Shown one piece after another: positions 1 to 63,440 of a stretch of DNA of 63,440 nt. This DNA comes from Akkermansiaceae bacterium (GTDB lineage: Bacteria; Verrucomicrobiota; Verrucomicrobiia; Verrucomicrobiales; Akkermansiaceae). Position 1 is the stretch's first letter, and the number at the start of each line of letters is the position of its first letter. The translations under genes were made by a program, and so were the position numbers. The stretch covers positions 1 to 63,440 of the forward strand of contig CAIRGO010000195.1 of assembly GCA_903878115.1 (NCBI GenBank). The letters are read 5' to 3'. A model generated the notes under the pieces. That model was not told the origin of the DNA, made no database searches, and was given only the letters and a program-made list of their open reading frames with translations.

Positions 1-114
1 AAGCATTTCATCGCCCCGCAGTGCCAGAAAATCCCCCATACGACTGCGCAATGGCGAAAAAGTTCCACTCTCGATATGCATCCCTGCAATCGCCATCGTG
101 ATCTTACGTGACAT
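1..114 (-). CDS. M81 family metallopeptidase (MlrC-like), N-terminal part, cut by window edge
   Basis: Thirty-eight codons read leftward from an ATG at 114 and run off the window. The peptide begins MSRKITMAIAGMHIESGTF and continues with SPL and a GDFL-RGDEML stretch. This matches the start of the M81 (microcystinase C, MlrC-like) family, which typically opens with an AIAGIHIES-TFSP pattern. Family members are zinc peptidases, often of unknown natural substrate. The catalytic residues lie outside the window, so activity cannot be judged. It is divergent from the PH-domain gene at 272. Confidence 0.7.
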   Translation of the reverse strand, partial: MSRKITMAIAGMHIESGTFSPLRSRMGDFLALRGDEML

Positions 115-236
115 GCGCAAAAACTACTCGCTTATGGGCGTTGATCAAGAAACTTTCACTGTTTTCAGAGGGTGCGTACTGCGTCATTGATTAGATTTTT
201 TAATCAGTCGATAATTTTCACAAAGTCTTTTCCTGC

Positions 237-265
237 TTGTATGAACTTCTTAGATTTGCTAGAAT
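237..265 (+). promoter_or_regulatory. Predicted sigma70-like promoter, leaderless geometry
   Basis: TTGTAT (237-242), a 17-base spacer and TAGAAT (260-265) stand directly before the ATG at 272, only six bases after the -10-like box. Transcription would start at or next to the A of the start codon. No Shine-Dalgarno sequence fits. The -10 is 5 of 6 to consensus; the -35 is weak. Confidence 0.45.
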
Positions 266-271
266 ACGCTC

Positions 272-754
272 ATGGAAGAGGAAACATTATGGCAAGGGGG
301 TCGTTCGCAAATTACAAATTTGGGAGTTTACTCATTAGCGCTGTTGCTCTTAGCAGGCAACATTGTGGGAGGATTTTTCTTTCCTCTCGTATGGATTTTC
401 ATTGCTGTGCCGATTCTTTGGATTGCATGGGTGTGGATCGATACGCGCTCTGAAAGTTTTACTCTTACCTCGGAAAGGTTGCGCATCAAAAAAGGAGTGC
501 TTAATCAGGTATTCGATGAAGTAGAACTCTACCGAGTGAAGGACATTACGCTAGCGCGGTCCGCGCTGCAACGCATGTTTGGTCTTGGCAGTGTAACCTT
601 GCAAACATCAGATCGCGGACAGGAAAATATTTGCATTGATTCTGTTCGTAGTTCGGAAGAATTGCGTGAGCATTTGCGCAAACAAGTAGAAATCATCCGT
701 GATCGCAAGCGGGTGCGCGAGGTGGATTTCCAAGAAGAAAATCATCCTACGTAA
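272..754 (+). CDS. PH-domain (bPH2, DUF304/YdbS-like) membrane protein
   Basis: 160 residues. Two closely spaced hydrophobic segments (about residues 17-56) are followed by a cytoplasmic bacterial PH-like domain (about 60-145) with the family pattern SFTLTSERLRIKKGVLN and then VELYRVKDITL. Members of this family are inner-membrane proteins of mostly unknown function, sometimes linked to stress or envelope traits. The start is supported by the promoter-like sequence ending six bases upstream. It stands alone between a divergent peptidase and a convergent sulfatase, so context says little about its job. Confidence 0.8.
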   Translation: MEEETLWQGGRSQITNLGVYSLALLLLAGNIVGGFFFPLVWIFIAVPILWIAWVWIDTRSESFTLTSERLRIKKGVLNQVFDEVELYRVKDITLARSALQRMFGLGSVTLQTSDRGQENICIDSVRSSEELREHLRKQVEIIRDRKRVREVDFQEENHPT

Positions 755-782
755 TAGCGCTGTAGTTAAATCTAACAAATCC

Positions 783-2171
783 TTAGTTATCCTTTTTCTT
801 TTTCTTGCCACGCGGTGCGGCACCTGGCTCAGCGCCGTCGCTATCGCCACCCGCAGAGCCCCATAAAGGTTTGACGTTGCTTGTATTCCAAGCGTTCCAT
901 TTTTCTTGAAGTTCTTTTACTTTGTCTGGCATTGTCGCGGCTAGATCTTTTGTTTCGCCGAGATCACTACTGAGATTGTAGAGCTTTGCTTCGGTTGTAC
1001 CTTGATTGTTTTTTCCTGTGAGTGTATCGGCATTTTTATCGTAGCGGACAAGTTTGAAATCACCTGCGCGGATGGCCATTTGCTCACCAAATCTCCAGTA
1101 GATGGCATCGTGCGGTGCGCTCTTTTTTTCACCACTGAGGTAAGGCAGTAAATTCACTCCTTCTAACTTTTCGTCAGGCTTGGCGACCACTCCTGCTGCT
1201 GCCAACGCGGTGGCGTGAAGATCGAGCTGAATCGCGGGTGATTCATACACGCCTGGTTTCACATGATCAGCCCAAGAAATGATGAAAGGCACGTGGATGC
1301 CGCCTTCCAAGGTAGTGCGCTTGGAACCACGTAATGGCTCATTGTGGGAAGCATTTACGGTTACACCAGGCATGGTGGGACCACCGTTGTCGCTGATGAA
1401 CATCACTAACGTAGTTTTTTCTAATCCACTATCGACGACTTTTTGACGCACTTTGCCGATCGCTTCATCCATCGCTAACATCATCGCTGCATATTTACGA
1501 CGTTGCGGGTCGGTGATCTGAGGAAATTTTGCCAAACGAGCGTCCGTTGCCTGCATCGGGGTGTGCACTGCATTGAAGGCGAGGTAAAGAAACCACGGTT
1601 TTTCTTTATTACGATCAATAAATGCTTCTGCCTCGCGACCGAACGCATCGGTGGTGTAATCGAGTTCGGTCACAGGAGTCGTGCCGCGCAGAATGCTGTC
1701 GGCCTTAAAATAATCATGTCCGCCGCCAAGAAATCCGAAAAATTCCGAGAATCCTCGCTGTTGGGGTTGCATTTCTGGAGTATTGCCCAGGTGCCACTTG
1801 CCGATTAAGCCAGTAACGTAGCCATTATCTTTGAGGCGATTTGCGATAGTTTTCTCGGTGACGGGCATTCCTTGCCCACCTCCTGAAGGATTGAATTCAT
1901 GTCCAAAGCGCTGCTGGTAGCGTCCTGTTAAAAGACCTGCCCGCGTGGGTGAACAATACGGTCCACTGACGTAGCCATTGGTGAAACGCACACCAGAAGT
2001 CGCAAGTGCATCAAGGTGAGGAGTGGGTATATCTTTGCAACCATGAAACCCAACATCGGCAAAGCCCATGTCGTCGCCAACAATCAACAAAATGTTAGGC
2101 TGAGCAGCTTCTAGATTCGTTACCGTAAGCAAGGCAACGGCCGCTAATAAAATTTTCGGGAATGTTGTCAT
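783..2171 (-). CDS. Secreted arylsulfatase (alkaline-phosphatase superfamily)
   Basis: 462 residues from the ATG at 2171, chosen because it opens a clean signal peptide (residues 1-22, ending LEAAQ) with mature sequence starting at PNILLIVGDDMG. The DD pair (33-34) binds the catalytic metal. C73 in YCSPTR is the cysteine converted to formylglycine, so an FGE-type maturase must exist elsewhere. Other sulfatase signatures are GKWHLG, HTPM and SDNGG. The C-terminus is a short GGDSDG linker plus a lysine-rich tail. Expected role: desulfation of polysaccharides or sulfated sugars in the periplasm or outside the cell. Substrate cannot be named. A longer reading to 2225 adds 18 residues before the signal peptide and is unlikely. 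Confidence 0.9.
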   Translation of the reverse strand: MTTFPKILLAAVALLTVTNLEAAQPNILLIVGDDMGFADVGFHGCKDIPTPHLDALATSGVRFTNGYVSGPYCSPTRAGLLTGRYQQRFGHEFNPSGGGQGMPVTEKTIANRLKDNGYVTGLIGKWHLGNTPEMQPQQRGFSEFFGFLGGGHDYFKADSILRGTTPVTELDYTTDAFGREAEAFIDRNKEKPWFLYLAFNAVHTPMQATDARLAKFPQITDPQRRKYAAMMLAMDEAIGKVRQKVVDSGLEKTTLVMFISDNGGPTMPGVTVNASHNEPLRGSKRTTLEGGIHVPFIISWADHVKPGVYESPAIQLDLHATALAAAGVVAKPDEKLEGVNLLPYLSGEKKSAPHDAIYWRFGEQMAIRAGDFKLVRYDKNADTLTGKNNQGTTEAKLYNLSSDLGETKDLAATMPDKVKELQEKWNAWNTSNVKPLWGSAGGDSDGAEPGAAPRGKKKKKDN

Positions 2172-2293
2172 TTTTTGGGTCTCGGTTTGATATGTTATAT
2201 TCTGCAATGAACCAAGCTTTAACAACAGCAGCTATGTGCAACAAGCAAAAACTTTGCTCTCGCCATCGATGGCGTGATCGGGTAGCTATCGAC

Positions 2294-4090
2294 ATGCCGA
2301 GTTTTGCCAATCCGTTAGGTCTATGGGCCTTGATGGGAATTCCTGTCATTCTCTTGATTCACTTTCTTCAACGGAAAGCGATGATTCTTCCGGTATCGAC
2401 ACTTTTTTTGTTAGAAAAAACTCAGCGCGAGGCATCGACGGGGAGAAATTTTGATCGCATTACTCATTCGATCCCGCTGTGGATGCAAATTCTTGCAGTG
2501 ATGTTATTGGCATGGTTGCTCGCAGAGCCGCGCTTCCCTATGGCGCGCAGCACGCAGCGCATAGCGATTGTGGTGGATTCATCAGCTTCGATGGCTGTAT
2601 TCAAGGAGAAAATGATCGCGGGATTGCAGTCGGAATTACCAAAACTCAAAGGGTTTGCGACCGATGTCGAATACACTTTACTCGAGTCCACTGCGGGTAA
2701 ACCTCGCATATATGCGGGGACAAGCACTATTAATTTGCTCGCTTCACTTGAGGCATGGCGGCCCACGGCTGGTCTCACTGACCCTGCTCAATCGCTTCGC
2801 TTGGCGAGGTCGCTGGTTTCCCGTGAAGGCATCGTCATTTACGCCAGTGATACACCTGCGGACGGCTTGCCATTCGATGCGAAGCAGTTAGCGATAGGAC
2901 AGGCGATAGAAAATGTTGGCTTCACTGGGGTGGCATTTGAAACCAAGGACCAAGCGTTACTGTGGCGGGTGACGATTCAAAACTACTCGGATAAAAAAAT
3001 CACTCGGACATGGCAAATGGATATGGGTAATGGTGCCCTCACTGAGCCAAAAACGATTGAGATGGAATCTCGATCGTTGGCCACTCTACAGTCGAATTTT
3101 CCCAGTCAGGCAATGCGAATTAAGATCATGCTTTCGCCGGATGATTTCGCCATGGATGATACGTTGTATTTGATTCGCCCTGCTCCTAAGAAGCTTCTGT
3201 GGTTTACTTCACCTGAACCTTCGTTGGCATCGCTTAACAAAAAACTGCTGCGCGCCATTGATAACATGACCATTGCCACACAGGCCAAAGCAGATATTTC
3301 TCTTATTTCCTATGATCCGCTAGACCCTACTCCCATTGATGGTAATGCCATAGTTTTCGTCAACGACGCCACCCAAGGTGGGCAGTATTTGTCCGGTGGT
3401 ATCATCGCTGAAAAGAACCCATTGGTCGACGGTCTGAATTGGCAAGCATTACTGATCCGTGAGACAATTGCGTTAGAAATTCGCCCTTCTGACCAAGTGC
3501 TACTTTTCCAAGATAAACGCCCGTTGATTTTGTTGAGAGAAATTCCTGCCACTCAAGATCGTCCCGCTGCGCAACAACTTCATTTTAACTTTGATCCGCG
3601 ACTCTCTAATTTAGAAACGCAGCCATCGTTGATCGTGATCCTTCATCGTTTTGCCGAACAAGTGCGTGCGCGAAAAGTAGCACTAGCACAAGAAAATTTA
3701 GAAACATCACAGCCACTTGCCATTGCCACTAAATCAATCACTCCTGCAATCCCGCTTACCTTGAATAAAGTTGATCATAGTGGAAAAGTGTTAGAGAAAA
3801 AACAGCTCTCCTCTTCGCAGCAATTGCTCTTTCCCGATGAGCCTGGCTATTATCAATATCGTCAAGGTGAGGATTTGTTGTTAGATGCAGCGTCCTACTT
3901 TGCCGATACGCGCGAAGCAGATTTTCGACAATGCGCCGAGGCCAATACTCTCACCGAAGCACAAGCTACCGCTATCCAAGCGCACAGCGTAGGTGATCCG
4001 TATTGGCAATACTGGATTTTTGCCCTCCTAGCCGCATTACTTGCCTCATGGCATTTCATCAAAGAACGCAAGCAACCGACCATGGCGTGA
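2294..4090 (+). CDS. BatA-domain, VWA-like membrane protein
   Basis: 598 residues from ATG 2294. The start MPSFANPLGLWALMGIPVIL and following LIHFLQRK is the BatA N-terminal signature (aerotolerance BatA_N family): a membrane helix, an RK-rich cytoplasmic loop and a second helix (MQILAVMLLAWLLAEPRF, about 59-76). A VWA-like segment follows with IVVDSSASM, close to the MIDAS motif DxSxS. The last 25 residues hold a third helix followed by a basic tail (KERKQPTMA). Homologues usually sit in moxR-bat clusters. Here there is no MoxR ATPase next to it, so it is an isolated member. The role is unknown; it may work with partners encoded elsewhere. The coding start upstream of 2294 is ambiguous. Confidence 0.75.
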   Translation: MPSFANPLGLWALMGIPVILLIHFLQRKAMILPVSTLFLLEKTQREASTGRNFDRITHSIPLWMQILAVMLLAWLLAEPRFPMARSTQRIAIVVDSSASMAVFKEKMIAGLQSELPKLKGFATDVEYTLLESTAGKPRIYAGTSTINLLASLEAWRPTAGLTDPAQSLRLARSLVSREGIVIYASDTPADGLPFDAKQLAIGQAIENVGFTGVAFETKDQALLWRVTIQNYSDKKITRTWQMDMGNGALTEPKTIEMESRSLATLQSNFPSQAMRIKIMLSPDDFAMDDTLYLIRPAPKKLLWFTSPEPSLASLNKKLLRAIDNMTIATQAKADISLISYDPLDPTPIDGNAIVFVNDATQGGQYLSGGIIAEKNPLVDGLNWQALLIRETIALEIRPSDQVLLFQDKRPLILLREIPATQDRPAAQQLHFNFDPRLSNLETQPSLIVILHRFAEQVRARKVALAQENLETSQPLAIATKSITPAIPLTLNKVDHSGKVLEKKQLSSSQQLLFPDEPGYYQYRQGEDLLLDAASYFADTREADFRQCAEANTLTEAQATAIQAHSVGDPYWQYWIFALLAALLASWHFIKERKQPTMA

Positions 4091-4137
4091 TGCCTCTATG
4101 CGGTCCTTGCTGATCATTGAGTAAAAAGCGTGAGAAT

Positions 4138-4551
4138 CTATGTGACGACTAACAGTAGAATGAGAGTGCTAATTACTATGACTGGTATTACTAGCAATTG
4201 CGCTATCATAAATGATGTTGCATATACGAACTTTTCTTTTTTGCGGTTACCATCTGAAAGATGAATCATTCTGGATAAGTAAGCATCAAAATATCCAATG
4301 CCAAAATTTACAGCGCTTGACGTTAATAATATAACCAAGATCAAAAGATTATAGCTGATGGCAAATTTTTCATCATACAACATGATATTGGCATAAGCTG
4401 CGCCCCAAAAAATCAAAACAGCTAAAATAGACGGCATTATCCAAACAATTAGCCTGAATGACCAATGCGTTGGTTTGATTTGACTGCACGCAGCGTTCGT
4501 CACCTCGGCTTGAGTTTCGGATAAGTCTAGTTCTGGTGGTTGCTCTAACAT
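4138..4551 (-). CDS. Small three-helix membrane protein, tandem copy 2
   Basis: 137 residues. It has no family I recognise. The cytoplasmic N-terminus (MLEQPPELDLSETQAE) is followed by a QIKPTH motif and three hydrophobic stretches (about 35-55, 66-86 and 112-136). It is clearly a paralogue of the protein encoded just upstream at 4560-4997: both start MLEQPPE-DL-E-QAE and share Q-I-PTH, the G-G-FDA block and an LSD-R-K segment. Only eight bases separate the two genes, so they are probably co-transcribed. Confidence 0.65.
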   Translation of the reverse strand: MLEQPPELDLSETQAEVTNAACSQIKPTHWSFRLIVWIMPSILAVLIFWGAAYANIMLYDEKFAISYNLLILVILLTSSAVNFGIGYFDAYLSRMIHLSDGNRKKEKFVYATSFMIAQLLVIPVIVISTLILLLVVT

Positions 4552-4559
4552 AATTAAAA

Positions 4560-4997
4560 CTAGATGATACTATTTGCAAAAATAGCGAATATTACCGGTA
4601 TGATAGCAGCTAAGATTAGCCCAATAGTGGGCACAATCAGCACTTGATACAGCATAAACTGCACGGCGTGCATACTGATTTTTGTTTTTCGAGAATCATC
4701 AGATAGATCGTGAACTGAGCTTGATAACAACGCATCAAAAAGACCAATGCCATAGCTTACGATCAGCGCGATGAGCATTGTGATTAAAAACAATGTTGAT
4801 TCACTTGCTGTCCCTCTCATCTTCCCGAGATTTGACAATACTACTAAAACAACAAAAACAATCAATGTAACAAAAAACGGAGCCATCCACACGAGCGCTC
4901 TGATGCATCCATGTGTCGGTCGAATTTGGCTCTGCGCCGCTGCGAGTGCTTCGGCTTGGATTTCTAGTAAATCTCTTTCGGGTGGTTGTTCTAACAT
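4560..4997 (-). CDS. Small three-helix membrane protein, tandem copy 1
   Basis: 145 residues and the upstream partner of a tandem duplicate pair. The order is MLEQPPERDLLEIQAE, then QIRPTH, a first helix (PFFVTLIVFVVLVVL), a second helix ending YGIGLFDALLSS, a polar DLSDDSRKTK loop, and a long C-terminal hydrophobic stretch. The sequence between helices 2 and 3 is best conserved with copy 2 and may be the functional loop. No known domain is recognised. Confidence 0.65.
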   Translation of the reverse strand: MLEQPPERDLLEIQAEALAAAQSQIRPTHGCIRALVWMAPFFVTLIVFVVLVVLSNLGKMRGTASESTLFLITMLIALIVSYGIGLFDALLSSSVHDLSDDSRKTKISMHAVQFMLYQVLIVPTIGLILAAIIPVIFAIFANSII

Positions 4998-5046
4998 ATT
5001 GTTAGAGATTGACTATAGGATATTGGAGAAAAAAACGAATGAAGCA

Positions 5047-6558
5047 CTAGTTTGTTTCTACGACTACTTGCAAACCAAATGTCTGGTTGAAAAGGTCTGC
5101 TTTCGATTGCATAGCAAGTTGCTCTACGGTGGCATCGTTGAGACCAGCGAGCTTCAGAATCATTTTATCTTTTGTGATGACCACACCGATGTCATGGACG
5201 CGTTGATGATGGGTGCGCTCTAAGGCATCGGCCACACGCAAAATGGAAGCGAGTTTACAGACGCGGATGCGATCCTCGCTGCGAAGGTCAGCGTAGTTGA
5301 GATGTTCAGGTCTTGGTGTGGAGTGTCGATGGTAGCGTGCAATCAATGCCACCAAGGTGATGTCTAAACGATCAAGTCCGAAAATTTCAGAATTAAGAAT
5401 GATGTATTGCGAGTGCTTGTGATGCGATCGCGGACTAATAAAGGAGCCGACTTCATGCAGGATGGCGGCGACTTGCAGCAGCAATGCTTCGTGATCGCCG
5501 AGCTGATGAAGATCTTTTAACTTATCGAATAAATGCAAGCAAAGTTTGGAAACGTGATCACCATGGCGTGGGTCAGAATGATAACGTTGTGCGAGAATGT
5601 GCGTGGCACGTAACACTTCTTCTTCAAAGGTGCCGATCAGTGTTTTTGATATCAGCAGATCATGAAGAAGGCCTTGCTCGTACTCGGAAACGGGGATTGA
5701 TATTTCCGTTAGATTGAGCATCTCTGTGATGGAAATTGCTATTTCTAATGCGGGTAACAATGCCTCTGCGGTGTGGTAGTCCAAGTTATATTTTCTCACC
5801 AAATCATAATCGCTGAGAGTTGATGCTTGGGTGGTGATCTGGCGTAAGGTTTTCAATGGGCAGGCTTGTCCCGCTTTGTTGAGAAATGGCGCGAGCAATT
5901 GGATTTCGTAGCCAATAATCACCAGTGCTTCGATTTTTTCATCGAGATAATCCACGCGGATTTGTTCCAAATTTCCGCTCGCATGTTGGCGAATGAGATG
6001 TAGCAACGCTGGCCCTTCTGCATTTGATTGGTGAACAGCTTCACGCGTGCGGTGGGTGCCAAGACGATAGGATGTGTAGCGGGCAATTACTCCTTTTTTG
6101 AAAAAAAGTGCTCTCGTATTTCCAGGGCCTACGTGAATGACTAAGGTATTACCGCGCTTCATGGCGGGTGTGTCTTTCAGTCGGCGGCGCGTTTTCAGAT
6201 AGATCAAGCGCGTCATTTCGCCATCGTCGATCGGATCGAGATGGATGCCGCAAGCTATTTGAATTCGATTGAGGAAAACATCATAATTGCTCGCTTCTGG
6301 GAGGATGTTAGTGGCTACGGCACGATTGAGTTGTTGTTCAGGAAGGCCAAGCTCACGCAGTGTTTTTTGAAATCCCTGGATGATCTGAACAATTTGTTCC
6401 GTGGTGCTTGCAGAGATGACTCCATTGCCGAAAATGTCATGTGCCAGCGGTGCTGGTTGCTCTAAAAAGTCGATAGGTGTGATGCTTCCGTCAGCGGCTT
6501 GCTCGCCAATAAGTAGAGAGATCGAGCTAGCTCCGATGTGTAATGAAGTGAGTTGCAT
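5047..6558 (-). CDS. Ppx/GppA-family phosphatase with C-terminal HD domain
   Basis: 503 residues. The N-terminal two thirds follow the exopolyphosphatase / guanosine pentaphosphate phosphatase fold (an ASKHA ATPase-like fold): a first phosphate-binding-like strand LHIGASSISLLIG, ATNILPEASN near 85-94, and VIHVGPGNTRALFF (about 144-157), which corresponds to the second glycine-rich loop. The C-terminal part (about 310-430) is an HD-like domain with HGDHVSKL, AAILHEVG and a Y-RHST motif. Family members degrade polyphosphate or pppGpp. Several residues of the usual D-GSNS motif differ (GASSIS), so substrate preference is uncertain. Seventeen bases separate it from the PBP1-like gene upstream on the same strand, so the two may form one transcript. 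Confidence 0.75.
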   Translation of the reverse strand: MQLTSLHIGASSISLLIGEQAADGSITPIDFLEQPAPLAHDIFGNGVISASTTEQIVQIIQGFQKTLRELGLPEQQLNRAVATNILPEASNYDVFLNRIQIACGIHLDPIDDGEMTRLIYLKTRRRLKDTPAMKRGNTLVIHVGPGNTRALFFKKGVIARYTSYRLGTHRTREAVHQSNAEGPALLHLIRQHASGNLEQIRVDYLDEKIEALVIIGYEIQLLAPFLNKAGQACPLKTLRQITTQASTLSDYDLVRKYNLDYHTAEALLPALEIAISITEMLNLTEISIPVSEYEQGLLHDLLISKTLIGTFEEEVLRATHILAQRYHSDPRHGDHVSKLCLHLFDKLKDLHQLGDHEALLLQVAAILHEVGSFISPRSHHKHSQYIILNSEIFGLDRLDITLVALIARYHRHSTPRPEHLNYADLRSEDRIRVCKLASILRVADALERTHHQRVHDIGVVITKDKMILKLAGLNDATVEQLAMQSKADLFNQTFGLQVVVETN

Positions 6559-6575
6559 AAGGGTAAATTCTATGG

Positions 6576-8291
6576 TTATTTGTTGTCGAGTCGGTTGACG
6601 ATTTCTGCAAGCAGTTTTTTTAATCGGCTTTCTTGCGTGATAACTTGTGGTTGATCAAATCCTACCCAGATGGCGGTTGATCCATTTGGTCCTAGTCGTA
6701 AAGTCCATGCTTCTCGCTCAGATCCAGTGGCGCCTGTGAATGAATCTGTGCCTTTGGTTTCTTCGAGCACGCTCAATGCTTTTCTTGCAGCAGGTGGTGT
6801 GAGAGCAGGGAAAAATAGTGGGCCTGTGGCGTGAACGATTTGATTTTCTGAATTGCGGATTTCACGTATCAAATAAGGACGTGGGCGACTGCCTTGATTG
6901 GCAAGTGTGGACAAACCAATCGCCATCTCCATCGGCGTGGCAGAGACCGCGCCTCGATATAAATCTTCCGTTAGTAAAAAGGGGCCAGTGAGCCCACAAC
7001 GTCGTGCGATGCGCTCTACGCCTTCTGGACCAACGGGTCGGCCAGTCGCTACGGGGCTTCCAACAAAAATTGGTTTGCCTCGTTCTGCAGCAGCCGCTGC
7101 CACGAATGGTTCAAATGCGGTGCCCAGATCGCGTCGCGCTGTTGCACTGCGATCAAAGCGTGATTGCTCGTAATTTCTGCCGCCGATTTGTGCTAAAATG
7201 GCACCAGTTTTGGTTTCTAATGTAACGGCAGTCATTTGCAAGTATTCTGGATTCTTGCTGCCTACATAGTCGATCAAACGTGGTGCTTGGTAGCCTTTTT
7301 CCGACTCTAACGAGAGCAATGCTTTTTGAAGTTCTCCCTCTAAGCGCTTTTGCCATGCCATGTCCAGCGTTGTGAAAATTTTCAGACCACCTAACTGAAT
7401 GTCTTCTTCGGTAAGTAGTTTGTTCACTTCCTTCACTACCGCTTGAATGGCATAGGATTTTTCAGTGGACGTCTCATTGCGTGATTGGATGACGATGGGG
7501 ATATTTGTGATCCGTTCTTTGTCGGCGGCATTGATGAAATTCATGGCAATCATCCGATCGAGCACTTGGTTGCGTTGACTTATTGCGGCATCCAGATCAC
7601 GCCATGGGGAAAAAATATGAGGACCGCGTATGATGCCAATCAGTATGGCGCACTCGGATTCATTCAACTCCTTTACATGCTTACCAAAGTAATTATGAGC
7701 GGCATCTTCCACTCCTAAATGCCCCGCGCTCACGCCGAAATAGATGCGGTTAAGATAACCTGCCATAATTTCCTGTTTGCTGTAATTATTTTCCACTCGC
7801 AGCGTGAGTGCTATTTCCAGAAATTTTCGATGCAGAGATTTGGCACGAATTTCATAAGTATTTCTCGCTAACTGCATCGATAGAGTTGAGGCGCCTTGGG
7901 TGAATTTGCGGTCTTTGATATTGCGCACTGTTGCGCGAATCAGACCGCGGAGGTGGATGCCAGAATGCGTAAAAAACTCTGCGTCTTCTCGCGCTTGCAG
8001 CGCCTTCACCATAAAGGGCGGTAAATCAGCAAAGGTGATTAAGTCGATATTAGAACCCACAATTGCATCGATGGGTTCATTGTAGCGATCGTAAACGATG
8101 TTGCGCTGCGGCAGATTGCCGACTTGTCTGATGTCGTATTGCGAGGCGAGGATGGCAAAATAGCTACAAAAGCATAAAAATGCGAATCCACCGAGGACCC
8201 CAAACCAGAGAGTCCCGCGAACAATTTTGTGATACCGTAGAGGAATTTTACTCAACCAACGGGATGGTGGTGCCTGCGGCCGCCAAGACAT
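6576..8291 (-). CDS. PBP1-like peptidoglycan glycosyltransferase with degenerate transpeptidase domain
   Basis: 571 residues from ATG 8291; a GTG at 8351 would add 20. A membrane anchor lies at about 25-48. The GT51 glycosyltransferase domain (about 60-240) is intact: EDAEFFTHSGI with the catalytic glutamate, GASTLSMQLARN, and a YLNRIYFG block. The transpeptidase half is eroded. The SxxK motif, usually G-S-x-F-K-P, reads GTAFEPF, so both nucleophile and lysine are replaced. The stretch that should carry SxN is shortened, and the KTG-T motif reads ATGSER. The late family block SATPMEMAIGLSTLANQG is still present. It probably polymerises glycan strands without cross-linking them; another PBP must do that. 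Confidence 0.85.
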   Translation of the reverse strand: MSWRPQAPPSRWLSKIPLRYHKIVRGTLWFGVLGGFAFLCFCSYFAILASQYDIRQVGNLPQRNIVYDRYNEPIDAIVGSNIDLITFADLPPFMVKALQAREDAEFFTHSGIHLRGLIRATVRNIKDRKFTQGASTLSMQLARNTYEIRAKSLHRKFLEIALTLRVENNYSKQEIMAGYLNRIYFGVSAGHLGVEDAAHNYFGKHVKELNESECAILIGIIRGPHIFSPWRDLDAAISQRNQVLDRMIAMNFINAADKERITNIPIVIQSRNETSTEKSYAIQAVVKEVNKLLTEEDIQLGGLKIFTTLDMAWQKRLEGELQKALLSLESEKGYQAPRLIDYVGSKNPEYLQMTAVTLETKTGAILAQIGGRNYEQSRFDRSATARRDLGTAFEPFVAAAAAERGKPIFVGSPVATGRPVGPEGVERIARRCGLTGPFLLTEDLYRGAVSATPMEMAIGLSTLANQGSRPRPYLIREIRNSENQIVHATGPLFFPALTPPAARKALSVLEETKGTDSFTGATGSEREAWTLRLGPNGSTAIWVGFDQPQVITQESRLKKLLAEIVNRLDNK

Positions 8292-8409
8292 ACTGGAATG
8301 GTAAGGGAAAAATGTCGCTCTGTAAAGCCACGAGTGCGTTGGCGATTTCACTAGTTTGCCTCGACAAAAGCCTTTACCTCGTGCATCGGTGAGGCTATCA
8401 ATTGCCGCC

Positions 8410-9915
8410 GTGCATTCGCTTCCTGTAGAACCTTCTCTCGATTCTTTTCTCGCTCTTTCTAAGCTGGGAAACGTGATTCCTGTCTATACTCAGTTGGCTG
8501 CCGACTTTGAAACTCCATTGTCAGCCTACTTGAAAATTCGCGATGGAGCGCATGCTTTTTTGTTAGAAAGTGCGGAGAGCACGGAAAAAGGTGGTCGCTG
8601 GTCGATTGTAGGCAGCAAGCCGAAATGCACGTTTTCCGCACAAGATAAAAACATCACCATCACTCGCGATAGCACTGTTACTCAAATTACTGCTAAGGAT
8701 GATGTGCTTGCCGAACTAGAGCGACAAATGGCACCCTATCGTCCTGTTCCTCACGGTGCGATTCCCCCGTTTTATGGCGGTATTTTAGGCTACTTATCTT
8801 ACGATGCTGTTCGACAATTTGAGCCAAGCATTGGTCCTGCGCCTCATGATGATTTGCAAATTCCCGACGCTTTCTTCATGCTCGCCGATACCTTGCTAGT
8901 GTTCGATCATCGCCTGCGTCGCCTGTTGGTCATTGCGAATGCATTTACTGAGGAGTCAGACACGGCAGAAGATGCCTACGCCCATGCCAAAGCACGGGTT
9001 GCTGCGATGGTGGAAATTTTGAATCGTCCTTTGCACACCGCCGCGTTGAATGGCCTGACTCCACCGCTTAGTGCCGTTGCTTCGAGTAATACAACGCAGG
9101 AAACATTTGAAGAAAATGTTCGTAAAGGAAAAGAATACATTGCCGCTGGTGATGTGTTTCAGTTTGTTCCCAGTCAGCGGTTTGAAGCACCTTACACTGG
9201 TGCTCCTGTGGATCTCTATCGGGCGTTACGGCATGTGAATCCATCGCCCTACATGTTTTTGTTAGAACTCGGCAATTTTTCACTCGTAGGCAGTTCTCCT
9301 GAGGTGCATGTGAAATCCATCGATGGACGAATCGATATTCGTCCGATCGCTGGCACACGTTGGAGAGGGAAAACGAAAGAAGAAGATGATGCGCTAGCCG
9401 CAGATCTGCTCAATGATCCTAAAGAACGGGCCGAGCACTTGATGCTCATCGATCTAGCTCGCAATGACGTGGGACGCATCGCGAAACATGGTTCTGTAAA
9501 AGTGGATGACTTTATGATCATCGAGCGCTACTCGCATGTGATGCACATTGTTTCCAATGTCACTGGCACGCTTGACCCTTCTCACAGCGCTTATGATGTG
9601 CTCCGTGCGACGTTCCCTGCCGGAACTGTTAGTGGAGCGCCGAAAATCCGCGCCATGCAAATCATCAATGAGTTAGAACCCACGAAACGCTGTGCCTATG
9701 CCGGAGCGGTGGGCTATTTCGGCTTCGATGGCTCGCATGATTCCTGCATTACCCTGCGCACCTGTCTAGTGAAAGACGGGAAAGCTTACGTGCAAGCTGG
9801 GGCAGGGGTTGTCGCTGATTCTGATCCTACATACGAATACCAAGAAACCTGCAACAAAGCGCAGGGAATGCTGAAGGCGATTGCTTTGGCCAATACACTA
9901 TCCTCCGACCACTGA
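8410..9915 (+). CDS. trpE: Anthranilate synthase component I
   Basis: 501 residues if the GTG at 8410 is used; a GTG at 8389 or a TTG at 8356 are alternatives and no ATG is available. The chorismate-binding catalytic region is complete: [12 protein letters not shown], then [51 protein letters not shown] and the terminal [18 protein letters not shown] block. The N-terminal LLES motif, part of the tryptophan feedback site, is present (AFLLESAES). It makes anthranilate from chorismate, with ammonia supplied by TrpG encoded five bases downstream. Chorismate-using homologues such as PabB or isochorismate synthases are less likely given LLES and overall similarity. Confidence 0.92.
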
Positions 9916-9920
9916 TTGCC

Positions 9921-10484
9921 ATGCTCCTGATCATTGATAATTACGATTCCTTCACTTACAATCTGGTGCAGTACTTTGGTGAACTAGGTGCCGAGATGAA
10001 AATCATCCGCAACGACGCCATGAGCATTGATGAAATTCGTGCGTTAAAGCCAACGCGTATCTGTGTTTCTCCTGGACCGTGCACACCGAATGAAGCGGGG
10101 GTATCATGTGCCGTTATTCAAACCTTCGGCCCACACATGCCGATCTTGGGTGTGTGTCTTGGTCACCAAAGCATCGGTCAAGTCTATGGTGGTGATGTCG
10201 TTCGTGCTGATCGTTTGATGCATGGAAAAACGTCGCCGATTCATCATGATGGCACCAGCGTGTTCAAAGATTTGCCTAATCCGTTTGAAGCCACACGTTA
10301 TCATTCGTTGATTGTGAAACGGTCCACATTGCCCGACTGCTTGAAAATTACAGCTTGGACAGAAGAGGGCGAGATCATGGGGCTAAGCCACAAACAGCAT
10401 CCCGTTCATGGAGTGCAATTCCATCCCGAATCAATCCTCACGCAGGAAGGTAAACATTTGTTAGAAAATTTTCTTACAATCTAA
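9921..10484 (+). CDS. trpG: Anthranilate synthase component II (glutamine amidotransferase)
   Basis: 187 residues, a class I glutamine amidotransferase. C79 in [10 protein letters not shown] is the nucleophile; H168 and E170 in GVQFHPES complete the triad. The N-terminal [18 protein letters not shown] and [13 protein letters not shown] (oxyanion strand) are typical of TrpG/PabA. It delivers ammonia from glutamine to TrpE. It lies five bases after trpE, so translation is probably coupled. The same protein may also serve para-aminobenzoate synthesis. No other trp genes follow in the window. Confidence 0.92.
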
Positions 10485-10548
10485 CAGCGTTCTGTCATTT
10501 AATACCAGAGATTGGAACGAGTGCTTCAAAACAACCTGCATTAGGGGG

Positions 10549-11022
10549 TCACGAATATCTGGGTATAGTAATATTCCCCTCAACACTTTTGGTGACACCA
10601 ATACCAGTGTAGCGGTAGTTTCCTTGTATATTTACTTGATGTCCTGAGCTGTTGATCCATGAATCGACTACGCGTTTTTCTGTCGCTGCGTAGCCGAAGT
10701 TGTAACCTACATTTTCTGCGACAGTGGCCCTTTGATATTGTTTTCTCACTAGTGATGCGCGACGAGAAAATCCTTTGTGGCTGAGGTCTTTTTTTCGCTG
10801 CATTTCTAGGCTGTGAGCTCTTACGATTTTTGTGAATTTCTCCGATTTAATCAGCGGGCTTAGATTCTGGGAGCGCCTATAATCATTCACCAAAACAAGA
10901 ACTTTTTTCTCCATGGCACTGTGTTGATCTTGAGTAAGAACGGAAGTTTTATTTGAGGTTTGATTCAGTGAGCAGCTTGTAGCTCCCAGCAGAATGATCA
11001 ATAAGTGAAAAATGCGGATCAT
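10549..11022 (-). CDS. CAP/SCP-domain lipoprotein, C-terminus apparently frameshifted
   Basis: 157 residues from ATG 11022. A lipoprotein signal ends at the cysteine of LLGATSC. The CAP (SCP/PR-1-like) domain fills the rest: VNDYRRSQNLSPL, RAHSLEMQ, LSHKGF, VAENVGYNFG and VDSWINSSGHQVNI. The last residues in this frame (ITIPRYS) are not CAP-like. In the neighbouring frame the same DNA reads EYYYTQIFVTP and stops at 10541, which is the usual CAP ending. One more G in the G4 run (10576-10579 on the plus strand) would restore it. Either a true recent frameshift or a base missed in sequencing. Function of bacterial CAP proteins is mostly unknown. Confidence 0.75.
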   Translation of the reverse strand: MIRIFHLLIILLGATSCSLNQTSNKTSVLTQDQHSAMEKKVLVLVNDYRRSQNLSPLIKSEKFTKIVRAHSLEMQRKKDLSHKGFSRRASLVRKQYQRATVAENVGYNFGYAATEKRVVDSWINSSGHQVNIQGNYRYTGIGVTKSVEGNITIPRYS

Positions 11023-11086
11023 CAAGCTCTAGAAGTTGTTTTGAGATGATAGAAAAAAATTAAAAACTATGCTTGTAGTAATTTTA

Positions 11087-11848
11087 CTACGGTTTTTTCA
11101 TTTGTGTGCGTCCTAGTCCTTCGATACCCTCTGACGTTTGGACAAATCCTTGTTTGGTGACTTGCTTGATCAATCCATCGGCAGTGATCGCAGAGCGTAT
11201 GTTGATATGCAGACCACATGCTTCTAGTGTCTGTCCTGTCCAGACGTTGCAAATTCTAGGAAAGTAATAAGAGTAGGGGCAATCGAGCAAATGCCCTTGG
11301 CCCCACGTGGAAGGTGCAATGATGATCGGTTTTCCTTGGTGATCGAAGCGCATACTGCCGTTGAGAAATTTTGCCAATTCTTTGCCTTTGTAAGCCGCGA
11401 TTTCACCGCGATAAATGCGTTGTTGGAAGCATACTTTCTCGACTTTCCATGAAACAGGGATGATTTCCGTGACCGAAGGAGACGGCATAAAAAGTGCGTG
11501 GAAAACTTCCCATGGTCGCAGCCAGCGTTTTTGTTCATAGGCCACACGATCACCCCAACTCATTATGACTAGGCGTTGATTTCCTTGAGGGAAATTCATT
11601 TGTTTAGGCGCGCGATAACCTGATTCGATGAGCCAATCGTAGGGAATTGCCATGGATGTGTGCAACGAGTCAGCAATGAGCCAAACGGGAATTTTATTCG
11701 CCGTAGCTGATACTGGTGCTGTGGATGTCAGCGCAGAGACCCCGCTAACGGTTGATTTTTTCGTAACAGGCATGCGAACTGCGCACGAGTTAGCAAAAAA
11801 TAAAAATCCGAGTAAAAAAAGGGAAGAGAAGAATGATGGGTAGGTCAT
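11087..11848 (-). CDS. DUF2459 family protein, putative lipoprotein
   Basis: 253 residues. A hydrophobic leader ends in FFANSC, a possible lipobox. The body fits the DUF2459 family: WLIADSLHTSMAIPYDWL, VIMSWGDRVAYEQ, and YYFPRICNVWTGQTLEACGL near the C-terminus, with conserved H, W, C and N residues. The family is uncharacterised; the C and H residues hint at a peptidase-like or amidase-like fold, but this is inference. A perfect 11-bp hairpin (11851-11882) ends two bases before the ATG, which is unusual. The upstream gene on the same strand is the PDZ protein. Confidence 0.65.
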   Translation of the reverse strand: MTYPSFFSSLFLLGFLFFANSCAVRMPVTKKSTVSGVSALTSTAPVSATANKIPVWLIADSLHTSMAIPYDWLIESGYRAPKQMNFPQGNQRLVIMSWGDRVAYEQKRWLRPWEVFHALFMPSPSVTEIIPVSWKVEKVCFQQRIYRGEIAAYKGKELAKFLNGSMRFDHQGKPIIIAPSTWGQGHLLDCPYSYYFPRICNVWTGQTLEACGLHINIRSAITADGLIKQVTKQGFVQTSEGIEGLGRTQMKKP

Positions 11849-11850
11849 TG

Positions 11851-11882
11851 GATGTCGGGGTTAGAAATATCACCCCGACATC
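11851..11882 (-). promoter_or_regulatory. Perfect 11-bp stem-loop between the PDZ and DUF2459 genes
   Basis: GATGTCGGGGT (11851-11861) pairs exactly with ACCCCGACATC (11872-11882) around a ten-base loop. It lies 35 bases after the stop of the PDZ gene and directly before the ATG of the DUF2459 gene. It could end PDZ transcription, but no T-run follows, or it could control translation of the downstream gene by covering its initiation region. Confidence 0.5.
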
Positions 11883-11917
11883 ATTACTGCGAGAAAAATT
11901 CTGTGACTTTTCGTCAG

Positions 11918-13000
11918 TTATTTCTCCTCTTTATCCTCTTTTGGCTCTTCTTTGAGTGGCTCGGGCTCTTTTGGTCCGTTGTTCAACTTCAGTTGAATAC
12001 CTCCGCCTTTCACGCTGGTATCGATATTAAGTTTTTCCAAACGCTCACGAATCGGAGCAGGAACGGCGGCTTTGTCCTGATTGGTTTCGTAGGATCCTGA
12101 CCATTGGAGATTGCCATCGTTATCATAAACTTTTGCTTCTGTGGAATCTCCAGACTTGGATATTTCTACACGGCCTTGGTCATCCATCATTGAAACGGAG
12201 CTTTGCATCTGCATTTGAATGTTGCCACCGCCAGGAATAACGTTGAGACCAGCTCCTCCTTGACCTCCTTGAATTTGGAGTTTTAGCATTTTTTCCACAC
12301 GTTTTTGTAGATCGGCGACTCCGGGAATTGGTGCGCCGGGATTACCACCGTCCATTGGGATCACTTGCACACCGCCAGCAGCTCCGCCCATGGCTTGAAG
12401 ATTCTTTTCAATGGCTTTGCGTAGGCGATCGGCTTGGTCTTTCGGCAAAACATCTAACAACTCTTTGGGGAGTGCTGCATTGTCAGGAGCGCAGTCCTCG
12501 ATTCCGGCGACACTTTCGGCTGGTTTTGCACCGAGCGTGAGTGTCTTTTCCTGAGCAACTCCGCGGTGGATGATTTTTACTGCAATCGAATCGCCTGGTT
12601 TGTGTTTTTGGAGAATATCGCACAGGCATGAATGACATTTAACCTTAGCGCCATCGACCAATGTGAGGATGTCTGATTCTTGAATACCAGCTTTTGCAGC
12701 AGGTCCTTCAGGATCAACAATGCGCACTAAAATACTGGTGCCTTCTTCGAGACCCAAGTGTGCGGCTAATGCTTTAGGTACTTCTTCGCTGCCAATGCCC
12801 ATATAGCTGGTGGCCGCATTTACTTGTGGCATGGCCTCTACTTTTTTTTCTTTGGCTGGTTCCGCTTCTGCTGGAACTTTTTCTTCGGTCGTTGCTTCTG
12901 TGTTAGGAGCTAGAGGCTCAACTTTTTGTGGTGGTTCTAAGGCCACTAGCGTGGAAGTAGTGAGGCCGAGAAGCATAATGATGGAGTGATTGTATTTCAT
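11918..13000 (-). CDS. Secreted PDZ-domain protein
   Basis: 360 residues. Signal peptide at 1-21, then a low-complexity Pro/Glu/Lys/Ala linker (about 22-60), and one PDZ domain (about 65-155: YMGIGSEEVPKALAAHLGL, GPAAKAGIQESDIL, HKPGDSIAVKIIHRG). The middle is rich in Gly and Met. Its peptide-binding domain resembles those of HtrA-type proteins but there is no protease domain. Unusually the PDZ helix region carries CHSCLC, three cysteines in six residues. It follows the ECF sigma factor and the membrane protein on the same strand (44-base gap) and probably belongs to the same unit. Confidence 0.7.
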   Translation of the reverse strand: MKYNHSIIMLLGLTTSTLVALEPPQKVEPLAPNTEATTEEKVPAEAEPAKEKKVEAMPQVNAATSYMGIGSEEVPKALAAHLGLEEGTSILVRIVDPEGPAAKAGIQESDILTLVDGAKVKCHSCLCDILQKHKPGDSIAVKIIHRGVAQEKTLTLGAKPAESVAGIEDCAPDNAALPKELLDVLPKDQADRLRKAIEKNLQAMGGAAGGVQVIPMDGGNPGAPIPGVADLQKRVEKMLKLQIQGGQGGAGLNVIPGGGNIQMQMQSSVSMMDDQGRVEISKSGDSTEAKVYDNDGNLQWSGSYETNQDKAAVPAPIRERLEKLNIDTSVKGGGIQLKLNNGPKEPEPLKEEPKEDKEEK

Positions 13001-13044
13001 AATTTGTTTCGTGTTAACGATTGACGATGGAATTGTTGTCTAAA

Positions 13045-13683
13045 TTAATTAACTTTTTCAGGGATTAAAATGAGTTCTTCGCGAGGAATTAACAGCATGC
13101 GTTCTACGCCTTTTTCATCTGTTGCCAATACGCGATCTTGATAAATGACGCGTACCACTCGATTCGGTTGATGGGATTGAGTCCAGATGACGCCCTCATC
13201 GTTTGCCTTTTGAATTCCAGTTCCGTAGCTAGCCGTCACAATTCCTGGCGAAGGTATGCGGGTTATGGGTGAGGCAATCGTAGGGTCGTTGCGAACGACT
13301 TCATTGCGTGCCTTCATAGGCGTCCAAAATGCTGCTAGCCCACCTAGAGTTGCAACCGCTGCGACTGCGAGTATGCGTTTCATCAATGAATTTTCATTGG
13401 TTGCAGGAGTGCTGGAATCTTTGTGAGTGCCGGGGAACATTACGACCTTGTCGTTGACAGGGAAGGGGACAGATGCCGTAAGGGCCATTAATGATTCGAG
13501 AAAATCATCGCGTAAGGGACGAACTGCATATGCTGACAATTGATTTTCAATGTCCGCGAAGCCTTGCAAATCAAGGATTGCGCCACTCATCGAGTCCTCG
13601 AGGCGTTTCAATGTAGCATCGCTTAATCCCGCAGGTTTAAGTGATGATAAGATGTTTTCAATTTCGTTGCGATGAATTTCCAT
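13045..13683 (-). CDS. Single-pass membrane protein, candidate anti-sigma factor
   Basis: 212 residues. The N-terminal 110 residues look cytoplasmic and alpha-helical. One transmembrane segment follows (about 112-132, RILAVAAVATLGGLAAFW), then a periplasmic tail. This topology and its place 19 bases after an ECF sigma gene suggest an anti-sigma factor. No zinc-binding HxxxCxxC motif is visible, so it would be of a non-ZAS type. The periplasmic tail ends in a repeated YQDRVLATDEKGVERML-like stretch. Function is inferred from position and topology only. Confidence 0.6.
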   Translation of the reverse strand: MEIHRNEIENILSSLKPAGLSDATLKRLEDSMSGAILDLQGFADIENQLSAYAVRPLRDDFLESLMALTASVPFPVNDKVVMFPGTHKDSSTPATNENSLMKRILAVAAVATLGGLAAFWTPMKARNEVVRNDPTIASPITRIPSPGIVTASYGTGIQKANDEGVIWTQSHQPNRVVRVIYQDRVLATDEKGVERMLLIPREELILIPEKVN

Positions 13684-13702
13684 AAGGAATAATTGTTAGT
13701 TG

Positions 13703-14308
13703 TTAGATGCAAAGGTCACCTTTGCTTTTTGATTCGATGAGTTTTCTTTTTAAAATTTCCAAGCCATATCGATAACGCGATGCGATGGTGTTTTGTGAAA
13801 CGGCTAGTGTTTCTGAGATTTCTGCAAATGTCTTTTGCCCCCAGATTTTCATGATAATTACTTCAGAAAATTTTGTGGGTAATTCTTTTAACCCCGCTTC
13901 TAATAAAGTGCGACTTTCTTCCTCAGAGGCATTGGATTCAAACCACGGGTCAAATTTGAGTGCTTCGTCTGCTTCGATTTCATCCGCTACATAATCTTCG
14001 CGTTTTTTTCGGCGGTCATCTTTGCGTCCCAGATCAATCGAGAGTCGGCGTATGGCGGTATATAAATAGGGCATCCACATTTCTTCGCCGCCGTCGAATT
14101 CTCCATTGTTGAGTTTTTCGACCAGTTTCACTAAGGCATCTTGGAAAACATCTTCGGCATCTTGGGCGTTGCGCGTTTGATTTTTCGCAAACAAAAGTAG
14201 GCGAGGACCGTTGGTCGTCAACCAGTCCCGCCACGCGGTTGCTGAAGGTGATAAACTAACTGCTGCGCTCATAGTCACTTGTGTTTCTATGTTATTAGCG
14301 TCGCTCAT
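13703..14308 (-). CDS. ECF-type RNA polymerase sigma factor
   Basis: 201 residues. Region 2 covers about 25-95: LLLFAKNQTRNAQDAEDVFQD with the DAEDVFQDAL core helix, and YLYTAIRRLSIDLGRK (-10 recognition). An acidic linker follows. Region 4 (about 135-195) has ELPTKFSEVIIMKIWGQ and then the helix-turn-helix TFAEISETLAVSQNTIASRYRYGLEIL. It should direct RNA polymerase to a small regulon. The likely regulator is the membrane protein encoded next. The stop of uvrA is only 12 bases upstream, so some expression may come through from uvrA. Confidence 0.85.
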   Translation of the reverse strand: MSDANNIETQVTMSAAVSLSPSATAWRDWLTTNGPRLLLFAKNQTRNAQDAEDVFQDALVKLVEKLNNGEFDGGEEMWMPYLYTAIRRLSIDLGRKDDRRKKREDYVADEIEADEALKFDPWFESNASEEESRTLLEAGLKELPTKFSEVIIMKIWGQKTFAEISETLAVSQNTIASRYRYGLEILKRKLIESKSKGDLCI

Positions 14309-14320
14309 GGGTTGATTTGT

Positions 14321-17185
14321 TTAGATTTTTTCTTGAATCATCAACCATTCATGTAGCGCCATTCCAGTGGGGGAATCAACGACTTTGGCAACCATTGCGG
14401 GAGTTCCTTCCGCCAGCAATTTTCCGCCGTGTATGCCTCCTCCGGGACCTAGATCGATGACCCAATCGGCTGCGGCGATGACATCGAGCTGATGTTCGAT
14501 GACGAGCACAGTATGGCCAGCATCACAGAGTTTTTGAAAGGCTAGTAGGAGTTTTTGAATGTCGCCAAAGTGCAAACCAGTGGTCGGTTCATCGAAGAGG
14601 TAGAACGTTTGGCCAATGGCTGGCTTGGCGATCTCTACGGCTAGTTTGAGTCGCTGAGCTTCCCCACCTGATAGAGTCGTGGCCGATTGCCCCAGTGTCA
14701 CATAGCCTAGACCTAGTTCGTGTAGAACGTTGAGCAATCGGTGGATTTTTGGCACTGGTTGAAAAATAGCGAGTGCTTCATCCACACTGCACGCCAGAAT
14801 ATCTGCGATGCTTCTGCCTTTGTATAAAATTTCTAGTGTTTCACGATTGAAGCGTTTGCCGAGACAGGAACTACATGTCACCCAAGCATCGGGTAAAAAG
14901 TGCATTTCAATTTTGATTCTACCCGCTCCTTCACAATGTTCGCAGCGACCACCGCGCATATTAAAACTAAAACGTCCCACGGCATAACCGCGCTGCCGCG
15001 AAATCGGTAATTTGGTGAACAAATCACGAATGAGATCAAAAAGCCCGGTGTAGGTAGCAGGGTTAGATCTCGGACTTTTGCCAATCGCACTTTGATCTAC
15101 GATGACAATTTTGCTCAACCATTCTGTTCCCTCGAGGCCTGCGTGGCGACCTGGTGCTTCACCGTTGCGGGTAAATTTTCGCATCAACGAACGTGCTAAA
15201 ACATCTTCGGCAAGTGTCGATTTGCCACTGCCGCTGGGTCCCGTAAGGCAGACGAATTTTCCTAACGGAATTCGTAGGTCGAAGCCATTCAAGTTGCGCT
15301 CGCTTACCTCCTTTACGACCAACCATTGACCATCAGCAGATACATTTCTGCGCGGGGAAAATTCTCGTTTTTCCAAAAGCCATGAAGCAGTAGGTAGCGC
15401 TGATAATTGTTTGAGTGTGCCAGCGCCGAGGATTTCACCGCCTTCTTTACCTGCGCCGGGTCCCATTTCGATAATCCAGTCGGCAGCGCGGATTACCGCT
15501 TCATCATGTTCTACAACTAACACCGTATTGCCAATATCTCTCAATCTTTGTAACGCATGGATCAGGCGTGCCGTGTCGCGCGGGTGAAGGCCGATGCTCG
15601 GCTCATCTAACACATACAATACTCCTGAAAGCCCTGCTCCTAATTGCGAGGCTAAGCGGATGCGCTGTGCTTCGCCACCAGATAATGTACCACTCGAGCG
15701 ATTTAAGGCGAGGTAACCGAGTCCCACATCTAACAAAAATCCTAGTCGTTCATAAGTATCGTTGATCACACGATTGACGATGGATTTTTTTTCTTCAAGC
15801 AAATGAACTGTTTTTAGCCAATCGTAGGCTTCCTCCACTGGCAGTGCGCAAAATTCTTGAATGCCTAGCCATTGTTGATTCGCACCCACTACTTTTACAG
15901 AGAGAAGCGATTTTTTCAAACGAGCTCCTTGGCAAATGCGGCAAAGTCGGTGTGCCATCACGCGTAGCAATCGACGTCTAGCAGATTCAGATTTTACTTC
16001 GCGCACTTTTTTTTCTGCCTCATCGCATAGGCCGTCGATTTGTTTCTTTTGTGACTTTTTCTCAGCGCCTACTTTCCAGCCAGTTTCAATTTCTCCTCCG
16101 TCTAATAAAATGCTGCGTGCTGATTCGGGTAAATTTTTCCAAGAAATATCTTCCGCTAGAGATAACATCCTCAATACGGCTGATGCTTCTCGTTTGAATT
16201 GTGTTTCGCGTGGGCCTCCGGGTTTCCACCAACCACTCACGGCACCTTTGAGAACGGCTGCATTTTCATCTGCGATCAGTAAGCTTGGATCGCAATACAT
16301 TTCCGTGCCCAATCCTTCACAGGCTTCACAAGCGCCAAGGTGGGAATTATAGGAAAAATGGCGTGGTGAAATTTCACCGATCACAAATCCTGTTTTCGGG
16401 TTGCGATAGCTAGTTTGAAAGGAAATTTCTTGCCATTTCTCCTCTCCTGCTGGCATGAGCAATACGTGAGATTCAGCGCCGCACAATCGCAAGCTGGCTT
16501 CGATGCTATCTGCCATTCTTGATTCTACGCCTGCACGAAGAATGAGACGATCGACGACGATTTCTACGCTGTTTACGTCTGTGACGCGGTCGGCCTCTTC
16601 GATGTCGATCATTTCACCGTTGACCCTTACTCGGACATACCCTTGTCTGCGAAGATCGGCTAATAGAGTAGCCATGTCCGATAGCTGGCCTTTTTCCACG
16701 GGAGCAAGAATGACGATTTTTGTGGATTCAGGATGATCGAGCAATGATTGCACGATGTCGGCCGAGCTCATGCGCTGGAGTTTTTCCCCTGTCTGCGGAT
16801 CATGCGGCACTCCAATAGCGGCCCACAATACCCGAAGATAATCATAAATTTCAGTTGCGGTAGCGACTGTTGATCGTGGATTTAAGCCACCGCTGCGTTG
16901 CTCGATGGCGATCGCAGGACAAAGGCCATCGATGCCATCCACATCAGGTTTTTCCAATTGATCCAAAAATTGTCGCGCATAAGCGGACAGAGATTCCACA
17001 TAACGCCGCTGTCCCTCAGCGTAGAGAGTATGAAACGCCAACGATGATTTTCCACAGCCGCTAGGCCCCGTGATCACCACAAGTTTCCCTTTCGGAATAT
17101 CTACCGAAACATTGCGCAAATTATGCTGGCGAGCACCTCTGATACGAATCACGTCCACACCCCCACTTAATACTTGAATATTCAT
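14321..17185 (-). CDS. uvrA: UvrABC excinuclease subunit A
   Basis: 954 residues, close to the usual UvrA length. Both ATPase modules are seen: Walker A GPSGCGKSSLAF (about 39-50) and GPSGSGKSTLAEDVL (about 650), with ABC signatures LSGGEAQRIRLASQLG and LSGGEAQRLKLAVEIA. Zinc-binding cysteines are present as CEACEG plus CRIC, and as CEHCEG with CSSC in the second module. It scans DNA for bulky damage and loads UvrB. The chosen ATG gives nine residues before the usual start; a GTG at 17158 is an alternative. It is divergent from tex, whose ATG is 27 bases away. Confidence 0.95.
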   Translation of the reverse strand: MNIQVLSGGVDVIRIRGARQHNLRNVSVDIPKGKLVVITGPSGCGKSSLAFHTLYAEGQRRYVESLSAYARQFLDQLEKPDVDGIDGLCPAIAIEQRSGGLNPRSTVATATEIYDYLRVLWAAIGVPHDPQTGEKLQRMSSADIVQSLLDHPESTKIVILAPVEKGQLSDMATLLADLRRQGYVRVRVNGEMIDIEEADRVTDVNSVEIVVDRLILRAGVESRMADSIEASLRLCGAESHVLLMPAGEEKWQEISFQTSYRNPKTGFVIGEISPRHFSYNSHLGACEACEGLGTEMYCDPSLLIADENAAVLKGAVSGWWKPGGPRETQFKREASAVLRMLSLAEDISWKNLPESARSILLDGGEIETGWKVGAEKKSQKKQIDGLCDEAEKKVREVKSESARRRLLRVMAHRLCRICQGARLKKSLLSVKVVGANQQWLGIQEFCALPVEEAYDWLKTVHLLEEKKSIVNRVINDTYERLGFLLDVGLGYLALNRSSGTLSGGEAQRIRLASQLGAGLSGVLYVLDEPSIGLHPRDTARLIHALQRLRDIGNTVLVVEHDEAVIRAADWIIEMGPGAGKEGGEILGAGTLKQLSALPTASWLLEKREFSPRRNVSADGQWLVVKEVSERNLNGFDLRIPLGKFVCLTGPSGSGKSTLAEDVLARSLMRKFTRNGEAPGRHAGLEGTEWLSKIVIVDQSAIGKSPRSNPATYTGLFDLIRDLFTKLPISRQRGYAVGRFSFNMRGGRCEHCEGAGRIKIEMHFLPDAWVTCSSCLGKRFNRETLEILYKGRSIADILACSVDEALAIFQPVPKIHRLLNVLHELGLGYVTLGQSATTLSGGEAQRLKLAVEIAKPAIGQTFYLFDEPTTGLHFGDIQKLLLAFQKLCDAGHTVLVIEHQLDVIAAADWVIDLGPGGGIHGGKLLAEGTPAMVAKVVDSPTGMALHEWLMIQEKI

Positions 17186-17212
17186 TCTGGAAACGAAAAA
17201 CTCCGCGACCGC

Positions 17213-19531
17213 ATGTCAGAACCTATTTCCTCTCCTTCCGCCGATACCGCAAAGCACATCGCCCTCATTGCCCAAGAAAGCAACATTTCCGTTCATAGCG
17301 TAGCAGCTACTGCCAAACTCATTGCTGAGGGAGCCACCGTTCCCTTCATTGCTCGTTACCGAAAAGAAGCCACAGGTGAACTTGATGAGGTGCAAATTAC
17401 CACCATCCGCGATTCTATGTTGCGCTTAGTTGATCTCGATTCTCGCCGCACTGCGATCATTAAGTCGCTCGAAGAAAGAAATCTACTCACTCCTGAATTA
17501 CAGAAAAAAATTCTGCAATGCGCGACGATGACTTCCCTAGAGGATGTTTTTGCTCCATTTCGCCCAAAACGTCAAACCCGCGCCACGAAAGCAAAAGAAC
17601 GAGGTTTAGATGGGCTCGCTACATTTCTGTTAGAAAATCAAGGGGCGCATCAAGTCGAAACGGAAGCCGAGAAATACGTCGATCCAGCGAAAGAAGTCAC
17701 CACCGCCAGCGAGGCTCTGGCTGGAGCTCGCGATATTATTGCTGAAATCGTCGCCGATGAGCCAGCGTTGCGTGGTTCTGTACGTAAGCTTTATGAGGCG
17801 GAGGCGATCATTTCTTCAAAAATTATGTATGGCAAAGAAGAGGATGCAGATGCAGCGAAGTTCCGCGATTACTTTGATTGGTCAGAGCCATTGCGCTCCA
17901 TTCCTTCGCATCGTTTATTAGCGATTCGACGCGGTGAAAAAGATGGATTTCTCCTGATGCGTGTCGAAATTCCGTTAGAAAGAATCACAGGTGCAGGTAA
18001 TCCACTTTTTGTCACGGGACACGGAGCCGCTGCGGAGCAGGTGCGTCTTGCAGTGGAAGATGGCTGCAAGCGTTTGCTGATGCCATCGATGGAAACAGAA
18101 ATGCGCTTGCAATCGAAAAAAATTGCGGATGCTACGGCGATTCAAGTCTTTGCAGATAATATGCGTGAGTTATTGTTAGCTTCGCCGCTGGGACAAAAGC
18201 GCATTATCGCGATCGACCCAGGTTTCCGCACTGGCTGTAAAACAGTAGTATTAGACGCGACCGGCACTCTTCTTCATCACACGGTGCTGCAGATCACCGC
18301 TGGATCAAATACGCAACAATACGAATCTGCCAAAGAGCTGCTCACGCTGATTGCGAAATACAAAATCGAAGCGATCGCCATCGGTAACGGCACAGCTTCG
18401 CGCGAGTCAGAATTATTTTGTCGAAAACTCAATTTGCCGTCATCTATCGCGATTGTGATGGTCAATGAGGCTGGCGCTTCTATTTACTCAGCCTCTGATG
18501 TGGCGCGTGAGAAATTTCCTGATCTTGATCTAACAGTTCGTGGTGCCATTAGTATCGGTCGACGTTTGATGGATCCCTTGGCCGAGTTGGTGAAAATTGA
18601 CCCCAAAGCCATCGGCGTCGGACAGTATCAGCACGATGTTGATCAGCGCGCGCTCAAAGCGGCGCTTGATGACACCGTTGTAAGTGCGGTGAACGCCGTT
18701 GGCGTGGAGCTGAATACAGCATCGAAGGAATTGTTGCAATACGTCTCTGGCCTCAACCGAGCACTGGCGGAAAACATCGTGGCGCATCGTACGGCAAATG
18801 GTCCATTCACCTCGCGCGAAGCCTTAAAGAAAGTGCCACGCTTGGGCGATAAAGCATTCGAGCAAGCCGCAGGTTTCCTGCGTGTTGCTGATGGACAACA
18901 TCCGTTAGATTCATCTGCCGTTCACCCAGAGCGTTACGCCGTGGTGGAAAAAATGGCAAATGATCTCGGTTGCACATTGCACGAATTACTAACAAAACCG
19001 GAACTGCGGCAGCGCATCAAAGCGGAAAAATATGTCACGAGTGAAGTGGGGCTTCCTACCTTGCGCGACATCATCGATGAGCTTGCCAAGCCAGGACGTG
19101 ACCCAAGGAAACAATTCGAGCTATTTTCATTTGCTGAAGGAGTAGAGAAAACATCCGATTTAAAAGTAGGAATGAAACTCCCCGGCATTGTTACGAATGT
19201 TACTGCGTTTGGTGCCTTTGTTGACATTGGCGTGCATCAAGATGGCTTGGTGCATGTTAGTCAACTCAGCGATACTTTCGTTAGAGATGCGAGTGAAGTT
19301 GTCAAAGTGGGACAAAAAGTACAGGTCACCGTTACCGAAGTTGATCTTGAGCGCAAACGCATCGCGCTAAGTATGAAAAGCAAACCAGACATGGAGCGCC
19401 GAAGTGGTGGTGGCAACAGTGAGCGCGGCGGAGGTGGTAATCCACAACAACGACGCGATTCTCGTCCTGCGCAACCTGCCGCTGGCAATGACTGGTTTAG
19501 CCAAGCGATGCAACAGGGTAAGAAGAAGTAG
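17213..19531 (+). CDS. tex: Tex family RNA-binding transcription accessory protein
   Basis: 772 residues from ATG 17213, chosen over 17174 because it opens MSEPISS and lies outside uvrA. In order: N-terminal helical Tex domain with VPFIARYRKEATGELDE, YqgF/RNase H-like domain (about 320-450, IIAIDPGFRTGCKTVVLD), helix-hairpin-helix motifs (LKKVPRLGDKAFEQAAGFLR), and an S1 RNA-binding domain (about 645-715, GMKLPGIVTNVTAFGAFVD). The last 50 residues form an Arg/Gly-rich tail (RRSGGG, RGGGG) that is not always present in Tex. It binds nucleic acids and is linked to transcription and RNA decay. Confidence 0.93.
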   Translation: MSEPISSPSADTAKHIALIAQESNISVHSVAATAKLIAEGATVPFIARYRKEATGELDEVQITTIRDSMLRLVDLDSRRTAIIKSLEERNLLTPELQKKILQCATMTSLEDVFAPFRPKRQTRATKAKERGLDGLATFLLENQGAHQVETEAEKYVDPAKEVTTASEALAGARDIIAEIVADEPALRGSVRKLYEAEAIISSKIMYGKEEDADAAKFRDYFDWSEPLRSIPSHRLLAIRRGEKDGFLLMRVEIPLERITGAGNPLFVTGHGAAAEQVRLAVEDGCKRLLMPSMETEMRLQSKKIADATAIQVFADNMRELLLASPLGQKRIIAIDPGFRTGCKTVVLDATGTLLHHTVLQITAGSNTQQYESAKELLTLIAKYKIEAIAIGNGTASRESELFCRKLNLPSSIAIVMVNEAGASIYSASDVAREKFPDLDLTVRGAISIGRRLMDPLAELVKIDPKAIGVGQYQHDVDQRALKAALDDTVVSAVNAVGVELNTASKELLQYVSGLNRALAENIVAHRTANGPFTSREALKKVPRLGDKAFEQAAGFLRVADGQHPLDSSAVHPERYAVVEKMANDLGCTLHELLTKPELRQRIKAEKYVTSEVGLPTLRDIIDELAKPGRDPRKQFELFSFAEGVEKTSDLKVGMKLPGIVTNVTAFGAFVDIGVHQDGLVHVSQLSDTFVRDASEVVKVGQKVQVTVTEVDLERKRIALSMKSKPDMERRSGGGNSERGGGGNPQQRRDSRPAQPAAGNDWFSQAMQQGKKK

Positions 19532-19551
19532 ATTTTTTGTCATTCATTTGC

Positions 19552-19580
19552 TTGACCTGTGATCGGCAGTTGATTATCAT
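19552..19580 (+). promoter_or_regulatory. Predicted sigma70-like promoter
   Basis: TTGACC (19552-19557), a 17-base spacer and TATCAT (19575-19580). A start near 19587 would leave about 13 untranslated bases before the ATG at 19601. It would drive the dehydrogenase and probably the sugar kinase. Confidence 0.5.
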
Positions 19581-19600
19581 CTGTCATACAAATTGTCATC

Positions 19601-20575
19601 ATGCGCATTTTACTCACTACATGTAGTTTTCAAGATACCCCGGGACCTCATCATCAGTTGCTTGCAGCGCAGGGATATGAAGTCGTTTGTGAACGTGGTC
19701 CGCTTTCTGAGGCGAGGATGTTAGAATTGGCGGGTGACTTTGATGCGTTTCTCTGCGGAGATGATACGATCACCCGCGCTGTGTTAGATCGCAGCGGCCC
19801 GCGATTGAAGGTGATTTCTAAGTACGGCATTGGTCTTGATAAAATTGATCTTGCCGCCACTAAGGAAAAAAAGATTCCAGTGATGTTTACTCCGGGTGTG
19901 AATCATACGACGGTGGCAGAGCATACTTTTTGTTTATTGCTGGCTTTAGTCAAAAATCTTATTCCTAGTGTAGAGGCTACTCGCAAGGGTGAGTGGCTGC
20001 GTCTTACGGGACATGAGTTATGGCAAAAGAAAATCGGAGTCATTGGACTCGGGCGCATTGGTCAAGAAGTGATCATCCGCGCGAAAGCCTTCGGCATGGA
20101 AGTTCACGGGCAAGGAAATTTTTGGCCGACTGAATTTTGCGAACAGTATGGCGTGATTCGACATGAGACAGCGGATTCCATTTTTGGCGCATGTGATATC
20201 ATCAGTCCTCACACCAAGCTAACGGCCGAGACCAAGCACTTGATCAATCGTCATCGTCTGGCGCTGATGCCAAAGGGTGCAGTGATCGTTAATACTGGAC
20301 GAGGGGAACTAGCGGATGCTTCTGCGATCATTGAGGCATTAGACTCCGGTCACCTAGCGGGCTATGCGACTGATGTGATGGAGCAAGAACCACCTGTCGC
20401 AGATGATCCACTGTTACGCCATCCTAAGGCGATCGTAACGGCGCACGTAGGTTCACGCACTTTTGAAAGTGTTCCCCGTCAAGCGATGAAGTCGCTGAAT
20501 AATTTGATCAATTTTCTGAATGGTTCTGGCGAGGTGTTTTGCGCGAATGGAGTGGTGCCTTCTGCTGAATCGTGA
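19601..20575 (+). CDS. D-isomer-specific 2-hydroxyacid dehydrogenase
   Basis: 324 residues. The NAD-binding domain has IGVIGLGRIGQEVI (GxGxxG, about 145-158). The catalytic residues are all visible: R in VNTGRGELAD, E in MEQEPP, and H in VTAHVGS. The N-terminal part (DFDAFLCGDDTITRAVLD, YGIGLDKIDL) resembles phosphoglycerate dehydrogenase-like proteins. It lacks the C-terminal ACT domain of long SerA proteins. Whether it acts on 3-phosphoglycerate or another hydroxyacid is open. The next gene is a PfkB kinase of the 2-keto-3-deoxygluconate type, 19 bases away, so a sugar-acid pathway is more likely than serine synthesis. Confidence 0.85.
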   Translation: MRILLTTCSFQDTPGPHHQLLAAQGYEVVCERGPLSEARMLELAGDFDAFLCGDDTITRAVLDRSGPRLKVISKYGIGLDKIDLAATKEKKIPVMFTPGVNHTTVAEHTFCLLLALVKNLIPSVEATRKGEWLRLTGHELWQKKIGVIGLGRIGQEVIIRAKAFGMEVHGQGNFWPTEFCEQYGVIRHETADSIFGACDIISPHTKLTAETKHLINRHRLALMPKGAVIVNTGRGELADASAIIEALDSGHLAGYATDVMEQEPPVADDPLLRHPKAIVTAHVGSRTFESVPRQAMKSLNNLINFLNGSGEVFCANGVVPSAES

Positions 20576-20594
20576 CTTTTTCTAAATAACTATT

Positions 20595-21692
20595 ATGAGT
20601 CTAGTAATTAAGCCAGCCAGTGAATGTGCCTATGATATTTTATCCTTAGGTGAAATTATGTTACGTCTCGATCCCGGTGATGGTCGCGTGCGTACTACTC
20701 GTCAATTCCAAGCATGGGAGGGCGGCGGCGAATACAATGTGGCCCGTGGCATGCGTCGTTGCTTTGGCAAACGTGCTGCGGTGGTGACGGCATTTGCGGA
20801 AAATGATGTTGGTCGATTAATCGAAGATTTCATCATGCAGGGTGGTGTCGATACCCGTTTCATTCAGTGGAAAAAATTTGATGGAATTGGTCGTGATGTG
20901 CGCAATGGATTAAACTTTACCGAGCGCGGTTTTGGTGTGCGCGGTGCAAAAGGAACGAGTGATCGTGGCAATACGGCGGCAAGTCAGATGAAACCCGGCG
21001 ATATTGATTGGGATGAGATTTTTGGCAAACATGGCGTCCGCTGGTTTCATACCGGTGGGATTTTTGCGGCTCTATCAGAAACCACTGCGGCAGTGGTGTT
21101 AGAGGCCTGCAAAAAAGCCAAGCAATACGGTACGATTGTATCGTATGATTTGAACTATCGTCCCAGCTTATGGAAATCCATCGGCGGACAAGCAAAAGCT
21201 CAAGAGGTCAATCGCGAGATCGCCCGCTATGTTGATGTGATGATCGGTAATGAAGAAGACTTTACCGCAAGTCTTGGTTTTGAAGTGGAAGGCGTAAGTG
21301 AACATATCACGGGGATCAACGTGGATCATTTCAAAAATATGATCAATCGAGTGGTTGCTGATTTCACGAACTTCCAAGTAGTTGCCACCACGTTGCGTGA
21401 TGTTCATAGCGCTACGATCAATGACTGGGCGGCGATTTGCTGGCATGATGGGAAATTTTATGAATCCATTCAACGCCCGAAAATGGAAATTTACGACCGT
21501 GTAGGTGGTGGTGATTCATTTGCCAGTGGTCTTGCCTATGGCTTCCTTGAGTTCAATAATGCTGGATTGGCGGTCGATTACGGAGCCGCTCACGGTGCTC
21601 TTGCGATGACTACGCCTGGTGATACCTCGATGGCGACTGCTGACGAAGTGAAAAAATTAGTTGGCGGTGGCTCTGCCCGAGTCGATCGGTAA
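20595..21692 (+). CDS. PfkB-family sugar kinase, probably 2-dehydro-3-deoxygluconokinase
   Basis: 365 residues. PfkB signatures: DILSLGEIMLRLDPGDGRVR, WEGGGEYNVARGMRRCFG near the substrate site, VSYDLNYRPSLWKS, and GGGDSFASGLAYGFLE with the catalytic aspartate. The last ATP-binding part is TTPGDTSMATADEV. It phosphorylates a sugar or sugar acid; the N-terminal GGGEYNVARG and DLNYRPSLW features favour KDG kinase. It follows the dehydrogenase in the same direction (19 bases), so both could process a hexuronate breakdown product. KDG kinase versus fructokinase is not proven. Confidence 0.8.
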   Translation: MSLVIKPASECAYDILSLGEIMLRLDPGDGRVRTTRQFQAWEGGGEYNVARGMRRCFGKRAAVVTAFAENDVGRLIEDFIMQGGVDTRFIQWKKFDGIGRDVRNGLNFTERGFGVRGAKGTSDRGNTAASQMKPGDIDWDEIFGKHGVRWFHTGGIFAALSETTAAVVLEACKKAKQYGTIVSYDLNYRPSLWKSIGGQAKAQEVNREIARYVDVMIGNEEDFTASLGFEVEGVSEHITGINVDHFKNMINRVVADFTNFQVVATTLRDVHSATINDWAAICWHDGKFYESIQRPKMEIYDRVGGGDSFASGLAYGFLEFNNAGLAVDYGAAHGALAMTTPGDTSMATADEVKKLVGGGSARVDR

Positions 21693-21703
21693 CTTGCGAT
21701 TTT

Positions 21704-22255
21704 ATGCAGCTAAAACAAGTGAGCGGAAGCATCTTTTTACGATGCGCGTTTACTTGTTTTAGTTTGTTTTCGTTGGAGGCCGAAGAAAATTCTAACACAA
21801 AGCTTGAGCCTTTTGAGTTGTCGTGTAAAGAGCCCGGGACGGTGACGATTTCCTCTGAGGGGAATCAAGCCACAATGTTGATCCGCGGTGGACGAGGCAT
21901 AGGCCGCGCGACGATACAAGCAGCGAATAAGAAATTTCCTACGAAAGTCATCCTGCGCTACCAGCTTAAGGGCTTGGAGAATTTGGTTCTAACAAAAGGC
22001 GAGGTAAAGCTCACAGCATCAGTTTCGAGTTCTGGTGATCATCCTAGATCGCTACTGTTAACTCGCGCTGGCAAAGAACAAGCAGCGTTGACGAAGGAAA
22101 GCCAATTCTGGATGACGATCAGCATCTATGATTCTGAGCATAAATTGATCGATACTCTGCCCTCTCAAGATGGCTATTTTCAAATGATCATTCCCCAAGC
22201 GCTGCTACAAGGTGAAAATCCGTTAGAAATCGAATGGATTGATTTTTATCGGTAA
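21704..22255 (+). CDS. Secreted protein of unknown function
   Basis: 183 residues with a signal peptide (about 1-26, ending SLFSLEAEE). I recognise no catalytic motif. The mature part looks beta-rich, with TVTISSEGNQATMLIRGGRG and LENLVLTKGEVKLTASVSS stretches. It starts 11 bases after the sugar kinase and ends one base before the GH30 pseudogene, which is convergent. Co-transcription with the kinase is likely. Confidence 0.6.
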   Translation: MQLKQVSGSIFLRCAFTCFSLFSLEAEENSNTKLEPFELSCKEPGTVTISSEGNQATMLIRGGRGIGRATIQAANKKFPTKVILRYQLKGLENLVLTKGEVKLTASVSSSGDHPRSLLLTRAGKEQAALTKESQFWMTISIYDSEHKLIDTLPSQDGYFQMIIPQALLQGENPLEIEWIDFYR

Positions 22256-22256
22256 T

Positions 22257-23693
22257 TTATGGCCTAACCCATTCCCACGTATTCAGTGATCTCGGTGGTA
22301 GCGGCAGGGGAGACGGAGTAATTGGAACTTCAGCCAAGGCGTTGCAGTCTTCAGTGGCAGAAGTTCGCCAGTGCTTGGCGTTGACCTTGGAGAAATCTTG
22401 TCAGACATCAATGCGGAGAGACGCCTCGCGGTCTTACACATTGACAACATGAGCGACGAGTCGTTTGCCATCGGTAGAAAGGAACGCGGCTGCTTTTACA
22501 CCTGGTTTGGAAACGCCGGTCGCATGATCACCTGAAATTTCGCATTTGATCACGCGCATTCCTGGAACGAGAACCGAGCACCATTGACGGTAACCATAAT
22601 AGATACGTGTTTTGTGAAAACTTTTCCTCCAATCGACATGGATTAAAGCCTCTCCGCCATCGCGCGGCGGATAAACCCAATCATAGGCCATCCACACGTT
22701 CGCTCCTTGGTTGAATGCCTCGGTCATAGCGAGCCAGTATTCGCCTGCAGAGTTGAGGAGATCGACTGACGAATCCTTGCCGTTGACGCACCACTCGGTA
22801 ATCCACAAAGGTCTTTTTCCAGCAGCTTTGCGTAGATTGGCGATGCGCTCACCGCGACGGTCGTAGTCGTGGCTGCGGATGATGGCAATCGCACCTGGAG
22901 AAACGTGGTCCGCTTGCGGGATCCAACGCGCCGCGGAATCGACGGCACTTAGTGTTTTAGGTCCCACGAGTTTCACACGCGGCACTTCGGGATGAATCCT
23001 AGCCATGTTATCTAAGTAAGAAGAAACTTTTCCGATCAAGGCAGCATGGCTTTCTGGGGTGAGACAGTATCCGGGTTGATCATGTGACCAGTCAGGCTAA
23101 TTGGCGATGCTGAGGTATTCAACGTTGTATCCTGCTTTTTGCATGCGAGCGAGAAAGGCCCAGCAGAACTCGGTAAGTTCAATTTCTGCGCCAGGTTTAA
23201 TGGTAGCATGGGACTTGCCGCCGGCAGTTTCGGCCCCGTTAGTTTTCATCCATGCGGGCGGAGTATAGAGTGTGGCGTGAAAATGAATTTGTGGATTGCG
23301 TTCACGTGCGGCTTTGCAAATGGCGATGGTGTGATCGGTGTAGGCGAAGTTTTTGAGATCAAAGTCAGGTATTTGTGGCTCCGCGTTGTCGTTGACTGGT
23401 TCATGATTGTGGCGGATCATGAGTTGAAGAAAATTGGTGCGCACGTCGCGGCACATCGCGTCGTAAAGCGCGCTTTGTTCCGATTGTTTTTTAGTGGTCG
23501 CAAGACTTGTGATATGAGCTTCGTAAAAAATCGCCCCGCAGCCTATTCCTTGGAATTCCTGTTGCGGTTGGTTGGGATCTATTTTTAACAATGTTTCCGC
23601 ATTGATCGATCCGATACCAAAGCCAACGAACAACAGTGCTCGCAGGTTAGCCAAACATGAATGAATGATTTTTTGCAGGTGCTGTTTAGACAT
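22257..23693 (-). pseudogene. GH30 glycoside hydrolase pseudogene, three in-frame stops
   Basis: A single reading frame of 479 codons runs the whole length with no frameshift but three internal stops: TAG at codon 199 (23097-23099), TAA at codon 420 (22434-22436) and TGA at codon 431 (22401-22403). A signal peptide starts at 23693. GH30 features are QEFQGIGCGAIFYE, LRIG-like QLMIRHNHEP, and TPPAWMKTNG. The first stop falls at the E of the expected NEP motif: the frame reads LSIAN-stop-PDWSHDQPGY. That glutamate is the acid/base residue of clan GH-A. The nucleophile remains as E300 in PLWITEW. The C-terminal KVNAKHWRTSATEDC and LPPRSLNTWEW fit the family's beta-sandwich end. It would have hydrolysed a beta-linked glycan, but no functional product is expected. 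Confidence 0.85.
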
Positions 23694-23738
23694 GGTTAGT
23701 GCGTGTTTAGCAGCTGACAATACACAGGCAGGCGGTGT

Positions 23739-25142
23739 TTAGCGAGCTGCCACTAAGTCATAGCCGCGCCAATCTTTGATCGTGACTTCGGCGAAACTTC
23801 CTACGGGAATGTCATCCGGCACATGCACGGAACCATCGATCTCAGGTGCATCCCATTCAGTGCGAGCTACGCCAGGTTGCTCGACTAATACTTTCACAGC
23901 CTTGCCTACTTGCTCTTGATTAACCTCGCTGGCAATACGTTGCAGCGCTTGCATCGAACGGCTCCAGCGCGATTTTTTGGTTGCGTGATGAATGTGTCCA
24001 TCCATTTTGTTAGCGCGTGTGCCTTCTTCTTTCGAGTAGGAAAATACGCCAGCTCGTTCGAAGCGGAATTCTTCGATGAATTCTAACAACTCGGTGAAAT
24101 CTTCTTCAGTTTCGCCAGGAAAGCCGACGATGAAAGTGGTGCGAATGCCAAGATTTGGAATCCCTTTTCTCATGCGGCGCAGTAAGTCGCGGATGTAATC
24201 GCCCGAGGTGACACGTTTCATGGCTGTGAGCATGCGGTCGGAAATGTGTTGCAATGGGATGTCCACATATTTGGCGACTTTATCACACTGCGCGATGGTT
24301 TCGATCAATTCATCACTCCAGTGAGCAGGATGAGTGTAGAGTAGGCGGACCCAAAAATCCCCGGGGATTTCGTTGAGTTCGCGCAGCAATGAAGCGAGCG
24401 AGTGCCCTTTACTCGAATCGACGGGTGAGTTTGGCTTTGGACGCGTTTCATCCCAAAGATCCATGCCAAAGTAAGTGGTATCTTGTGAAATGAGATTGAT
24501 TTCTTTTACTCCAGACGCCACGAGTGCTTTTACTTCCTGCACGACTGAATCTTGGGTGCGCGAGCGATGGCGTCCACGAATTTGTGGAATAATGCAGAAA
24601 GTGCAGGTGTGATTGCAGCCCTCAGCAATTTTCACATAGGCAAAATGGTCTGGTGTCAGACGCATGCGTGGTGTCGAATAATCGGGAATGTACTGTGGTT
24701 TGAGCGTAACGAAATCTCGCGGATCATCGGTGGCAGATGGTCCTTCGGTTTTCTGCACTTCAGCATCGTTTTTCTTACCTAACAAATTCTCAATGATCGG
24801 CCCCACTTTAGTGATTTGGTCCAGACCAATAAAGGCATCTACCTCCGGCATGATTCCAGGCAAGTCTTTGGCAAAACGCTGTGATAGACAGCCAGCCACA
24901 ATGATTTTTTGACGCGAACGCTCTTCATTTTCTGCCCGATCTTTGACTGCTTCAAAAATCGCATTGACCGACTCTGTTTTCGCCATGTCGATGAACGAGC
25001 ATGTATTAATGATAAGTACATCAGCGAGTTCCGCATCAGGCGTCAGCAACATGCCTGATTGCGCCAGATGCCCGATCATTACCTCGGAATCGATGAGATT
25101 TTTTGCGCAGCCTAGAGAAATGAGTCCAACAGTCGTTTGCAT
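23739..25142 (-). CDS. rimO: Ribosomal protein uS12 methylthiotransferase RimO
   Basis: 467 residues from ATG 25142, where VGLISLGCAKNLIDSE begins the MTTase domain; a start at 25226 would add 28 unrelated residues. Cysteines for the auxiliary Fe-S cluster sit in SLGCAKN, NTCSF and VAGCLSQR. The radical SAM cluster motif is CNHTCTFC (CxxxCxxC). The RimO feature IPQIRGRHRSR follows. A TRAM domain forms the end (VLVEQPGVARTEWDAPEIDG). It methylthiolates Asp of S12. MiaB is excluded by the GRHRSR region and TRAM sequence. Confidence 0.92.
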   Translation of the reverse strand: MQTTVGLISLGCAKNLIDSEVMIGHLAQSGMLLTPDAELADVLIINTCSFIDMAKTESVNAIFEAVKDRAENEERSRQKIIVAGCLSQRFAKDLPGIMPEVDAFIGLDQITKVGPIIENLLGKKNDAEVQKTEGPSATDDPRDFVTLKPQYIPDYSTPRMRLTPDHFAYVKIAEGCNHTCTFCIIPQIRGRHRSRTQDSVVQEVKALVASGVKEINLISQDTTYFGMDLWDETRPKPNSPVDSSKGHSLASLLRELNEIPGDFWVRLLYTHPAHWSDELIETIAQCDKVAKYVDIPLQHISDRMLTAMKRVTSGDYIRDLLRRMRKGIPNLGIRTTFIVGFPGETEEDFTELLEFIEEFRFERAGVFSYSKEEGTRANKMDGHIHHATKKSRWSRSMQALQRIASEVNQEQVGKAVKVLVEQPGVARTEWDAPEIDGSVHVPDDIPVGSFAEVTIKDWRGYDLVAAR

Positions 25143-25191
25143 AGTGGGTGGGTATGATACATGAAATGAATCAGAATGAGAAACAGAAAAT

Positions 25192-25235
25192 AAAAAAAAC
25201 GGGCAAATATGCCGAAAAACCAGCAAATTTGCCCG
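25192..25235 (-). terminator. Rho-independent terminator after azurin
   Basis: Reading leftward, CGGGCAAAT pairs with ATTTGCCCG (25200-25208 with 25227-25235), extended by a short TGC-type stem, and is followed at once by eight T on the minus strand (A-run 25192-25199). It should end azurin transcription 23 bases after its stop codon and separate it from rimO. Confidence 0.8.
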
Positions 25236-25257
25236 ATATGAAATGGTATAACGATGA

Positions 25258-25707
25258 TTATTTCACCGTTATGGTGCCATTCATCACTCCGAAGTGTCCT
25301 GGGAATGTGCAGATGAAAGGATAAACACCAGCTTCGGTGGGGGTGAATTTGATGGTTTCAGATTCGCCTGGGCCTAGGACTTTGGTGTGAGCGCTCACGG
25401 CAGCTTTAACTTCCGCATCCTCTGAAACATAATCAGTGGCTTTTGCGGTCATGCATTTCATGGCGATGGTAGGAGCAACGGTGCCTGCCTTCAAGATGAC
25501 CAGATTGTGGCCCATAGCTTCCTTAGGTAGTTTGCCAATGTGCTTGAAGGTAATTTCCATTGTCTCTCCTACTTTTCCTTCGAGTACTTTGGTGCTAAAC
25601 TGCATTTGGTCGTTTCCAGTGACTTCGACTTTTACAGGGTCGGCAGCAGAAACGAAGCCAGTGAAAGGTAGGGCGAATAGTGCGGCGGATAGTGCAAATT
25701 GTTTCAT
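25258..25707 (-). CDS. Azurin-type blue copper protein
   Basis: 149 residues from ATG 25707 with a signal peptide ending FVSAADP. It has the type 1 copper site: a histidine in MGHNLVILK and the C, H and M of CTFPGHFGVMNG. Azurin also uses a backbone oxygen of the Gly before the first His, here G. It is a periplasmic electron carrier. The first disulfide of classical azurins is not obvious since only KCMTAK and CTFPGH cysteines are seen. A strong terminator follows. No oxidase or denitrification gene is adjacent, so the redox partner is unknown. Confidence 0.9.
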   Translation of the reverse strand: MKQFALSAALFALPFTGFVSAADPVKVEVTGNDQMQFSTKVLEGKVGETMEITFKHIGKLPKEAMGHNLVILKAGTVAPTIAMKCMTAKATDYVSEDAEVKAAVSAHTKVLGPGESETIKFTPTEAGVYPFICTFPGHFGVMNGTITVK

Positions 25708-25850
25708 ATTTTGTAATTTGATACGCCGATAAAATGCATGAGCTCTGAGAAAATGCAAACAAATCAGCACAAATTTTTACATTTTTTCCACAACGTGGGG
25801 GTAGGGTAAGTCTCCACTAATATTATTGTCACAGGATCGTTATTATTGGT

Positions 25851-26219
25851 ATGATAACAATTGTGAGTGAGAAAAAGCCAGAGATTGAAGCGCCAACGGA
25901 CGAACAGCGCGCCTTTGCAGCGCAGCAGCAGATCCGCGATGTGATTTCCCGAAATGGTGATCGCAAGAAGGCCAGGAAGATTGCTGAAAAGTTAATTCCG
26001 GGGCGCGAGGGGCAATGGGACGCACTTAGACAAGGTGGCAAACAAGCTCAGACCTTAGAGCAGCGACGTAGGCGGACGCGGGTCATCATCGGACTTTCCC
26101 TTATGTTTCTCTCGCTTGGCGGATTATTATTGCCGCACTATTTGCCACAAGTTTCAATGTTGGTGGCCCTAGCGCCCTTTACCATAGGCATCTACTATTT
26201 CACTAAGGGGATTGAATGA
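25851..26219 (+). CDS. Small membrane protein, unknown function
   Basis: 122 residues from ATG 25851, or 118 from GTG 25863. The hydrophilic N-terminus is charged and probably alpha-helical (TDEQRAFAAQQQIRDVI), ending in RRRRTR. Two hydrophobic segments follow (about 78-92 and 95-116). A TATTAT box lies only four bases before the ATG, which would put the transcription start inside the codon region and favours the GTG. No family is recognised. Confidence 0.5.
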   Translation: MITIVSEKKPEIEAPTDEQRAFAAQQQIRDVISRNGDRKKARKIAEKLIPGREGQWDALRQGGKQAQTLEQRRRRTRVIIGLSLMFLSLGGLLLPHYLPQVSMLVALAPFTIGIYYFTKGIE

Positions 26220-26265
26220 AACAGGCCAGAACATGTTGGCGTGCTAGCTCAGAACAGTGGCACGT

Positions 26266-26829
26266 TTAGCGATCTGCGACAAAATGCACTACGGTTTTGT
26301 CTCCATCGCGATGGATCACAGCGATGTAGGCGCATGGTTCTTCCGGTTTGAGAGTGCGGACTTTTTCGCTTGGAAGTTTCACTGATAGAACAGCAGCATC
26401 GATCTTGCCCATGTCCTTTTCCGCCATGCTTTCGATTGTGGCCTCTTGATCATTCGCAGACAAAGTAATTTTTTCTGTCGTGAGATTGATGATACGAAGC
26501 GCGTTTTTGTTTTCTTGCGGTTTGCTATCAATGACGTGCCATGTGGGCATTTCACCTTTGAGAAAGAGCACGGCAATTTTGCCGATTTTGCTAGTGTCCA
26601 CTGTTACCAAGCTAGATTTCTCTTGATTCCACTGCAACGTTGCTGGCTTTGCCGGTAGCGAAAAAGTGCCGCTATTCGCGCCGTGTTCTAGCGGAAATAC
26701 TTGGGAAACAGCTTGGCATTTTACTTCTATGGAAACTTTTTCTTGGCGCGCGAGATGAACGACATTCAGAGTTCCTGCCTTTGCGGAGACGATGCAGAAT
26801 AGAGTGATGAAATAGATGATGGATTTCAT
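26266..26829 (-). CDS. Secreted protein, last gene of the Verru_Chthon operon
   Basis: 187 residues with a signal peptide (1-18, VSAKAG). No enzyme motif is recognised; the body is beta-rich and polar with KIGKIAVLFLKGEMP and REDG-like HRDGDKTVVHFV. It starts seven bases after the previous gene's stop. The gene is the sixth in a row of tightly spaced or overlapping genes that begins with vccD. It is likely a surface or periplasmic accessory to the pilin-like proteins; that is an inference from position. Confidence 0.55.
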   Translation of the reverse strand: MKSIIYFITLFCIVSAKAGTLNVVHLARQEKVSIEVKCQAVSQVFPLEHGANSGTFSLPAKPATLQWNQEKSSLVTVDTSKIGKIAVLFLKGEMPTWHVIDSKPQENKNALRIINLTTEKITLSANDQEATIESMAEKDMGKIDAAVLSVKLPSEKVRTLKPEEPCAYIAVIHRDGDKTVVHFVADR

Positions 26830-26836
26830 ATGCGTG

Positions 26837-27532
26837 TTATTTTTCTTTCTTTTTCATCCACGGCGGGAGTTCTTGTTTTTCGTTGCGCACGAGTAATGAG
26901 CAGTAATTGCCTTTGTGGTCGGTGCCTAACAATAAATAGTAGGAGCCTTTTTCTTGCGATCCAGCGCAGCTTCCGATTTCACTTTTATCATGCGTCACTT
27001 TGAATGCTCCACCATTCCACCCAGCTATTTCTTGAGTGCCGAAAAGTGGCAAGCGCAGCACGTTCGGTCCTACGTCGAATCTTTCATCTGCGGGGCATAG
27101 CGACATTGCTTTGAGATAGTATCCTTTTGTTAGCTCGAATGGTTCACATTTTTTTATGCGAACTGAGGGTGGAATTTCTTTGTCATCTTTATCCTTCTTT
27201 TCGCCAATTTGCTGAAGAAAAATTACATACAGGCTGCTGACATTTGCCGTCACTTTGATCACACCGTTGGCAGGTTTATAGCCCTCAATCTCTAAGGTCA
27301 TCGGATGCTCTCCCGCAGGAACGATGAACCAACCAGTTGATTCTACGCCATTCAATCCTCCTGGCACCAAATCTTTTCCCATGATGGAAATCTTGCATTT
27401 TTTATCGCTCGGCACAATGTTCGCCACGTTAAGAAATCCTTGTTCTGGATCTTGTGCATGGAGTTTAGTGACACTTAGACAAAGCGAGAAAATACACAGT
27501 GTGATTCGTCGGATGTTAGAGAGATTTTTCAT
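26837..27532 (-). CDS. Secreted PEGA-like protein, fifth gene of the Verru_Chthon operon
   Basis: 231 residues from ATG 27532, where MKNLSNIRR begins a signal peptide ending KLHAQD. The start at 27616 would lie deep in vccA. A region with IVPAGEHPMTLEIEGYKPANG fits a PEGA-type domain (about 75-100). The C-terminal part has several cysteines (CPADERF, SCAGSQEKG, CSLLV). The start lies 17 bases inside the end of vccA, so translation is coupled. Function unknown; a role at the cell surface is plausible. Confidence 0.55.
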   Translation of the reverse strand: MKNLSNIRRITLCIFSLCLSVTKLHAQDPEQGFLNVANIVPSDKKCKISIMGKDLVPGGLNGVESTGWFIVPAGEHPMTLEIEGYKPANGVIKVTANVSSLYVIFLQQIGEKKDKDDKEIPPSVRIKKCEPFELTKGYYLKAMSLCPADERFDVGPNVLRLPLFGTQEIAGWNGGAFKVTHDKSEIGSCAGSQEKGSYYLLLGTDHKGNYCSLLVRNEKQELPPWMKKKEK

Positions 27533-29735
27533 AGATACTTTTGATGAGTAATGGCTTGTTTGCGAGAATGGCTCCGGTGGCATCGCGCTGTGGTTCGATC
27601 TTAATGTAAAATTCACGAGAGCGGCTTCCTAATACCATACCGGTTTTATCAACGGCCTGACCAGCTACGATGATGCGAAAGGTTTTGCTTTGGAAGGTGA
27701 CGAGGTTGCTAACGCGTTGGAATAGTTCTTCGCGCCCAGCATCGTCCCAGGTGTCATCTGGTTGCTGTGCTGCGGGGTATTGTTCACGACTGCCGAAAAA
27801 TGGTTCTGTGTCGGCGACGGGCGTAGTGTAGTTCCGTGCCGTAGTTGGATTTTTGCGAGCGAGTGTGATATCTGACAAGCTACGAAGTGGAAATCTGTTT
27901 CGCGTATTGATGATCACATCAGCAAAACGGTCACCAATAATTGTATCTTTCGGTGGGAAAAGTGCAGCGCGAGTCGGATCGAGATTGAGTGTTTGGCCAG
28001 CGACGATTGTGCGCAAAACTTCACGTGGAGCTGTATTGATATTGATTTTTGTTAGATCCACCACAGTTGTTTGCGGTTTGACGAAAAATAGATCCATCAA
28101 CTGCGCTGCGCGTTGGCCTTCGGAATCAAATTTTCCATATTCAGGTCGGCCAACGGCGAGCGAAATCCCACCTCCCGACGAGCTTGAGGCTGTCGTGGTG
28201 TTGAGTTCTACTTTTGACCATTGAGCTGGATCGAACACATTGCCCATTTCACCGATGGAATTAAGGCGTGTGGCATTGGATATTTGCGCCAGAGCCATGT
28301 TTGGTTGATTGGCTGGAGGAATGCAGGCTGTTGGTAGTTTAGTGTCGGAACCTGGGACTGTGCCCACAGTCGATTCGGAACCGCGATCTGGCCAACGGGT
28401 GATTCTCACTTCTCGATAGTTGGTATTGCTAATTGTCGGTTTAAGGGCACGTCCGCCCCAATTACTATTCGCATCGTAGTTATTTGGGAAAATGGGTGCA
28501 GTGATGTAGTATGAGGCACGGGGGTCGCCATGTTGGCCGATGCTGTGATCGTGCGCGGGAGATGCGTTGCCTTTCCATTTTGCTCTAGCCGTGCCTGGCT
28601 GCAGCGTGCCGCTCGTTCGTGTGACATTACCTCGTGCCCAGTCCACCAATCTGGTGTTCCATCTTAGTCGATAGGTGCTCGTGCTGGTGTCAGAAGGAAA
28701 CTCTAAGGTACTCGGGGGGAATGCTCCCACAGGAAAGGTATAATCTTTGAACCCGCATAAATAAACGCCAAAACCGTTAGGTGGAATTGTTACTGTTTGA
28801 GGCGCATGAGTAACGGAAGTAAAAGGCGCACTAGCGGCTGGTGGGATTTTAATAACGTGTTTGTTGTCATTCTCTAATGCAAATGATCCAGAGATTGTTT
28901 GGTTGGATGGATTCCATAATTCTACGTAAGTGGTAACGCGAACGGTTACAACGGTACTTGTAGCGCCTGTCCATTCATAGCGATCGAATAATTCATTCAC
29001 GAATGGATAGCTATCGACGCCGCGAAATCCCGTGCCGATGGTAGCATCAGTATCGGCATCTGCATAATCGATGATGCTTGCGGCGATGGTTTTGACATAA
29101 TCTTCGCTTGCGGGGAATCCACCTTTGCGCAGATCAAACTGAGGCAGGTTGTTTTTGATGTGATTCGTGATTTCGTCGACGCTGCGCTTCGTGATCAAAT
29201 CGTTCAAATCTTTCATCGGTTGCCCAGCATCGCGGTATCCGAAACCTTGAGGAATTAGAGGCATTTGGTTGACGCTCTTGGGTAGGCTGTAGGTGATGAA
29301 TGGTTCGATTTTATCTGCGTCTGCGGTCGGTAACACCATCCGGGTGCTAGCAGAGCTTCGCAGGTTAGCGCGCTCTAGGACCAGTTTGTCTTCAGGACCT
29401 ACTGCGTCTTTATCGATCCTGTTATTGAAAATGGTGAACAATCCGACTTCAGCGGGGCTAGCGGCTAGCAGTCGTTCCTGAGAGCCAGCATTTGCTCCAT
29501 CAAGACGCCCAGAAAGATCTTCCACCCACCATGCATAGCGCATAGTATAAGGTGAGTTAGGATCGGGTAATTCTACCCATTTGGCTCGCGGAACGTTTCG
29601 ATCGTTTTTTGCTAGCCGACTTGTCCAATCGATGGTGTAAGAATTGAGAGCAGCTTTGATCGAGGTTGCATCCAGCACACCAGTTCCCGCAGTGACTTCT
29701 TTTAATCCACTGACAAAAGGTAATACGCGCCAATT
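27516..29735 (-). CDS. vccA: Verru_Chthon cassette protein A, large C-terminal part
   Basis: About 740 residues continuing vccA after the frameshift. Recognised by overall layout: RYAWWVEDLSGRLDGANAG near the start, a YAD-TDATIG block, repeated beta-rich parts, and a NTAPREVL-like region (KININTAPREVLRTIV) that resembles type II secretion GspK-type minor pseudopilins. It lacks a usable start of its own; the open frame from GTG 29678 is not credible as a separate gene. Joined to the 29702-30082 segment it gives about 855 residues. The end overlaps the next gene by 17 bases. Its role in the pilin-like assembly is unproven. Confidence 0.75.
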   Translation of the reverse strand, partial: NWRVLPFVSGLKEVTAGTGVLDATSIKAALNSYTIDWTSRLAKNDRNVPRAKWVELPDPNSPYTMRYAWWVEDLSGRLDGANAGSQERLLAASPAEVGLFTIFNNRIDKDAVGPEDKLVLERANLRSSASTRMVLPTADADKIEPFITYSLPKSVNQMPLIPQGFGYRDAGQPMKDLNDLITKRSVDEITNHIKNNLPQFDLRKGGFPASEDYVKTIAASIIDYADADTDATIGTGFRGVDSYPFVNELFDRYEWTGATSTVVTVRVTTYVELWNPSNQTISGSFALENDNKHVIKIPPAASAPFTSVTHAPQTVTIPPNGFGVYLCGFKDYTFPVGAFPPSTLEFPSDTSTSTYRLRWNTRLVDWARGNVTRTSGTLQPGTARAKWKGNASPAHDHSIGQHGDPRASYYITAPIFPNNYDANSNWGGRALKPTISNTNYREVRITRWPDRGSESTVGTVPGSDTKLPTACIPPANQPNMALAQISNATRLNSIGEMGNVFDPAQWSKVELNTTTASSSSGGGISLAVGRPEYGKFDSEGQRAAQLMDLFFVKPQTTVVDLTKININTAPREVLRTIVAGQTLNLDPTRAALFPPKDTIIGDRFADVIINTRNRFPLRSLSDITLARKNPTTARNYTTPVADTEPFFGSREQYPAAQQPDDTWDDAGREELFQRVSNLVTFQSKTFRIIVAGQAVDKTGMVLGSRSREFYIKIEPQRDATGAILANKPLLIKSIYEKSL

Positions 29736-30082
29736 TTTTTGGTGTTGTCGTATTGTGCTCCAAAGGTGAAAAATTGTTCGCGCTCAGGAGTGTTTGACGT
29801 CGCGGAAAGCAGTGGAGTTCTCGGATCATCGATGCGGAAAACCAAGGTGTCATCGCGACTGGCGATCGGGGAGATGGTGGCAATGGCATCAGCGAGTCCG
29901 CTTTGCAAAGCCATGTCAGCGCGTGCCGCATCGGAGTAGGAACGCGCTGTTTTTCGTTCTAAGATTAGCAGTGAAAGTAGCCCCACTAGCATGAGCATCA
30001 ATCCCGCAACAGCGAGGATCGTCATGGGCAACGCAAATCCGCGTCGCTTCATCGAAGAAATGGGGAAATTTGTCACACTCAT
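29702..30082 (-). CDS. vccA: Verru_Chthon cassette protein A, N-terminal part, frameshifted
   Basis: The first 126 codons of vccA. After a short leader, RRGFALPMTILAVAGLMLML is a class III-type prepilin N-terminus, with cleavage after G and a long helix. The frame stops early at 29702. If one base is added to the A7 run (T7 at 29734-29740 on the plus strand), the frame continues as WRVLPFVSGLKEVTAGTG into the large C-terminal part, and the KK just before is kept. So the gene is one interrupted unit. A real mutation, a sequencing miss or transcriptional slippage at A7 are all possible. The ATG overlaps the stop of vccC. Confidence 0.75.
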   Translation of the reverse strand: MSVTNFPISSMKRRGFALPMTILAVAGLMLMLVGLLSLLILERKTARSYSDAARADMALQSGLADAIATISPIASRDDTLVFRIDDPRTPLLSATSNTPEREQFFTFGAQYDNTKKIGAYYLLSVD

Positions 30083-30798
30083 GGCGTCAACGAAATGTTA
30101 TGCACGAAGCGTTTTACGGCCTCGCGCTGTTGTGGAATGGTGGATGTCGCCAGTGCGGTCCATGCGGCGGTGGTGAGTAGACGTTGTGCTGATAAATCGT
30201 CGGTGATTTCTAAGGTTAGTTCTAACAACGACGGCGCGTTGTTACTGGTGGGTAGCCAAGCAGTCATGGTTCCTGCAGCGTTACGTTGTTGCGCGTTGAT
30301 GCGAAAGGCTACGACATTGTATAACACTACTTCGTCGACAGTGGGGTCAGTGGTGGGAAAAGCGGCCGTGAGTCCAGCTTTGATAAGTAATTGAGTCTGC
30401 TCGGGATTAAGACTGCGACGGAACAATTTGGGAGATTCACCTTTTCTCCCATCAGCGGTAAATGCGATGTAGTAAATCGAAGCAGTAAGATCTCCCGTTG
30501 TTGAGATTTCATCAATCGAGTTAGATCTGATAAAGGCGATGCTATCTCCAGTCGGATTACTCTGATAGAAAAATTTGGTATCAGCTACCCGCGATGTGAG
30601 ATCACTTTGGAAATAGTGTAAAAATGCCCGCGTATCAGAAAGCGTTGTTACCTTCCTCTGGGATAGACGATAATTTGTGCTGCTCTGACCTACTAATGAG
30701 AATAGACCGAGCATCAAAATTGAAGTGATGGTCATTGCGGTGAGTAATTCGATGAGCGAAAAACCACTAAGCTTTTGTTTTTGTGGTCGGATCATCAT
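30079..30798 (-). CDS. vccC: Verru_Chthon cassette protein C, prepilin-like
   Basis: 239 residues. The N-terminus SGFSLIELLTAMTITSILML is a type IV prepilin motif: cleavage after G, then F and the E5 residue, and a hydrophobic helix (about 13-33). The C-terminal part is beta-rich (SIYYIAFTADGRKGESPKLF). In the cassette it follows vccB with an ATGA overlap and precedes vccA with another, so all are translationally coupled. It is expected to be a minor pseudopilin at the cell envelope; the wider function of the cassette has not been shown. Confidence 0.8.
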   Translation of the reverse strand: MMIRPQKQKLSGFSLIELLTAMTITSILMLGLFSLVGQSSTNYRLSQRKVTTLSDTRAFLHYFQSDLTSRVADTKFFYQSNPTGDSIAFIRSNSIDEISTTGDLTASIYYIAFTADGRKGESPKLFRRSLNPEQTQLLIKAGLTAAFPTTDPTVDEVVLYNVVAFRINAQQRNAAGTMTAWLPTSNNAPSLLELTLEITDDLSAQRLLTTAAWTALATSTIPQQREAVKRFVHNISLTP

Positions 30799-31331
30799 GG
30801 CGAGGTCTGTCGGGGGATCAGCAGGGTGAAAACATTACGATTGCGTTTTGTCGCCATCGCTTTGGCAGAGTTTTCGACGGAAATAATCACTCTGCTGAGG
30901 TTTCTTTCCGTTGTTGTGAGATTATTAGGGGTAGTTCCTATGCCGTAAACACTTACCAAGTAGGATGCCCGTTGATTCGTTGATCCATTGGTATATTCTT
31001 GAGGAGTGCCAGTTTGAACAAAAGCACCGTCGTTATCGTAGAGCAGTACTATCGGGCTAGTAGCAGTGCCAAAATCAGGAAACATTGGTTTCGTGGGGAA
31101 AGTGATCGTCACGCGATCATTCCAGCTATCGATCAGCTGTCTCTGCACGTCTTGCGCCAGCCAAGCAGAGCGTGTATCGGCCTCTGCGCTGATGCGTGTT
31201 TTGGAGCTTTGCGAGGTAGCTGCTACAATCAAAGGAACAGCAAAAGCGATCACGCCAAGAGCAATCACCGCTTCCATCAGCGTGAGACCGCGACGGAGTG
31301 ATTTTTTTTGATTGCTGAATGATATGTTCAT
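30795..31331 (-). CDS. vccB: Verru_Chthon cassette protein B, prepilin-like
   Basis: 178 residues. The N-terminal RRGLTLMEAVIALGVIAFAVPL is a prepilin signature with E5 and a long helix. The C-terminal part is short and beta-rich. It overlaps the stop of vccD (TAATG) and the start of vccC. The four cassette genes appear in the order D-B-C-A. A prepilin peptidase must act on it; none lies in the window. Confidence 0.8.
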   Translation of the reverse strand: MNISFSNQKKSLRRGLTLMEAVIALGVIAFAVPLIVAATSQSSKTRISAEADTRSAWLAQDVQRQLIDSWNDRVTITFPTKPMFPDFGTATSPIVLLYDNDGAFVQTGTPQEYTNGSTNQRASYLVSVYGIGTTPNNLTTTERNLSRVIISVENSAKAMATKRNRNVFTLLIPRQTSP

Positions 31332-32020
31332 TATGGTTCGATCAATCGGGCTTTTCCGGAGATTCGGTTGATCTGCAGGATGTCATACGAAACTTTGCTG
31401 TCATTTTTTTCGGTAGCTTTCACTGAGCCACCAGAATTACTGCCTAAGCCGAGTATGATTTCGATGGTTTGATTAGCGGGAAAAACAATTTGTCCATTGG
31501 GTGCAAATACGACAAAACTTCCGGTGATATTTTTTCCAGCAATCGTCGACGAAATTTTCGTTGTCTGTTCCATGATGGTCGTTCTAGCGAAGCCGCTGGA
31601 GGCCTGATTTAAGATCATCACTGAACCAGGGATTTTTTCCCATCGCTGAAGCACTTTGGTGACTGCGTAGGCGTTTTTGGTTACATCAACGGGATCTGTT
31701 TTCCATGTGACCTCCGCGATTCCTAACATTTTTCCACCGATGTCATTTCCTGCAATGTAATCGGGAAAGATTACCGCAGTACTTTGCCCCGTCGCGATGG
31801 CGTTAGATCTCGCTCGCATCAAATGACCTTTAACTAATTCACGTGTCGCTTGGCGTGCTCGCGCGCTAGTTTTTACAAATGCCGGTGCTGCGATGCCTAT
31901 AAGAATTAGCAAAATCACCATGACGACCAACATTTCGACGAGAGAAAACCCGCGATGCAGCAGAGCCGCACGGGCGCACTTGTGGCTTTTCTTCGGGGGA
32001 ATAGTTGAGAAAACAAGCAT
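31331..32020 (-). CDS. vccD: Verru_Chthon cassette protein D, prepilin-like
   Basis: 229 residues. A leader of about 22 residues precedes HRGFSLVEMLVVMVILLILIG, a classical prepilin motif with G-F cleavage and E5. It resembles GspH-type pseudopilins (RSNAIATGQSTAVIFP). It is the first gene of the tightly overlapping cassette D-B-C-A. About 115 bases separate it from rppH upstream, where the operon promoter should lie; I did not find a convincing one. Confidence 0.8.
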   Translation of the reverse strand: MLVFSTIPPKKSHKCARAALLHRGFSLVEMLVVMVILLILIGIAAPAFVKTSARARQATRELVKGHLMRARSNAIATGQSTAVIFPDYIAGNDIGGKMLGIAEVTWKTDPVDVTKNAYAVTKVLQRWEKIPGSVMILNQASSGFARTTIMEQTTKISSTIAGKNITGSFVVFAPNGQIVFPANQTIEIILGLGSNSGGSVKATEKNDSKVSYDILQINRISGKARLIEP

Positions 32021-32135
32021 GGTATCGACTTCCTGACAGCAAGATTAATGCCAGCACGATGTAAATACGAAAATTGATAAAGCGCAACTGAAAATTTCGT
32101 GATGAAACTGTCACAATAGCCTGAACTATATACCA

Positions 32136-32600
32136 CTAAAGGGAAATCCCGAAAAAATCTTTCATGACCTGCCGGTAAACTTCGCGTTTGAATTCGGGCA
32201 ACCATTCGAGATCAAATTCCGTCGGTTCGATCCACCGGTATGCGGAAAACTCCTGTGGCTTTTGATTCACATTGATCGGCGGAGCAGTCGGGAGAATCTG
32301 ACAGAGATAATATCGTTGCTCCTGACCGTGGTAACCATGCTTTTTTTGTTTTTTCTGGCGCGCTTCGGGTGGGTAAATATAGCGATAGCCATCAGCGTGG
32401 CGCAGCACTTCATAATGCTGAGGGAGAAGTCCAATTTCTTCACTAACTTCTCGTGCCAACGCTTGTTCTAGCGTTTCTCCAGGATCGACACCACCTTGAG
32501 GAAATTGCCAAGCCCCACGAAAAGTCGATCGTTCACAGACCAAGAGTTGCCCTTCTGGTCTGACAAATAATGCTGCAACATTTGGTCGAAATCTAACCAC
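32136..32600 (-). CDS. rppH: RNA pyrophosphohydrolase (Nudix, RppH-type)
   Basis: 154 residues from a GTG at 32600; a TTG at 32606 is possible and there is no in-frame ATG. The Nudix box is complete: GGVDPGETLEQALAREVSEE with IG following. WQFPQGG, LRHADGYRYIYP and the final YRWIEPTEFDLEWLP fit RppH/NudH. It removes pyrophosphate from the 5' end of mRNAs or hydrolyses dinucleoside polyphosphates. It lies upstream of the Verru_Chthon cassette, same strand. Confidence 0.82.
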   Translation of the reverse strand: MVRFRPNVAALFVRPEGQLLVCERSTFRGAWQFPQGGVDPGETLEQALAREVSEEIGLLPQHYEVLRHADGYRYIYPPEARQKKQKKHGYHGQEQRYYLCQILPTAPPINVNQKPQEFSAYRWIEPTEFDLEWLPEFKREVYRQVMKDFFGISL

Positions 32601-32713
32601 ATGCAAATAATAAGTATATCTTAATTAATTTGCAACCCTCAACTTCACTCTTTTGCAAAAAAATGACAAAATTACTAGTCAGTTAGTGTTTCCTGTGTCA
32701 CTATCTCATCACT

Positions 32714-33283
32714 ATGAAAAACATCATATGCACTTTATTCTTGATGGTGGCTACCTTAGTCCACGGGCAAGATCCTACAGATACTTCTTCTACTAGCAAA
32801 ACGACTGATCCTGCTAAAAAGCAAGAAGAGCTAGAGGCTCGCATCAAGGAGCTAGAATCTCCGGGCAACAATCGTTTCTGGCAGGGTAATATCAATGGTG
32901 ATGAAATCATGGTGGCTGTGGATCGCATCGGATCAATTAGTCGTGCCACATATGTGCTTAATGGTTCCGTTATTGTTCATGAAGTGGTGATTGATACGCT
33001 CGGCGGTCAATCTCTTACGAAAATTTATTGCTTCACTCCTATCACTGACGGCATGGCCGCGAATGGTTTGACCAAGGTTGTCGACCGTGCCCGTGATCTT
33101 GTTGACAATCAAGCAGCTCGTGCGGGCACTAAAGTGCATCAAATGGTCAACAAAACATCTGATTCCGTCCGCGCTCATAGTGTCGAGTTTCAATTGCAAA
33201 CGGTGCAAGAGATCGATGCCCTCTATGGTAGTTTGAAAGCTACATGGATTACAGGGAAAGGACGTGTTTTCACGATCAAATGA
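32714..33283 (+). CDS. Secreted protein of unknown function
   Basis: 189 residues with a signal peptide ending LVHGQD (about 1-19). A short Ser/Thr/Lys linker with a Glu-rich helix (AKKQEELEARIKELES) precedes the main part, which has ITRIGSISRATYVLNGSVIVHEVVI-like strands. No domain recognised. The stop codon TGA overlaps the start of the next gene (ATGATG around 33280), so they are coupled. Confidence 0.6.
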   Translation: MKNIICTLFLMVATLVHGQDPTDTSSTSKTTDPAKKQEELEARIKELESPGNNRFWQGNINGDEIMVAVDRIGSISRATYVLNGSVIVHEVVIDTLGGQSLTKIYCFTPITDGMAANGLTKVVDRARDLVDNQAARAGTKVHQMVNKTSDSVRAHSVEFQLQTVQEIDALYGSLKATWITGKGRVFTIK

Positions 33284-34146
33284 TGTCTGCCCCGATTCTC
33301 TCTCGTCTATCGGATCCCGCGCCTTTGGAGGATGATGTAACTCTGGTAATGCGCAAAGCAATGCGCGGTATGGGCTTGGATATTGCCGCCCTCGCTGCAG
33401 AGTCCACTGTTTCTGTTGCTGAAATCGAACGTTTTTTAGGCGGAAATTTTTCCTGTGATATGGCCCGTGCGGTCGCTCCTAGTCTTGGCTTGAATGCTGA
33501 TGCGATGGCGACTCTGCCCGTGTATCGTCCGAATGTGCCGATCATGCATAGCGTCTCACGATTAGTCCTGCCTTTCGAAAAAGATCAAGTCAATGCCTGG
33601 CTCATCCGTGATGAGGATCAAGCATTGTTATTTGACACAGGTTATTTGCCTGATTCGGCGGCGACACTAGTGTCATTATTAGGTGCGGCAGATTTGAACC
33701 TTTTCCTCACTCATGATCATCGCGATCACGTGGGTGGCATTGCCGCCTTGCGGCCGATTTTAAAGAAACAGCACATGGTGCCGTTGGGTCAAACAGTTTC
33801 GTTAGGTTCGCTTCAGGTGAAATGCATTGATCTTGCTGGTCATTGCATTCCATCGTGGGGCTATGTGATCGAAGGGTTGAGCCGGGTAATTTGCGTCACG
33901 GGTGATGCTCTTTTCGCTGGCTCCATCGGCGGTTGCGCTGACCAATTCACCTATCAAATGGCACTGCGAAATATTCGTCAGCACGTTCTCTCTCTGCCTG
34001 GTGACACAATCTTGCTGCCTGGTCATGGTCCCGCGACAACTGTGGCGCAAGAATTGCGACGCAATCCATTTGTCTCAGGAAAAACGGCAAAGCCGGCTCC
34101 TGAAGAAGAGGTGAATCCGATGAAGAAACGTTCAAATTTCTTCTAA
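33280..34146 (+). CDS. Metallo-beta-lactamase-fold hydrolase with N-terminal HTH-like region
   Basis: 288 residues from ATG 33280; 33283 is also an ATG. The N-terminal 75 residues resemble an XRE-type helix-turn-helix (AALAAESTVSVAEIERFLGG, then ARAVAPSLGLNADAM). The rest is an MBL-fold enzyme: THDHRDHVGG supplies HxHxDH, with later histidines at DLAGHCIP, GDALFAGS and LPGHGPAT. It would bind two metal ions. Family members hydrolyse thioesters or other small molecules. Whether the HTH-like part binds DNA is untested. It overlaps the previous gene's stop by a few bases. Confidence 0.75.
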   Translation: MMSAPILSRLSDPAPLEDDVTLVMRKAMRGMGLDIAALAAESTVSVAEIERFLGGNFSCDMARAVAPSLGLNADAMATLPVYRPNVPIMHSVSRLVLPFEKDQVNAWLIRDEDQALLFDTGYLPDSAATLVSLLGAADLNLFLTHDHRDHVGGIAALRPILKKQHMVPLGQTVSLGSLQVKCIDLAGHCIPSWGYVIEGLSRVICVTGDALFAGSIGGCADQFTYQMALRNIRQHVLSLPGDTILLPGHGPATTVAQELRRNPFVSGKTAKPAPEEEVNPMKKRSNFF

Positions 34147-34189
34147 CGTATGTTGTCCGATCTGCTGTCGCTTTTTCGAAGAATTCGCC

Positions 34190-35479
34190 TTATGCAAAAA
34201 CTTGAGTGACTGGTTTGCCTTTGTTGCCAATCGTAAAGGGACGACCGCTAGGGCTCACGACTACTTTTTCGATGGGTAGTCCGCAGGCTAGCGCCACTGT
34301 GGCATGAAGATCACCCACTGTGACGGGGTCTTTTTCTACATGCCCACCGGCAGCATCACTTGCGCCGTGAACGTAGCCACGTTTTGCCCCGCCACCTGCG
34401 ATCACGGAAGAGAATACCAACGGATGGTGCCCGCGGCCGCTGCCGTCAAATTCTGGTTTGCGACCAAATTCAGTTGCTACCACCACCATAGTGCTATCGA
34501 GCAATCCACGAGCATCAAGATCACTGATGAGCGCTGCGAATGCAGTATCAAATTCGGCACCGCGATCTTCCATGCCGCCTTCGATGTCTTTGTGCATATC
34601 CCAACCGCCGCTCTCTACTTCGATGTAACGGACGCCGCCTTCGACTAAACGCCGTGCCAACAAGCAACCCTGACCGAAACGGTTTTTGCCATATTTTTCT
34701 CGTAGCTCATCAGGTTCATTGTTGAGGTCGAAGCACTGGAGATCTTTGCCTTTCATCAAGCGCAGTGTGCTTTCATAAAAATCGTTATACGCAATGACGC
34801 TCGGATCGTTTACTGATTCGGTGAACTTGCCATCGATATCGCGAAGCATCGCAAGGCGTTTTTGCATTACCGTAGAATCTGCTTGGTTGATCGCATTTTT
34901 GAGCCCTTCATCGGGATCAAGAATGGGCAATGGACTCATCGTGGCAGGAAAAAAACCATTGCCGTGGTTCGATGGTCGGTTAATGCAAACACTACTTGGC
35001 AAAGTAGCGTGGCTAGCACCAAGGTAGTTATGGGCCCATGCGCCTAGCGTAGGGTGGACGATAGTACCTCGTTTTTCAAAACCTGTGCGCATTAGGTATC
35101 TAGCTTGTTCATGCACGCCTACTTTGGCTGTCATGCTGCGAATCACCGTGATTTTGTCAGCGATTTTTGCCGTTTGTGGCAGAAATGACGAGATTTGAAA
35201 GCCTGCTTTTGTGCTCACCGCCGAGCCTGGTCCTTTGGAGGCACCAGTTTTCGGGTCGAAGCTGTCAATTTGACTAAGTCCGCCAGAGAGTTGCAGCATG
35301 ATGACAGCTTTTGCTTTGGCAGTTCCTGGATTCACGGCATTGGCAGGTGCGGCTTCGGCGGCACCTAGGTTTTGCCCAGGAATGAATGGCAGCAAGCTAA
35401 TGCCAAATGCTGATTTAGCTATGCGCTCAACAAACAGGCGTCTTGTTACTTCATTCAATTTTGTGTGATCTGACTTCAT
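34190..35479 (-). CDS. DUF1501 family secreted protein
   Basis: 429 residues. The N-terminus TRRLFVERIAKSAFG is a Tat-like signal. The body has KAVIMLQLSGGLSQIDSFDPK, the typical DUF1501 start, and HHPLVFSSVIAGGGAKRG near the end. The fold is related to alkaline phosphatases and sulfatases. It is encoded 28 bases downstream of the DUF1549/DUF1553 protein and the two are often paired in verrucomicrobia and planctomycetes. The real function of the pair is unknown; an extracellular degradative role has been proposed for the group. Confidence 0.85.
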   Translation of the reverse strand: MKSDHTKLNEVTRRLFVERIAKSAFGISLLPFIPGQNLGAAEAAPANAVNPGTAKAKAVIMLQLSGGLSQIDSFDPKTGASKGPGSAVSTKAGFQISSFLPQTAKIADKITVIRSMTAKVGVHEQARYLMRTGFEKRGTIVHPTLGAWAHNYLGASHATLPSSVCINRPSNHGNGFFPATMSPLPILDPDEGLKNAINQADSTVMQKRLAMLRDIDGKFTESVNDPSVIAYNDFYESTLRLMKGKDLQCFDLNNEPDELREKYGKNRFGQGCLLARRLVEGGVRYIEVESGGWDMHKDIEGGMEDRGAEFDTAFAALISDLDARGLLDSTMVVVATEFGRKPEFDGSGRGHHPLVFSSVIAGGGAKRGYVHGASDAAGGHVEKDPVTVGDLHATVALACGLPIEKVVVSPSGRPFTIGNKGKPVTQVFA

Positions 35480-35507
35480 AATTTTTTCTGTTAGGTGACG
35501 TTGTAAC

Positions 35508-37637
35508 TTATGGAATGAAAAGAAACTCGCGCGTATTTAAAAGGACCCACGCGATATCGGAAAGTGTTAGGCCGTTTTTTAATGCATCAACGGCTTTGGC
35601 GGTTTCTGCGGAACTAGGTGCACGCCCGAGGAAGCTTAGATAGAGTGAAGATACTTGATCTTCCGATTTCTCTGCATTAGCGGCATTTCGCAATGCGAGT
35701 GAATTTTTGGTGATCATTTCCTGCACCGGTCCATTCATTAGTTGCAGTAACTGTGGCACGCTACCATCGACTGTGTTGGTGTCAGATACCATTCGATCAC
35801 TTTGACCAAACAAACGCAGAAAGTGATTCTCAGGAGCTGGTTGTTGAATCTCGCTCGCTCTTGCGAGTAATAATCCTGATCGATATTGGGGTACGCCCCC
35901 TTCGTAAAACGAAGCGAGTGCTTTGGGGTTGCCACCGCCTTTTTTGCCGCCACTTCTCGCTGCCATGCCACTTTTTTTCATTTCATCGATGACTGATTGC
36001 ACAGCGTCTAAAGTGATTTGATTATCGGCTAGATCGGTTTTTTGAAGGTCATCGCCGCGGCGTAGTAAACAGTTGTCTGCTTCGTCGCCAGTAGTAAGTG
36101 TGACGATGGAATCCCATACTTGTTCCGCGCTCATGCGGCGAATGATCGGGCCTTGGAATCGATAGGTCTGCGGATCCTCGGGCATTTTGCTCGCTAGACG
36201 TTGGTAGGCGGCGGTATGAAACAGAATGCGCTGAAACTCACGCATGTTAAATTTCGCTTGTTTCATGTAATCCGTAATCTGTGTCATCAGCTCTGGATTG
36301 CTGGCAGCTGAGAGATCATCGATATCTGAGACTGGCTCTTGCACCGCGAGACCAAAAACTTTTTTCCACAATCGATTGGCAATCGATGCTGCGAAGCGAG
36401 GATTTTCTGGATGCACCATCCAATCGGCAAATTGATTGCGCAATTGTGCAGAATTTTCGGTGCTGATTGTGTAGGCGGGATTGTCTTTTTTCGTGTCTCC
36501 CCAACGAATCAATCCGGGCACGGTCAATTCACCCGGCTTGGCGTCTTTGTAATGATAATCTTCAGGAAACTTAAGCTTGTTCTTTGTTAGATCAACAAGG
36601 TTGTAGGGGTTTGAGGCGAGGATTTGAACCGCCATTGCTTTGTTGATCGTTGCCATCTCATCTGATTTAAGCAAACGTCGCGCTTTCTTATAGACGTCTT
36701 CGTGAAAACCATCGGTAGCTCCAAAATAGGCAGCCATGCTGTAAAAATCATGCTGCGACCAATCTGCAAAAGGGTGATCGTGGCATTGCGCACAGGAAAC
36801 GTTGGCGCCAAGAAAAGTGGTCAGTAGATTGGAAACGCCATCGAGCGGCATCTGTGCATCGCGTAGTAAAAATCCCGCCGCACCGTTTTGGTTGAGTTTG
36901 CCATCGGCCGTCAACATTTCATGTACCATTTTATCCCATGGCGTATTCATCGCGATTTGATCTTTCAGCCAATCTTCGTAGAGGAATGCTTTGGCACCCT
37001 TGCCGTAGTCATCTTTCACTCGTAGCATGTCAGCAAGCCAGTTATACATGTGCATGGTGTATCCTGGTGAGTTGAGTAATTGATTGATTAGTGTCGATCG
37101 TTTGTTGGGCGAGCGATCCGTTAGAAATGCTTGCGCTTCTTGATCCGTGGGAATGCGTCCGATGGTGTCTAGGTAGAGCCGACGGAGAAACAGTGAGTCA
37201 GATGAAGTCGGATTCGCTTCAGTCTTACTAACTTTCAGCGCTTCGTTGATGGTCGTGTCCAATCTTGCTGCCGCTTTGTTGATGATCTCTTGAGACATCG
37301 GCGGGCGAGGTTCGGCGCTCTTGCAAGCTAGCGCAAACTTTTGGTCCGCAGCGCTCAAGCGGGAGATGGGAAAACGCACATTGCGTTGGTCTTTTTGCTC
37401 TACGATTACAATACCATTTTCCAAGGCTTTGTATTTGGCCTCTAGTTTTTCCCCACCAGAGGCAGTCCAGATGTGCCAGGACAGGGAAGCTGCCGGCGCG
37501 CTATCGGGAGGTAGAGTAGCTTCCTCAACGGCGCGGTTCGTACGGCCTTTACCCTTAATCTTGGCGACAGGAGCTGCTAGCAGCGCTACGAAGGAGCATG
37601 CAAAAAATGTCGTTGAAAAGAGGATCGTTCGTTTCAT
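35508..37637 (-). CDS. DUF1549/DUF1553 secreted protein
   Basis: 709 residues from ATG 37637 with signal peptide MKRTILFSTTFFACSF. After a low-complexity start comes an SHD1-like segment (SWHIWTASGGEKLEAKYKAL, about 55-105). The DUF1549 block follows (LFLRRLYLDTIGRIPTDQEA), then SCAQCHDHPFADW, a CxxCH haem-like motif, and the DUF1553 block with RRMSAEQVWDSIVTLT and SLYLSFLGRAPSSAE near the end. The product is paired with a DUF1501 protein (28 bases away). It is a hallmark of planctomycetes and verrucomicrobia. A start at 37691 is less likely because it adds 18 residues before the signal peptide. Confidence 0.88.
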   Translation of the reverse strand: MKRTILFSTTFFACSFVALLAAPVAKIKGKGRTNRAVEEATLPPDSAPAASLSWHIWTASGGEKLEAKYKALENGIVIVEQKDQRNVRFPISRLSAADQKFALACKSAEPRPPMSQEIINKAAARLDTTINEALKVSKTEANPTSSDSLFLRRLYLDTIGRIPTDQEAQAFLTDRSPNKRSTLINQLLNSPGYTMHMYNWLADMLRVKDDYGKGAKAFLYEDWLKDQIAMNTPWDKMVHEMLTADGKLNQNGAAGFLLRDAQMPLDGVSNLLTTFLGANVSCAQCHDHPFADWSQHDFYSMAAYFGATDGFHEDVYKKARRLLKSDEMATINKAMAVQILASNPYNLVDLTKNKLKFPEDYHYKDAKPGELTVPGLIRWGDTKKDNPAYTISTENSAQLRNQFADWMVHPENPRFAASIANRLWKKVFGLAVQEPVSDIDDLSAASNPELMTQITDYMKQAKFNMREFQRILFHTAAYQRLASKMPEDPQTYRFQGPIIRRMSAEQVWDSIVTLTTGDEADNCLLRRGDDLQKTDLADNQITLDAVQSVIDEMKKSGMAARSGGKKGGGNPKALASFYEGGVPQYRSGLLLARASEIQQPAPENHFLRLFGQSDRMVSDTNTVDGSVPQLLQLMNGPVQEMITKNSLALRNAANAEKSEDQVSSLYLSFLGRAPSSAETAKAVDALKNGLTLSDIAWVLLNTREFLFIP

Positions 37638-37754
37638 AGGAGTTATAACAAGGGAAATGGCAAAAAGTTGCAATAATATTTTTTGGGCCACTCAGCGGGG
37701 GAGATGAGGTTTTTGTGATTGCTCATGGTTGGTTTCTTTTTTGCGTTTATTAAA

Positions 37755-37773
37755 TGATTAAGTTTATTAATCA
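37755..37773. promoter_or_regulatory. Inverted repeat, candidate operator
   Basis: TGATTAA (37755-37761), five bases GTTTA, TTAATCA (37767-37773): a perfect 7-bp inverted repeat in an AT-rich divergent region, about 97 bases before the VWA start and 118 bases before the DUF1553 start on the other strand. It could be a binding site for a dimeric regulator. No regulator gene is next to it. Confidence 0.3.
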
Positions 37774-37802
37774 CAAATTATCATTTGAATCGTTTTATTT
37801 TA

Positions 37803-37830
37803 TTGACTAGTTCTGTTGTTGCATTAAAGT
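37803..37830 (+). promoter_or_regulatory. Predicted sigma70-like promoter
   Basis: TTGACT (37803-37808), a 16-base spacer and TAAAGT (37825-37830). This would place transcription near 37837, about 33 bases before the VWA gene start at 37870. The -35 is 5 of 6, the -10 4 of 6. Confidence 0.35.
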
Positions 37831-37869
37831 GGCGTCGCTACCCCCACTAAAACAAACTAAATACTACGA

Positions 37870-38556
37870 ATGAAAACTGAAATTGCCTTTATTCTCGACC
37901 GCTCTGGCTCTATGTCATCAATGTCGCATGCTGCCATTGCTGGGTTTAATGAGTTTCTTCTCGGTCAGCAAAATACTCTTGATGATCAGCAACGTGCCAT
38001 GGAAGCAAATCTCACTTTAGTTCTTTTTGATACTGAATATCTCGTCGTTCAAGATCGAGCACCCTTGGAAACAGCTGTTCCGCTGACGAATGAGACCTAC
38101 CAGCCGCGTGGCAGCACGGCGTTGCTGGATGCGATTTGCCAAACGATCGATGAATTAGGCGCAAAGCTCGCCGCTACGCCAGAGGCGGATCGACCTGTAA
38201 AAGTAATTGTGGCGATTCTCACCGACGGTGAGGAAAATGCCTCGCGTCGTTTCACGGTGAGTGATGTGAATCAGAGGATTACTCATCAGACCAATCAGTA
38301 TGCGTGGGAGTTTTTATTCCTCGGCGCCAACCAGGATGCCATTGCCACGGCGGCACGTTATGGAATCTCAGCCCTCCAGTCCGCGACATTTTCTGCGGAT
38401 CCAGATGATCTTGATTCGGTGAATAAGATGGTTATGAAAAAAATGTCAGTCAGTCGCAAATTGGCTTCTCGGATGAAGTTAAATGAGGAAGAGCTCGCAA
38501 CACTTCATGAATCTGCCTCAGAATCGTTAGAGAAAGAGCGGTGCCTGAAGAAATAG
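37870..38556 (+). CDS. VWA-domain protein
   Basis: 228 residues, no signal peptide. Opens EIAFILDRSGSMSSM, a perfect MIDAS motif DxSxS, and has the later threonine (QPRGSTALLDAI) and an aspartate (TDGEENASR) expected in the MIDAS site. It is a cytoplasmic single-domain VWA protein. Such proteins often work with MoxR-type AAA+ ATPases, but none is nearby. It stands alone between the divergent DUF1553 gene and the convergent broken hydrolase. Function unknown. Confidence 0.8.
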   Translation: MKTEIAFILDRSGSMSSMSHAAIAGFNEFLLGQQNTLDDQQRAMEANLTLVLFDTEYLVVQDRAPLETAVPLTNETYQPRGSTALLDAICQTIDELGAKLAATPEADRPVKVIVAILTDGEENASRRFTVSDVNQRITHQTNQYAWEFLFLGANQDAIATAARYGISALQSATFSADPDDLDSVNKMVMKKMSVSRKLASRMKLNEEELATLHESASESLEKERCLKK

Positions 38557-38587
38557 TTTTTTGTGCGTAGTGCACAAATGGGAATGG

Positions 38588-38637
38588 TGCGGGTGGGAGA
38601 TGAGAGATCATTTCTCACCCGCATCAGCTTTTGCTGA
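38588..38637. terminator. Stem-loops between convergent genes
   Basis: TGCGGGTG plus three bases (38588 on) pairs with the CACCCGCA end (38616-38623), giving an 11-bp stem with one mismatch. A second hairpin, ATCAGC-TTTT-GCTGAT (38622-38637), overlaps its end. Neither is followed by a long T-run. Position between the VWA gene and the broken hydrolase suggests a two-way end of transcription. Confidence 0.5.
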
Positions 38638-38659
38638 TTCTTATGGTAGCGGTAGAGGT

Positions 38660-39937
38660 TCAATTTTTCCGCAATAACCAAGCGGATTTTTTCTTGGCAA
38701 ATGGCTCAAGCGTTTCAATGCGCTGAGGTGGGCGATGACCAGCAATGACTCCGTTCAAATCTTGTAATAGGCGCATCTGTTCACCATAGTAGGATTGTCC
38801 CAGACCTAATTTACTGGTGTTAATCGTTCCTGCATCGATGCTTTCTAGTCCTTCTAGTCCGACAACTCGCTGGCCAGCGCGGCGAGCAAATCCATGAGCC
38901 AGCCAAGATCCCCAAAGCGCTTTATCTTTGCCCGAGGAATAAACGGTGCAGCAGCAGTTGGAAAACTTAAGATAGGGGGCGATTTCATTCTTAAAAACTT
39001 TGGCGCCGACATCAGGTGCCGCTAACATGATTTCTTTGATCGATTGATTACCCTTTAGTGCTAGATGAACTTTAGGAAAAACATTGCCGAATGCGCGGTT
39101 ACCCATGCTATGCGCGATGATGTAGATGCTTTCTGCTGTGCTTTTTTCGCTATATTGAGGAGAAATTCTTCCAAAAATGGTTCCGCCTCACGAATGGCAG
39201 TTTCGTCTGACCAATAGCCTAACAATTTCCCTTGCGATGGCCAGCTAAAGAAAGCTGTTTCGCCTTGGAATTTTAGATCATGCTTGAGCTGTGCCGATCG
39301 CTTGGCGGCATTTTCAAAAGTAACATTGTATCAGTGCACGAAGACTAACAGTTTGCGCCCAGGCTTCTGACCGAGATCAGCGCTGAGTTGCTGGTAAAAT
39401 TTTCTCTCCTGCTGAATCACGGGAGATTCATAAAGATGCACGCTTTTTACAATATCTCCCACTTGGTGATTAGGATCGATGGTGACTAACAAAGTGCCGT
39501 AGGTTAGTCGTTGGGCGTTGTCGCTGGTGAAAAATGGAGACCCTTTGCGGATTGCCGCCTGAGGATCGGGTGCGCGATTGGTGCCAAAGTGCACTTTGAC
39601 AATATTGTCGGGCAGTTTTTTGTATTGGCTGATTTTTTTAGGTTCGTCCCGCTGAAGCTCAGGCACGGGGGCGACAGTGCTTTTTTCCAGCAGTGGACCT
39701 TGTTGTTCCAGTTCTGGAACTGGGGCGCCCCTTACCGGTTCGATGGGTGGCATTTGCTTCAGACGCATGGGCGCAGGTTGCGTGCTTGGACTATGTTCAC
39801 GCGCACGCGCGGCTTGTTTGGCGGCAATGTCAGCAGATGGACCGGGCGCGGTGACGCATCCAGAGCAGAAGTAATGCCAACAAAATTTTGTGAACGAAGG
39901 GGGCGCGCTGATGAGCAGAGGTGAAAAATAAGTTCAT
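38660..39937 (-). pseudogene. DUF900 alpha/beta-hydrolase lipoprotein, broken
   Basis: A recognisable DUF900 hydrolase in several pieces. From ATG 39937 comes a leader KILLALLLL, then the frame shifts near 39860 before a lipoprotein-like GC-VTAPG start; one extra G in the CC pair (39860-39861) would restore LLLLWGCVTAPG. It then reads well to VHFGTNR and KLLVFVH, followed by TGA (39331-39333), where the glycine of the HGYN oxyanion motif should be; the frame continues YNVTFENAAKR and FSWPS. A second frameshift at an A6 run (T6 at 39142-39147) precedes STAESIYIIAHSMGNRAFG, which holds the serine nucleophile. The piece at 38660-39106 is the intact C-terminal end. No functional enzyme is expected. 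Confidence 0.85.
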
Positions 39938-40109
39938 ATAACTAAGTTAATGCTTCATCCTAGGGAATTCACTGATTTTGCCAAGAAGAATGTTTTGAAC
40001 TCGTCACGGATTCATCACGTGGTTTTTTCTTGCAATCGGGATAACATTGTGGTTATTATCGCCCCCCGACGTGTTTCAAGACGTTGGCAATTTTTCTAAC
40101 TCACTAGCG

Positions 40110-43100
40110 ATGAATCCAGACCGTGCTACATTAAATTTTCTCAACAGCTTTCCAGAAGAGTCGAGGAAGAAGGGCGAACTTCTACAAAAAGATGGTGCCG
40201 TAACTCAGATTTTTGGTAATCATTTGTTTATCCAAGGTCGTGTGGAGGATGAAAGTGGCGTGCACCGCACGAGTTTGCGTTTGCAAGGAAATCGTTGGTT
40301 CGGCAGTTGCACGGCGGAAGATGAAATCATTTCTGGAGCATGTCAGTATGCCACGATGATGGAGCGGATGCACCGCGGGGAAGACCTTCCTGAATCGCCA
40401 AATGAATTTGATGATGCTCCGGTGATCGATTTGATCGAGGATAAACTCGGTCGTGAACTGGATGATAAAGAAGCAGATTTTGTTACCAAGATTGAGAAAC
40501 GTTATCGCCGATATGTGATCGAAGGCGAAGTGCATGATCACGATATGGTGCGGATTTCTCCACGCTGGGAAATCACTAGCTATGAGCCACTAGAATTATG
40601 GCCCATGCCGCCTAGCGATATTCTGGAGTTTTGGAATTACCTCGCATACGCATTTTATAAGAAAAAACTTCCTTACCCAGAATTCATGAATGTCATCACC
40701 GACCTCGAATCGGTGCAGAAAAAAATGGCAGAGTGGGAGCAGGAAAGGGAAGTGGCTTCCTGGTATGAACGCATCGAGCGGGTCAACGAACGTCCACCAG
40801 TGGATCCACCATTCGAAGCCGAAGTTCGTCTCGTGGCCACGATCAATGAAGCTCGCATTGAGTTGCGGGAAAAAGGTGGTGAATGGCTACAATTGCGTGA
40901 AAAATCAGACATCGAACGCTATCTAGCACTTTATATGGATGCCGCGATGCGCCTCGATCCGCAAAGCCAAATCTTGTGGGAACATTTCCTTTCCTATTAC
41001 CGCAAAGATGGCGATACGATTTTCGACTTCGATCAAGAAGAGTGCTGCCGCTTTATGAATCGACTGTTCCGCCAGCCCGCCCTCAAGGGGTATTTGGTGA
41101 ATTTGGATGAGAAGCACTTCAAAGTGAGCGAAGATCCATTGTCGTGGAAATGTGAGGATGATCCTTACGATGCGGGCAATTTTGCGCTACAGTTAATTAC
41201 CAGCGCAGGTGAAAGTGTATCTCACTCGGTCCGCTTGCTGCCCGGGCGGGTAGAGCTTTATCAGTCGGATGAGACTGTTTTTCCTGGGCCACCGCGTTGG
41301 CTTAATGAGACGGAAATCATGCCACGTTATTATATCCCTAAACGAGTGATCGATTCGTTAGAGGGTGTTGAATTTCTCCGCAAAATTGGCGCTTCATTGC
41401 CCGAGTCGTTGGTAAAACGCGTTACCGACCTTGAACTGAAGCCAAAGCTGGAATTAAAGCTGGTCGCTGGTCTCACCGCTGCGGAAACGGAACACTTGGT
41501 GGTGGACGTGACAGCCTTAGAAATTAAAGGCCGGCGCACGGAACGTCTCAACAAAGAGGGCTGGGAGTTAGTGGAGCAACAGGTGGTGAAGGGCAAGCAA
41601 TTGCTTCGTTTTGCTCGTGAAGACTTGCATTGTGTACCTTCTATTCTCGATGAAATGTCTCTCACCTATGATGAGAAAATTCTCTCTTTCAAAACTCGTC
41701 TGACAAAAAATTTCCCGGAAAAATTTGCGGAGTGGATTCGTAAAATGCCTCCTCATGTAGAGTTGGATATTGATGCCCGATTGAAAACAATTCTTAACGA
41801 TCCTGTTAGCGCTGCTGTTCGTTTTGAAGTGGTTAATCAAGAGATCGATTGGTTTGATTTGCGCATCGTAATTGATGTGCAAGGCGTGAATCTTAGCAAA
41901 GCACAGATTCGTCAACTTGTCGCCGCCCGCGGTGGTTATGTGCGCATGGATGATGGCACGTGGATGCGCCTCGAAATCAAACTCGATCCAGAACAACGCG
42001 ATGCGGTGACTCGCCTCGGACTCGATCCGTTTGACCTCTCTGGAGAAACACATCGGATGCACGCCCTTCAGCTTGCTGATCCAAAAGCGGCAGATGTTTT
42101 CGATCCCAAGGCGTGGAAAAAAATCAAAGATCGTGCAAACGAAATCGTTATCGAGGTGGACGCGGAACTTCCGCCCACACTCAACGCCACCTTACGTCCC
42201 TATCAGATCGAAGGTTTCCGTTTCCTTGCCTATCTCGCGACTAACAACTTCGGTGGTATTCTTGCGGATGACATGGGTCTTGGTAAAACCATCCAGTCGC
42301 TCACCTATATTCTATGGTTGCGCAACGAAGGCGTGAAGAAAAAAGCCCGCAAAAAACCGGTGCTCATCGTCTGCCCGAAATCGGTGCTCGATGTTTGGGT
42401 AACAGAGGCTAATAAATTTGCGCCTGAGCTTTCCGTGCAAATTCTGCGCAACCGCGATGACATCAACGAGGACTATTTCCAAAATACCTTGGACATGTTG
42501 GTGATGAACTACGCGCAGCTTCGTGTATGCGGCGAATTGCTCAATAAGATCCAATGGCTGACGGTGATTCTTGACGAGGGTCAACAGATCAAAAATCCTG
42601 ATTCGAAGGCAGCAAAAGCGGCTCGTGAATTGGATGCCGGCAATCGTTTGGTCCTCACTGGTACTCCGATCGAAAACCGCCTCATGGACATGTGGTCGTT
42701 GATGGCCTTTGCGATGCCTGGTGTGCTTGGTTCTCGCGCTTACTTTAAAAAACGTTTCGACAAACGCAAAGACCCAGGCAGTCAGCAACGCCTCGCGGCT
42801 CGCTTGCGTCCGTTCCTGATTCGCCGGACGAAATCGCAGGTTGCCCAAGACCTTCCTGCAAGAACCGAAGAAGAAGTTTACTCGAAAATGGATGGCGTTC
42901 AGCTCGAGCTTTACAAAGCCGAACTCAAGCGTATTCAGAAAGCGTTGCTCGGTATGGATTCCGAAGAAGCCGTCAAGAAGAACAGCTTTGCGATCTTGCA
43001 AGGACTCATGCGTCTGCGTCAAATTTGCTGCCACCCAGGACTCATCGATCCGAAGTATCTCAAGGAAGAGAGTGCCAAAATGGAGTCGCTGTTCTACTTG

Positions 43101-43631
43101 CTCGACCAACTCCACGAAGAAGGTCACAAGGTCTTGGTGTTCTCGCAGTTTGTTTCCATGCTCGACCTCATCAAAGCGCGCCTTGAACTGGGCAATCGTC
43201 CTTATAATTACCTCACTGGTCAAACCAAGGATCGTAAAGGCGAAATTGAGAAATTCCAAACGACCAAAGACCCCAGTGTTTTCCTTCTTTCACTCAAAGC
43301 AGGTGGCGCCGGTCTGAACTTAACTTCCGCATCGTATGTGATTCTCTATGACCCATGGTGGAACCCAGCGGTGGAAAACCAAGCCATCGACCGAACTCAC
43401 CGGATTGGTCAGAAAAACAAAGTTATCGCCTATCGTTTGCTCACCCGCGATACCGTGGAAGAGAAAATTCGTATTCTGCAACATCAGAAAACGCAATTGG
43501 TCATCAACGTTCTGGGCGATGAAGGATTTGCGACCAACCTCGGCATGGATGATCTCGCCTTCATTCTTAACCACGGCGGTGAAGAAGATGAATCGCAACG
43601 AATTCCAGAAGACGACGACGAGGATGATTGA
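40110..43631 (+). CDS. SNF2/SWI2 family DNA-dependent ATPase
   Basis: 1173 residues from ATG 40110 (MNPDRATLNFLNSF); a longer frame from 40047 is less likely. The N-terminal 650 residues hold a poorly known region. The helicase core follows: motif I DDMGLGKT, motif II DEGQ instead of DEAH or DEAQ, motif III LTGTPIENR, and the C-terminal lobe with LVFSQFVSMLDLI, LSLKAGGAGLNL and DRTHRIGQ. It remodels protein-DNA complexes; in bacteria the roles of such proteins are often in repair or transcription recycling (RapA-like). It is a lone gene, followed by a terminator. The G in DEGQ is an unusual motif II residue. Confidence 0.9.
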   Translation: MNPDRATLNFLNSFPEESRKKGELLQKDGAVTQIFGNHLFIQGRVEDESGVHRTSLRLQGNRWFGSCTAEDEIISGACQYATMMERMHRGEDLPESPNEFDDAPVIDLIEDKLGRELDDKEADFVTKIEKRYRRYVIEGEVHDHDMVRISPRWEITSYEPLELWPMPPSDILEFWNYLAYAFYKKKLPYPEFMNVITDLESVQKKMAEWEQEREVASWYERIERVNERPPVDPPFEAEVRLVATINEARIELREKGGEWLQLREKSDIERYLALYMDAAMRLDPQSQILWEHFLSYYRKDGDTIFDFDQEECCRFMNRLFRQPALKGYLVNLDEKHFKVSEDPLSWKCEDDPYDAGNFALQLITSAGESVSHSVRLLPGRVELYQSDETVFPGPPRWLNETEIMPRYYIPKRVIDSLEGVEFLRKIGASLPESLVKRVTDLELKPKLELKLVAGLTAAETEHLVVDVTALEIKGRRTERLNKEGWELVEQQVVKGKQLLRFAREDLHCVPSILDEMSLTYDEKILSFKTRLTKNFPEKFAEWIRKMPPHVELDIDARLKTILNDPVSAAVRFEVVNQEIDWFDLRIVIDVQGVNLSKAQIRQLVAARGGYVRMDDGTWMRLEIKLDPEQRDAVTRLGLDPFDLSGETHRMHALQLADPKAADVFDPKAWKKIKDRANEIVIEVDAELPPTLNATLRPYQIEGFRFLAYLATNNFGGILADDMGLGKTIQSLTYILWLRNEGVKKKARKKPVLIVCPKSVLDVWVTEANKFAPELSVQILRNRDDINEDYFQNTLDMLVMNYAQLRVCGELLNKIQWLTVILDEGQQIKNPDSKAAKAARELDAGNRLVLTGTPIENRLMDMWSLMAFAMPGVLGSRAYFKKRFDKRKDPGSQQRLAARLRPFLIRRTKSQVAQDLPARTEEEVYSKMDGVQLELYKAELKRIQKALLGMDSEEAVKKNSFAILQGLMRLRQICCHPGLIDPKYLKEESAKMESLFYLLDQLHEEGHKVLVFSQFVSMLDLIKARLELGNRPYNYLTGQTKDRKGEIEKFQTTKDPSVFLLSLKAGGAGLNLTSASYVILYDPWWNPAVENQAIDRTHRIGQKNKVIAYRLLTRDTVEEKIRILQHQKTQLVINVLGDEGFATNLGMDDLAFILNHGGEEDESQRIPEDDDEDD

Positions 43632-43666
43632 TCAATAGATTGATCCCTCGAGGATTTCACATAAAG

Positions 43667-43700
43667 GGCGATGTAATGAATGAGTTGCGTCGCCTTTTTT
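43667..43700 (+). terminator. Rho-independent terminator after the SNF2 gene
   Basis: GGCGATGTAA (43667-43676) pairs over ten positions with TTGCGTCGCC (43685-43694), using two G-T pairs, around loop TGAATGAG, and is followed by six T. Thirty-five bases after the SNF2 stop codon. Confidence 0.85.
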
Positions 43701-43719
43701 GTTTGCGGCTTTTCGCAGC

Positions 43720-44037
43720 TTAGGAGTATTTGAGATCCTTCGATGGATCCATTTCAAAATCCATGCTAAAATGGGAAGTGGTATTGGGCTTAATCACTGT
43801 TTCTACAAACTTTAGATGCACGGCCTCTTCGATCGTGATCTTTAATTTATCGAGCGATTCCACCTCGATCGCTACAAAAAAATTCCACTGTGATTTCGGA
43901 TCTACGTTACGTCCAGACTTCACCGAGAGTACTTCGGGAATTTTTAGCAGTAAGCTACGCGTGGTGCGCACCATTTCCTCCAGCTTTGCGTTATCGACGT
44001 GAGGTTGAAGTTGGAAGAATGCGACGTGATTGATCAT
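43720..44037 (-). CDS. Dabb-domain (stress-response alpha/beta barrel) protein
   Basis: 105 residues. MINHVAFFQLQPHVDNAKLEEM and VKSGRNVDPKSQWNFFVAIE fit the Dabb fold of small dimeric alpha/beta barrels; the function is unknown and some members bind small molecules. The ATG begins just after the nuoA stop codon, so it is co-transcribed with nuoA. This pairing is unusual and has no obvious reason. Confidence 0.8.
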   Translation of the reverse strand: MINHVAFFQLQPHVDNAKLEEMVRTTRSLLLKIPEVLSVKSGRNVDPKSQWNFFVAIEVESLDKLKITIEEAVHLKFVETVIKPNTTSHFSMDFEMDPSKDLKYS

Positions 44038-44038
44038 G

Positions 44039-44410
44039 TTAGGACTTCCAATTTAACGCACCTTTTTTCAGTGCATAAACATAAGCCAGAGCAAGAATTC
44101 CGGCGAAACCGGCGATACTCAAAAGCGGAACGGTAGAAACTTGAACCATGTCGCGGAATTGCACTGCCCATGGATACATGAAAACAACTTCAATATCAAA
44201 AATCACAAAAAGCATGGCAATCAAATAGAACTTCACCGAGAAACGCGGAGCTCCATCGCCGATCGGTAACATGCCGCACTCGTAAGCGCTATCTTTGATC
44301 GCATTTGTTCGTCCTGATTTCCCAAATACAACGCTGAGAGTCAATACCACTGCGGCAAAACCGATGGCGATGATCATTTGAAAAAGAACTGGTAAGTAGT
44401 CGCTGAGCAT
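44039..44410 (-). CDS. nuoA: NADH-quinone oxidoreductase subunit A
   Basis: 123 residues from ATG 44410 (MLSDYLPVLFQMIIAIGFAA); the longer frame to 44509 is not plausible. Three membrane helices. The signature loop AYECGMLPIGDGAPRFSVKFYLIAMLFVIFD is present in its shortened parts YECGM and RFSVKFY, with FDIEVVF after it. It is a small subunit of complex I in the inner membrane. Usually it heads nuoA-N; here no nuoB follows, only a Dabb gene. So the rest of complex I must be elsewhere. Confidence 0.9.
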   Translation of the reverse strand: MLSDYLPVLFQMIIAIGFAAVVLTLSVVFGKSGRTNAIKDSAYECGMLPIGDGAPRFSVKFYLIAMLFVIFDIEVVFMYPWAVQFRDMVQVSTVPLLSIAGFAGILALAYVYALKKGALNWKS

Positions 44411-44511
44411 GACGCGCAGAAGTTGACGAAGAATTGCGACAGAGTCAAGAAAACATGATCGACTTAATGATACGATTTGACCTCTAGCGGCGATTTGCTC
44501 ATACTGCATCC

Positions 44512-46104
44512 ATGGAATCCGCGCGCGATGAAATTGCCAGCTCTGAAACTCAAGAAAATCAGGCTGCTATGAATCATTATCGAAAAGAAAAAATGGAGGA
44601 AGATATGCGGCAATGGAAACCTAGTGGTGAAAAAAAAGATACCATTGAATCGGATGTTGAAGTGCCAGAGCAGTTGCCGAATATAGGAGAAATACTTCCC
44701 GAACCCTCGGTATTTGTTTTTGCCGAGCCAGTTTCCGAATTAGGGAAAAAATTAGTTGCGATACTAGGGCAAGGAAAAGTGTGTGATGCCGCTGACGTTA
44801 TCGATTTTCATTCTGCGGACAAATGGTATGCCAAATCATCTCCTGACGTCGTGGTGTTTGCCGAGAATACGTCTGATGTGGCCACATTACTTACTTATGC
44901 TCATCAGAACCGTATTCCAGTGACTACGCGCGGTGCTGGTCACGGCTATGTTGGCGGCTGTATCCCTCTCGCAGGCGGCATCGTTCTCTCATTGATTCGG
45001 ATGAACAAAATTCTTGAAATCAATCCAGAAGATGGCGTCGCAGTCGTCGAGCCTGGGGTTATCACTGCGGATTTGCAAAAGGCGGCGCATGCTGTCGGCT
45101 GGGACTATCCACCGGATCCGGCTTCTTTGAAAGATTGCTCTATCGGAGGAAACATTGCTACCAATGCTGGTGGTCCGCGTTGTCTGAAATACGGTGTTAC
45201 GCGTAATTATGTACTAGGTCTGGAAGTTGTTTTGTCGAACGGTAAAATCATCGAATGCGGTGGACGTGTGCATAAAAATAAGACCGGTTTTGATCTCGTT
45301 GGGCTGTTCACAGGCTCCGAAGGGATGCTGGGAATTGTTACGCGCGCGACTCTTCGCTTGATCCCCAAACCGCGTAATCGCGCGATGCTAGCAGCGATTT
45401 TCCCTGAATTTGAAAATGCAGCTGCTGCTGTACAAGCGATTTTTCAAGCGGGTCATTTGCCTTCGGCGTTAGAGATTACCGATGCATTCACATTAACGGC
45501 CGCGCGTAAACGATTGGGTGCAGCAGTGTTGCCAGAGGGCAATGCGCATCTGATTGTGGAGACTGATGGTGCGATTGGTGCAGTGCGTGCAGAAATCTCT
45601 GAACTGCGACTAATTCTGAGAGATCTCGGTGCGACCTTTGTGGATGCGGCGATGGATGAGGACGCGTGCGAGGCGTTGTGGAAAATTCGTCGTGAGTTTT
45701 CCTATTCTTTGCGTGATACTGGTCTCACAAAATTAAATGAAGATATAGTGGTGCCACGTTCCAAACTCGTTGATTTGGTGCGTTTTTGCCGTCGATTGCA
45801 GCAAGAAACTGGTCTGCCGATCGCATGCTTCGGTCATGCTGGCGATGGCAATATTCATACGAATATCATGGTGGACAACTTTTCTAACCCTGAGAATCGC
45901 AGACGCGCAGAAGACTGCTTGCACATTCTATTTACGTGGATACTTGCGAATGGCGGCGCGATCACCGGAGAGCATGGCATAGGCCTAGCGAAAAAACCAT
46001 GGATCCAACAAGCGCTGGGTGATCATTCTCTCGCATTGCATCGCTCACTTAAGCGCGCTATGGATTCACATGGCATCCTGAATCCCGGAAAATGGCTTGA
46101 TTGA
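44512..46104 (+). CDS. glcD: FAD-linked oxidase, GlcD-like
   Basis: 530 residues. The FAD-binding (PCMH-type) domain is clear: PVTTRGAGHGYVGGCIPLAGG, then DPASLKDCSIGGNIATNAGG, LGIVTRATLRLIP. The C-terminal domain shows CFGHAGDGNIHTNI and GGAITGEHGIGLAKK. It oxidises a 2-hydroxyacid such as glycolate or D-lactate. The first 70 residues are a hydrophilic, acidic extension (MESARDEIASSE, RKEKMEEDMRQWKP) not typical of GlcD; a later start is possible but the frame is open. No glcE or glcF is near, so the exact substrate is not known. The next gene starts two bases after its stop. Confidence 0.85.
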   Translation: MESARDEIASSETQENQAAMNHYRKEKMEEDMRQWKPSGEKKDTIESDVEVPEQLPNIGEILPEPSVFVFAEPVSELGKKLVAILGQGKVCDAADVIDFHSADKWYAKSSPDVVVFAENTSDVATLLTYAHQNRIPVTTRGAGHGYVGGCIPLAGGIVLSLIRMNKILEINPEDGVAVVEPGVITADLQKAAHAVGWDYPPDPASLKDCSIGGNIATNAGGPRCLKYGVTRNYVLGLEVVLSNGKIIECGGRVHKNKTGFDLVGLFTGSEGMLGIVTRATLRLIPKPRNRAMLAAIFPEFENAAAAVQAIFQAGHLPSALEITDAFTLTAARKRLGAAVLPEGNAHLIVETDGAIGAVRAEISELRLILRDLGATFVDAAMDEDACEALWKIRREFSYSLRDTGLTKLNEDIVVPRSKLVDLVRFCRRLQQETGLPIACFGHAGDGNIHTNIMVDNFSNPENRRRAEDCLHILFTWILANGGAITGEHGIGLAKKPWIQQALGDHSLALHRSLKRAMDSHGILNPGKWLD

Positions 46105-46106
46105 TC

Positions 46107-47126
46107 ATGATTCATTTCGTTAGGCTAACTGTTACTTTGTCGACCATCTTTATGGCGCTAGGGACTGTAACGGCAGTAATAAAGAACGATCTAGCTTTTG
46201 AACAAAGTTTAGTTGCCAAGGAGTTATTTTATCAAAACATAAAATTACCAAAGGGTATTGAAAATCGTAGTGGTGCGGTTGGACTAAATGAAGAATGGGA
46301 AAAAGATCATTCGCAATCTTGGTTTGTAGAATTGCAGCGCGCAGGGGCTCAGGATGTGTATGCAGGTCTTGCGCTTCAGTCGGAAGCACACATTCGATGG
46401 GGATTGAAGCAACTTCAATGGGGTTTTAATCAACAGCAGAGCGATGGTTCATTTGATTGCAAAGATTGTTTTCATAGCAGTAGTTTTTTAGTCGAGGCTG
46501 CGGCACATTCCTTACTATTAATTGAGGCGTCGACATGGAAGGGGGGCTTTGCAGTAGAAATTGCAAAAATGAAACCCATGATTCACAAGGCGGCGTTATG
46601 GATGATTCAGCCAGCGAATAGTAAACTGCGTGATCAAGGGCAAATTATCTATACGCATCGTCGTTTTTTGGTCGCAGCGGCATTAGGTCAAACAGCTTTG
46701 CTATGTGGTGATGAGGCATTGATGCAGGCGGCGAATGAATACATGCGTGATGGAATTCAACGACAACATAAAGATGGTGTGTTTCCGGAAAAAGGAGGGT
46801 TCGATAGTAGTTACCATGCTGTTGCATTGATCTATGCGCAGCGTTGCTCTGTGGTTTTTGTCAAAGGTTCACTTGCGGATGAATTGCGGGTATCAATTAA
46901 AAAAGGAATGGCTTGGTTGTTGAGTCGTATTGGTCCCACTGGCATTGTCAGCGTGGAAGGCAATACACGAACGGGCAAGGGACAAGAAAAAGGTCGCAGT
47001 GGCTACCTGAAAAAAGTCAATCGACCAGAAGTTGCCCGAGCACTTCTATATTACGCTGTTTATTTTAAAGAACCTACGTGTGCAGAAATTGCCAAAAAAG
47101 TTATCACGGCACCGTTGGAGCCTTAA
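46107..47126 (+). CDS. Secreted alpha/alpha-toroid-like protein, function unknown
   Basis: 339 residues from ATG 46107; the stop of glcD is at 46102-46104. A signal peptide covers about 1-24. The body has repeated helical pairs with QWGFNQQQSDGSFDC, HSLLLIEAS, and later DGIQRQHKDGVFPEKGGFDSSYHAVALIYAQ. The QxxDGxF repeats and spacing look like an (alpha/alpha)6 toroid, as in terpenoid cyclases or polysaccharide lyases. No catalytic residues can be named. It is probably co-transcribed with the GlcD-like gene (two bases apart), an odd pairing. Confidence 0.6.
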   Translation: MIHFVRLTVTLSTIFMALGTVTAVIKNDLAFEQSLVAKELFYQNIKLPKGIENRSGAVGLNEEWEKDHSQSWFVELQRAGAQDVYAGLALQSEAHIRWGLKQLQWGFNQQQSDGSFDCKDCFHSSSFLVEAAAHSLLLIEASTWKGGFAVEIAKMKPMIHKAALWMIQPANSKLRDQGQIIYTHRRFLVAAALGQTALLCGDEALMQAANEYMRDGIQRQHKDGVFPEKGGFDSSYHAVALIYAQRCSVVFVKGSLADELRVSIKKGMAWLLSRIGPTGIVSVEGNTRTGKGQEKGRSGYLKKVNRPEVARALLYYAVYFKEPTCAEIAKKVITAPLEP

Positions 47127-47154
47127 AAAAGGGGAGGTTTTCTAAGATCCGTGA

Positions 47155-48159
47155 TTAGTCACACCCACAGCATGAGGGAGATAGTGCTTGTTCCTCATCG
47201 CATGCTGGCGCTTCCATTTCTGGTTGCGGTGCCAGCGTTGCGAGTCCGAGTTTGCCTAGCAACGCGCGATCTTTTTCGACTGCTGGATTTTTGGCGGTTA
47301 GTAATTTATCACCATAGAAAATCGAATTTGCTCCCGCATAGAAACACAGTGCTTGCGCTTCTTCGCTTAAGCAAGTGCGACCTGCGGAAAGTCGAACTTT
47401 TGCTTTCGGCACAGCGATGCGGGTGACGGCGATCATTCGCACGAGGTCAAGAGGATCCACTTGTGGATTTTCTGCTAGTGGCGTGCCTGGCATTGGCATC
47501 AAGGCGTTGACCGGAATGGATTCAGGTTGCGGATTGAAGTTTGAAATCACTTCTAACATTTTAAGGCGGTCTTCTATCGTTTCACCAAGACCTAAAATGC
47601 CACCACAGCAAACAGACATGCCGGCATCCTGCGCATGGCGAATGGTTCGTAGACGATCCTCAAAGGTATGAGTGGTGACGATATTCGGATAATGTTCCGG
47701 TGAAGTGTCAACGTTGTGATTGTATGCTGTAACGCCGGCTTTCTTGAGTGCCACTGCTTCTTCGGCACCGAGTTCACCAAGCGTAACGCAGACTTCCATC
47801 CCGAGTTTGGCAACATCGGTCACGATATCGAGAACTTGTTCAAAACGTTGTGTGCCCATGCGGACACCGCGCCAGGCCGCACCCATACAAAATCGCGTGG
47901 ATCCATTCGCACGTGCTTGCAGAGCTCTCTCCATGACCGCATCTTTTGCCATGAGTCGCTCTACTTCGATTCCTGAACTGTGGCGTGCCGATTGTGCGCA
48001 ATACGAGCAATCTTCGGAGCAACCACCCGTTTTGATGGATAGGAGGGTGCACAATTGCACTTCATCTTTCGGCCAGTTTGTTTTGTGTACGGCTCGAGAT
48101 TTTTCGATCAGTTCAAATAAAGGAAGTTTGTAAAGGTCGTTGAGTTGCTCGTAATTCAT
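47155..48159 (-). CDS. bioB: Biotin synthase
   Basis: 334 residues. The radical SAM motif is GGCSEDCSYCAQS (CxxxCxxC). Other BioB blocks: SRFCMG-like TRFCMGAAWRG, LGELGAEEAVALKKAG, YNHNVDTSPEHYPNIVTTHTF, MPMPGTPLAENP and KVRLSAGR with the arginine of the [2Fe-2S] site. It inserts sulfur into dethiobiotin. The C-terminus ends in a short cysteine-rich tail (SPSCCGCD), a common feature in some lineages. No other bio gene is near. Confidence 0.95.
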   Translation of the reverse strand: MNYEQLNDLYKLPLFELIEKSRAVHKTNWPKDEVQLCTLLSIKTGGCSEDCSYCAQSARHSSGIEVERLMAKDAVMERALQARANGSTRFCMGAAWRGVRMGTQRFEQVLDIVTDVAKLGMEVCVTLGELGAEEAVALKKAGVTAYNHNVDTSPEHYPNIVTTHTFEDRLRTIRHAQDAGMSVCCGGILGLGETIEDRLKMLEVISNFNPQPESIPVNALMPMPGTPLAENPQVDPLDLVRMIAVTRIAVPKAKVRLSAGRTCLSEEAQALCFYAGANSIFYGDKLLTAKNPAVEKDRALLGKLGLATLAPQPEMEAPACDEEQALSPSCCGCD

Positions 48160-48182
48160 AGAATAATTTTTTTGTTAGTTTG

Positions 48183-48857
48183 TTAGCGCACCCAACCACC
48201 AGAGACGGCGGGAAATTTTCCTTGCGATAGCGCGCGGTAATCGGTTTTTCCCTTGGCTCCTTCCAGCGGTACACCGAGTTTGGATTTCCAAAAGCCCGAC
48301 ATGCTTTCACCCGTGTGGCATCCCCACGATTTGCAATAGGCATTGTTAGCAAAGATGGATGATTTGATCCGTCCTAGATCGCGCTCGTGAATAGATTGAG
48401 TAGATACAGCGATGATTTCTGTGCTGTAATCAAGACAGAAACAATGTTTGTTTGAGTGGCCAAAATAATCGAATGTTTGTACAGAACCGCGAGGTTGTGA
48501 GTTCATGGCGCGGATCGCATCGCCGCCGGTGTTGACCCATATCAGCGTTGCATTGCGTTTGGACGCTTGTCCTGAGATGTCTGAAATGTAGTTTTTGCGA
48601 TCTTCACGAGCTCGCATTTCATAAGCTGGGCGATAAACGATCCAAACGATTTTCGCGGATGGCCCATAAACTTTGCGGATTTCATCCATGCGCATGGTGC
48701 CGCCGCGAATGAAATTGGCCCACCACTTGTCATGCTGATCTTCTGGTGCACGGTAGTGCTCCCAATGATGTAAAGAGGGACCGCCAGACAGAATGATGTG
48801 TTCCGCTTTTACTATGGCGGGGCACAAGAGCAAGAGAGCGAGAAATAGTTTTTTCAT
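48183..48857 (-). CDS. Secreted protein with possible caspase-like His/Cys pair
   Basis: 224 residues from ATG 48857 with a signal peptide ending IVKAEH; a longer frame to 48902 is less likely. The main part reads IILSGGPSLHHWEHYRAP at the start and WVNTGGDAIRAMN in the middle. Two later spots, FDYFGHSNKH and KSWGCHTGESMSGFW, resemble the His and Cys strand ends of CHAT/C80-like or DUF4347-type proteins. This is only a pattern match. The gene lies 23 bases upstream of bioB on the same strand. Unknown function; a secreted protease-like activity would be a guess. Confidence 0.55.
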   Translation of the reverse strand: MKKLFLALLLLCPAIVKAEHIILSGGPSLHHWEHYRAPEDQHDKWWANFIRGGTMRMDEIRKVYGPSAKIVWIVYRPAYEMRAREDRKNYISDISGQASKRNATLIWVNTGGDAIRAMNSQPRGSVQTFDYFGHSNKHCFCLDYSTEIIAVSTQSIHERDLGRIKSSIFANNAYCKSWGCHTGESMSGFWKSKLGVPLEGAKGKTDYRALSQGKFPAVSGGWVR

Positions 48858-48950
48858 CACGCACGAGATCGTAAGGGAGAGTGACGATTTATGCCAATAC
48901 AAAACGTAAAAAACCTTTTCACTTAGCTAATGTTAAAGTAGGATTAGTCC

Positions 48951-50120
48951 ATGTTTGCAGTTCCGGTAAGAAGGGTGTTTTCCATCCTAGTGACTTATTT
49001 TCTTCTGTTGTTTCCTCAATTTGCAAGTGCCCATGATTTGAAACAAATCAAATCGGTGATCGAAATCAAAGATGATGAGTGGTCTGCGTTGGTGAATATT
49101 GAAGCATGGGCTTTGTATCCAGAAGCAGGCAAACATGTGCCGCCAGAGGAAGCGGAAGTCTACGCAGGTAAGATATGGGCGGAAACGTTAGATGCCAATG
49201 ACTTCGCAGTGATGAAAAAAACTGCCAGCACTTATTTAAAAGACTGTTTACAATTATCGTTAGGAGAAAAATCTTTAGATTATGAGGTGATATTTGAGCG
49301 TTTTGAGAATGCTACGCCGATCTGGGAATATACGGAAAAAGGTCAAGCCGTGTTCCAGGTAAAACTTTCGGGGAAATTTCCCAATAATGCAAAAGGGCCT
49401 TTGCTGTTGAAATGGGAGGACTACCAAGATGAGCCATTGGCGCTGCAAGTTGCTACATGGAATGGTAGCGCAGAAAAACAAACGGCGGTGATGCGGATCG
49501 AATCAAAGAAAACCGAGCAGATTGCATTGATTGATGCAACGAGCACTGGTGGATCCACTGCGAAAAATTCATCACTTCTCACGTGGATCATTGCTGGATT
49601 CGAGCATATTTTGCCAAAAGGATTGGATCATATTTTATTCATTCTTGGGTTGTTTTTATTACAGCCAAATATGCGAGCATTGCTATGGCAAAGCACCGCT
49701 TTTACTGTTGCTCACTCGATCACTCTAGGGATGGTCGTCATGGGCTGGTGCCATGTTTCTTCAAGTATTGTCGAACCGGCGATTGCCATAAGTATTGTTT
49801 ATGTCGCGGCGGAAAATTTATGGGTAAAGGAATTAAAACCGTGGCGAGTGGGATTGATTTTTTGTCTTGGATTGCTGCATGGCATGGGCTTTGCGAGCGT
49901 GATGCAGGAATTGGATATTCCAGCCGGTAGCGTGATGAAGCCATTGTTAGGTTTTAATCTTGGCGTTGAATTTGGACAGGTGATGGTGCTCATCGCGGCA
50001 TTTATTGTTACCTTTCCCTTCTTGAAAAAACCGATTTACCCAAAGATCCGATTGGTCGGTTCTTTGATGATTGCGCTTACAGGATTATACTGGACCGTTG
50101 AGCGGATCGCAGGTTGGTGA
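48951..50120 (+). CDS. HupE/UreJ_2-family membrane protein
   Basis: 389 residues. A signal peptide ends FASAHD, then a periplasmic beta-rich part (about 27-195), then a six-helix HupE/UreJ-like domain with HILPKGLDHILFILGLFLL, a HSITLGMV helix and LLHGMGFASVM. The conserved histidines in the helices could bind a metal such as nickel. Homologues are thought to be metal carriers; no hydrogenase or urease gene is near. A -10-like TAGGAT ends six bases before the ATG, but an AGGA sequence there could also be a Shine-Dalgarno. It converges with speA with no gap. Confidence 0.75.
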   Translation: MFAVPVRRVFSILVTYFLLLFPQFASAHDLKQIKSVIEIKDDEWSALVNIEAWALYPEAGKHVPPEEAEVYAGKIWAETLDANDFAVMKKTASTYLKDCLQLSLGEKSLDYEVIFERFENATPIWEYTEKGQAVFQVKLSGKFPNNAKGPLLLKWEDYQDEPLALQVATWNGSAEKQTAVMRIESKKTEQIALIDATSTGGSTAKNSSLLTWIIAGFEHILPKGLDHILFILGLFLLQPNMRALLWQSTAFTVAHSITLGMVVMGWCHVSSSIVEPAIAISIVYVAAENLWVKELKPWRVGLIFCLGLLHGMGFASVMQELDIPAGSVMKPLLGFNLGVEFGQVMVLIAAFIVTFPFLKKPIYPKIRLVGSLMIALTGLYWTVERIAGW

Positions 50121-52082
50121 TCAACTTTCAAAATACGTGTAGCCACTCAGCCCGTCGCGGAAGAGATCCATAACCTCGCGGCGTTCGCGTGGAGTGATGT
50201 TGCCTTTGCTCACTGCTAATTCTGCAAAACTACGGAAGCGGGTGACCAATTCTTTGGTGTCGTATTCTACGTAACTCAGAACATCGGCCACGGTGTCGCC
50301 CTCTACCTCATGGGTGTAAACGGGACGTCCATTTTCGATGTGCACGCCAACGACATGGGTGTCACCTAACAAATTGTGTAAATCGCCCAAAGTTTCTTGG
50401 TAGGCACCTACCAAAAATACAGCGATGTAATAAGGATCTCCAGGCGTAAATTTATGGAGGGGGAGTATTTTTGCGACGTCTTCACGATCGATGAAGCGAT
50501 CAATTTTCCCATCGCAATCGCAGGTGATGTCCGCCAGCACAGCGCGGTGGCGTGGTCTTTCCGTGAGTCGATGAATGGGCATTACGGGGAAAAGTTGATC
50601 GATAGCCCATGAGTCAGGAAGGCTTTGGAAGAGTGAGAAATTTCCGTAATAAAAATCTGTTAGACTGCTAGATAGCTCGCGCAAATCCTCTGGAACATCG
50701 TCCATCTCGGTGATAAGTTTCGAGACGCGTGTGAGAATGTGCCAGCTCCATGCTTCGCCAAGGCCACGTTCGCGGAGTGTGGCATTGCCATGGAAAAACT
50801 GTGCACGTAATTGATCGCGGTAGTAAAGAGCATCATTGACACATTCTTGCAGGTTTTTTTTGCACAGAACGCGATTCACCTCAATAAGGTTTTTCAATTG
50901 ATCGTGCGGCTGATCAGGTGTGGCGGGTTCATCATCCGATGATTGTACGCTTGTTACATCTAGGATGTTAAAAACCAAAACTGAATAATAGGAAACTACG
51001 GCGCGACCAGATTCTGAAATGAGATTGGGGTGAGCGATTTCCGCTTTATTGCAGATGCTGGAAATCACCTCAATAATGTCAGCGCAATATTCGGAAATGG
51101 AGTAGTTGCAGGAGGAGGTGAAATTGGTATGTGAACCATCATAATCTACGGCCAGACCGCCACCCATATCGAGAATACCCATAGGAGCGCCCTCGCGTAC
51201 GAGATCGCAATACATACGCACTGCTTCCGTAGCTCCTTCGCGGATCGATGCGATGTTAGGGATTTGTGAGCCTTGATGGTAGTGGAGCATTTTCATGCAA
51301 TCCAGATAACCAGCGTCTCGCAATGAATCAACTACTTGAATGACCTGCGCGGCGTTGAGTCCGAACACTGATTTATCACCAGCTGATTCTTGCCAATGGC
51401 CTGAGCCACGTGTCGCGAGGCGTACTCTGACACCTAAATTGGGACGAATGCCGATGGCTTTTGATCGAGCGAGAATGGAAGTCAATTCGGTTGGCATCTC
51501 CAACACCAGAATTACTTTGAGACCCATTTTTTGTGCATGCAATGCCAGATCGATAAATTCCTCGTCTTTATAACCATTGCAAATGAGATATGCCTCAGGG
51601 TCGTGCATATGAGCCAAGGCAGCGATTAACTCAGGCTTAGAACCAGCTTCCAATCCATAGTGGTATTGTTTACCAAACTCGGTAATTTCTTCAATAACTT
51701 GTCGCTGTTGATTTACTTTGATTGGGTAAACGCCACGATAAGAGCCTTTGTAATTTAGATCCTTGATGGCCTTGTGAAATGAATTATTCAGCTCAGCAAT
51801 GCGCGAGTGAAGTAGATCGCGAAATCGCAATAGCACAGGTAATTGTGTCCCACGATCGCCTAGTCCATCAACAATTTCTTTAAGACTAACATCTAACGAA
51901 TCCTCGCTGTCCTCGAGTCGCACGGTGACATCACCTTGGCGCGATACATGGAAGTAGCCGTGTCCCCAATCATCTATGCCGTAAAGTTCTGCAGACTGAG
52001 CCGCAGACCAGCCTTTTTTTGTTGAAGAGATTGGCTCAGAAGACGGAGATTTTTTTTTCTTTTTCGAGGACGATGTGGTCAT
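50121..52082 (-). CDS. speA: Biosynthetic arginine decarboxylase
   Basis: 653 residues. A lysine/serine-rich head (about 1-24) is followed by WSAAQSAELYGIDDWG, a typical SpeA start. The PLP site is GVYPIKVNQQRQVIEE with the Schiff-base lysine. GLEAGSKPEL, ICNGYKDEEFI and the C-terminal DLCHLLGDTH-like DLHNLLGDTHVVGVH are family features. It makes agmatine for putrescine and spermidine synthesis. No speB is next to it. It starts 93 bases from the FHA gene and converges with the HupE gene. Confidence 0.93.
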   Translation of the reverse strand: MTTSSSKKKKKSPSSEPISSTKKGWSAAQSAELYGIDDWGHGYFHVSRQGDVTVRLEDSEDSLDVSLKEIVDGLGDRGTQLPVLLRFRDLLHSRIAELNNSFHKAIKDLNYKGSYRGVYPIKVNQQRQVIEEITEFGKQYHYGLEAGSKPELIAALAHMHDPEAYLICNGYKDEEFIDLALHAQKMGLKVILVLEMPTELTSILARSKAIGIRPNLGVRVRLATRGSGHWQESAGDKSVFGLNAAQVIQVVDSLRDAGYLDCMKMLHYHQGSQIPNIASIREGATEAVRMYCDLVREGAPMGILDMGGGLAVDYDGSHTNFTSSCNYSISEYCADIIEVISSICNKAEIAHPNLISESGRAVVSYYSVLVFNILDVTSVQSSDDEPATPDQPHDQLKNLIEVNRVLCKKNLQECVNDALYYRDQLRAQFFHGNATLRERGLGEAWSWHILTRVSKLITEMDDVPEDLRELSSSLTDFYYGNFSLFQSLPDSWAIDQLFPVMPIHRLTERPRHRAVLADITCDCDGKIDRFIDREDVAKILPLHKFTPGDPYYIAVFLVGAYQETLGDLHNLLGDTHVVGVHIENGRPVYTHEVEGDTVADVLSYVEYDTKELVTRFRSFAELAVSKGNITPRERREVMDLFRDGLSGYTYFES

Positions 52083-52175
52083 GAATGTATCAGGGAAGGC
52101 GTTTATATCATGCAGATTTGATAGAAACGCAACCTAAAAAATGAAACAATAGCGCGAACGAATTTTTCAGTTCGC

Positions 52176-52832
52176 TTAGGGAGTTGGCGGTGTTACGGGT
52201 GCTGCAGGAGTAGTTGGCGCGGCAGGATCCACGGCACCTGCATCAGGCGTGGTCACAGCCTCTGCAGGTTTGCCTTTATTCGACATATCATTCATCAAGT
52301 TGCTGTGAGTATCTTTTTTGTGACGCATGCACAGGCCAATCCAGAAAGCTAAAGCTGCTAGAATTAGAAATACTACCATCATCATGAAGCTTTGCGCAGG
52401 AGACGTGGTAGAGAACTGTGGTTGTGGTCGACGAACTGGCGGACGAGCAGCCTTTTTAGGAGCTACAGTTTCAGGATCTTCGGCGACGATGGGTGATTCA
52501 ACAGTTGGTTTTTCACGAGCTAATGCTTGTTTTTCTTCATCGGTGAGGGAAAAGTCAAATGATACATCGCCAAGCTTGACGCTCAAACCGTCACGCAATG
52601 GAATGATCGGCATACGTGAACCATCGAGCTTGGTGCCATTAGTCGAATCCAAATCACGGATCTGATACCCGCCTTCGACGCGCTCCATTACAGCGTGATT
52701 CACCGATACAGAACCGCAGTTGATGGCAATATCATTTTCAGAGCCGCGCCCCATTTGTACCGCTTGGCGGTCAAGTTGGAAGCGATAAGGCTGAGGTGTT
52801 TGATCCGGAGCAGTGATAATAACGCGTGGCAT
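52176..52832 (-). CDS. FHA-domain membrane protein
   Basis: 218 residues. The N-terminal FHA domain (about 20-90) has VQMGRGSENDIAINCGSVSVNHAVM and RDLDSTNGTKLDGSRM, the usual G-R, S-H and N-G residues for binding phosphothreonine. A Pro/Arg-rich linker follows, then one membrane helix (about 150-170, FMMMVVFLILAALAFWIGL), and a Pro/Ala/Thr-rich outer tail. It probably senses Thr phosphorylation by a Ser/Thr kinase. No kinase gene is near. Confidence 0.82.
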   Translation of the reverse strand: MPRVIITAPDQTPQPYRFQLDRQAVQMGRGSENDIAINCGSVSVNHAVMERVEGGYQIRDLDSTNGTKLDGSRMPIIPLRDGLSVKLGDVSFDFSLTDEEKQALAREKPTVESPIVAEDPETVAPKKAARPPVRRPQPQFSTTSPAQSFMMMVVFLILAALAFWIGLCMRHKKDTHSNLMNDMSNKGKPAEAVTTPDAGAVDPAAPTTPAAPVTPPTP

Positions 52833-52926
52833 AATATAGATACGGTAAGTTCACGCGATTTATAACAATTATTTTTCGCTAAGGTAAATCGCAATTTTTT
52901 AAAAATGAAAGATTTGGGTAATTTAA

Positions 52927-52955
52927 TTGATAAATTAGGCTGTTTTTTCTGTAAT
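52927..52955 (+). promoter_or_regulatory. Predicted promoter, leaderless geometry
   Basis: TTGATA (52927-52932), a 17-base spacer and TGTAAT (52950-52955), each 5 of 6 to consensus. The ATG at 52963 is only seven bases after the -10-like box, so transcription would begin on or next to the start codon. Confidence 0.5.
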
Positions 52956-52962
52956 GTGTTGC

Positions 52963-53709
52963 ATGAAAATTTGTGTTTTGGTGTTGTATGTATTTCTGGT
53001 GTCGATATCTCAGGCATTTACGCTGATGACATGGAATATACATCGTGGCGTGGGTGCCGATGGTAAAACCGATCTTGCGCGCATCGCTTCAGTGATCCGT
53101 GATGCACAGCCAGATGCCGTTGTTCTTCAAGAAGTTGATCAAGGAACAACCAGGAGTCAGGGTGTAAAGCAAGCTGATGAGTTGGAGAAATTGTTAGGTT
53201 GGCAGCTGTTTTTCGGCAAAGCGATTGACTTTCAAGGTGGCGAATATGGTCAAGCAGTATTGTCTAAATGGCCGATTACGGAGAAAAAAATTCATCGACT
53301 ATCGGAGGCTGGTGAAGCTCGTGTGGCGATTGAGGTAACGCTGGAAACGGATGCAGAATCGGTAAAGGTAGTCGGAGTGCATCTCGATGCAGAGTCCGCA
53401 CCACGTCGGACGAATGAGCTGACAGTATTGCTCAAAGCCCTTTCTGCGATAAAAGGCAAAATCATCATTGCAGGCGATTGGAATCAATCGCCGCAAGGTG
53501 ATATGGTTTCTTTGATGAAAGCGGATACCTTTTTAGAGGTGAAAAAAACAGGAAATGTGATGACGTTTCCTCAGGAAAAGCCAACGATTGAAATTGACCA
53601 TGTGTGGTCTAAAGGACTGTCGGCAGAGGGCAAGGCGCGTGTGATTGATGGAAAAGCCGCCAGCGATCATCTTCCAGTGGTAGCAGTATGGGGAAAAGCT
53701 ATTCCTTAG
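52963..53709 (+). CDS. Secreted endonuclease/exonuclease/phosphatase-family protein
   Basis: 248 residues from ATG 52963 with a signal peptide ending SQAFT. The EEP fold is visible: LMTWNIHRGVGADGK (Asn), VVLQEVD (metal-binding Glu), AGDWNQSP (Asp and Asn) and the final ASDHLPVVAVW (Asp-His). The usual substrates of EEP proteins are phosphodiesters, from DNA to phosphoinositides. Secretion suggests an external nucleic acid or phospholipid. It converges with the L,D-transpeptidase gene 13 bases away. Confidence 0.82.
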   Translation: MKICVLVLYVFLVSISQAFTLMTWNIHRGVGADGKTDLARIASVIRDAQPDAVVLQEVDQGTTRSQGVKQADELEKLLGWQLFFGKAIDFQGGEYGQAVLSKWPITEKKIHRLSEAGEARVAIEVTLETDAESVKVVGVHLDAESAPRRTNELTVLLKALSAIKGKIIIAGDWNQSPQGDMVSLMKADTFLEVKKTGNVMTFPQEKPTIEIDHVWSKGLSAEGKARVIDGKAASDHLPVVAVWGKAIP

Positions 53710-53722
53710 CAGCAAGTCCCAT

Positions 53723-54445
53723 CTACGGTAATCGCCATTGTTGCTTGTATTTTGCGTATTCCGCTTGAGGAAGAATCACGTAAATCGGTTGTTTTGAAGG
53801 GTCAATTGAGGCGATGAGTGTGCGTAATTTTGTCTCGTCCATCGTAGTGCAAGCAGCGGTGGGCTTGCCTCCGCCATCACGCCAAATGTGAAAAAATATC
53901 GAGCTCCCAGCTCCTTTGCGGATATTGGGTGCTGCATTATGAGCGATGAAGAGCTTAAGCTTGTGAGCAGGATCATCTTGTTTCATCTGCTGTTTTATTT
54001 CCCATGGTGTCGCGGGATCGTGCGTGAGAATGACGTGTTTGTTATAAGACGGAGATTCTGGATCCTCGACCCATAGATCGCGCGGTGTGACTTGACGGTA
54101 GGGGAGTAGTGGATTTTTGCGAATGCTGCGTTCGTAACCCCACGCGCCTCCGATTCGAAAAATACCTGCTGGAGTGCGCCAATCTCCCTCTTTCTTCATT
54201 GTTGTATCGGCAGGAAGTGGGTGTAGACCCAATCCCCAAACTAAGCCGCTTTTGCCCAATCGGCCATTCCAAGCCGAGCCCGATTTGACCCAAGAATTTC
54301 CTTGTTTATGATAAATTTGCAGCGTGACGTAGGAGCTGTTCCAGTCTTTGGCCAAACCAACAAGACATTGACCCGACGCACGAGGAAGTTCGAATCCAAA
54401 GCCTAACGAAATGCAACCCACAAGAACTAACAGCAATCGCAACAT
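53723..54445 (-). CDS. L,D-transpeptidase-like protein (YkuD-type)
   Basis: 240 residues from ATG 54445, after a signal peptide (MLRLLLVLVGCISLGFG). The domain has WRTPAGIFRIGGAWG, FIAHNAAPNIRKGAGSSIFFHIWRD in shorter pieces AHNA and GSSIFFHIW, and AACTTMDE with the catalytic cysteine. The H-Cys arrangement matches YkuD-type L,D-transpeptidases that cross-link or trim peptidoglycan. It could also be a carboxypeptidase. Along with the PBP1-like glycosyltransferase it adds to cell-wall functions in the window. Confidence 0.75.
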   Translation of the reverse strand: MLRLLLVLVGCISLGFGFELPRASGQCLVGLAKDWNSSYVTLQIYHKQGNSWVKSGSAWNGRLGKSGLVWGLGLHPLPADTTMKKEGDWRTPAGIFRIGGAWGYERSIRKNPLLPYRQVTPRDLWVEDPESPSYNKHVILTHDPATPWEIKQQMKQDDPAHKLKLFIAHNAAPNIRKGAGSSIFFHIWRDGGGKPTAACTTMDETKLRTLIASIDPSKQPIYVILPQAEYAKYKQQWRLP

Positions 54446-54785
54446 GGGCGAAAAGTAGCATGCTATGGCTCGGAAATCAATGCCATCTTGCAGAAGGCGG
54501 AAAAACAATTGACAAGAAAACTTCTGCGTTTTAATGATATGTAACTACATAAAATACTTGGGGAATTTTTTTACTTTTTTAATACTTTTAAGTCGATCAA
54601 TTGGGGAAGTTGATAAATAGATGCCGACTCAATCTTCCGCATCTATAATTTACTTAATTTCCAGAAAATAGCGGTTTTTGGAAGTCCCTATATGAGCTTT
54701 CTGGCGCGCGCATCTCTTGCTGAGTGAATCAGATTTTGATTTTGTCCATCCTGCCTAGTTAGATTGCTAATGCTAATTATACAAA
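54446..54785. other. AT-rich intergenic stretch without a gene
   Basis: About 340 bases before the pyruvyl transferase promoter. A consensus TTGACA at 54509-54514 is followed 17 bases on by TAATGA, a weak second promoter. I see no credible open frame or structured RNA. The drop in coding content and the presence of an IS-like element 1 kb on suggest a boundary region. Confidence 0.4.
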
Positions 54786-54813
54786 TTGACATCCGTTGTT
54801 GAGAAATTAGAAT
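54786..54813 (+). promoter_or_regulatory. Near-consensus promoter, leaderless geometry
   Basis: TTGACA (54786-54791, perfect), a 16-base spacer and TAGAAT (54808-54813, 5 of 6). The ATG at 54824 follows ten bases later. The ATG at 54812 overlaps the -10 box and cannot be the start, so this promoter decides the start codon. Confidence 0.6.
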
Positions 54814-54823
54814 GCCACCCATC

Positions 54824-55660
54824 ATGTCTGGACGTATTGATTTCTTGCATTATGACAAGACCGGAAACATTGGCGACTTTCTGTGCTCGCCAAGGAATTA
54901 TTTTGACTTCACGGCCAACCGCGATACGTTGATCGTAGGTGGAGGTGCTTCCAACGGGTTTTTCGCAAGTCGAGCGCGCAGGCATCTTGCTGATGTGCGA
55001 GTGGGTTGGGGAATCGGACAAAGTTGGCGTTTCGACAGCCCGCCTGGATTTCTGGCAATGTGGATAAGTCAAATGAAGAGACGACTTTGCTACGATTTGG
55101 TTTCTACCCGTGACCCGTTGCTGTCCAGCATGACCTTGCCCTTAGTTCCTTGTGTTAGTGTCTTTCACCCAGTTACGGAAATTTCCTGTGGCGAGAAAGT
55201 TGGCGTTTTTCTGAATGCTAATAGCTCGGTATCCGGTAGTATTTCTGATGATACGAGTTTACTTGAGAACGCTTACGCAAAACCCGTGATCCGTGCCATC
55301 AACGTAGGTGATGTGGACAAGTTCATGGAAGCATTTAGCCAGACCGAGCTGCTGATCACAAATTCGTATCATGCCGCGTACTGGGGATTGCTGTCCGGTC
55401 GGCGTGTGCATGTGATCGGCTATTCATCCAAATTCACCAGTCTGTTGGCCTTGTTCGGATTCGGGCCGGAGCGGGTCATTGCGGTGGAGCGCGGAAATGT
55501 AGAGGAACTGGAACGAGCCATTCATAGTTGCCCAGCGCTCGAACCACTAAAGTGCGAGGACCCCGCCGGAATGCGGAGCCAATTCCGCTCACTGAATCTC
55601 GATTTTTCGAAAAAGCTCGAAGCGCTCGGCATACACGCGAGTCTCCGTATCACCGAATAA
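54824..55660 (+). CDS. Polysaccharide pyruvyl transferase family protein
   Basis: 278 residues from ATG 54824 (MSGRIDFLHYDKTGNIGDFL). The family features are GNIGDFLCSPRNYF at the start and TNSYHAAYWGLLSGRRV (about 185-201) near the end, which hold the substrate-binding residues. It would add a pyruvate ketal to a sugar of the cell surface. The DNA lacks the TTAGA leucine habit seen in many neighbours, which may point to transfer, but this is weak. An IS-like element follows. Confidence 0.75.
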   Translation: MSGRIDFLHYDKTGNIGDFLCSPRNYFDFTANRDTLIVGGGASNGFFASRARRHLADVRVGWGIGQSWRFDSPPGFLAMWISQMKRRLCYDLVSTRDPLLSSMTLPLVPCVSVFHPVTEISCGEKVGVFLNANSSVSGSISDDTSLLENAYAKPVIRAINVGDVDKFMEAFSQTELLITNSYHAAYWGLLSGRRVHVIGYSSKFTSLLALFGFGPERVIAVERGNVEELERAIHSCPALEPLKCEDPAGMRSQFRSLNLDFSKKLEALGIHASLRITE

Positions 55661-55810
55661 TCTGCATCCACAGGGGCGCACTGGGAGTGTCCAAAATAGC
55701 GAATGGAAATGCTCGTTTTGAAGGCTAGACTAGGGGGAGGAAACCAATATCCGCATGCACAAAGAAGCAAGTATTTATCCTACCAGACTATTTAGCCTGA
55801 AAACCGAAAT

Positions 55811-55845
55811 TGAACCACAGATTTCTCAGATTTCACGAATGAACT
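55811..55845 (+). repeat. Short near-tandem CAGATTT repeat
   Basis: The stretch contains CAGATTTCT, CAGATTTCA and CGAATG in a row, two copies and one partial copy of a nine-base unit. It lies between the pyruvyl transferase and the IS-like element. Similar ACAGATTTCACAGATT sequences are a familiar intergenic repeat in environmental bacteria, from general memory; no count was made. Confidence 0.35.
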
Positions 55846-55874
55846 AAGAATACACAAGTTCTATTCACAAAATA

Positions 55875-56867
55875 AAGGGAACCTCTGGAAACCTCACCCT
55901 TAAGATTTCCTAATCAAAGCCTTTTAAAATCCACCGAAACAGATAGAATAGCGGCATGACAAATCGTCAACAAAACGGAAGTGGAAATCTGATTGCTATC
56001 CTCCAGCATCAAGAAAAAGCCCAAGCGAAAAAGATCGGCATTAATAAAATCAAAGACCTCATCGACTGGGAATCCTTTCGCAACGAACTAGAAGAGATCC
56101 TCGGCTACGCCAAACGAGAAAAATCCAAAGGCGGGCGTCCTACATTTGACCCCGTATTCATGTTTAAAATTGTCATCCTCCAAAAATACTACGGCCTCAG
56201 CGACGATGCCACCGAAGAACAAATCGAAGACCGCGCCAGCTTCATGGGCTTTCTCGACCTCAAAGTCGGGGTTCAAATCCCCGATGCCAAAACCAAACTC
56301 ATCATCAACTACAGCAACAGGCCCGCGAATGTCCACGACAGCCAAGAATTCCAAAGCCTAGTAAACGAAAGCGACCTAGCAGTGCTAGCAGACAGCGCCT
56401 ACAGTTCCGAGGCAAGCGAAGCTCACCTACACCAATGCGAATGCGAAGAATTTTTCATGAAAAAAGGCAAGCGAGGCACCCCACTTAGCGAGACCGAACA
56501 GCAAGCAAACAAAAAAATCAGTCGCATCAGATTAAGAGTAGAACACATCTTTGGTCTCATGAAACAAAAAGGCATGGACTACGTCAAAAGCATAGGCCTC
56601 AATCGAGCCCATCAGCACATCGGACTTAGTAAACTAGCCTAAAACCTCACCCGCTACGCATTGGTAAAGACAGCCCAAGCCTAACAAAATAAGAAACCCC
56701 GAGCAGAAAAGCCTCAAAAACAACCACCAGGAAGAGAAATAAGCGCAAAACTACTAGAAAATTGGCCCCGAACTGCGCATCGAAAAAAACATCCACCAGT
56801 TACCAATCGGAAAAATCACCCCAAACATGTTACTGTCTCAAAAAATCTACTTTCCAGAGCCTCCCTT
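55875..56867 (+). mobile_element. IS5-like element with internal deletion
   Basis: 993 bases bordered by imperfect 17-bp inverted repeats: AAGGGAACCTCTGGAAA (55875-55891) and the reverse complement AAGGGAGGCTCTGGAAA (56851-56867), 15 of 17 identical. The trinucleotide ATA flanks both ends, a possible 3-bp target duplication. One transposase gene remnant lies inside (55956-56684). The right end is nine bases from the stop of the ELM1-like gene. The element is shorter than a full IS5 family member and is not autonomous. Confidence 0.75.
55956..56684 (+). pseudogene. IS5-family transposase, internally deleted and prematurely stopped
   Basis: The frame has an IS5-type N-terminus (DLIDWESFRNELEEILGY, then RASFMGFLDL) that jumps straight from VQIPDAKT to KLIINYSNRPANVHDSQ. 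About 100 residues that should lie between are missing, including the first catalytic Asp. The second Asp (AVLADSAYSS) and the final Glu (LRVEHIFGLM) remain. The frame stops at 56640-56642 (TAA) where NLTRYALVKTAQA follows in frame to a stop at 56682. So it has an in-frame deletion and a nonsense mutation. Short repeats (AAAACC) at the junction hint at slippage. Confidence 0.8.
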
Positions 56868-56876
56868 ATAATTTTC

Positions 56877-57869
56877 TTAGGATGCGGTTAATTTATTAAG
56901 AATATCTGCACCCAAATTGTAATGCCAGTTTGGGGCCATTAGGTTGAAGTTATCGTAGGGAGGGGCTAGAACTTTATCATAGTTTTTGCTTAAGCGAATG
57001 ATTCGCCGATTTTTAGAAAGATTTGTCAACATGCCCTCTTGTAGTTCTTGGGGAGACACGCGAGACGGACTGATCGTTGCCACAGGCCGTCCAGAGGCTA
57101 TTGCTTCGCATATCATCGATGCGCTGTCTTCGGTGACGATAATTGCCTCAGCTTTTCCCATGATGGCAGCCATGCTAGCGTTTTCGCTTTTGTTCGCTTC
57201 TGTGTGCCATAATCCTAACGCTAGCAATCCAGAGTTTTCTAAAGTTTTTTTCCAGCATCCCTCAGCAGCGGAACCAGTTCTTCTTGAGCTGGTGGCAATG
57301 ATCTTGACTCCCGCATCATGTGCTTGTTTAGCGATTTTTAGAGCGCAATTTTGATGGTCGCTCAGTGTCCAGTTGTAGCCTGAGCCGTTGCCTCCAATGA
57401 GTATTGTCCAATAGCGGTTTGATAAATGGCTTAGTTCTTCGTGTGCAGCTTGAGTTACCATGTTGTGATCATATTCCGATGGGAGGAATTCTAATGGATA
57501 AACTCGTGTATTTTCTATATGGATGACGCGTGGGAGGATAGTAAAACTGTTCATTTTGCAAACACGGTTCGAACCTAAATAGATGTTTTTCGCGTTGTGC
57601 TTTTTGGTCAAAACGGCATTGGCCCATTCTGTTGCGCCTCCAGCAGAGATTATCAAATCAAATGGCTCAATGATTGTATTATGGATGCAGAATTTTACAG
57701 ACGAAAATGGGAGGCTAGGTATGATGTGTCTGAAACATGCGGGGCTCCAGGCAATAGGGATTTTTTGGATGGATAAATCAGCATGAAGAGAAAGGGCTTT
57801 TAAGACCCCTTTTGCTTTGGTCAGGTGACCTGGCTTTCGATCCATTAGCCAGCATACGTTTAGTTTCAT
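56877..57869 (-). CDS. ELM1-family protein (predicted GT-B glycosyltransferase), copy A
   Basis: 330 residues. Recognised as a member of the mitochondrial-fission ELM1 family (DUF1022) by LMDRKPGHLTKAKGVLKAL (KPGH, residues 12-15), LIGGNGSGYNWTL, and VTEDSASMICEAIASGRPVATISP. The last motif resembles the nucleotide-sugar-binding part of GT-B enzymes such as MurG. Bacterial members are uncharacterised. It is the last gene of the surface-glycan operon, 23 bases after the sulfotransferase. The IS-like element ends nine bases beyond the stop. Confidence 0.75.
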   Translation of the reverse strand: MKLNVCWLMDRKPGHLTKAKGVLKALSLHADLSIQKIPIAWSPACFRHIIPSLPFSSVKFCIHNTIIEPFDLIISAGGATEWANAVLTKKHNAKNIYLGSNRVCKMNSFTILPRVIHIENTRVYPLEFLPSEYDHNMVTQAAHEELSHLSNRYWTILIGGNGSGYNWTLSDHQNCALKIAKQAHDAGVKIIATSSRRTGSAAEGCWKKTLENSGLLALGLWHTEANKSENASMAAIMGKAEAIIVTEDSASMICEAIASGRPVATISPSRVSPQELQEGMLTNLSKNRRIIRLSKNYDKVLAPPYDNFNLMAPNWHYNLGADILNKLTAS

Positions 57870-57892
57870 TTTTTACTTTCTTCTGTAGTTGA

Positions 57893-58585
57893 TTAAAATT
57901 TATAGCCCATGAATTCAATTTCACGGTAAAATAAGCGTGAAATCTGTTCGCGTGTCTCATCGTTATAATATTCTTGGTATCCACCCATTTTTTCCTGTTT
58001 TACTCGAGTTTTTTCTTTCGGCATGCTTACCTTGAATGAATCTCCTAGTTTTTCGCATACTTGAGGAAAAGTGATCTCAAAGCTCTCGTAGTCAAACACC
58101 TCATCTACGATGTAATTATCACCATCAAAATAGAGTCTGGCGTCCATTAGTAGGCGATGTGATTTTTTCATCACGTATTCTTCAAACGACGGCATTTTTC
58201 GGCTTTGTCCGTTTTTCTTCCAGTTATAGTAAGACACAACTTTAGCCCAAGGGTTTCGTTCGAAACAGATTTTTTTATAACTATTCCAGATTTCTTCTCC
58301 AATCAGTTGGCGGACTCTTACAGCAGGCATGTGCTCATAGTACCATTTTCCTAGGAAATCCGAATGGCGGTTGATGCATTTGCGGAACATCTTTGATTGT
58401 GCGTAAACCTTGCCAATAACATTATTCTCATGGTAGTTTTTTGGTAGGTCAGTCGAACGGTTTGATTCCATTGGGGTAATGATGTCTTCTTGGCCACAAA
58501 GTGGAGCAAGCGTACTCTTAATGCTGCTTCCTGCTGTTTTGTGCGTTTTTATGAAGATGAATTTGTAACGATGGCTGAAAATCAT
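57893..58585 (-). CDS. Sulfotransferase family 2-type protein
   Basis: 230 residues. FIKTHKTAGSSIKSTL (13-28) is the 5'-phosphosulfate-binding loop for PAPS, and KICFERNPWAKVVSYY (about 105-120) holds the 3'-phosphate-binding Arg and Ser. It would sulfate a carbohydrate. In this operon the sugar may be a surface glycan or lipid A-linked sugar. PAPS must come from genes elsewhere. Located between the GT4 glycosyltransferase and ELM1 copy A. Interesting given the arylsulfatase at 783-2171. Confidence 0.85.
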   Translation of the reverse strand: MIFSHRYKFIFIKTHKTAGSSIKSTLAPLCGQEDIITPMESNRSTDLPKNYHENNVIGKVYAQSKMFRKCINRHSDFLGKWYYEHMPAVRVRQLIGEEIWNSYKKICFERNPWAKVVSYYNWKKNGQSRKMPSFEEYVMKKSHRLLMDARLYFDGDNYIVDEVFDYESFEITFPQVCEKLGDSFKVSMPKEKTRVKQEKMGGYQEYYNDETREQISRLFYREIEFMGYKF

Positions 58586-58624
58586 TTTTTGTAATGTTGT
58601 CGTTTATTAATGTGCTAATATTGG

Positions 58625-59731
58625 TTACAAATTATTTGAAATTAGCTTGATGTATAGATTCATTGTATTGAGCAACATTTTTTCTAACGTAAAGGTATTC
58701 TCAAGAGGTGGTTGCGGCGCTTGAGCGATCCACGACGCTATAAGATCGGCTGCTGCATTCCAATCACCTGGCGGGATATTTCCTGCGGGAAATAAGGCGT
58801 CGAGTTGCTCGGCTACTCCACCATGGTGATACGCTGCTACTGGTTTGCCCAAGCCCATGGCCTCTAAGCTAACGCGCCCGAAAGCCTCGGGATCGAGCGA
58901 CAAGCTGACGATAGCATCGGATACTGACATGACTTCTCGCAGGTCGGTGCGATCACCCAAAAATGTGATGTGATTCTCGATTTTTAATGAGGCGATCAAG
59001 GCGCGCAGTTCGGAGCCGAATTCTTGTTTTTTTGGATGACACGATCCAGCAATGGTGCCGTGAACAGGGAGATTTTTTTCGAGTAGCGCACGAATCAGAT
59101 GGCAAAAATGTTCGTGTCCTTTCCACCGCGAAATGCGCCCTGGCAGGTTGATGCAATATTTCCCCTGTAATTGTGGGTATTGATACCTCCATTGAGTGAG
59201 CCAGGAATCGCTGGGTTGAAAGTCAGGTCGATAAAAATCATTAGATATACCGCGGTGAATAACGGTGATGCGCGTAGGATCTATGGGGTAATTCTGGAGA
59301 ATGTGTTGTTTGACAGAGTCGGAAACGGCGATGATCTGTTCACCACGCGTCATGATGCGCGAGTAGGAATTGACGGAATAGAATCCGTGAAAAGTGCTAA
59401 CAAAGCGAGGACGGGTGGCGTGGGGTAGGGATTTCCATGCTAGCCAAGCGATCCAGGCAGGCACTCGTGATCGAACATGGATAATATCTGGTTTTTCGCT
59501 CGCAAATATTTTACGAAGGTTCTTGATCAACAAGAGTGTGGCTAGGCTCTTTCGATGAACTGGCAGAGTAATATGTGTTCCTTCCTCTTGCTCTAACTGT
59601 GCGACAAGTCGACCGCCATGCGAAATAACCAGCGATTGATGATTCTGACTGATCAGGTATTTTGATACTTCCAAGGTGCCGCGTTCGACTCCGCCGGAGT
59701 TAAGTTCAGGAAGGATCTGGATGACTTTCAT
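58625..59731 (-). CDS. GT4 family glycosyltransferase
   Basis: 368 residues. N-terminal GT-B half with ILPELNSGGVERGTLEVSKYL, a typical GT4 acceptor side. C-terminal half: NLPGRISRWKGHEHFCHLI, ITFLGDRTDLREVMSVSDAIVSLS and PEAFGRVSLEAMGLGKPVAA, with the E-x7-E motif. It overlaps the stop of ELM1 copy B (ATGA). It adds a sugar to a glycolipid or polysaccharide, likely lipopolysaccharide core given the acyltransferase in the operon. Confidence 0.88.
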   Translation of the reverse strand: MKVIQILPELNSGGVERGTLEVSKYLISQNHQSLVISHGGRLVAQLEQEEGTHITLPVHRKSLATLLLIKNLRKIFASEKPDIIHVRSRVPAWIAWLAWKSLPHATRPRFVSTFHGFYSVNSYSRIMTRGEQIIAVSDSVKQHILQNYPIDPTRITVIHRGISNDFYRPDFQPSDSWLTQWRYQYPQLQGKYCINLPGRISRWKGHEHFCHLIRALLEKNLPVHGTIAGSCHPKKQEFGSELRALIASLKIENHITFLGDRTDLREVMSVSDAIVSLSLDPEAFGRVSLEAMGLGKPVAAYHHGGVAEQLDALFPAGNIPPGDWNAAADLIASWIAQAPQPPLENTFTLEKMLLNTMNLYIKLISNNL

Positions 59732-60627
59732 AGCAAATGAGGAAATATTTTTTGTGTGATGATCTTCGCGCAGCGATCGGCCTCGTTGAGGATGGTAGGT
59801 GCAGGCGAGAGTTTACGCTGTGCTAGCCAACTTGAATAGGTAGTGAGAGAGTTGCTATCGATAAGTTGCTTGATGGTTTGTTGAATTTTCCCATTTTCTT
59901 TTAGGCGTTTCATTGGCAGTAATCCGACTGCAGCGCCGCTTGAGAGAGCCTCAAAGATCATCGATACGCTGTCCTCCGTGACCCAGACTTCGCTAGACTG
60001 TTGCAATTGGTTAGGTAGCCAATCTGCGCTAGTATCCTGATGAGGATGAAGAATCACGGGGGAAGGGGACACGGCTTCCATGAATCCGATGGGTGTGCGG
60101 CGAGAATCGGTGAGGTGCCAGATAAGGTTATTAGTGCGGGAAATTTCAGCCACTGCTTCTAATAACGATGACTCATTCCACGCGTATTCTTTGGAGGGGC
60201 CGCCGATTAAGATTAGGCCTTGATGGGACTTCGCTTTGTTGGCGATAATTCGATTGAGTGCGCCTACCGTGGGTATGACATTCGTTTTCAGCGCTCGATT
60301 TTTAAGATCATGTTCTGGAATGAGGCAGAGATCAAATAGCCGAGTCGGGAGACTGGGGCGCATCATGACGATGGAACGAGCCTTCATTTTTCTGCCTAGA
60401 TATAATAATGGCACATGTGTGCGGTGACCAGCGCCGATGATGATATCCGGTTTGGGTAAGGAAGCAAGTTGAGCGGTGGCGTAGCGGATCTTTTTCCACC
60501 ATGATCCCAGAGGAAGTTCGATGATGTTTACCTCTGATGGAGTATGGCGTGCGAGCGCCTCTGCCAATCCTTTTGATTGATTGAAGTGCCCTGGTTTCCC
60601 ATCAGAAAGTAGTAGGATCGATAGCAT
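59728..60627 (-). CDS. ELM1-family protein (predicted GT-B glycosyltransferase), copy B
   Basis: 299 residues. The ELM1 features: LLLSDGKPGHFNQSKGLAEAL (DGKPGH, residues 9-14), LILIGGPSKEYAWN, and WVTEDSVSMIFEALSSGAAVGLLP. DGKPGH is closer to the family consensus than copy A. It starts six bases after the acyltransferase gene's stop. Its nearest relatives probably include copy A, but the two are clearly diverged. A glycosyltransfer step on lipid A or core is the best guess. Confidence 0.75.
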   Translation of the reverse strand: MLSILLLSDGKPGHFNQSKGLAEALARHTPSEVNIIELPLGSWWKKIRYATAQLASLPKPDIIIGAGHRTHVPLLYLGRKMKARSIVMMRPSLPTRLFDLCLIPEHDLKNRALKTNVIPTVGALNRIIANKAKSHQGLILIGGPSKEYAWNESSLLEAVAEISRTNNLIWHLTDSRRTPIGFMEAVSPSPVILHPHQDTSADWLPNQLQQSSEVWVTEDSVSMIFEALSSGAAVGLLPMKRLKENGKIQQTIKQLIDSNSLTTYSSWLAQRKLSPAPTILNEADRCAKIITQKIFPHLL

Positions 60628-60633
60628 CGCGTT

Positions 60634-62001
60634 TTATTGAATCGGAGTTTCAGGAAGTGGGCAACCTAGATGATGGATTAATGAGAGCCATGTATTAGGG
60701 TCTTCTGGATCTTGTCCATTCAGTTTATTAGTAATTGTGTAGTCCCTTCCTGCACTAAATCCTGCACAATTGGCTACAGCAGATTTTTTAAGGTCTTTCA
60801 ATGATAAATGACCGATGTCAAAAACCACCAACAAATCTAAGGGTAATTCATTTTCTCTATCTAGTTTGTCAATGGCAGTTGCGAGAGCAGTTTCTCTGTC
60901 GATCTGGTGAAAGGTGATGTTGGCTGCAGAACAATCAAAGGGTTTGCACAACAAATGGAAATGGCAATCTGTAAGCATGCTAACAAGATGATGAATGGCA
61001 GTGAGCGATGCGCTTCTTTGAGCTTCGTTTGGCGATAACGCTAGAACAAGTTGCCAAGGCTTGCGATTGAAGCCCAGATCACGGCGACGATTTTTGGCGC
61101 GCAAAATATCACGTGCGGGAAGTTTCCACCGATCGTGTAGCCAAAATCCATCACGAGGACTTTTACTTAGTGCCTGTTCTATGCCAGCCATGATGGAAGA
61201 GGTGGTGATCTCTTGTTTTGAATCGTGAGGGAAAAGCAATACTTGCCAGCGTCCTGGGGCGATGCGAATGACCGAAGCGAAAAACAAACTCGCTCCAGTT
61301 CTTCGCTGCAGTAACGAAGGTAAAGGGGAGCATGAAATATTTCTACCAAAGTAAGGAGTGATCTCTCCCGATTTCCCCGCATTTTGATCCGACAGAATCC
61401 CAAGAATGCCGCCTGATCGTAATAACGCAGTTGCTTTCAGAAATGCTTCTTTGCTGGAAAAAAGTTCCATTCCAGATACTTTACGGCGTTTTCTTACAAC
61501 GGCATCAATGAGATGATTGTTGAGTGGGCGATAAAACGCTCCGCAGCGGGCATTGGGTGAAACGAGATGGCCGAGTCGAGCCAGAATCTCCCAATTTCCC
61601 ATGTGTGCGAGCGCGAAAATAATCCCTCGACCTGTTTTTTGCGCTTCGGTCACCTGCTGCTGCCCTACGATTTCTACCGAATGGATAATTTGCTCATCGC
61701 TCATCAGTGCTGTGCGCATTCCTCCAAGCATATTGGCACCCGCCTGAGAAAAAATTGATTTAGATAACTGTAGTATTTCTGGTTTTGTTAAATTTTCTCC
61801 CCAAGCGATTCGTAAATTTCTTTGCACAATTTTACGCCGCGAAGGAAGTATTTTTTCAGCGAAAGATCCGATGGCTGAGCCCAGTTTGTCGACAGATTTG
61901 ATCGGTAGAAGTTGTAAAAACATCTCCATACAGCGGAAAAGAACATACTCGACAGTATTTTTCCCTGCTGGACGTTTGATGCGATTTCTAGCCACAGGCA
62001 A
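60634..62001 (-). CDS. Lipid A acyltransferase (LpxL/HtrB-like) with extra C-terminal domain
   Basis: 455 residues from a TTG at 62001, preceded by AGGA seven bases earlier; a GTG at 61995 is possible. The N-terminal 300 residues are a lysophospholipid/lipid A acyltransferase: LAHMGNWEI with H133 and E138 (HX4E motif), YRPLNN, LSDQNAG and HDRWK. The last 145 residues are not part of LpxL: LVLALSPNEAQRSASLTAIHHL, LVVFDIG and a GFSAGRDYTITNKL stretch that resemble the N-terminal half of GT9 heptosyltransferases. The nucleotide-binding half of GT9 is absent. It is the first gene of the operon with two ELM1 proteins, a GT4 and a sulfotransferase. Confidence 0.8.
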   Translation of the reverse strand: MPVARNRIKRPAGKNTVEYVLFRCMEMFLQLLPIKSVDKLGSAIGSFAEKILPSRRKIVQRNLRIAWGENLTKPEILQLSKSIFSQAGANMLGGMRTALMSDEQIIHSVEIVGQQQVTEAQKTGRGIIFALAHMGNWEILARLGHLVSPNARCGAFYRPLNNHLIDAVVRKRRKVSGMELFSSKEAFLKATALLRSGGILGILSDQNAGKSGEITPYFGRNISCSPLPSLLQRRTGASLFFASVIRIAPGRWQVLLFPHDSKQEITTSSIMAGIEQALSKSPRDGFWLHDRWKLPARDILRAKNRRRDLGFNRKPWQLVLALSPNEAQRSASLTAIHHLVSMLTDCHFHLLCKPFDCSAANITFHQIDRETALATAIDKLDRENELPLDLLVVFDIGHLSLKDLKKSAVANCAGFSAGRDYTITNKLNGQDPEDPNTWLSLIHHLGCPLPETPIQ

Positions 62002-62094
62002 AGCATTTCCTATTTTTTTGCCGGTGGCAAGAGATATTGTTTGGGCGTTAAATATCAGGATAATATGAATTTTTTATAAAATTAATATTTCGTA

Positions 62095-62123
62095 TTGACA
62101 AACTATCTTGGTTTGATGATTGT
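62095..62123 (+). promoter_or_regulatory. Possible promoter before the anchor-D-like gene
   Basis: A perfect TTGACA (62095-62100) with a weak GATTGT (62118-62123) after 17 bases. The ATG at 62133 lies nine bases on, again a near-leaderless layout. Confidence 0.35.
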
Positions 62124-62132
62124 GCACTTTTG

Positions 62133-62534
62133 ATGAACTTGAAACGCAACATTTATTCAGTAAAAATAACGGCCATCATACTAAAAATGATGCTCGCATT
62201 TCTATTGCCGTCAGGTGCATCAGATCAAGCAGTTGTGTCTCCTGAAATAGGTGTCTCAGGAAAAGGATTCCCTATTTTTGATGAAGACAGCTCACCACGT
62301 GCGGAAGACAATACAGAATTTGATGTAACTACGGCAAATGATGGTCAGATCAAAAAAGTATTTGTGGATGCGCCCCAGTTTTCCGTGACAGTTTTACCTC
62401 AGAATAGTGTCTCTGTGGATGGTGTTAGCAGTTTTGAGATCTGTTATAAGCTTCTTACCGCAGGGGTGCATAATGCCACCGTCACGATCACCAGTGATGA
62501 TAGTGACGAAACATATACACAGGCTTCTAATTGA
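62133..62534 (+). pseudogene. Choice-of-anchor-D-like domain protein, apparently truncated
   Basis: 133 residues with a hydrophobic leader. The PEIGVSGKGFPIFDEDSSPR start, FDVTTANDGQ, FSVTVLPQNSVSV and TAGVHNATVTITSDDSDE are pieces of a choice-of-anchor-D (ASH-like) beta-sandwich. Between KKVF and VDAPQF the usual ~20-residue part (typically NTG-APL-L) is missing, and after SDDSDE the usual YTFAIQGTG is replaced by TYTQASN and a stop. It is probably the remnant of a longer surface protein. An intact short protein cannot be excluded. Confidence 0.5.
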
Positions 62535-62553
62535 TCGATTTTTCACCCATTAC

Positions 62554-63207
62554 ATGAAAACACGGCTGGCCGGATTTCTGATTGGATTGCTTTTACTCAT
62601 TGCAGTCTGGTTGGGAATCCGGTCAACGTTTTTACATAAACCTGTCGAGACTCCCATAAGTATAGGCGGCAGCAGCAGTAATTCGAATCAGTCATCAAAA
62701 AAAGCAATATTGCCTCGGCATTCCGTGGGTAGCAGTCAGCGAGTTAGAGCACCAAAGAAAGTGGCTCCTGAGCAAGCTGATGCGGAAATCAGTAGATTAC
62801 TCGCTGATGACAAAGTTCCTGTGTTAGAAGCGGCTCAGGGTTTGATTGCCATAGCTGCTGATGCGATGGTGCTGCCTGCTGTTCGCGCGGAGGCTCTTCA
62901 GCACGGACTTAACCTAACGCGAGATGAAGATTTTATTGATCTTGTAGTAGTAAATCTTGATGGGAATTTATTTGAAACTCCAGAGATGCAACGCATCGCT
63001 CTAGACGATGCCTACAATCGAGGAAACGTCGCAAAAATTTCTTCTGTTTATTCCATTCTGAAAAATGCAAAGGGTGAACTGCGCGATGAAGCACGCGAAT
63101 TATTAGCGTTTTCCACTCAATCAGATGCGGAAGAAATAGGCGACGACATGGCCAAATGGGAAGCGATCGTAAAAGCTCAACTCCTCAAAGAATCGACCGA
63201 TGAATGA
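62554..63207 (+). CDS. Membrane-anchored protein of unknown function
   Basis: 217 residues from ATG 62554 (MKTRLAGFLIGLLLLIAVWL), a single N-terminal membrane helix. A Ser/Asn/Lys-rich linker (about 33-65) follows, then an acidic helical part with repeats such as EAAQGLIAIAADAMVLPAVRAEAL and IDLVVVNLDGNL. It may be a HEAT-like fold. No enzyme motif is seen. The upstream truncated gene ends 19 bases earlier. Confidence 0.6.
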   Translation: MKTRLAGFLIGLLLLIAVWLGIRSTFLHKPVETPISIGGSSSNSNQSSKKAILPRHSVGSSQRVRAPKKVAPEQADAEISRLLADDKVPVLEAAQGLIAIAADAMVLPAVRAEALQHGLNLTRDEDFIDLVVVNLDGNLFETPEMQRIALDDAYNRGNVAKISSVYSILKNAKGELRDEARELLAFSTQSDAEEIGDDMAKWEAIVKAQLLKESTDE

Positions 63208-63272
63208 TATGCAGCAGGGTGTTTTCTAATTGTATTATTGACGGCATTACAAAAAATTATTAGAATGCGAGC

Positions 63273-63440
63273 ATGTGGTATTATTCAGCAAATAATCAGC
63301 AATTAGGACCGGTTTCCGAGGAGCAATTGAAGGCCATGGCCCGATCCAGTTCTTTAAGCTCGCAAACTCTTGTGTGGAAAGAGGGGATGAGCGATTGGAA
63401 AGCTCTTGGAGAGGTCGCTGAGTTAGCCATTTCATTATCG
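63273..63440 (+). CDS. GYF_2-domain (DUF4339) protein, N-terminal part, cut by window edge
   Basis: Fifty-six codons from ATG 63273 run off the window. MWYYSANNQQLGPVSEEQLKAM and LVWKEGMSDWKAL are the GYF_2 pattern (WYY, GPVS, VW--GM-DW). Proteins with this domain are often membrane proteins in this group, with RDD or DUF4190-type C-termini; the rest of this one is outside. Confidence 0.75.
   Translation, partial: MWYYSANNQQLGPVSEEQLKAMARSSSLSSQTLVWKEGMSDWKALGEVAELAISLS

Follow-up and report, generated by a model that had tools for sequence, protein, structure and literature searches.

What do two genes of the ELM1 family do in a bacterium, in one cluster with genes for lipid A acylation, glycosyl transfer, and, perhaps, sulfation? 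The question is raised by a stretch of 63,440 nucleotides (the window) from an Akkermansiaceae bacterium (contig CAIRGO010000195.1), in which the genes follow one another in the order LpxL-type acyltransferase fusion, ELM1 copy B, GT4, sulfotransferase-like gene, and ELM1 copy A (Table 1). The reading that we favour, with a probability of roughly 0.7, is that the products of this operon complete lipid A and assemble the LOS inner core on it, with copy B acting as the KdoIII transferase, the GT4 enzyme capping its product, copy A adding an extra residue, and the sulfotransferase-like protein sulfating the core.

Table 1. Features of the cluster in the window, with the evidence on which each assignment is based.
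Feature	Position	Strand	Basis
ELM1 copy A, predicted second ulosonic-acid transferase	56877..57869	-	Pfam, tree, motifs
Sulfotransferase-like protein, PF03567 family, just below cut-off	57893..58585	-	Pfam, L119 relative
GT4 glycosyltransferase, predicted GnaT-like partner	58625..59731	-	Pfam, EX7E, neighbour of ELM1 copy B in relatives
ELM1 copy B, predicted KdoT-type GT-B Kdo transferase	59728..60627	-	Pfam, motifs, model
LpxL/HtrB-type lipid A secondary acyltransferase with half a heptosyltransferase-like Rossmann domain	60634..62001	-	Pfam, motif, fold
Mosaic block (most of GT4, whole sulfotransferase, start of ELM1 copy A)	57750..59550	-	DNA comparison with L119

The preliminary description had five packed minus-strand genes with gaps of -4 to 39 bases, and the coordinates and gap sizes agree: from the acyltransferase to copy A, the gaps are 6, -4, 39, and 23 bases, the negative value being the 4 bp overlap of the copy B and GT4 genes. 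The same five-gene order is found in another Akkermansiaceae genome (locus L119, among the best 80 of 569 ELM1 relatives), and no ELM1 gene other than these two copies was found in the genome of the window (assembly 95% complete); the arrangement is therefore beyond chance. In this region, sites resembling promoters or terminators show no excess over shuffled sequence, so the term operon is based on spacing and conserved gene order. A pyruvyltransferase gene lies near the cluster (54812-55660).

Copy B matches PF06258 with 207 bits and copy A with 102 bits, against a cut-off of 27. The KPGH and TEDSxSMxxEA motifs reported earlier are indeed present in both copies; in copy B, they appear as DGKPGH (9-14) and TEDSVSMIFEA (217-227), together with HD (106-107) and SRRT (175-178), the last of which was absent from the earlier list and occurs in both copies (at 175 in B and 195 in A). 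The GT-B-like site that had been proposed is supported by the model of copy B (pLDDT 96), which has the GT-B fold of sugar-nucleotide enzymes (Z 17.6, rmsd 4.1-4.8 over 273-277 residues), the nearest folds being those of UDP-sugar enzymes, namely, UDP-GlcNAc 2-epimerases and MurG. Since these matches place ELM1 in GT-B only, the donor is not fixed by the fold. Searches by sequence returned no solved relative of ELM1 at E up to 1, and nothing related to copy B on viral contigs.

The statement that ELM1 has no known bacterial function is out of date. According to a 2025 report in J Biol Chem (PMC12856342), the ELM1-like protein KdoT (A1S_2903) of A. baumannii adds KdoIII to Kdo2-lipid A, CMP-Kdo is the donor of this one characterised member, and mutants in the SRRT motif reveal that loss of R180 impairs activity and that R179 is dispensable. 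On the basis of the published numbering and the motif spacing, D8/H13, HD 109-110, and R179/R180 of KdoT correspond to D9/H14, HD 106-107, and R176/R177 of copy B. A comparison of ELM1 proteins, which made use of Pseudomonadales genes (some of them at the ilvE position) and excluded the long-branch L040 (G243) from residue counts, gave a tree that divides the relatives called "A-like" by score into two clades. The counterpart of R180, R177, is invariant over all three clades (186/186 rows: 148/148 copy-B-type, 17/17 copy-A-type, and 21/21 third-clade), while R176, the counterpart of R179, is arginine in 133/148 copy-B-type rows. These observations bear on the original proposal of a sulfated LPS, if it is taken to mean that the ELM1 proteins transfer an ordinary hexose or something similar rather than Kdo: the nearest folds are those of UDP-sugar enzymes, which does not fix the donor, but the sole characterised member uses CMP-Kdo, the functional arginine is invariant, and, in genome G381, one copy-A-type gene has a gene for a Kdo cytidylyltransferase 368 bases upstream of it. 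We consider hexose transfer improbable. The bacterial proteins labelled "mitochondrial fission ELM1" here are very probably mislabelled sugar transferases, and the label should be replaced in these bacteria.

The gene neighbourhoods of relatives were counted by domain coordinates in three partly overlapping, non-random gene sets, one of which, the named set, comprises the best 80 of 569 ELM1 relatives. A GT4 gene lies directly downstream of ELM1 copy B in 22/27, 34/75 (named set, best 80 of 569), and 26/38 genes with room for one, and the full LpxL-ELM1B-GT4 triad is found in 12/27, 19/70 (named set, best 80 of 569), and 16/38. The ELM1-GT4 pair, often within the triad, thus recurs in Verrucomicrobiota and Pseudomonadales. 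The expectation that ELM1 would accompany LpxL is borne out in part of the relatives, while many have no LpxL nearby, and 41 of the 75 named loci (best 80 of 569) are without a directly downstream GT4, so for part of the family the outcome that the preliminary description had named as a refutation, ELM1 copies among unrelated genes in relatives, does occur. Together with the GT-B fold, the position beside LpxL in some relatives supports the earlier prediction of glycosyl transfer on the lipid A or core side of LPS. A strong ilvE match lies at most two genes from ELM1 copy B in 7/38 Pseudomonadales loci and also in Marinobacter L194; in A. baumannii, the core locus is bordered by ilvE (PMC10936431).

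The genome of the window can be expected to supply Kdo: KdsB scores 228 bits (cut-off 155.2), and WaaA is encoded elsewhere in the genome (over cut-off, 1e-51). That copy B might replace WaaA as the primary Kdo transferase is suggested by its position next to the LpxL-type gene. In E. coli, LpxL acts after Kdo addition. Nevertheless, WaaA is present in the genome of the window, in 90/90 ELM1-bearing genomes of a sample of the phylum, and in 11/12 genomes of named loci (best 80 of 569 relatives), the twelfth being a genome of only 1.3 Mb. KdoT, moreover, is reported to be inactive on Kdo-free lipid IVA (PMC12856342). The probability of such a replacement is slight in the extreme, and ELM1 as a primary Kdo transferase was set aside on the strength of WaaA in the window genome and in all 90 ELM1-bearing genomes. 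The co-occurrence of ELM1 and WaaA was, for its part, dropped as proof of function: WaaA is nearly universal (379/387 genomes of the sample), hence the co-occurrence discriminates little, and the finding of ELM1 in 0/8 of the genomes without WaaA is expected by chance about one time in eight.

Another explanation is that the genes serve not the LPS core but a capsule or some other lipid-linked polymer, whose Kdo linker they would make. KpsC has a GT-B-type fold. This different Kdo transferase serves capsule synthesis (PMC10148158), and the nearby pyruvyltransferase gene would also suit a capsule. Against this, an acyltransferase lies within the same operon, some Pseudomonadales copies are on the ilvE side, an MsbA-like gene is upstream of ELM1 in loci L164 and L170, and, in a genome of the same genus (G268), the triad is followed by genes for GT9, a HAD hydrolase, a nucleotidyltransferase, and an epimerase, which are the usual ADP-heptose set. 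A capsule linker is very improbable. In a genome taken as A. muciniphila BAA-835 (G113), a single ELM1 gene and a GT4 gene overlap, and the inner core published for A. muciniphila contains three Kdo. Given the conservation of the SRRT arginine, the recurring pair and triad, the ilvE-side copies, and three Kdo in a species with one ELM1-GT4 pair, the most likely role of copy B is that of a KdoIII transferase of the KdoT type.

The acyltransferase part (about 26-293) of the fusion is recognised by PF03279 (127 bits), carries an HX4E/D-type motif (HMGNWE at 133), and belongs to the one gene in which PF03279 was detected in this genome; the reading frame has a TTG start codon, and its start position is uncertain. 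It falls under the cut-off of every one of the 17 NCBIfam models matched (e.g., TIGR02207, 92 bits versus 297.8; TIGR02208, 52 versus 336), and the AlphaFold2 model (pLDDT 88) matches LpxM 5kn7 with Z 28.0. The claim of a fusion is justified, the C-terminal 150 residues being placed by fold and not by Pfam, which detects the acyltransferase domain only and no PF01075. This Rossmann part (about 297-455) has GT9 3tov (Z 12.6) and WaaC (Z about 10) among its matches, in both cases confined to residues 1-160 of the GT9 protein, and an NDH subunit chain matches it as well as WaaC does (Z 10.0); when its profile was compared with four GT9 proteins encoded nearby, the result was not significant. Since the first half alone fits by fold and the donor-binding half is missing, the protein is not a complete heptosyltransferase. 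The N-terminal half of WaaC is its acceptor-binding half. On the favoured reading, the fused domain probably helps the acyltransferase to hold Kdo-lipid A. In G113, the fusion is longer, and its PF01075 match exceeds the cut-off. A lipid A acyltransferase with heptosyltransferase-like parts is an unusual protein.

The GT4 domains (PF13439/PF00534) are well above cut-off, and the EX7E motif is E282/E290. The sulfotransferase is the weakest call of the five, with 21.3 bits for PF03567 against a cut-off of 22; its L119 relative, 88% identical and in the same operon, reaches 25.0 bits. KTHKTAGSS and FERNPWAKVVSYY resemble PAPS-binding loops (5'-PSB and 3'-PSB). The search by sequence for solved relatives gave only an unrelated nonhistone chromosomal protein (E 0.04). 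APS kinase is present in the genome, so PAPS can be made, and sulfation of the core is plausible. Among the 19 named triad loci (best 80 of 569 relatives), only L119 has the sulfotransferase next to the triad; sulfotransferases adjoin ELM1 independently in Planctomycetota (again among the best 80 of 569).

The mosaic block is 73-99% identical in DNA to L119 (150-base bins), versus 41-65% upstream and 47-61% in the remainder of copy A; by this comparison, the block is one that was exchanged between lineages. This pattern fits a swapped-in cassette, as does the fact that congeneric G268 and G316 lack the sulfotransferase. The triad might then work on the LOS core while the sulfotransferase and copy A are a recent passenger, with another target or neutral, as is also suggested by the triad of G268 being without both genes and by the closest sulfotransferase relatives (C18, G215), which adjoin GTPase, YkuD, and SurA-type genes and not LPS genes. 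However, L119 has the same gene order although the two copies A are only 55% identical, which indicates that the five genes have been kept together over a long divergence, and in Marinobacter L194, L236, G140, and G381, copy-A-type genes share a locus with LPS genes. A passenger cassette is, we think, rather unlikely.

Copy A points to a sister clade. It carries the same donor-side motifs as copy B (SRRT at 195-198 and TEDSASMICEA) and has replacements at the acceptor-side H71 and H106-D107 of copy B. Its two halves are equally dissimilar to copy B (28% identity N-terminal, 27% C-terminal), so the idea of the same donor with another acceptor comes from the motif residues. From its sequence, copy A probably adds another Kdo or Kdo-like residue. 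More tentatively, it may represent a second, so far undescribed clade of ulosonic-acid transferases, with the CMP-ulosonate site of KdoT and another acceptor, which, with varying neighbours (the sulfotransferase in the window, and in G381 an HMGL-type aldolase, a pyruvyltransferase, and the Kdo cytidylyltransferase mentioned above), would add a modified Kdo-like sugar to the inner core. If so, this would mean a sulfated inner core, four or more Kdo-type residues, and a cassette-swapping locus.

From the genes, their order, motifs, fold, and conservation, and from the WaaA, KdsB, and APS kinase of the genome, all of which are observed, we infer every catalytic step in this organism as follows. 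WaaA would provide the lipid A precursor with two Kdo; the LpxL-type enzyme would attach a secondary acyl chain, its fused domain probably holding Kdo-lipid A; copy B, like KdoT in A. baumannii, would use CMP-Kdo to add the third Kdo; the GT4 enzyme would cap this Kdo with a further sugar, like GnaT; copy A would probably extend the core outwards by another Kdo or Kdo-like residue; and the sulfotransferase would probably sulfate one of the added sugars. Of these steps, those assigned to copy A and to the sulfotransferase are the least certain.

Several known systems invite comparison. LpsS of Sinorhizobium meliloti is an LPS-modifying sulfotransferase of the Stf0 family (PMC12445080), whereas the protein of the window resembles PF03567. 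LpxL/HtrB and LpxM share PF03279, the HX4E-type motif, and, for LpxM, the fold with the acyltransferase of the window, which differs in its additional C-terminal half-GT9 domain; this is the part that corresponds to residues 1-160 of WaaC. GnaT (LpsB), the GT4 UDP-GlcNAcA transferase of A. baumannii that acts right after KdoT (PMC12856342), is similar in size to the GT4 of the window and has its EX7E motif at E283/E291 versus E282/E290; the GT4 gene of the window overlaps an ELM1 gene, whereas lpsB is outside the core locus (PMC10936431). KdoT and copy B are both ELM1 proteins of about 300 residues with a GT-B fold and a GT4 partner; the window differs in having two ELM1 copies, in placing them in an LpxL operon and not at ilvE-aspS, and in an added sulfotransferase-like gene. 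The published KdoT is from Acinetobacter, homologues being noted in Rickettsia (PMC12856342), and the ELM1-GT4 pair extends its range to Verrucomicrobiota, including the genome taken as the A. muciniphila type strain, where ELM1 is a ready candidate for the enzyme that adds the third Kdo to an LOS with reported metabolic effects in mice.

The five-gene cluster put forward in the preliminary description is confirmed on the minus strand, with its coordinates and Pfam matches (see the table) and intergenic spacings of 6, -4, 39, and 23 bases. According to searches of the genome (4.4 Mb, 95% complete; the window is the whole of contig C195), its only two ELM1 genes lie in this cluster, as does its only PF03279 gene. 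The nearest named relatives, among the best 80 of 569, are Akkermansiaceae MAGs, Haloferula, and Luteolibacter. An IS5-type transposase gene lies right beyond the downstream end of the operon.

Coordinates of the cluster and of the features compared with it
Locus	Feature	Coordinates	Strand	Profile match
Window	Five-gene cluster	62001-56877	-	
Window	Acyltransferase fusion		-	PF03279, 127 bits
Window	ELM1 copy B	59728-60627	-	PF06258, 207 bits (cut-off 27)
Window	GT4		-	GT4 (Pfam)
Window	Sulfotransferase-like gene		-	PF03567, 21.3 bits (slightly below cut-off 22)
Window	ELM1 copy A	56877-57869	-	PF06258, 102 bits (cut-off 27)
Window	Transposase, IS5 type	55956-56642	+	NF033581, 145 bits (cut-off 140)
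Window	Polysaccharide pyruvyltransferase	54812-55660	+	PF04230
L039	Polysaccharide pyruvyltransferase	6937-7866		PF04230
L051 (G381)	Polysaccharide pyruvyltransferase	6170-7069		PF04230
L118	Polysaccharide pyruvyltransferase	8212-9294		PF04230
L051 (G381)	HMGL-type aldolase, Kdo cytidylyltransferase, copy-A-type ELM1, consecutive	2314-6145		
L113 (same genome, C18)	Sulfotransferase paralogue	11867-12547		
L170 (Planctomycetota)	MsbA-like exporter, ELM1B, two sulfotransferases	2950-7575		PF13469/PF00685; PF03567
L239 (G113)	Lipid A acyltransferase, 641 residues	2048-3973		PF01075 (GT9), above cut-off

The gene neighbourhoods of copy-B-type ELM1 (ELM1B), counted from domain coordinates, repeatedly pair it with a GT4 of the same subfamily. 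This GT4 lies directly downstream of ELM1B in 22/27 genes of Verrucomicrobiota loci, 34/75 named loci with room for it (from the best 80 of 569 relatives), and 26/38 Pseudomonadales loci, and the full LpxL-ELM1B-GT4 triad occurs in 12/27, 19/70, and 16/38, respectively; these sets partly overlap and consist of best matches or hand-picked loci, hence the counts are not population rates. The pairing is no strict rule: many relatives, chiefly freshwater Akkermansiaceae MAGs, have ELM1B without an LpxL or GT4 partner. In seven of the 38 Pseudomonadales loci, ELM1B has an ilvE match above 200 bits no more than two genes away, and ilvE is where the core locus of A. baumannii ends (PMC10936431). Marinobacter koreensis L194 has the row ilvE, acyltransferase (opposite strand), ELM1B, GT4, polysaccharide deacetylase, a second GT4, and a copy-A-type ELM1. 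In a congeneric genome, the triad and one protein without a Pfam match are followed by GT9, HAD phosphatase-like, nucleotidyltransferase, and epimerase genes, which we take to be the usual ADP-heptose set. Moreover, an MsbA-like exporter gene, scoring under the MsbA equivalog cut-offs, precedes ELM1B, immediately in L170 and by about 1.4 kb in L164.

The model of copy B (pLDDT 96) confirms a GT-B fold. Among solved structures it comes closest to UDP-GlcNAc 2-epimerases, over 273-277 residues at rmsd 4.1-4.8 (Z up to 17.6); MGD1 and MurG are among the other matches. These matches do not fix the donor. In the model of the acyltransferase fusion (pLDDT 88), 244 residues superpose on A. baumannii LpxM (Z 28.0, rmsd 2.1), and residues 297-455 on the N-terminal 157-160 residues of GT9 enzymes. 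Of these enzymes, 3tov scores Z 12.6 and WaaC about 10, a value that an NDH subunit chain equals (Z 10.0). Since the corresponding protein of the A. muciniphila-matching genome G113 carries a GT9 domain above cut-off, the window protein looks like a shortened acyltransferase-GT9 fusion; in the remaining 22 genomes of genus g2, the open frame here spans 474-754 residues, apart from one of 409. The half-GT9 domain may help to hold Kdo-lipid A.

Within the cluster, the roles of copy A and the sulfotransferase are less certain than that of the copy B-GT4 pair, and of greater interest. In a tree that was only midpoint-rooted and carries a long-branch warning, a fully supported branch sets the copy-B-type proteins apart from the rest, and copy A falls in a 17-row set (support 96/93). 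Alignment (duplicates kept, one long-branch sequence excluded) shows the acceptor-side residues of copy-B types to be fully or almost invariant (H71 in 145/148, H106 and D107 in 148/148), whereas copy A has E, V, and I there. Copy-A types have no histidine among the residues listed at 71 or 106, and D107 in 7/17; a third clade retains D107 (21/21) and neither histidine. Because copy-A types keep the donor-side residues, and the acceptor-side residues are changed, we infer that the two copies would use the same donor on different acceptors. Against this counts the equal identity of the two window copies in their two halves (28% and 27%).

Compared with L119, another Akkermansiaceae locus with the same gene order, the sulfotransferase (88% identical) and GT4 (79%) are far closer than the acyltransferase (39%), copy B (50%), or copy A (55%). 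Along the DNA, 150-base bins between about 59550 and 57750 are 73-99% identical, those upstream 41-65%, and those in the remainder of copy A 47-61%, which indicates an exchange of the GT4-sulfotransferase block between lineages. Among the 19 named triad loci from the best 80 of 569 relatives, only L119 has the sulfotransferase gene, and relatives of it occur in 17/387 genomes, that of the window included. The closest, the same-genome paralogue (60% identical) and one in G215:C7 (L114, 58%), each have non-LPS genes and an L,D-transpeptidase (YkuD) gene in their vicinity. In Planctomycetota, the overlapping or closely spaced genes of L170 place two sulfotransferases after ELM1B; L172 and L178 have a similar order, as judged from the second sulfotransferase only, with Pfam assignments from L170. 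LPS sulfation is known from Sinorhizobium LpsS (PMC12445080).

As regards the supply of Kdo and PAPS, the window genome carries WaaA, KdsB (above cut-off), and APS kinase; in a phylum sample of 387 genomes, WaaA is present in 90/90 ELM1-bearing genomes but also in 289/297 others. The copy-A-type gene of G381 has a 3-deoxy-manno-octulosonate cytidylyltransferase gene (NF009905, 272.5 bits, cut-off 255; TIGR00466, 134 bits, below cut-off 155) 368 bases upstream, with an HMGL-type aldolase gene ahead of that one, and a pyruvyltransferase gene downstream; the row at L051 may encode a route to a modified ulosonic acid. Polysaccharide pyruvyltransferase genes recur adjoining or near ELM1 (L039, L051, L118), in L039 between ELM1B and GT4, and one lies near the cluster in the window.

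The A. muciniphila LOS inner core contains three Kdo (PMC13135019, PMC12527988). The single ELM1 gene of G113 (39% identical to copy B) overlaps by 4 bp a GT4 gene (44% identical to that of the window), which in turn overlaps dprA; the open-licence literature searched yielded no paper connecting this pair with the three Kdo.

The earlier proposal of glycosyl transfer and sulfation on lipid A or core is supported in part, but its view that ELM1 lacks a known bacterial function is outdated: the A. baumannii ELM1 protein A1S_2903, now named KdoT, transfers KdoIII onto Kdo2-lipid A, after which the GT4 GnaT acts, and in the SRRT motif of KdoT R180 is important and R179 is not (PMC12856342). Both window copies have this motif. 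Copy B and the GT4 are most likely a pair of the KdoT-GnaT type acting on the inner core. In the alignment, the R180 counterpart is arginine in 148/148 copy-B-type, 17/17 copy-A-type, and 21/21 third-clade rows, whereas that of R179 is arginine in 133/148, 15/17, and 21/21, so that natural variation parallels the published mutagenesis of KdoT.
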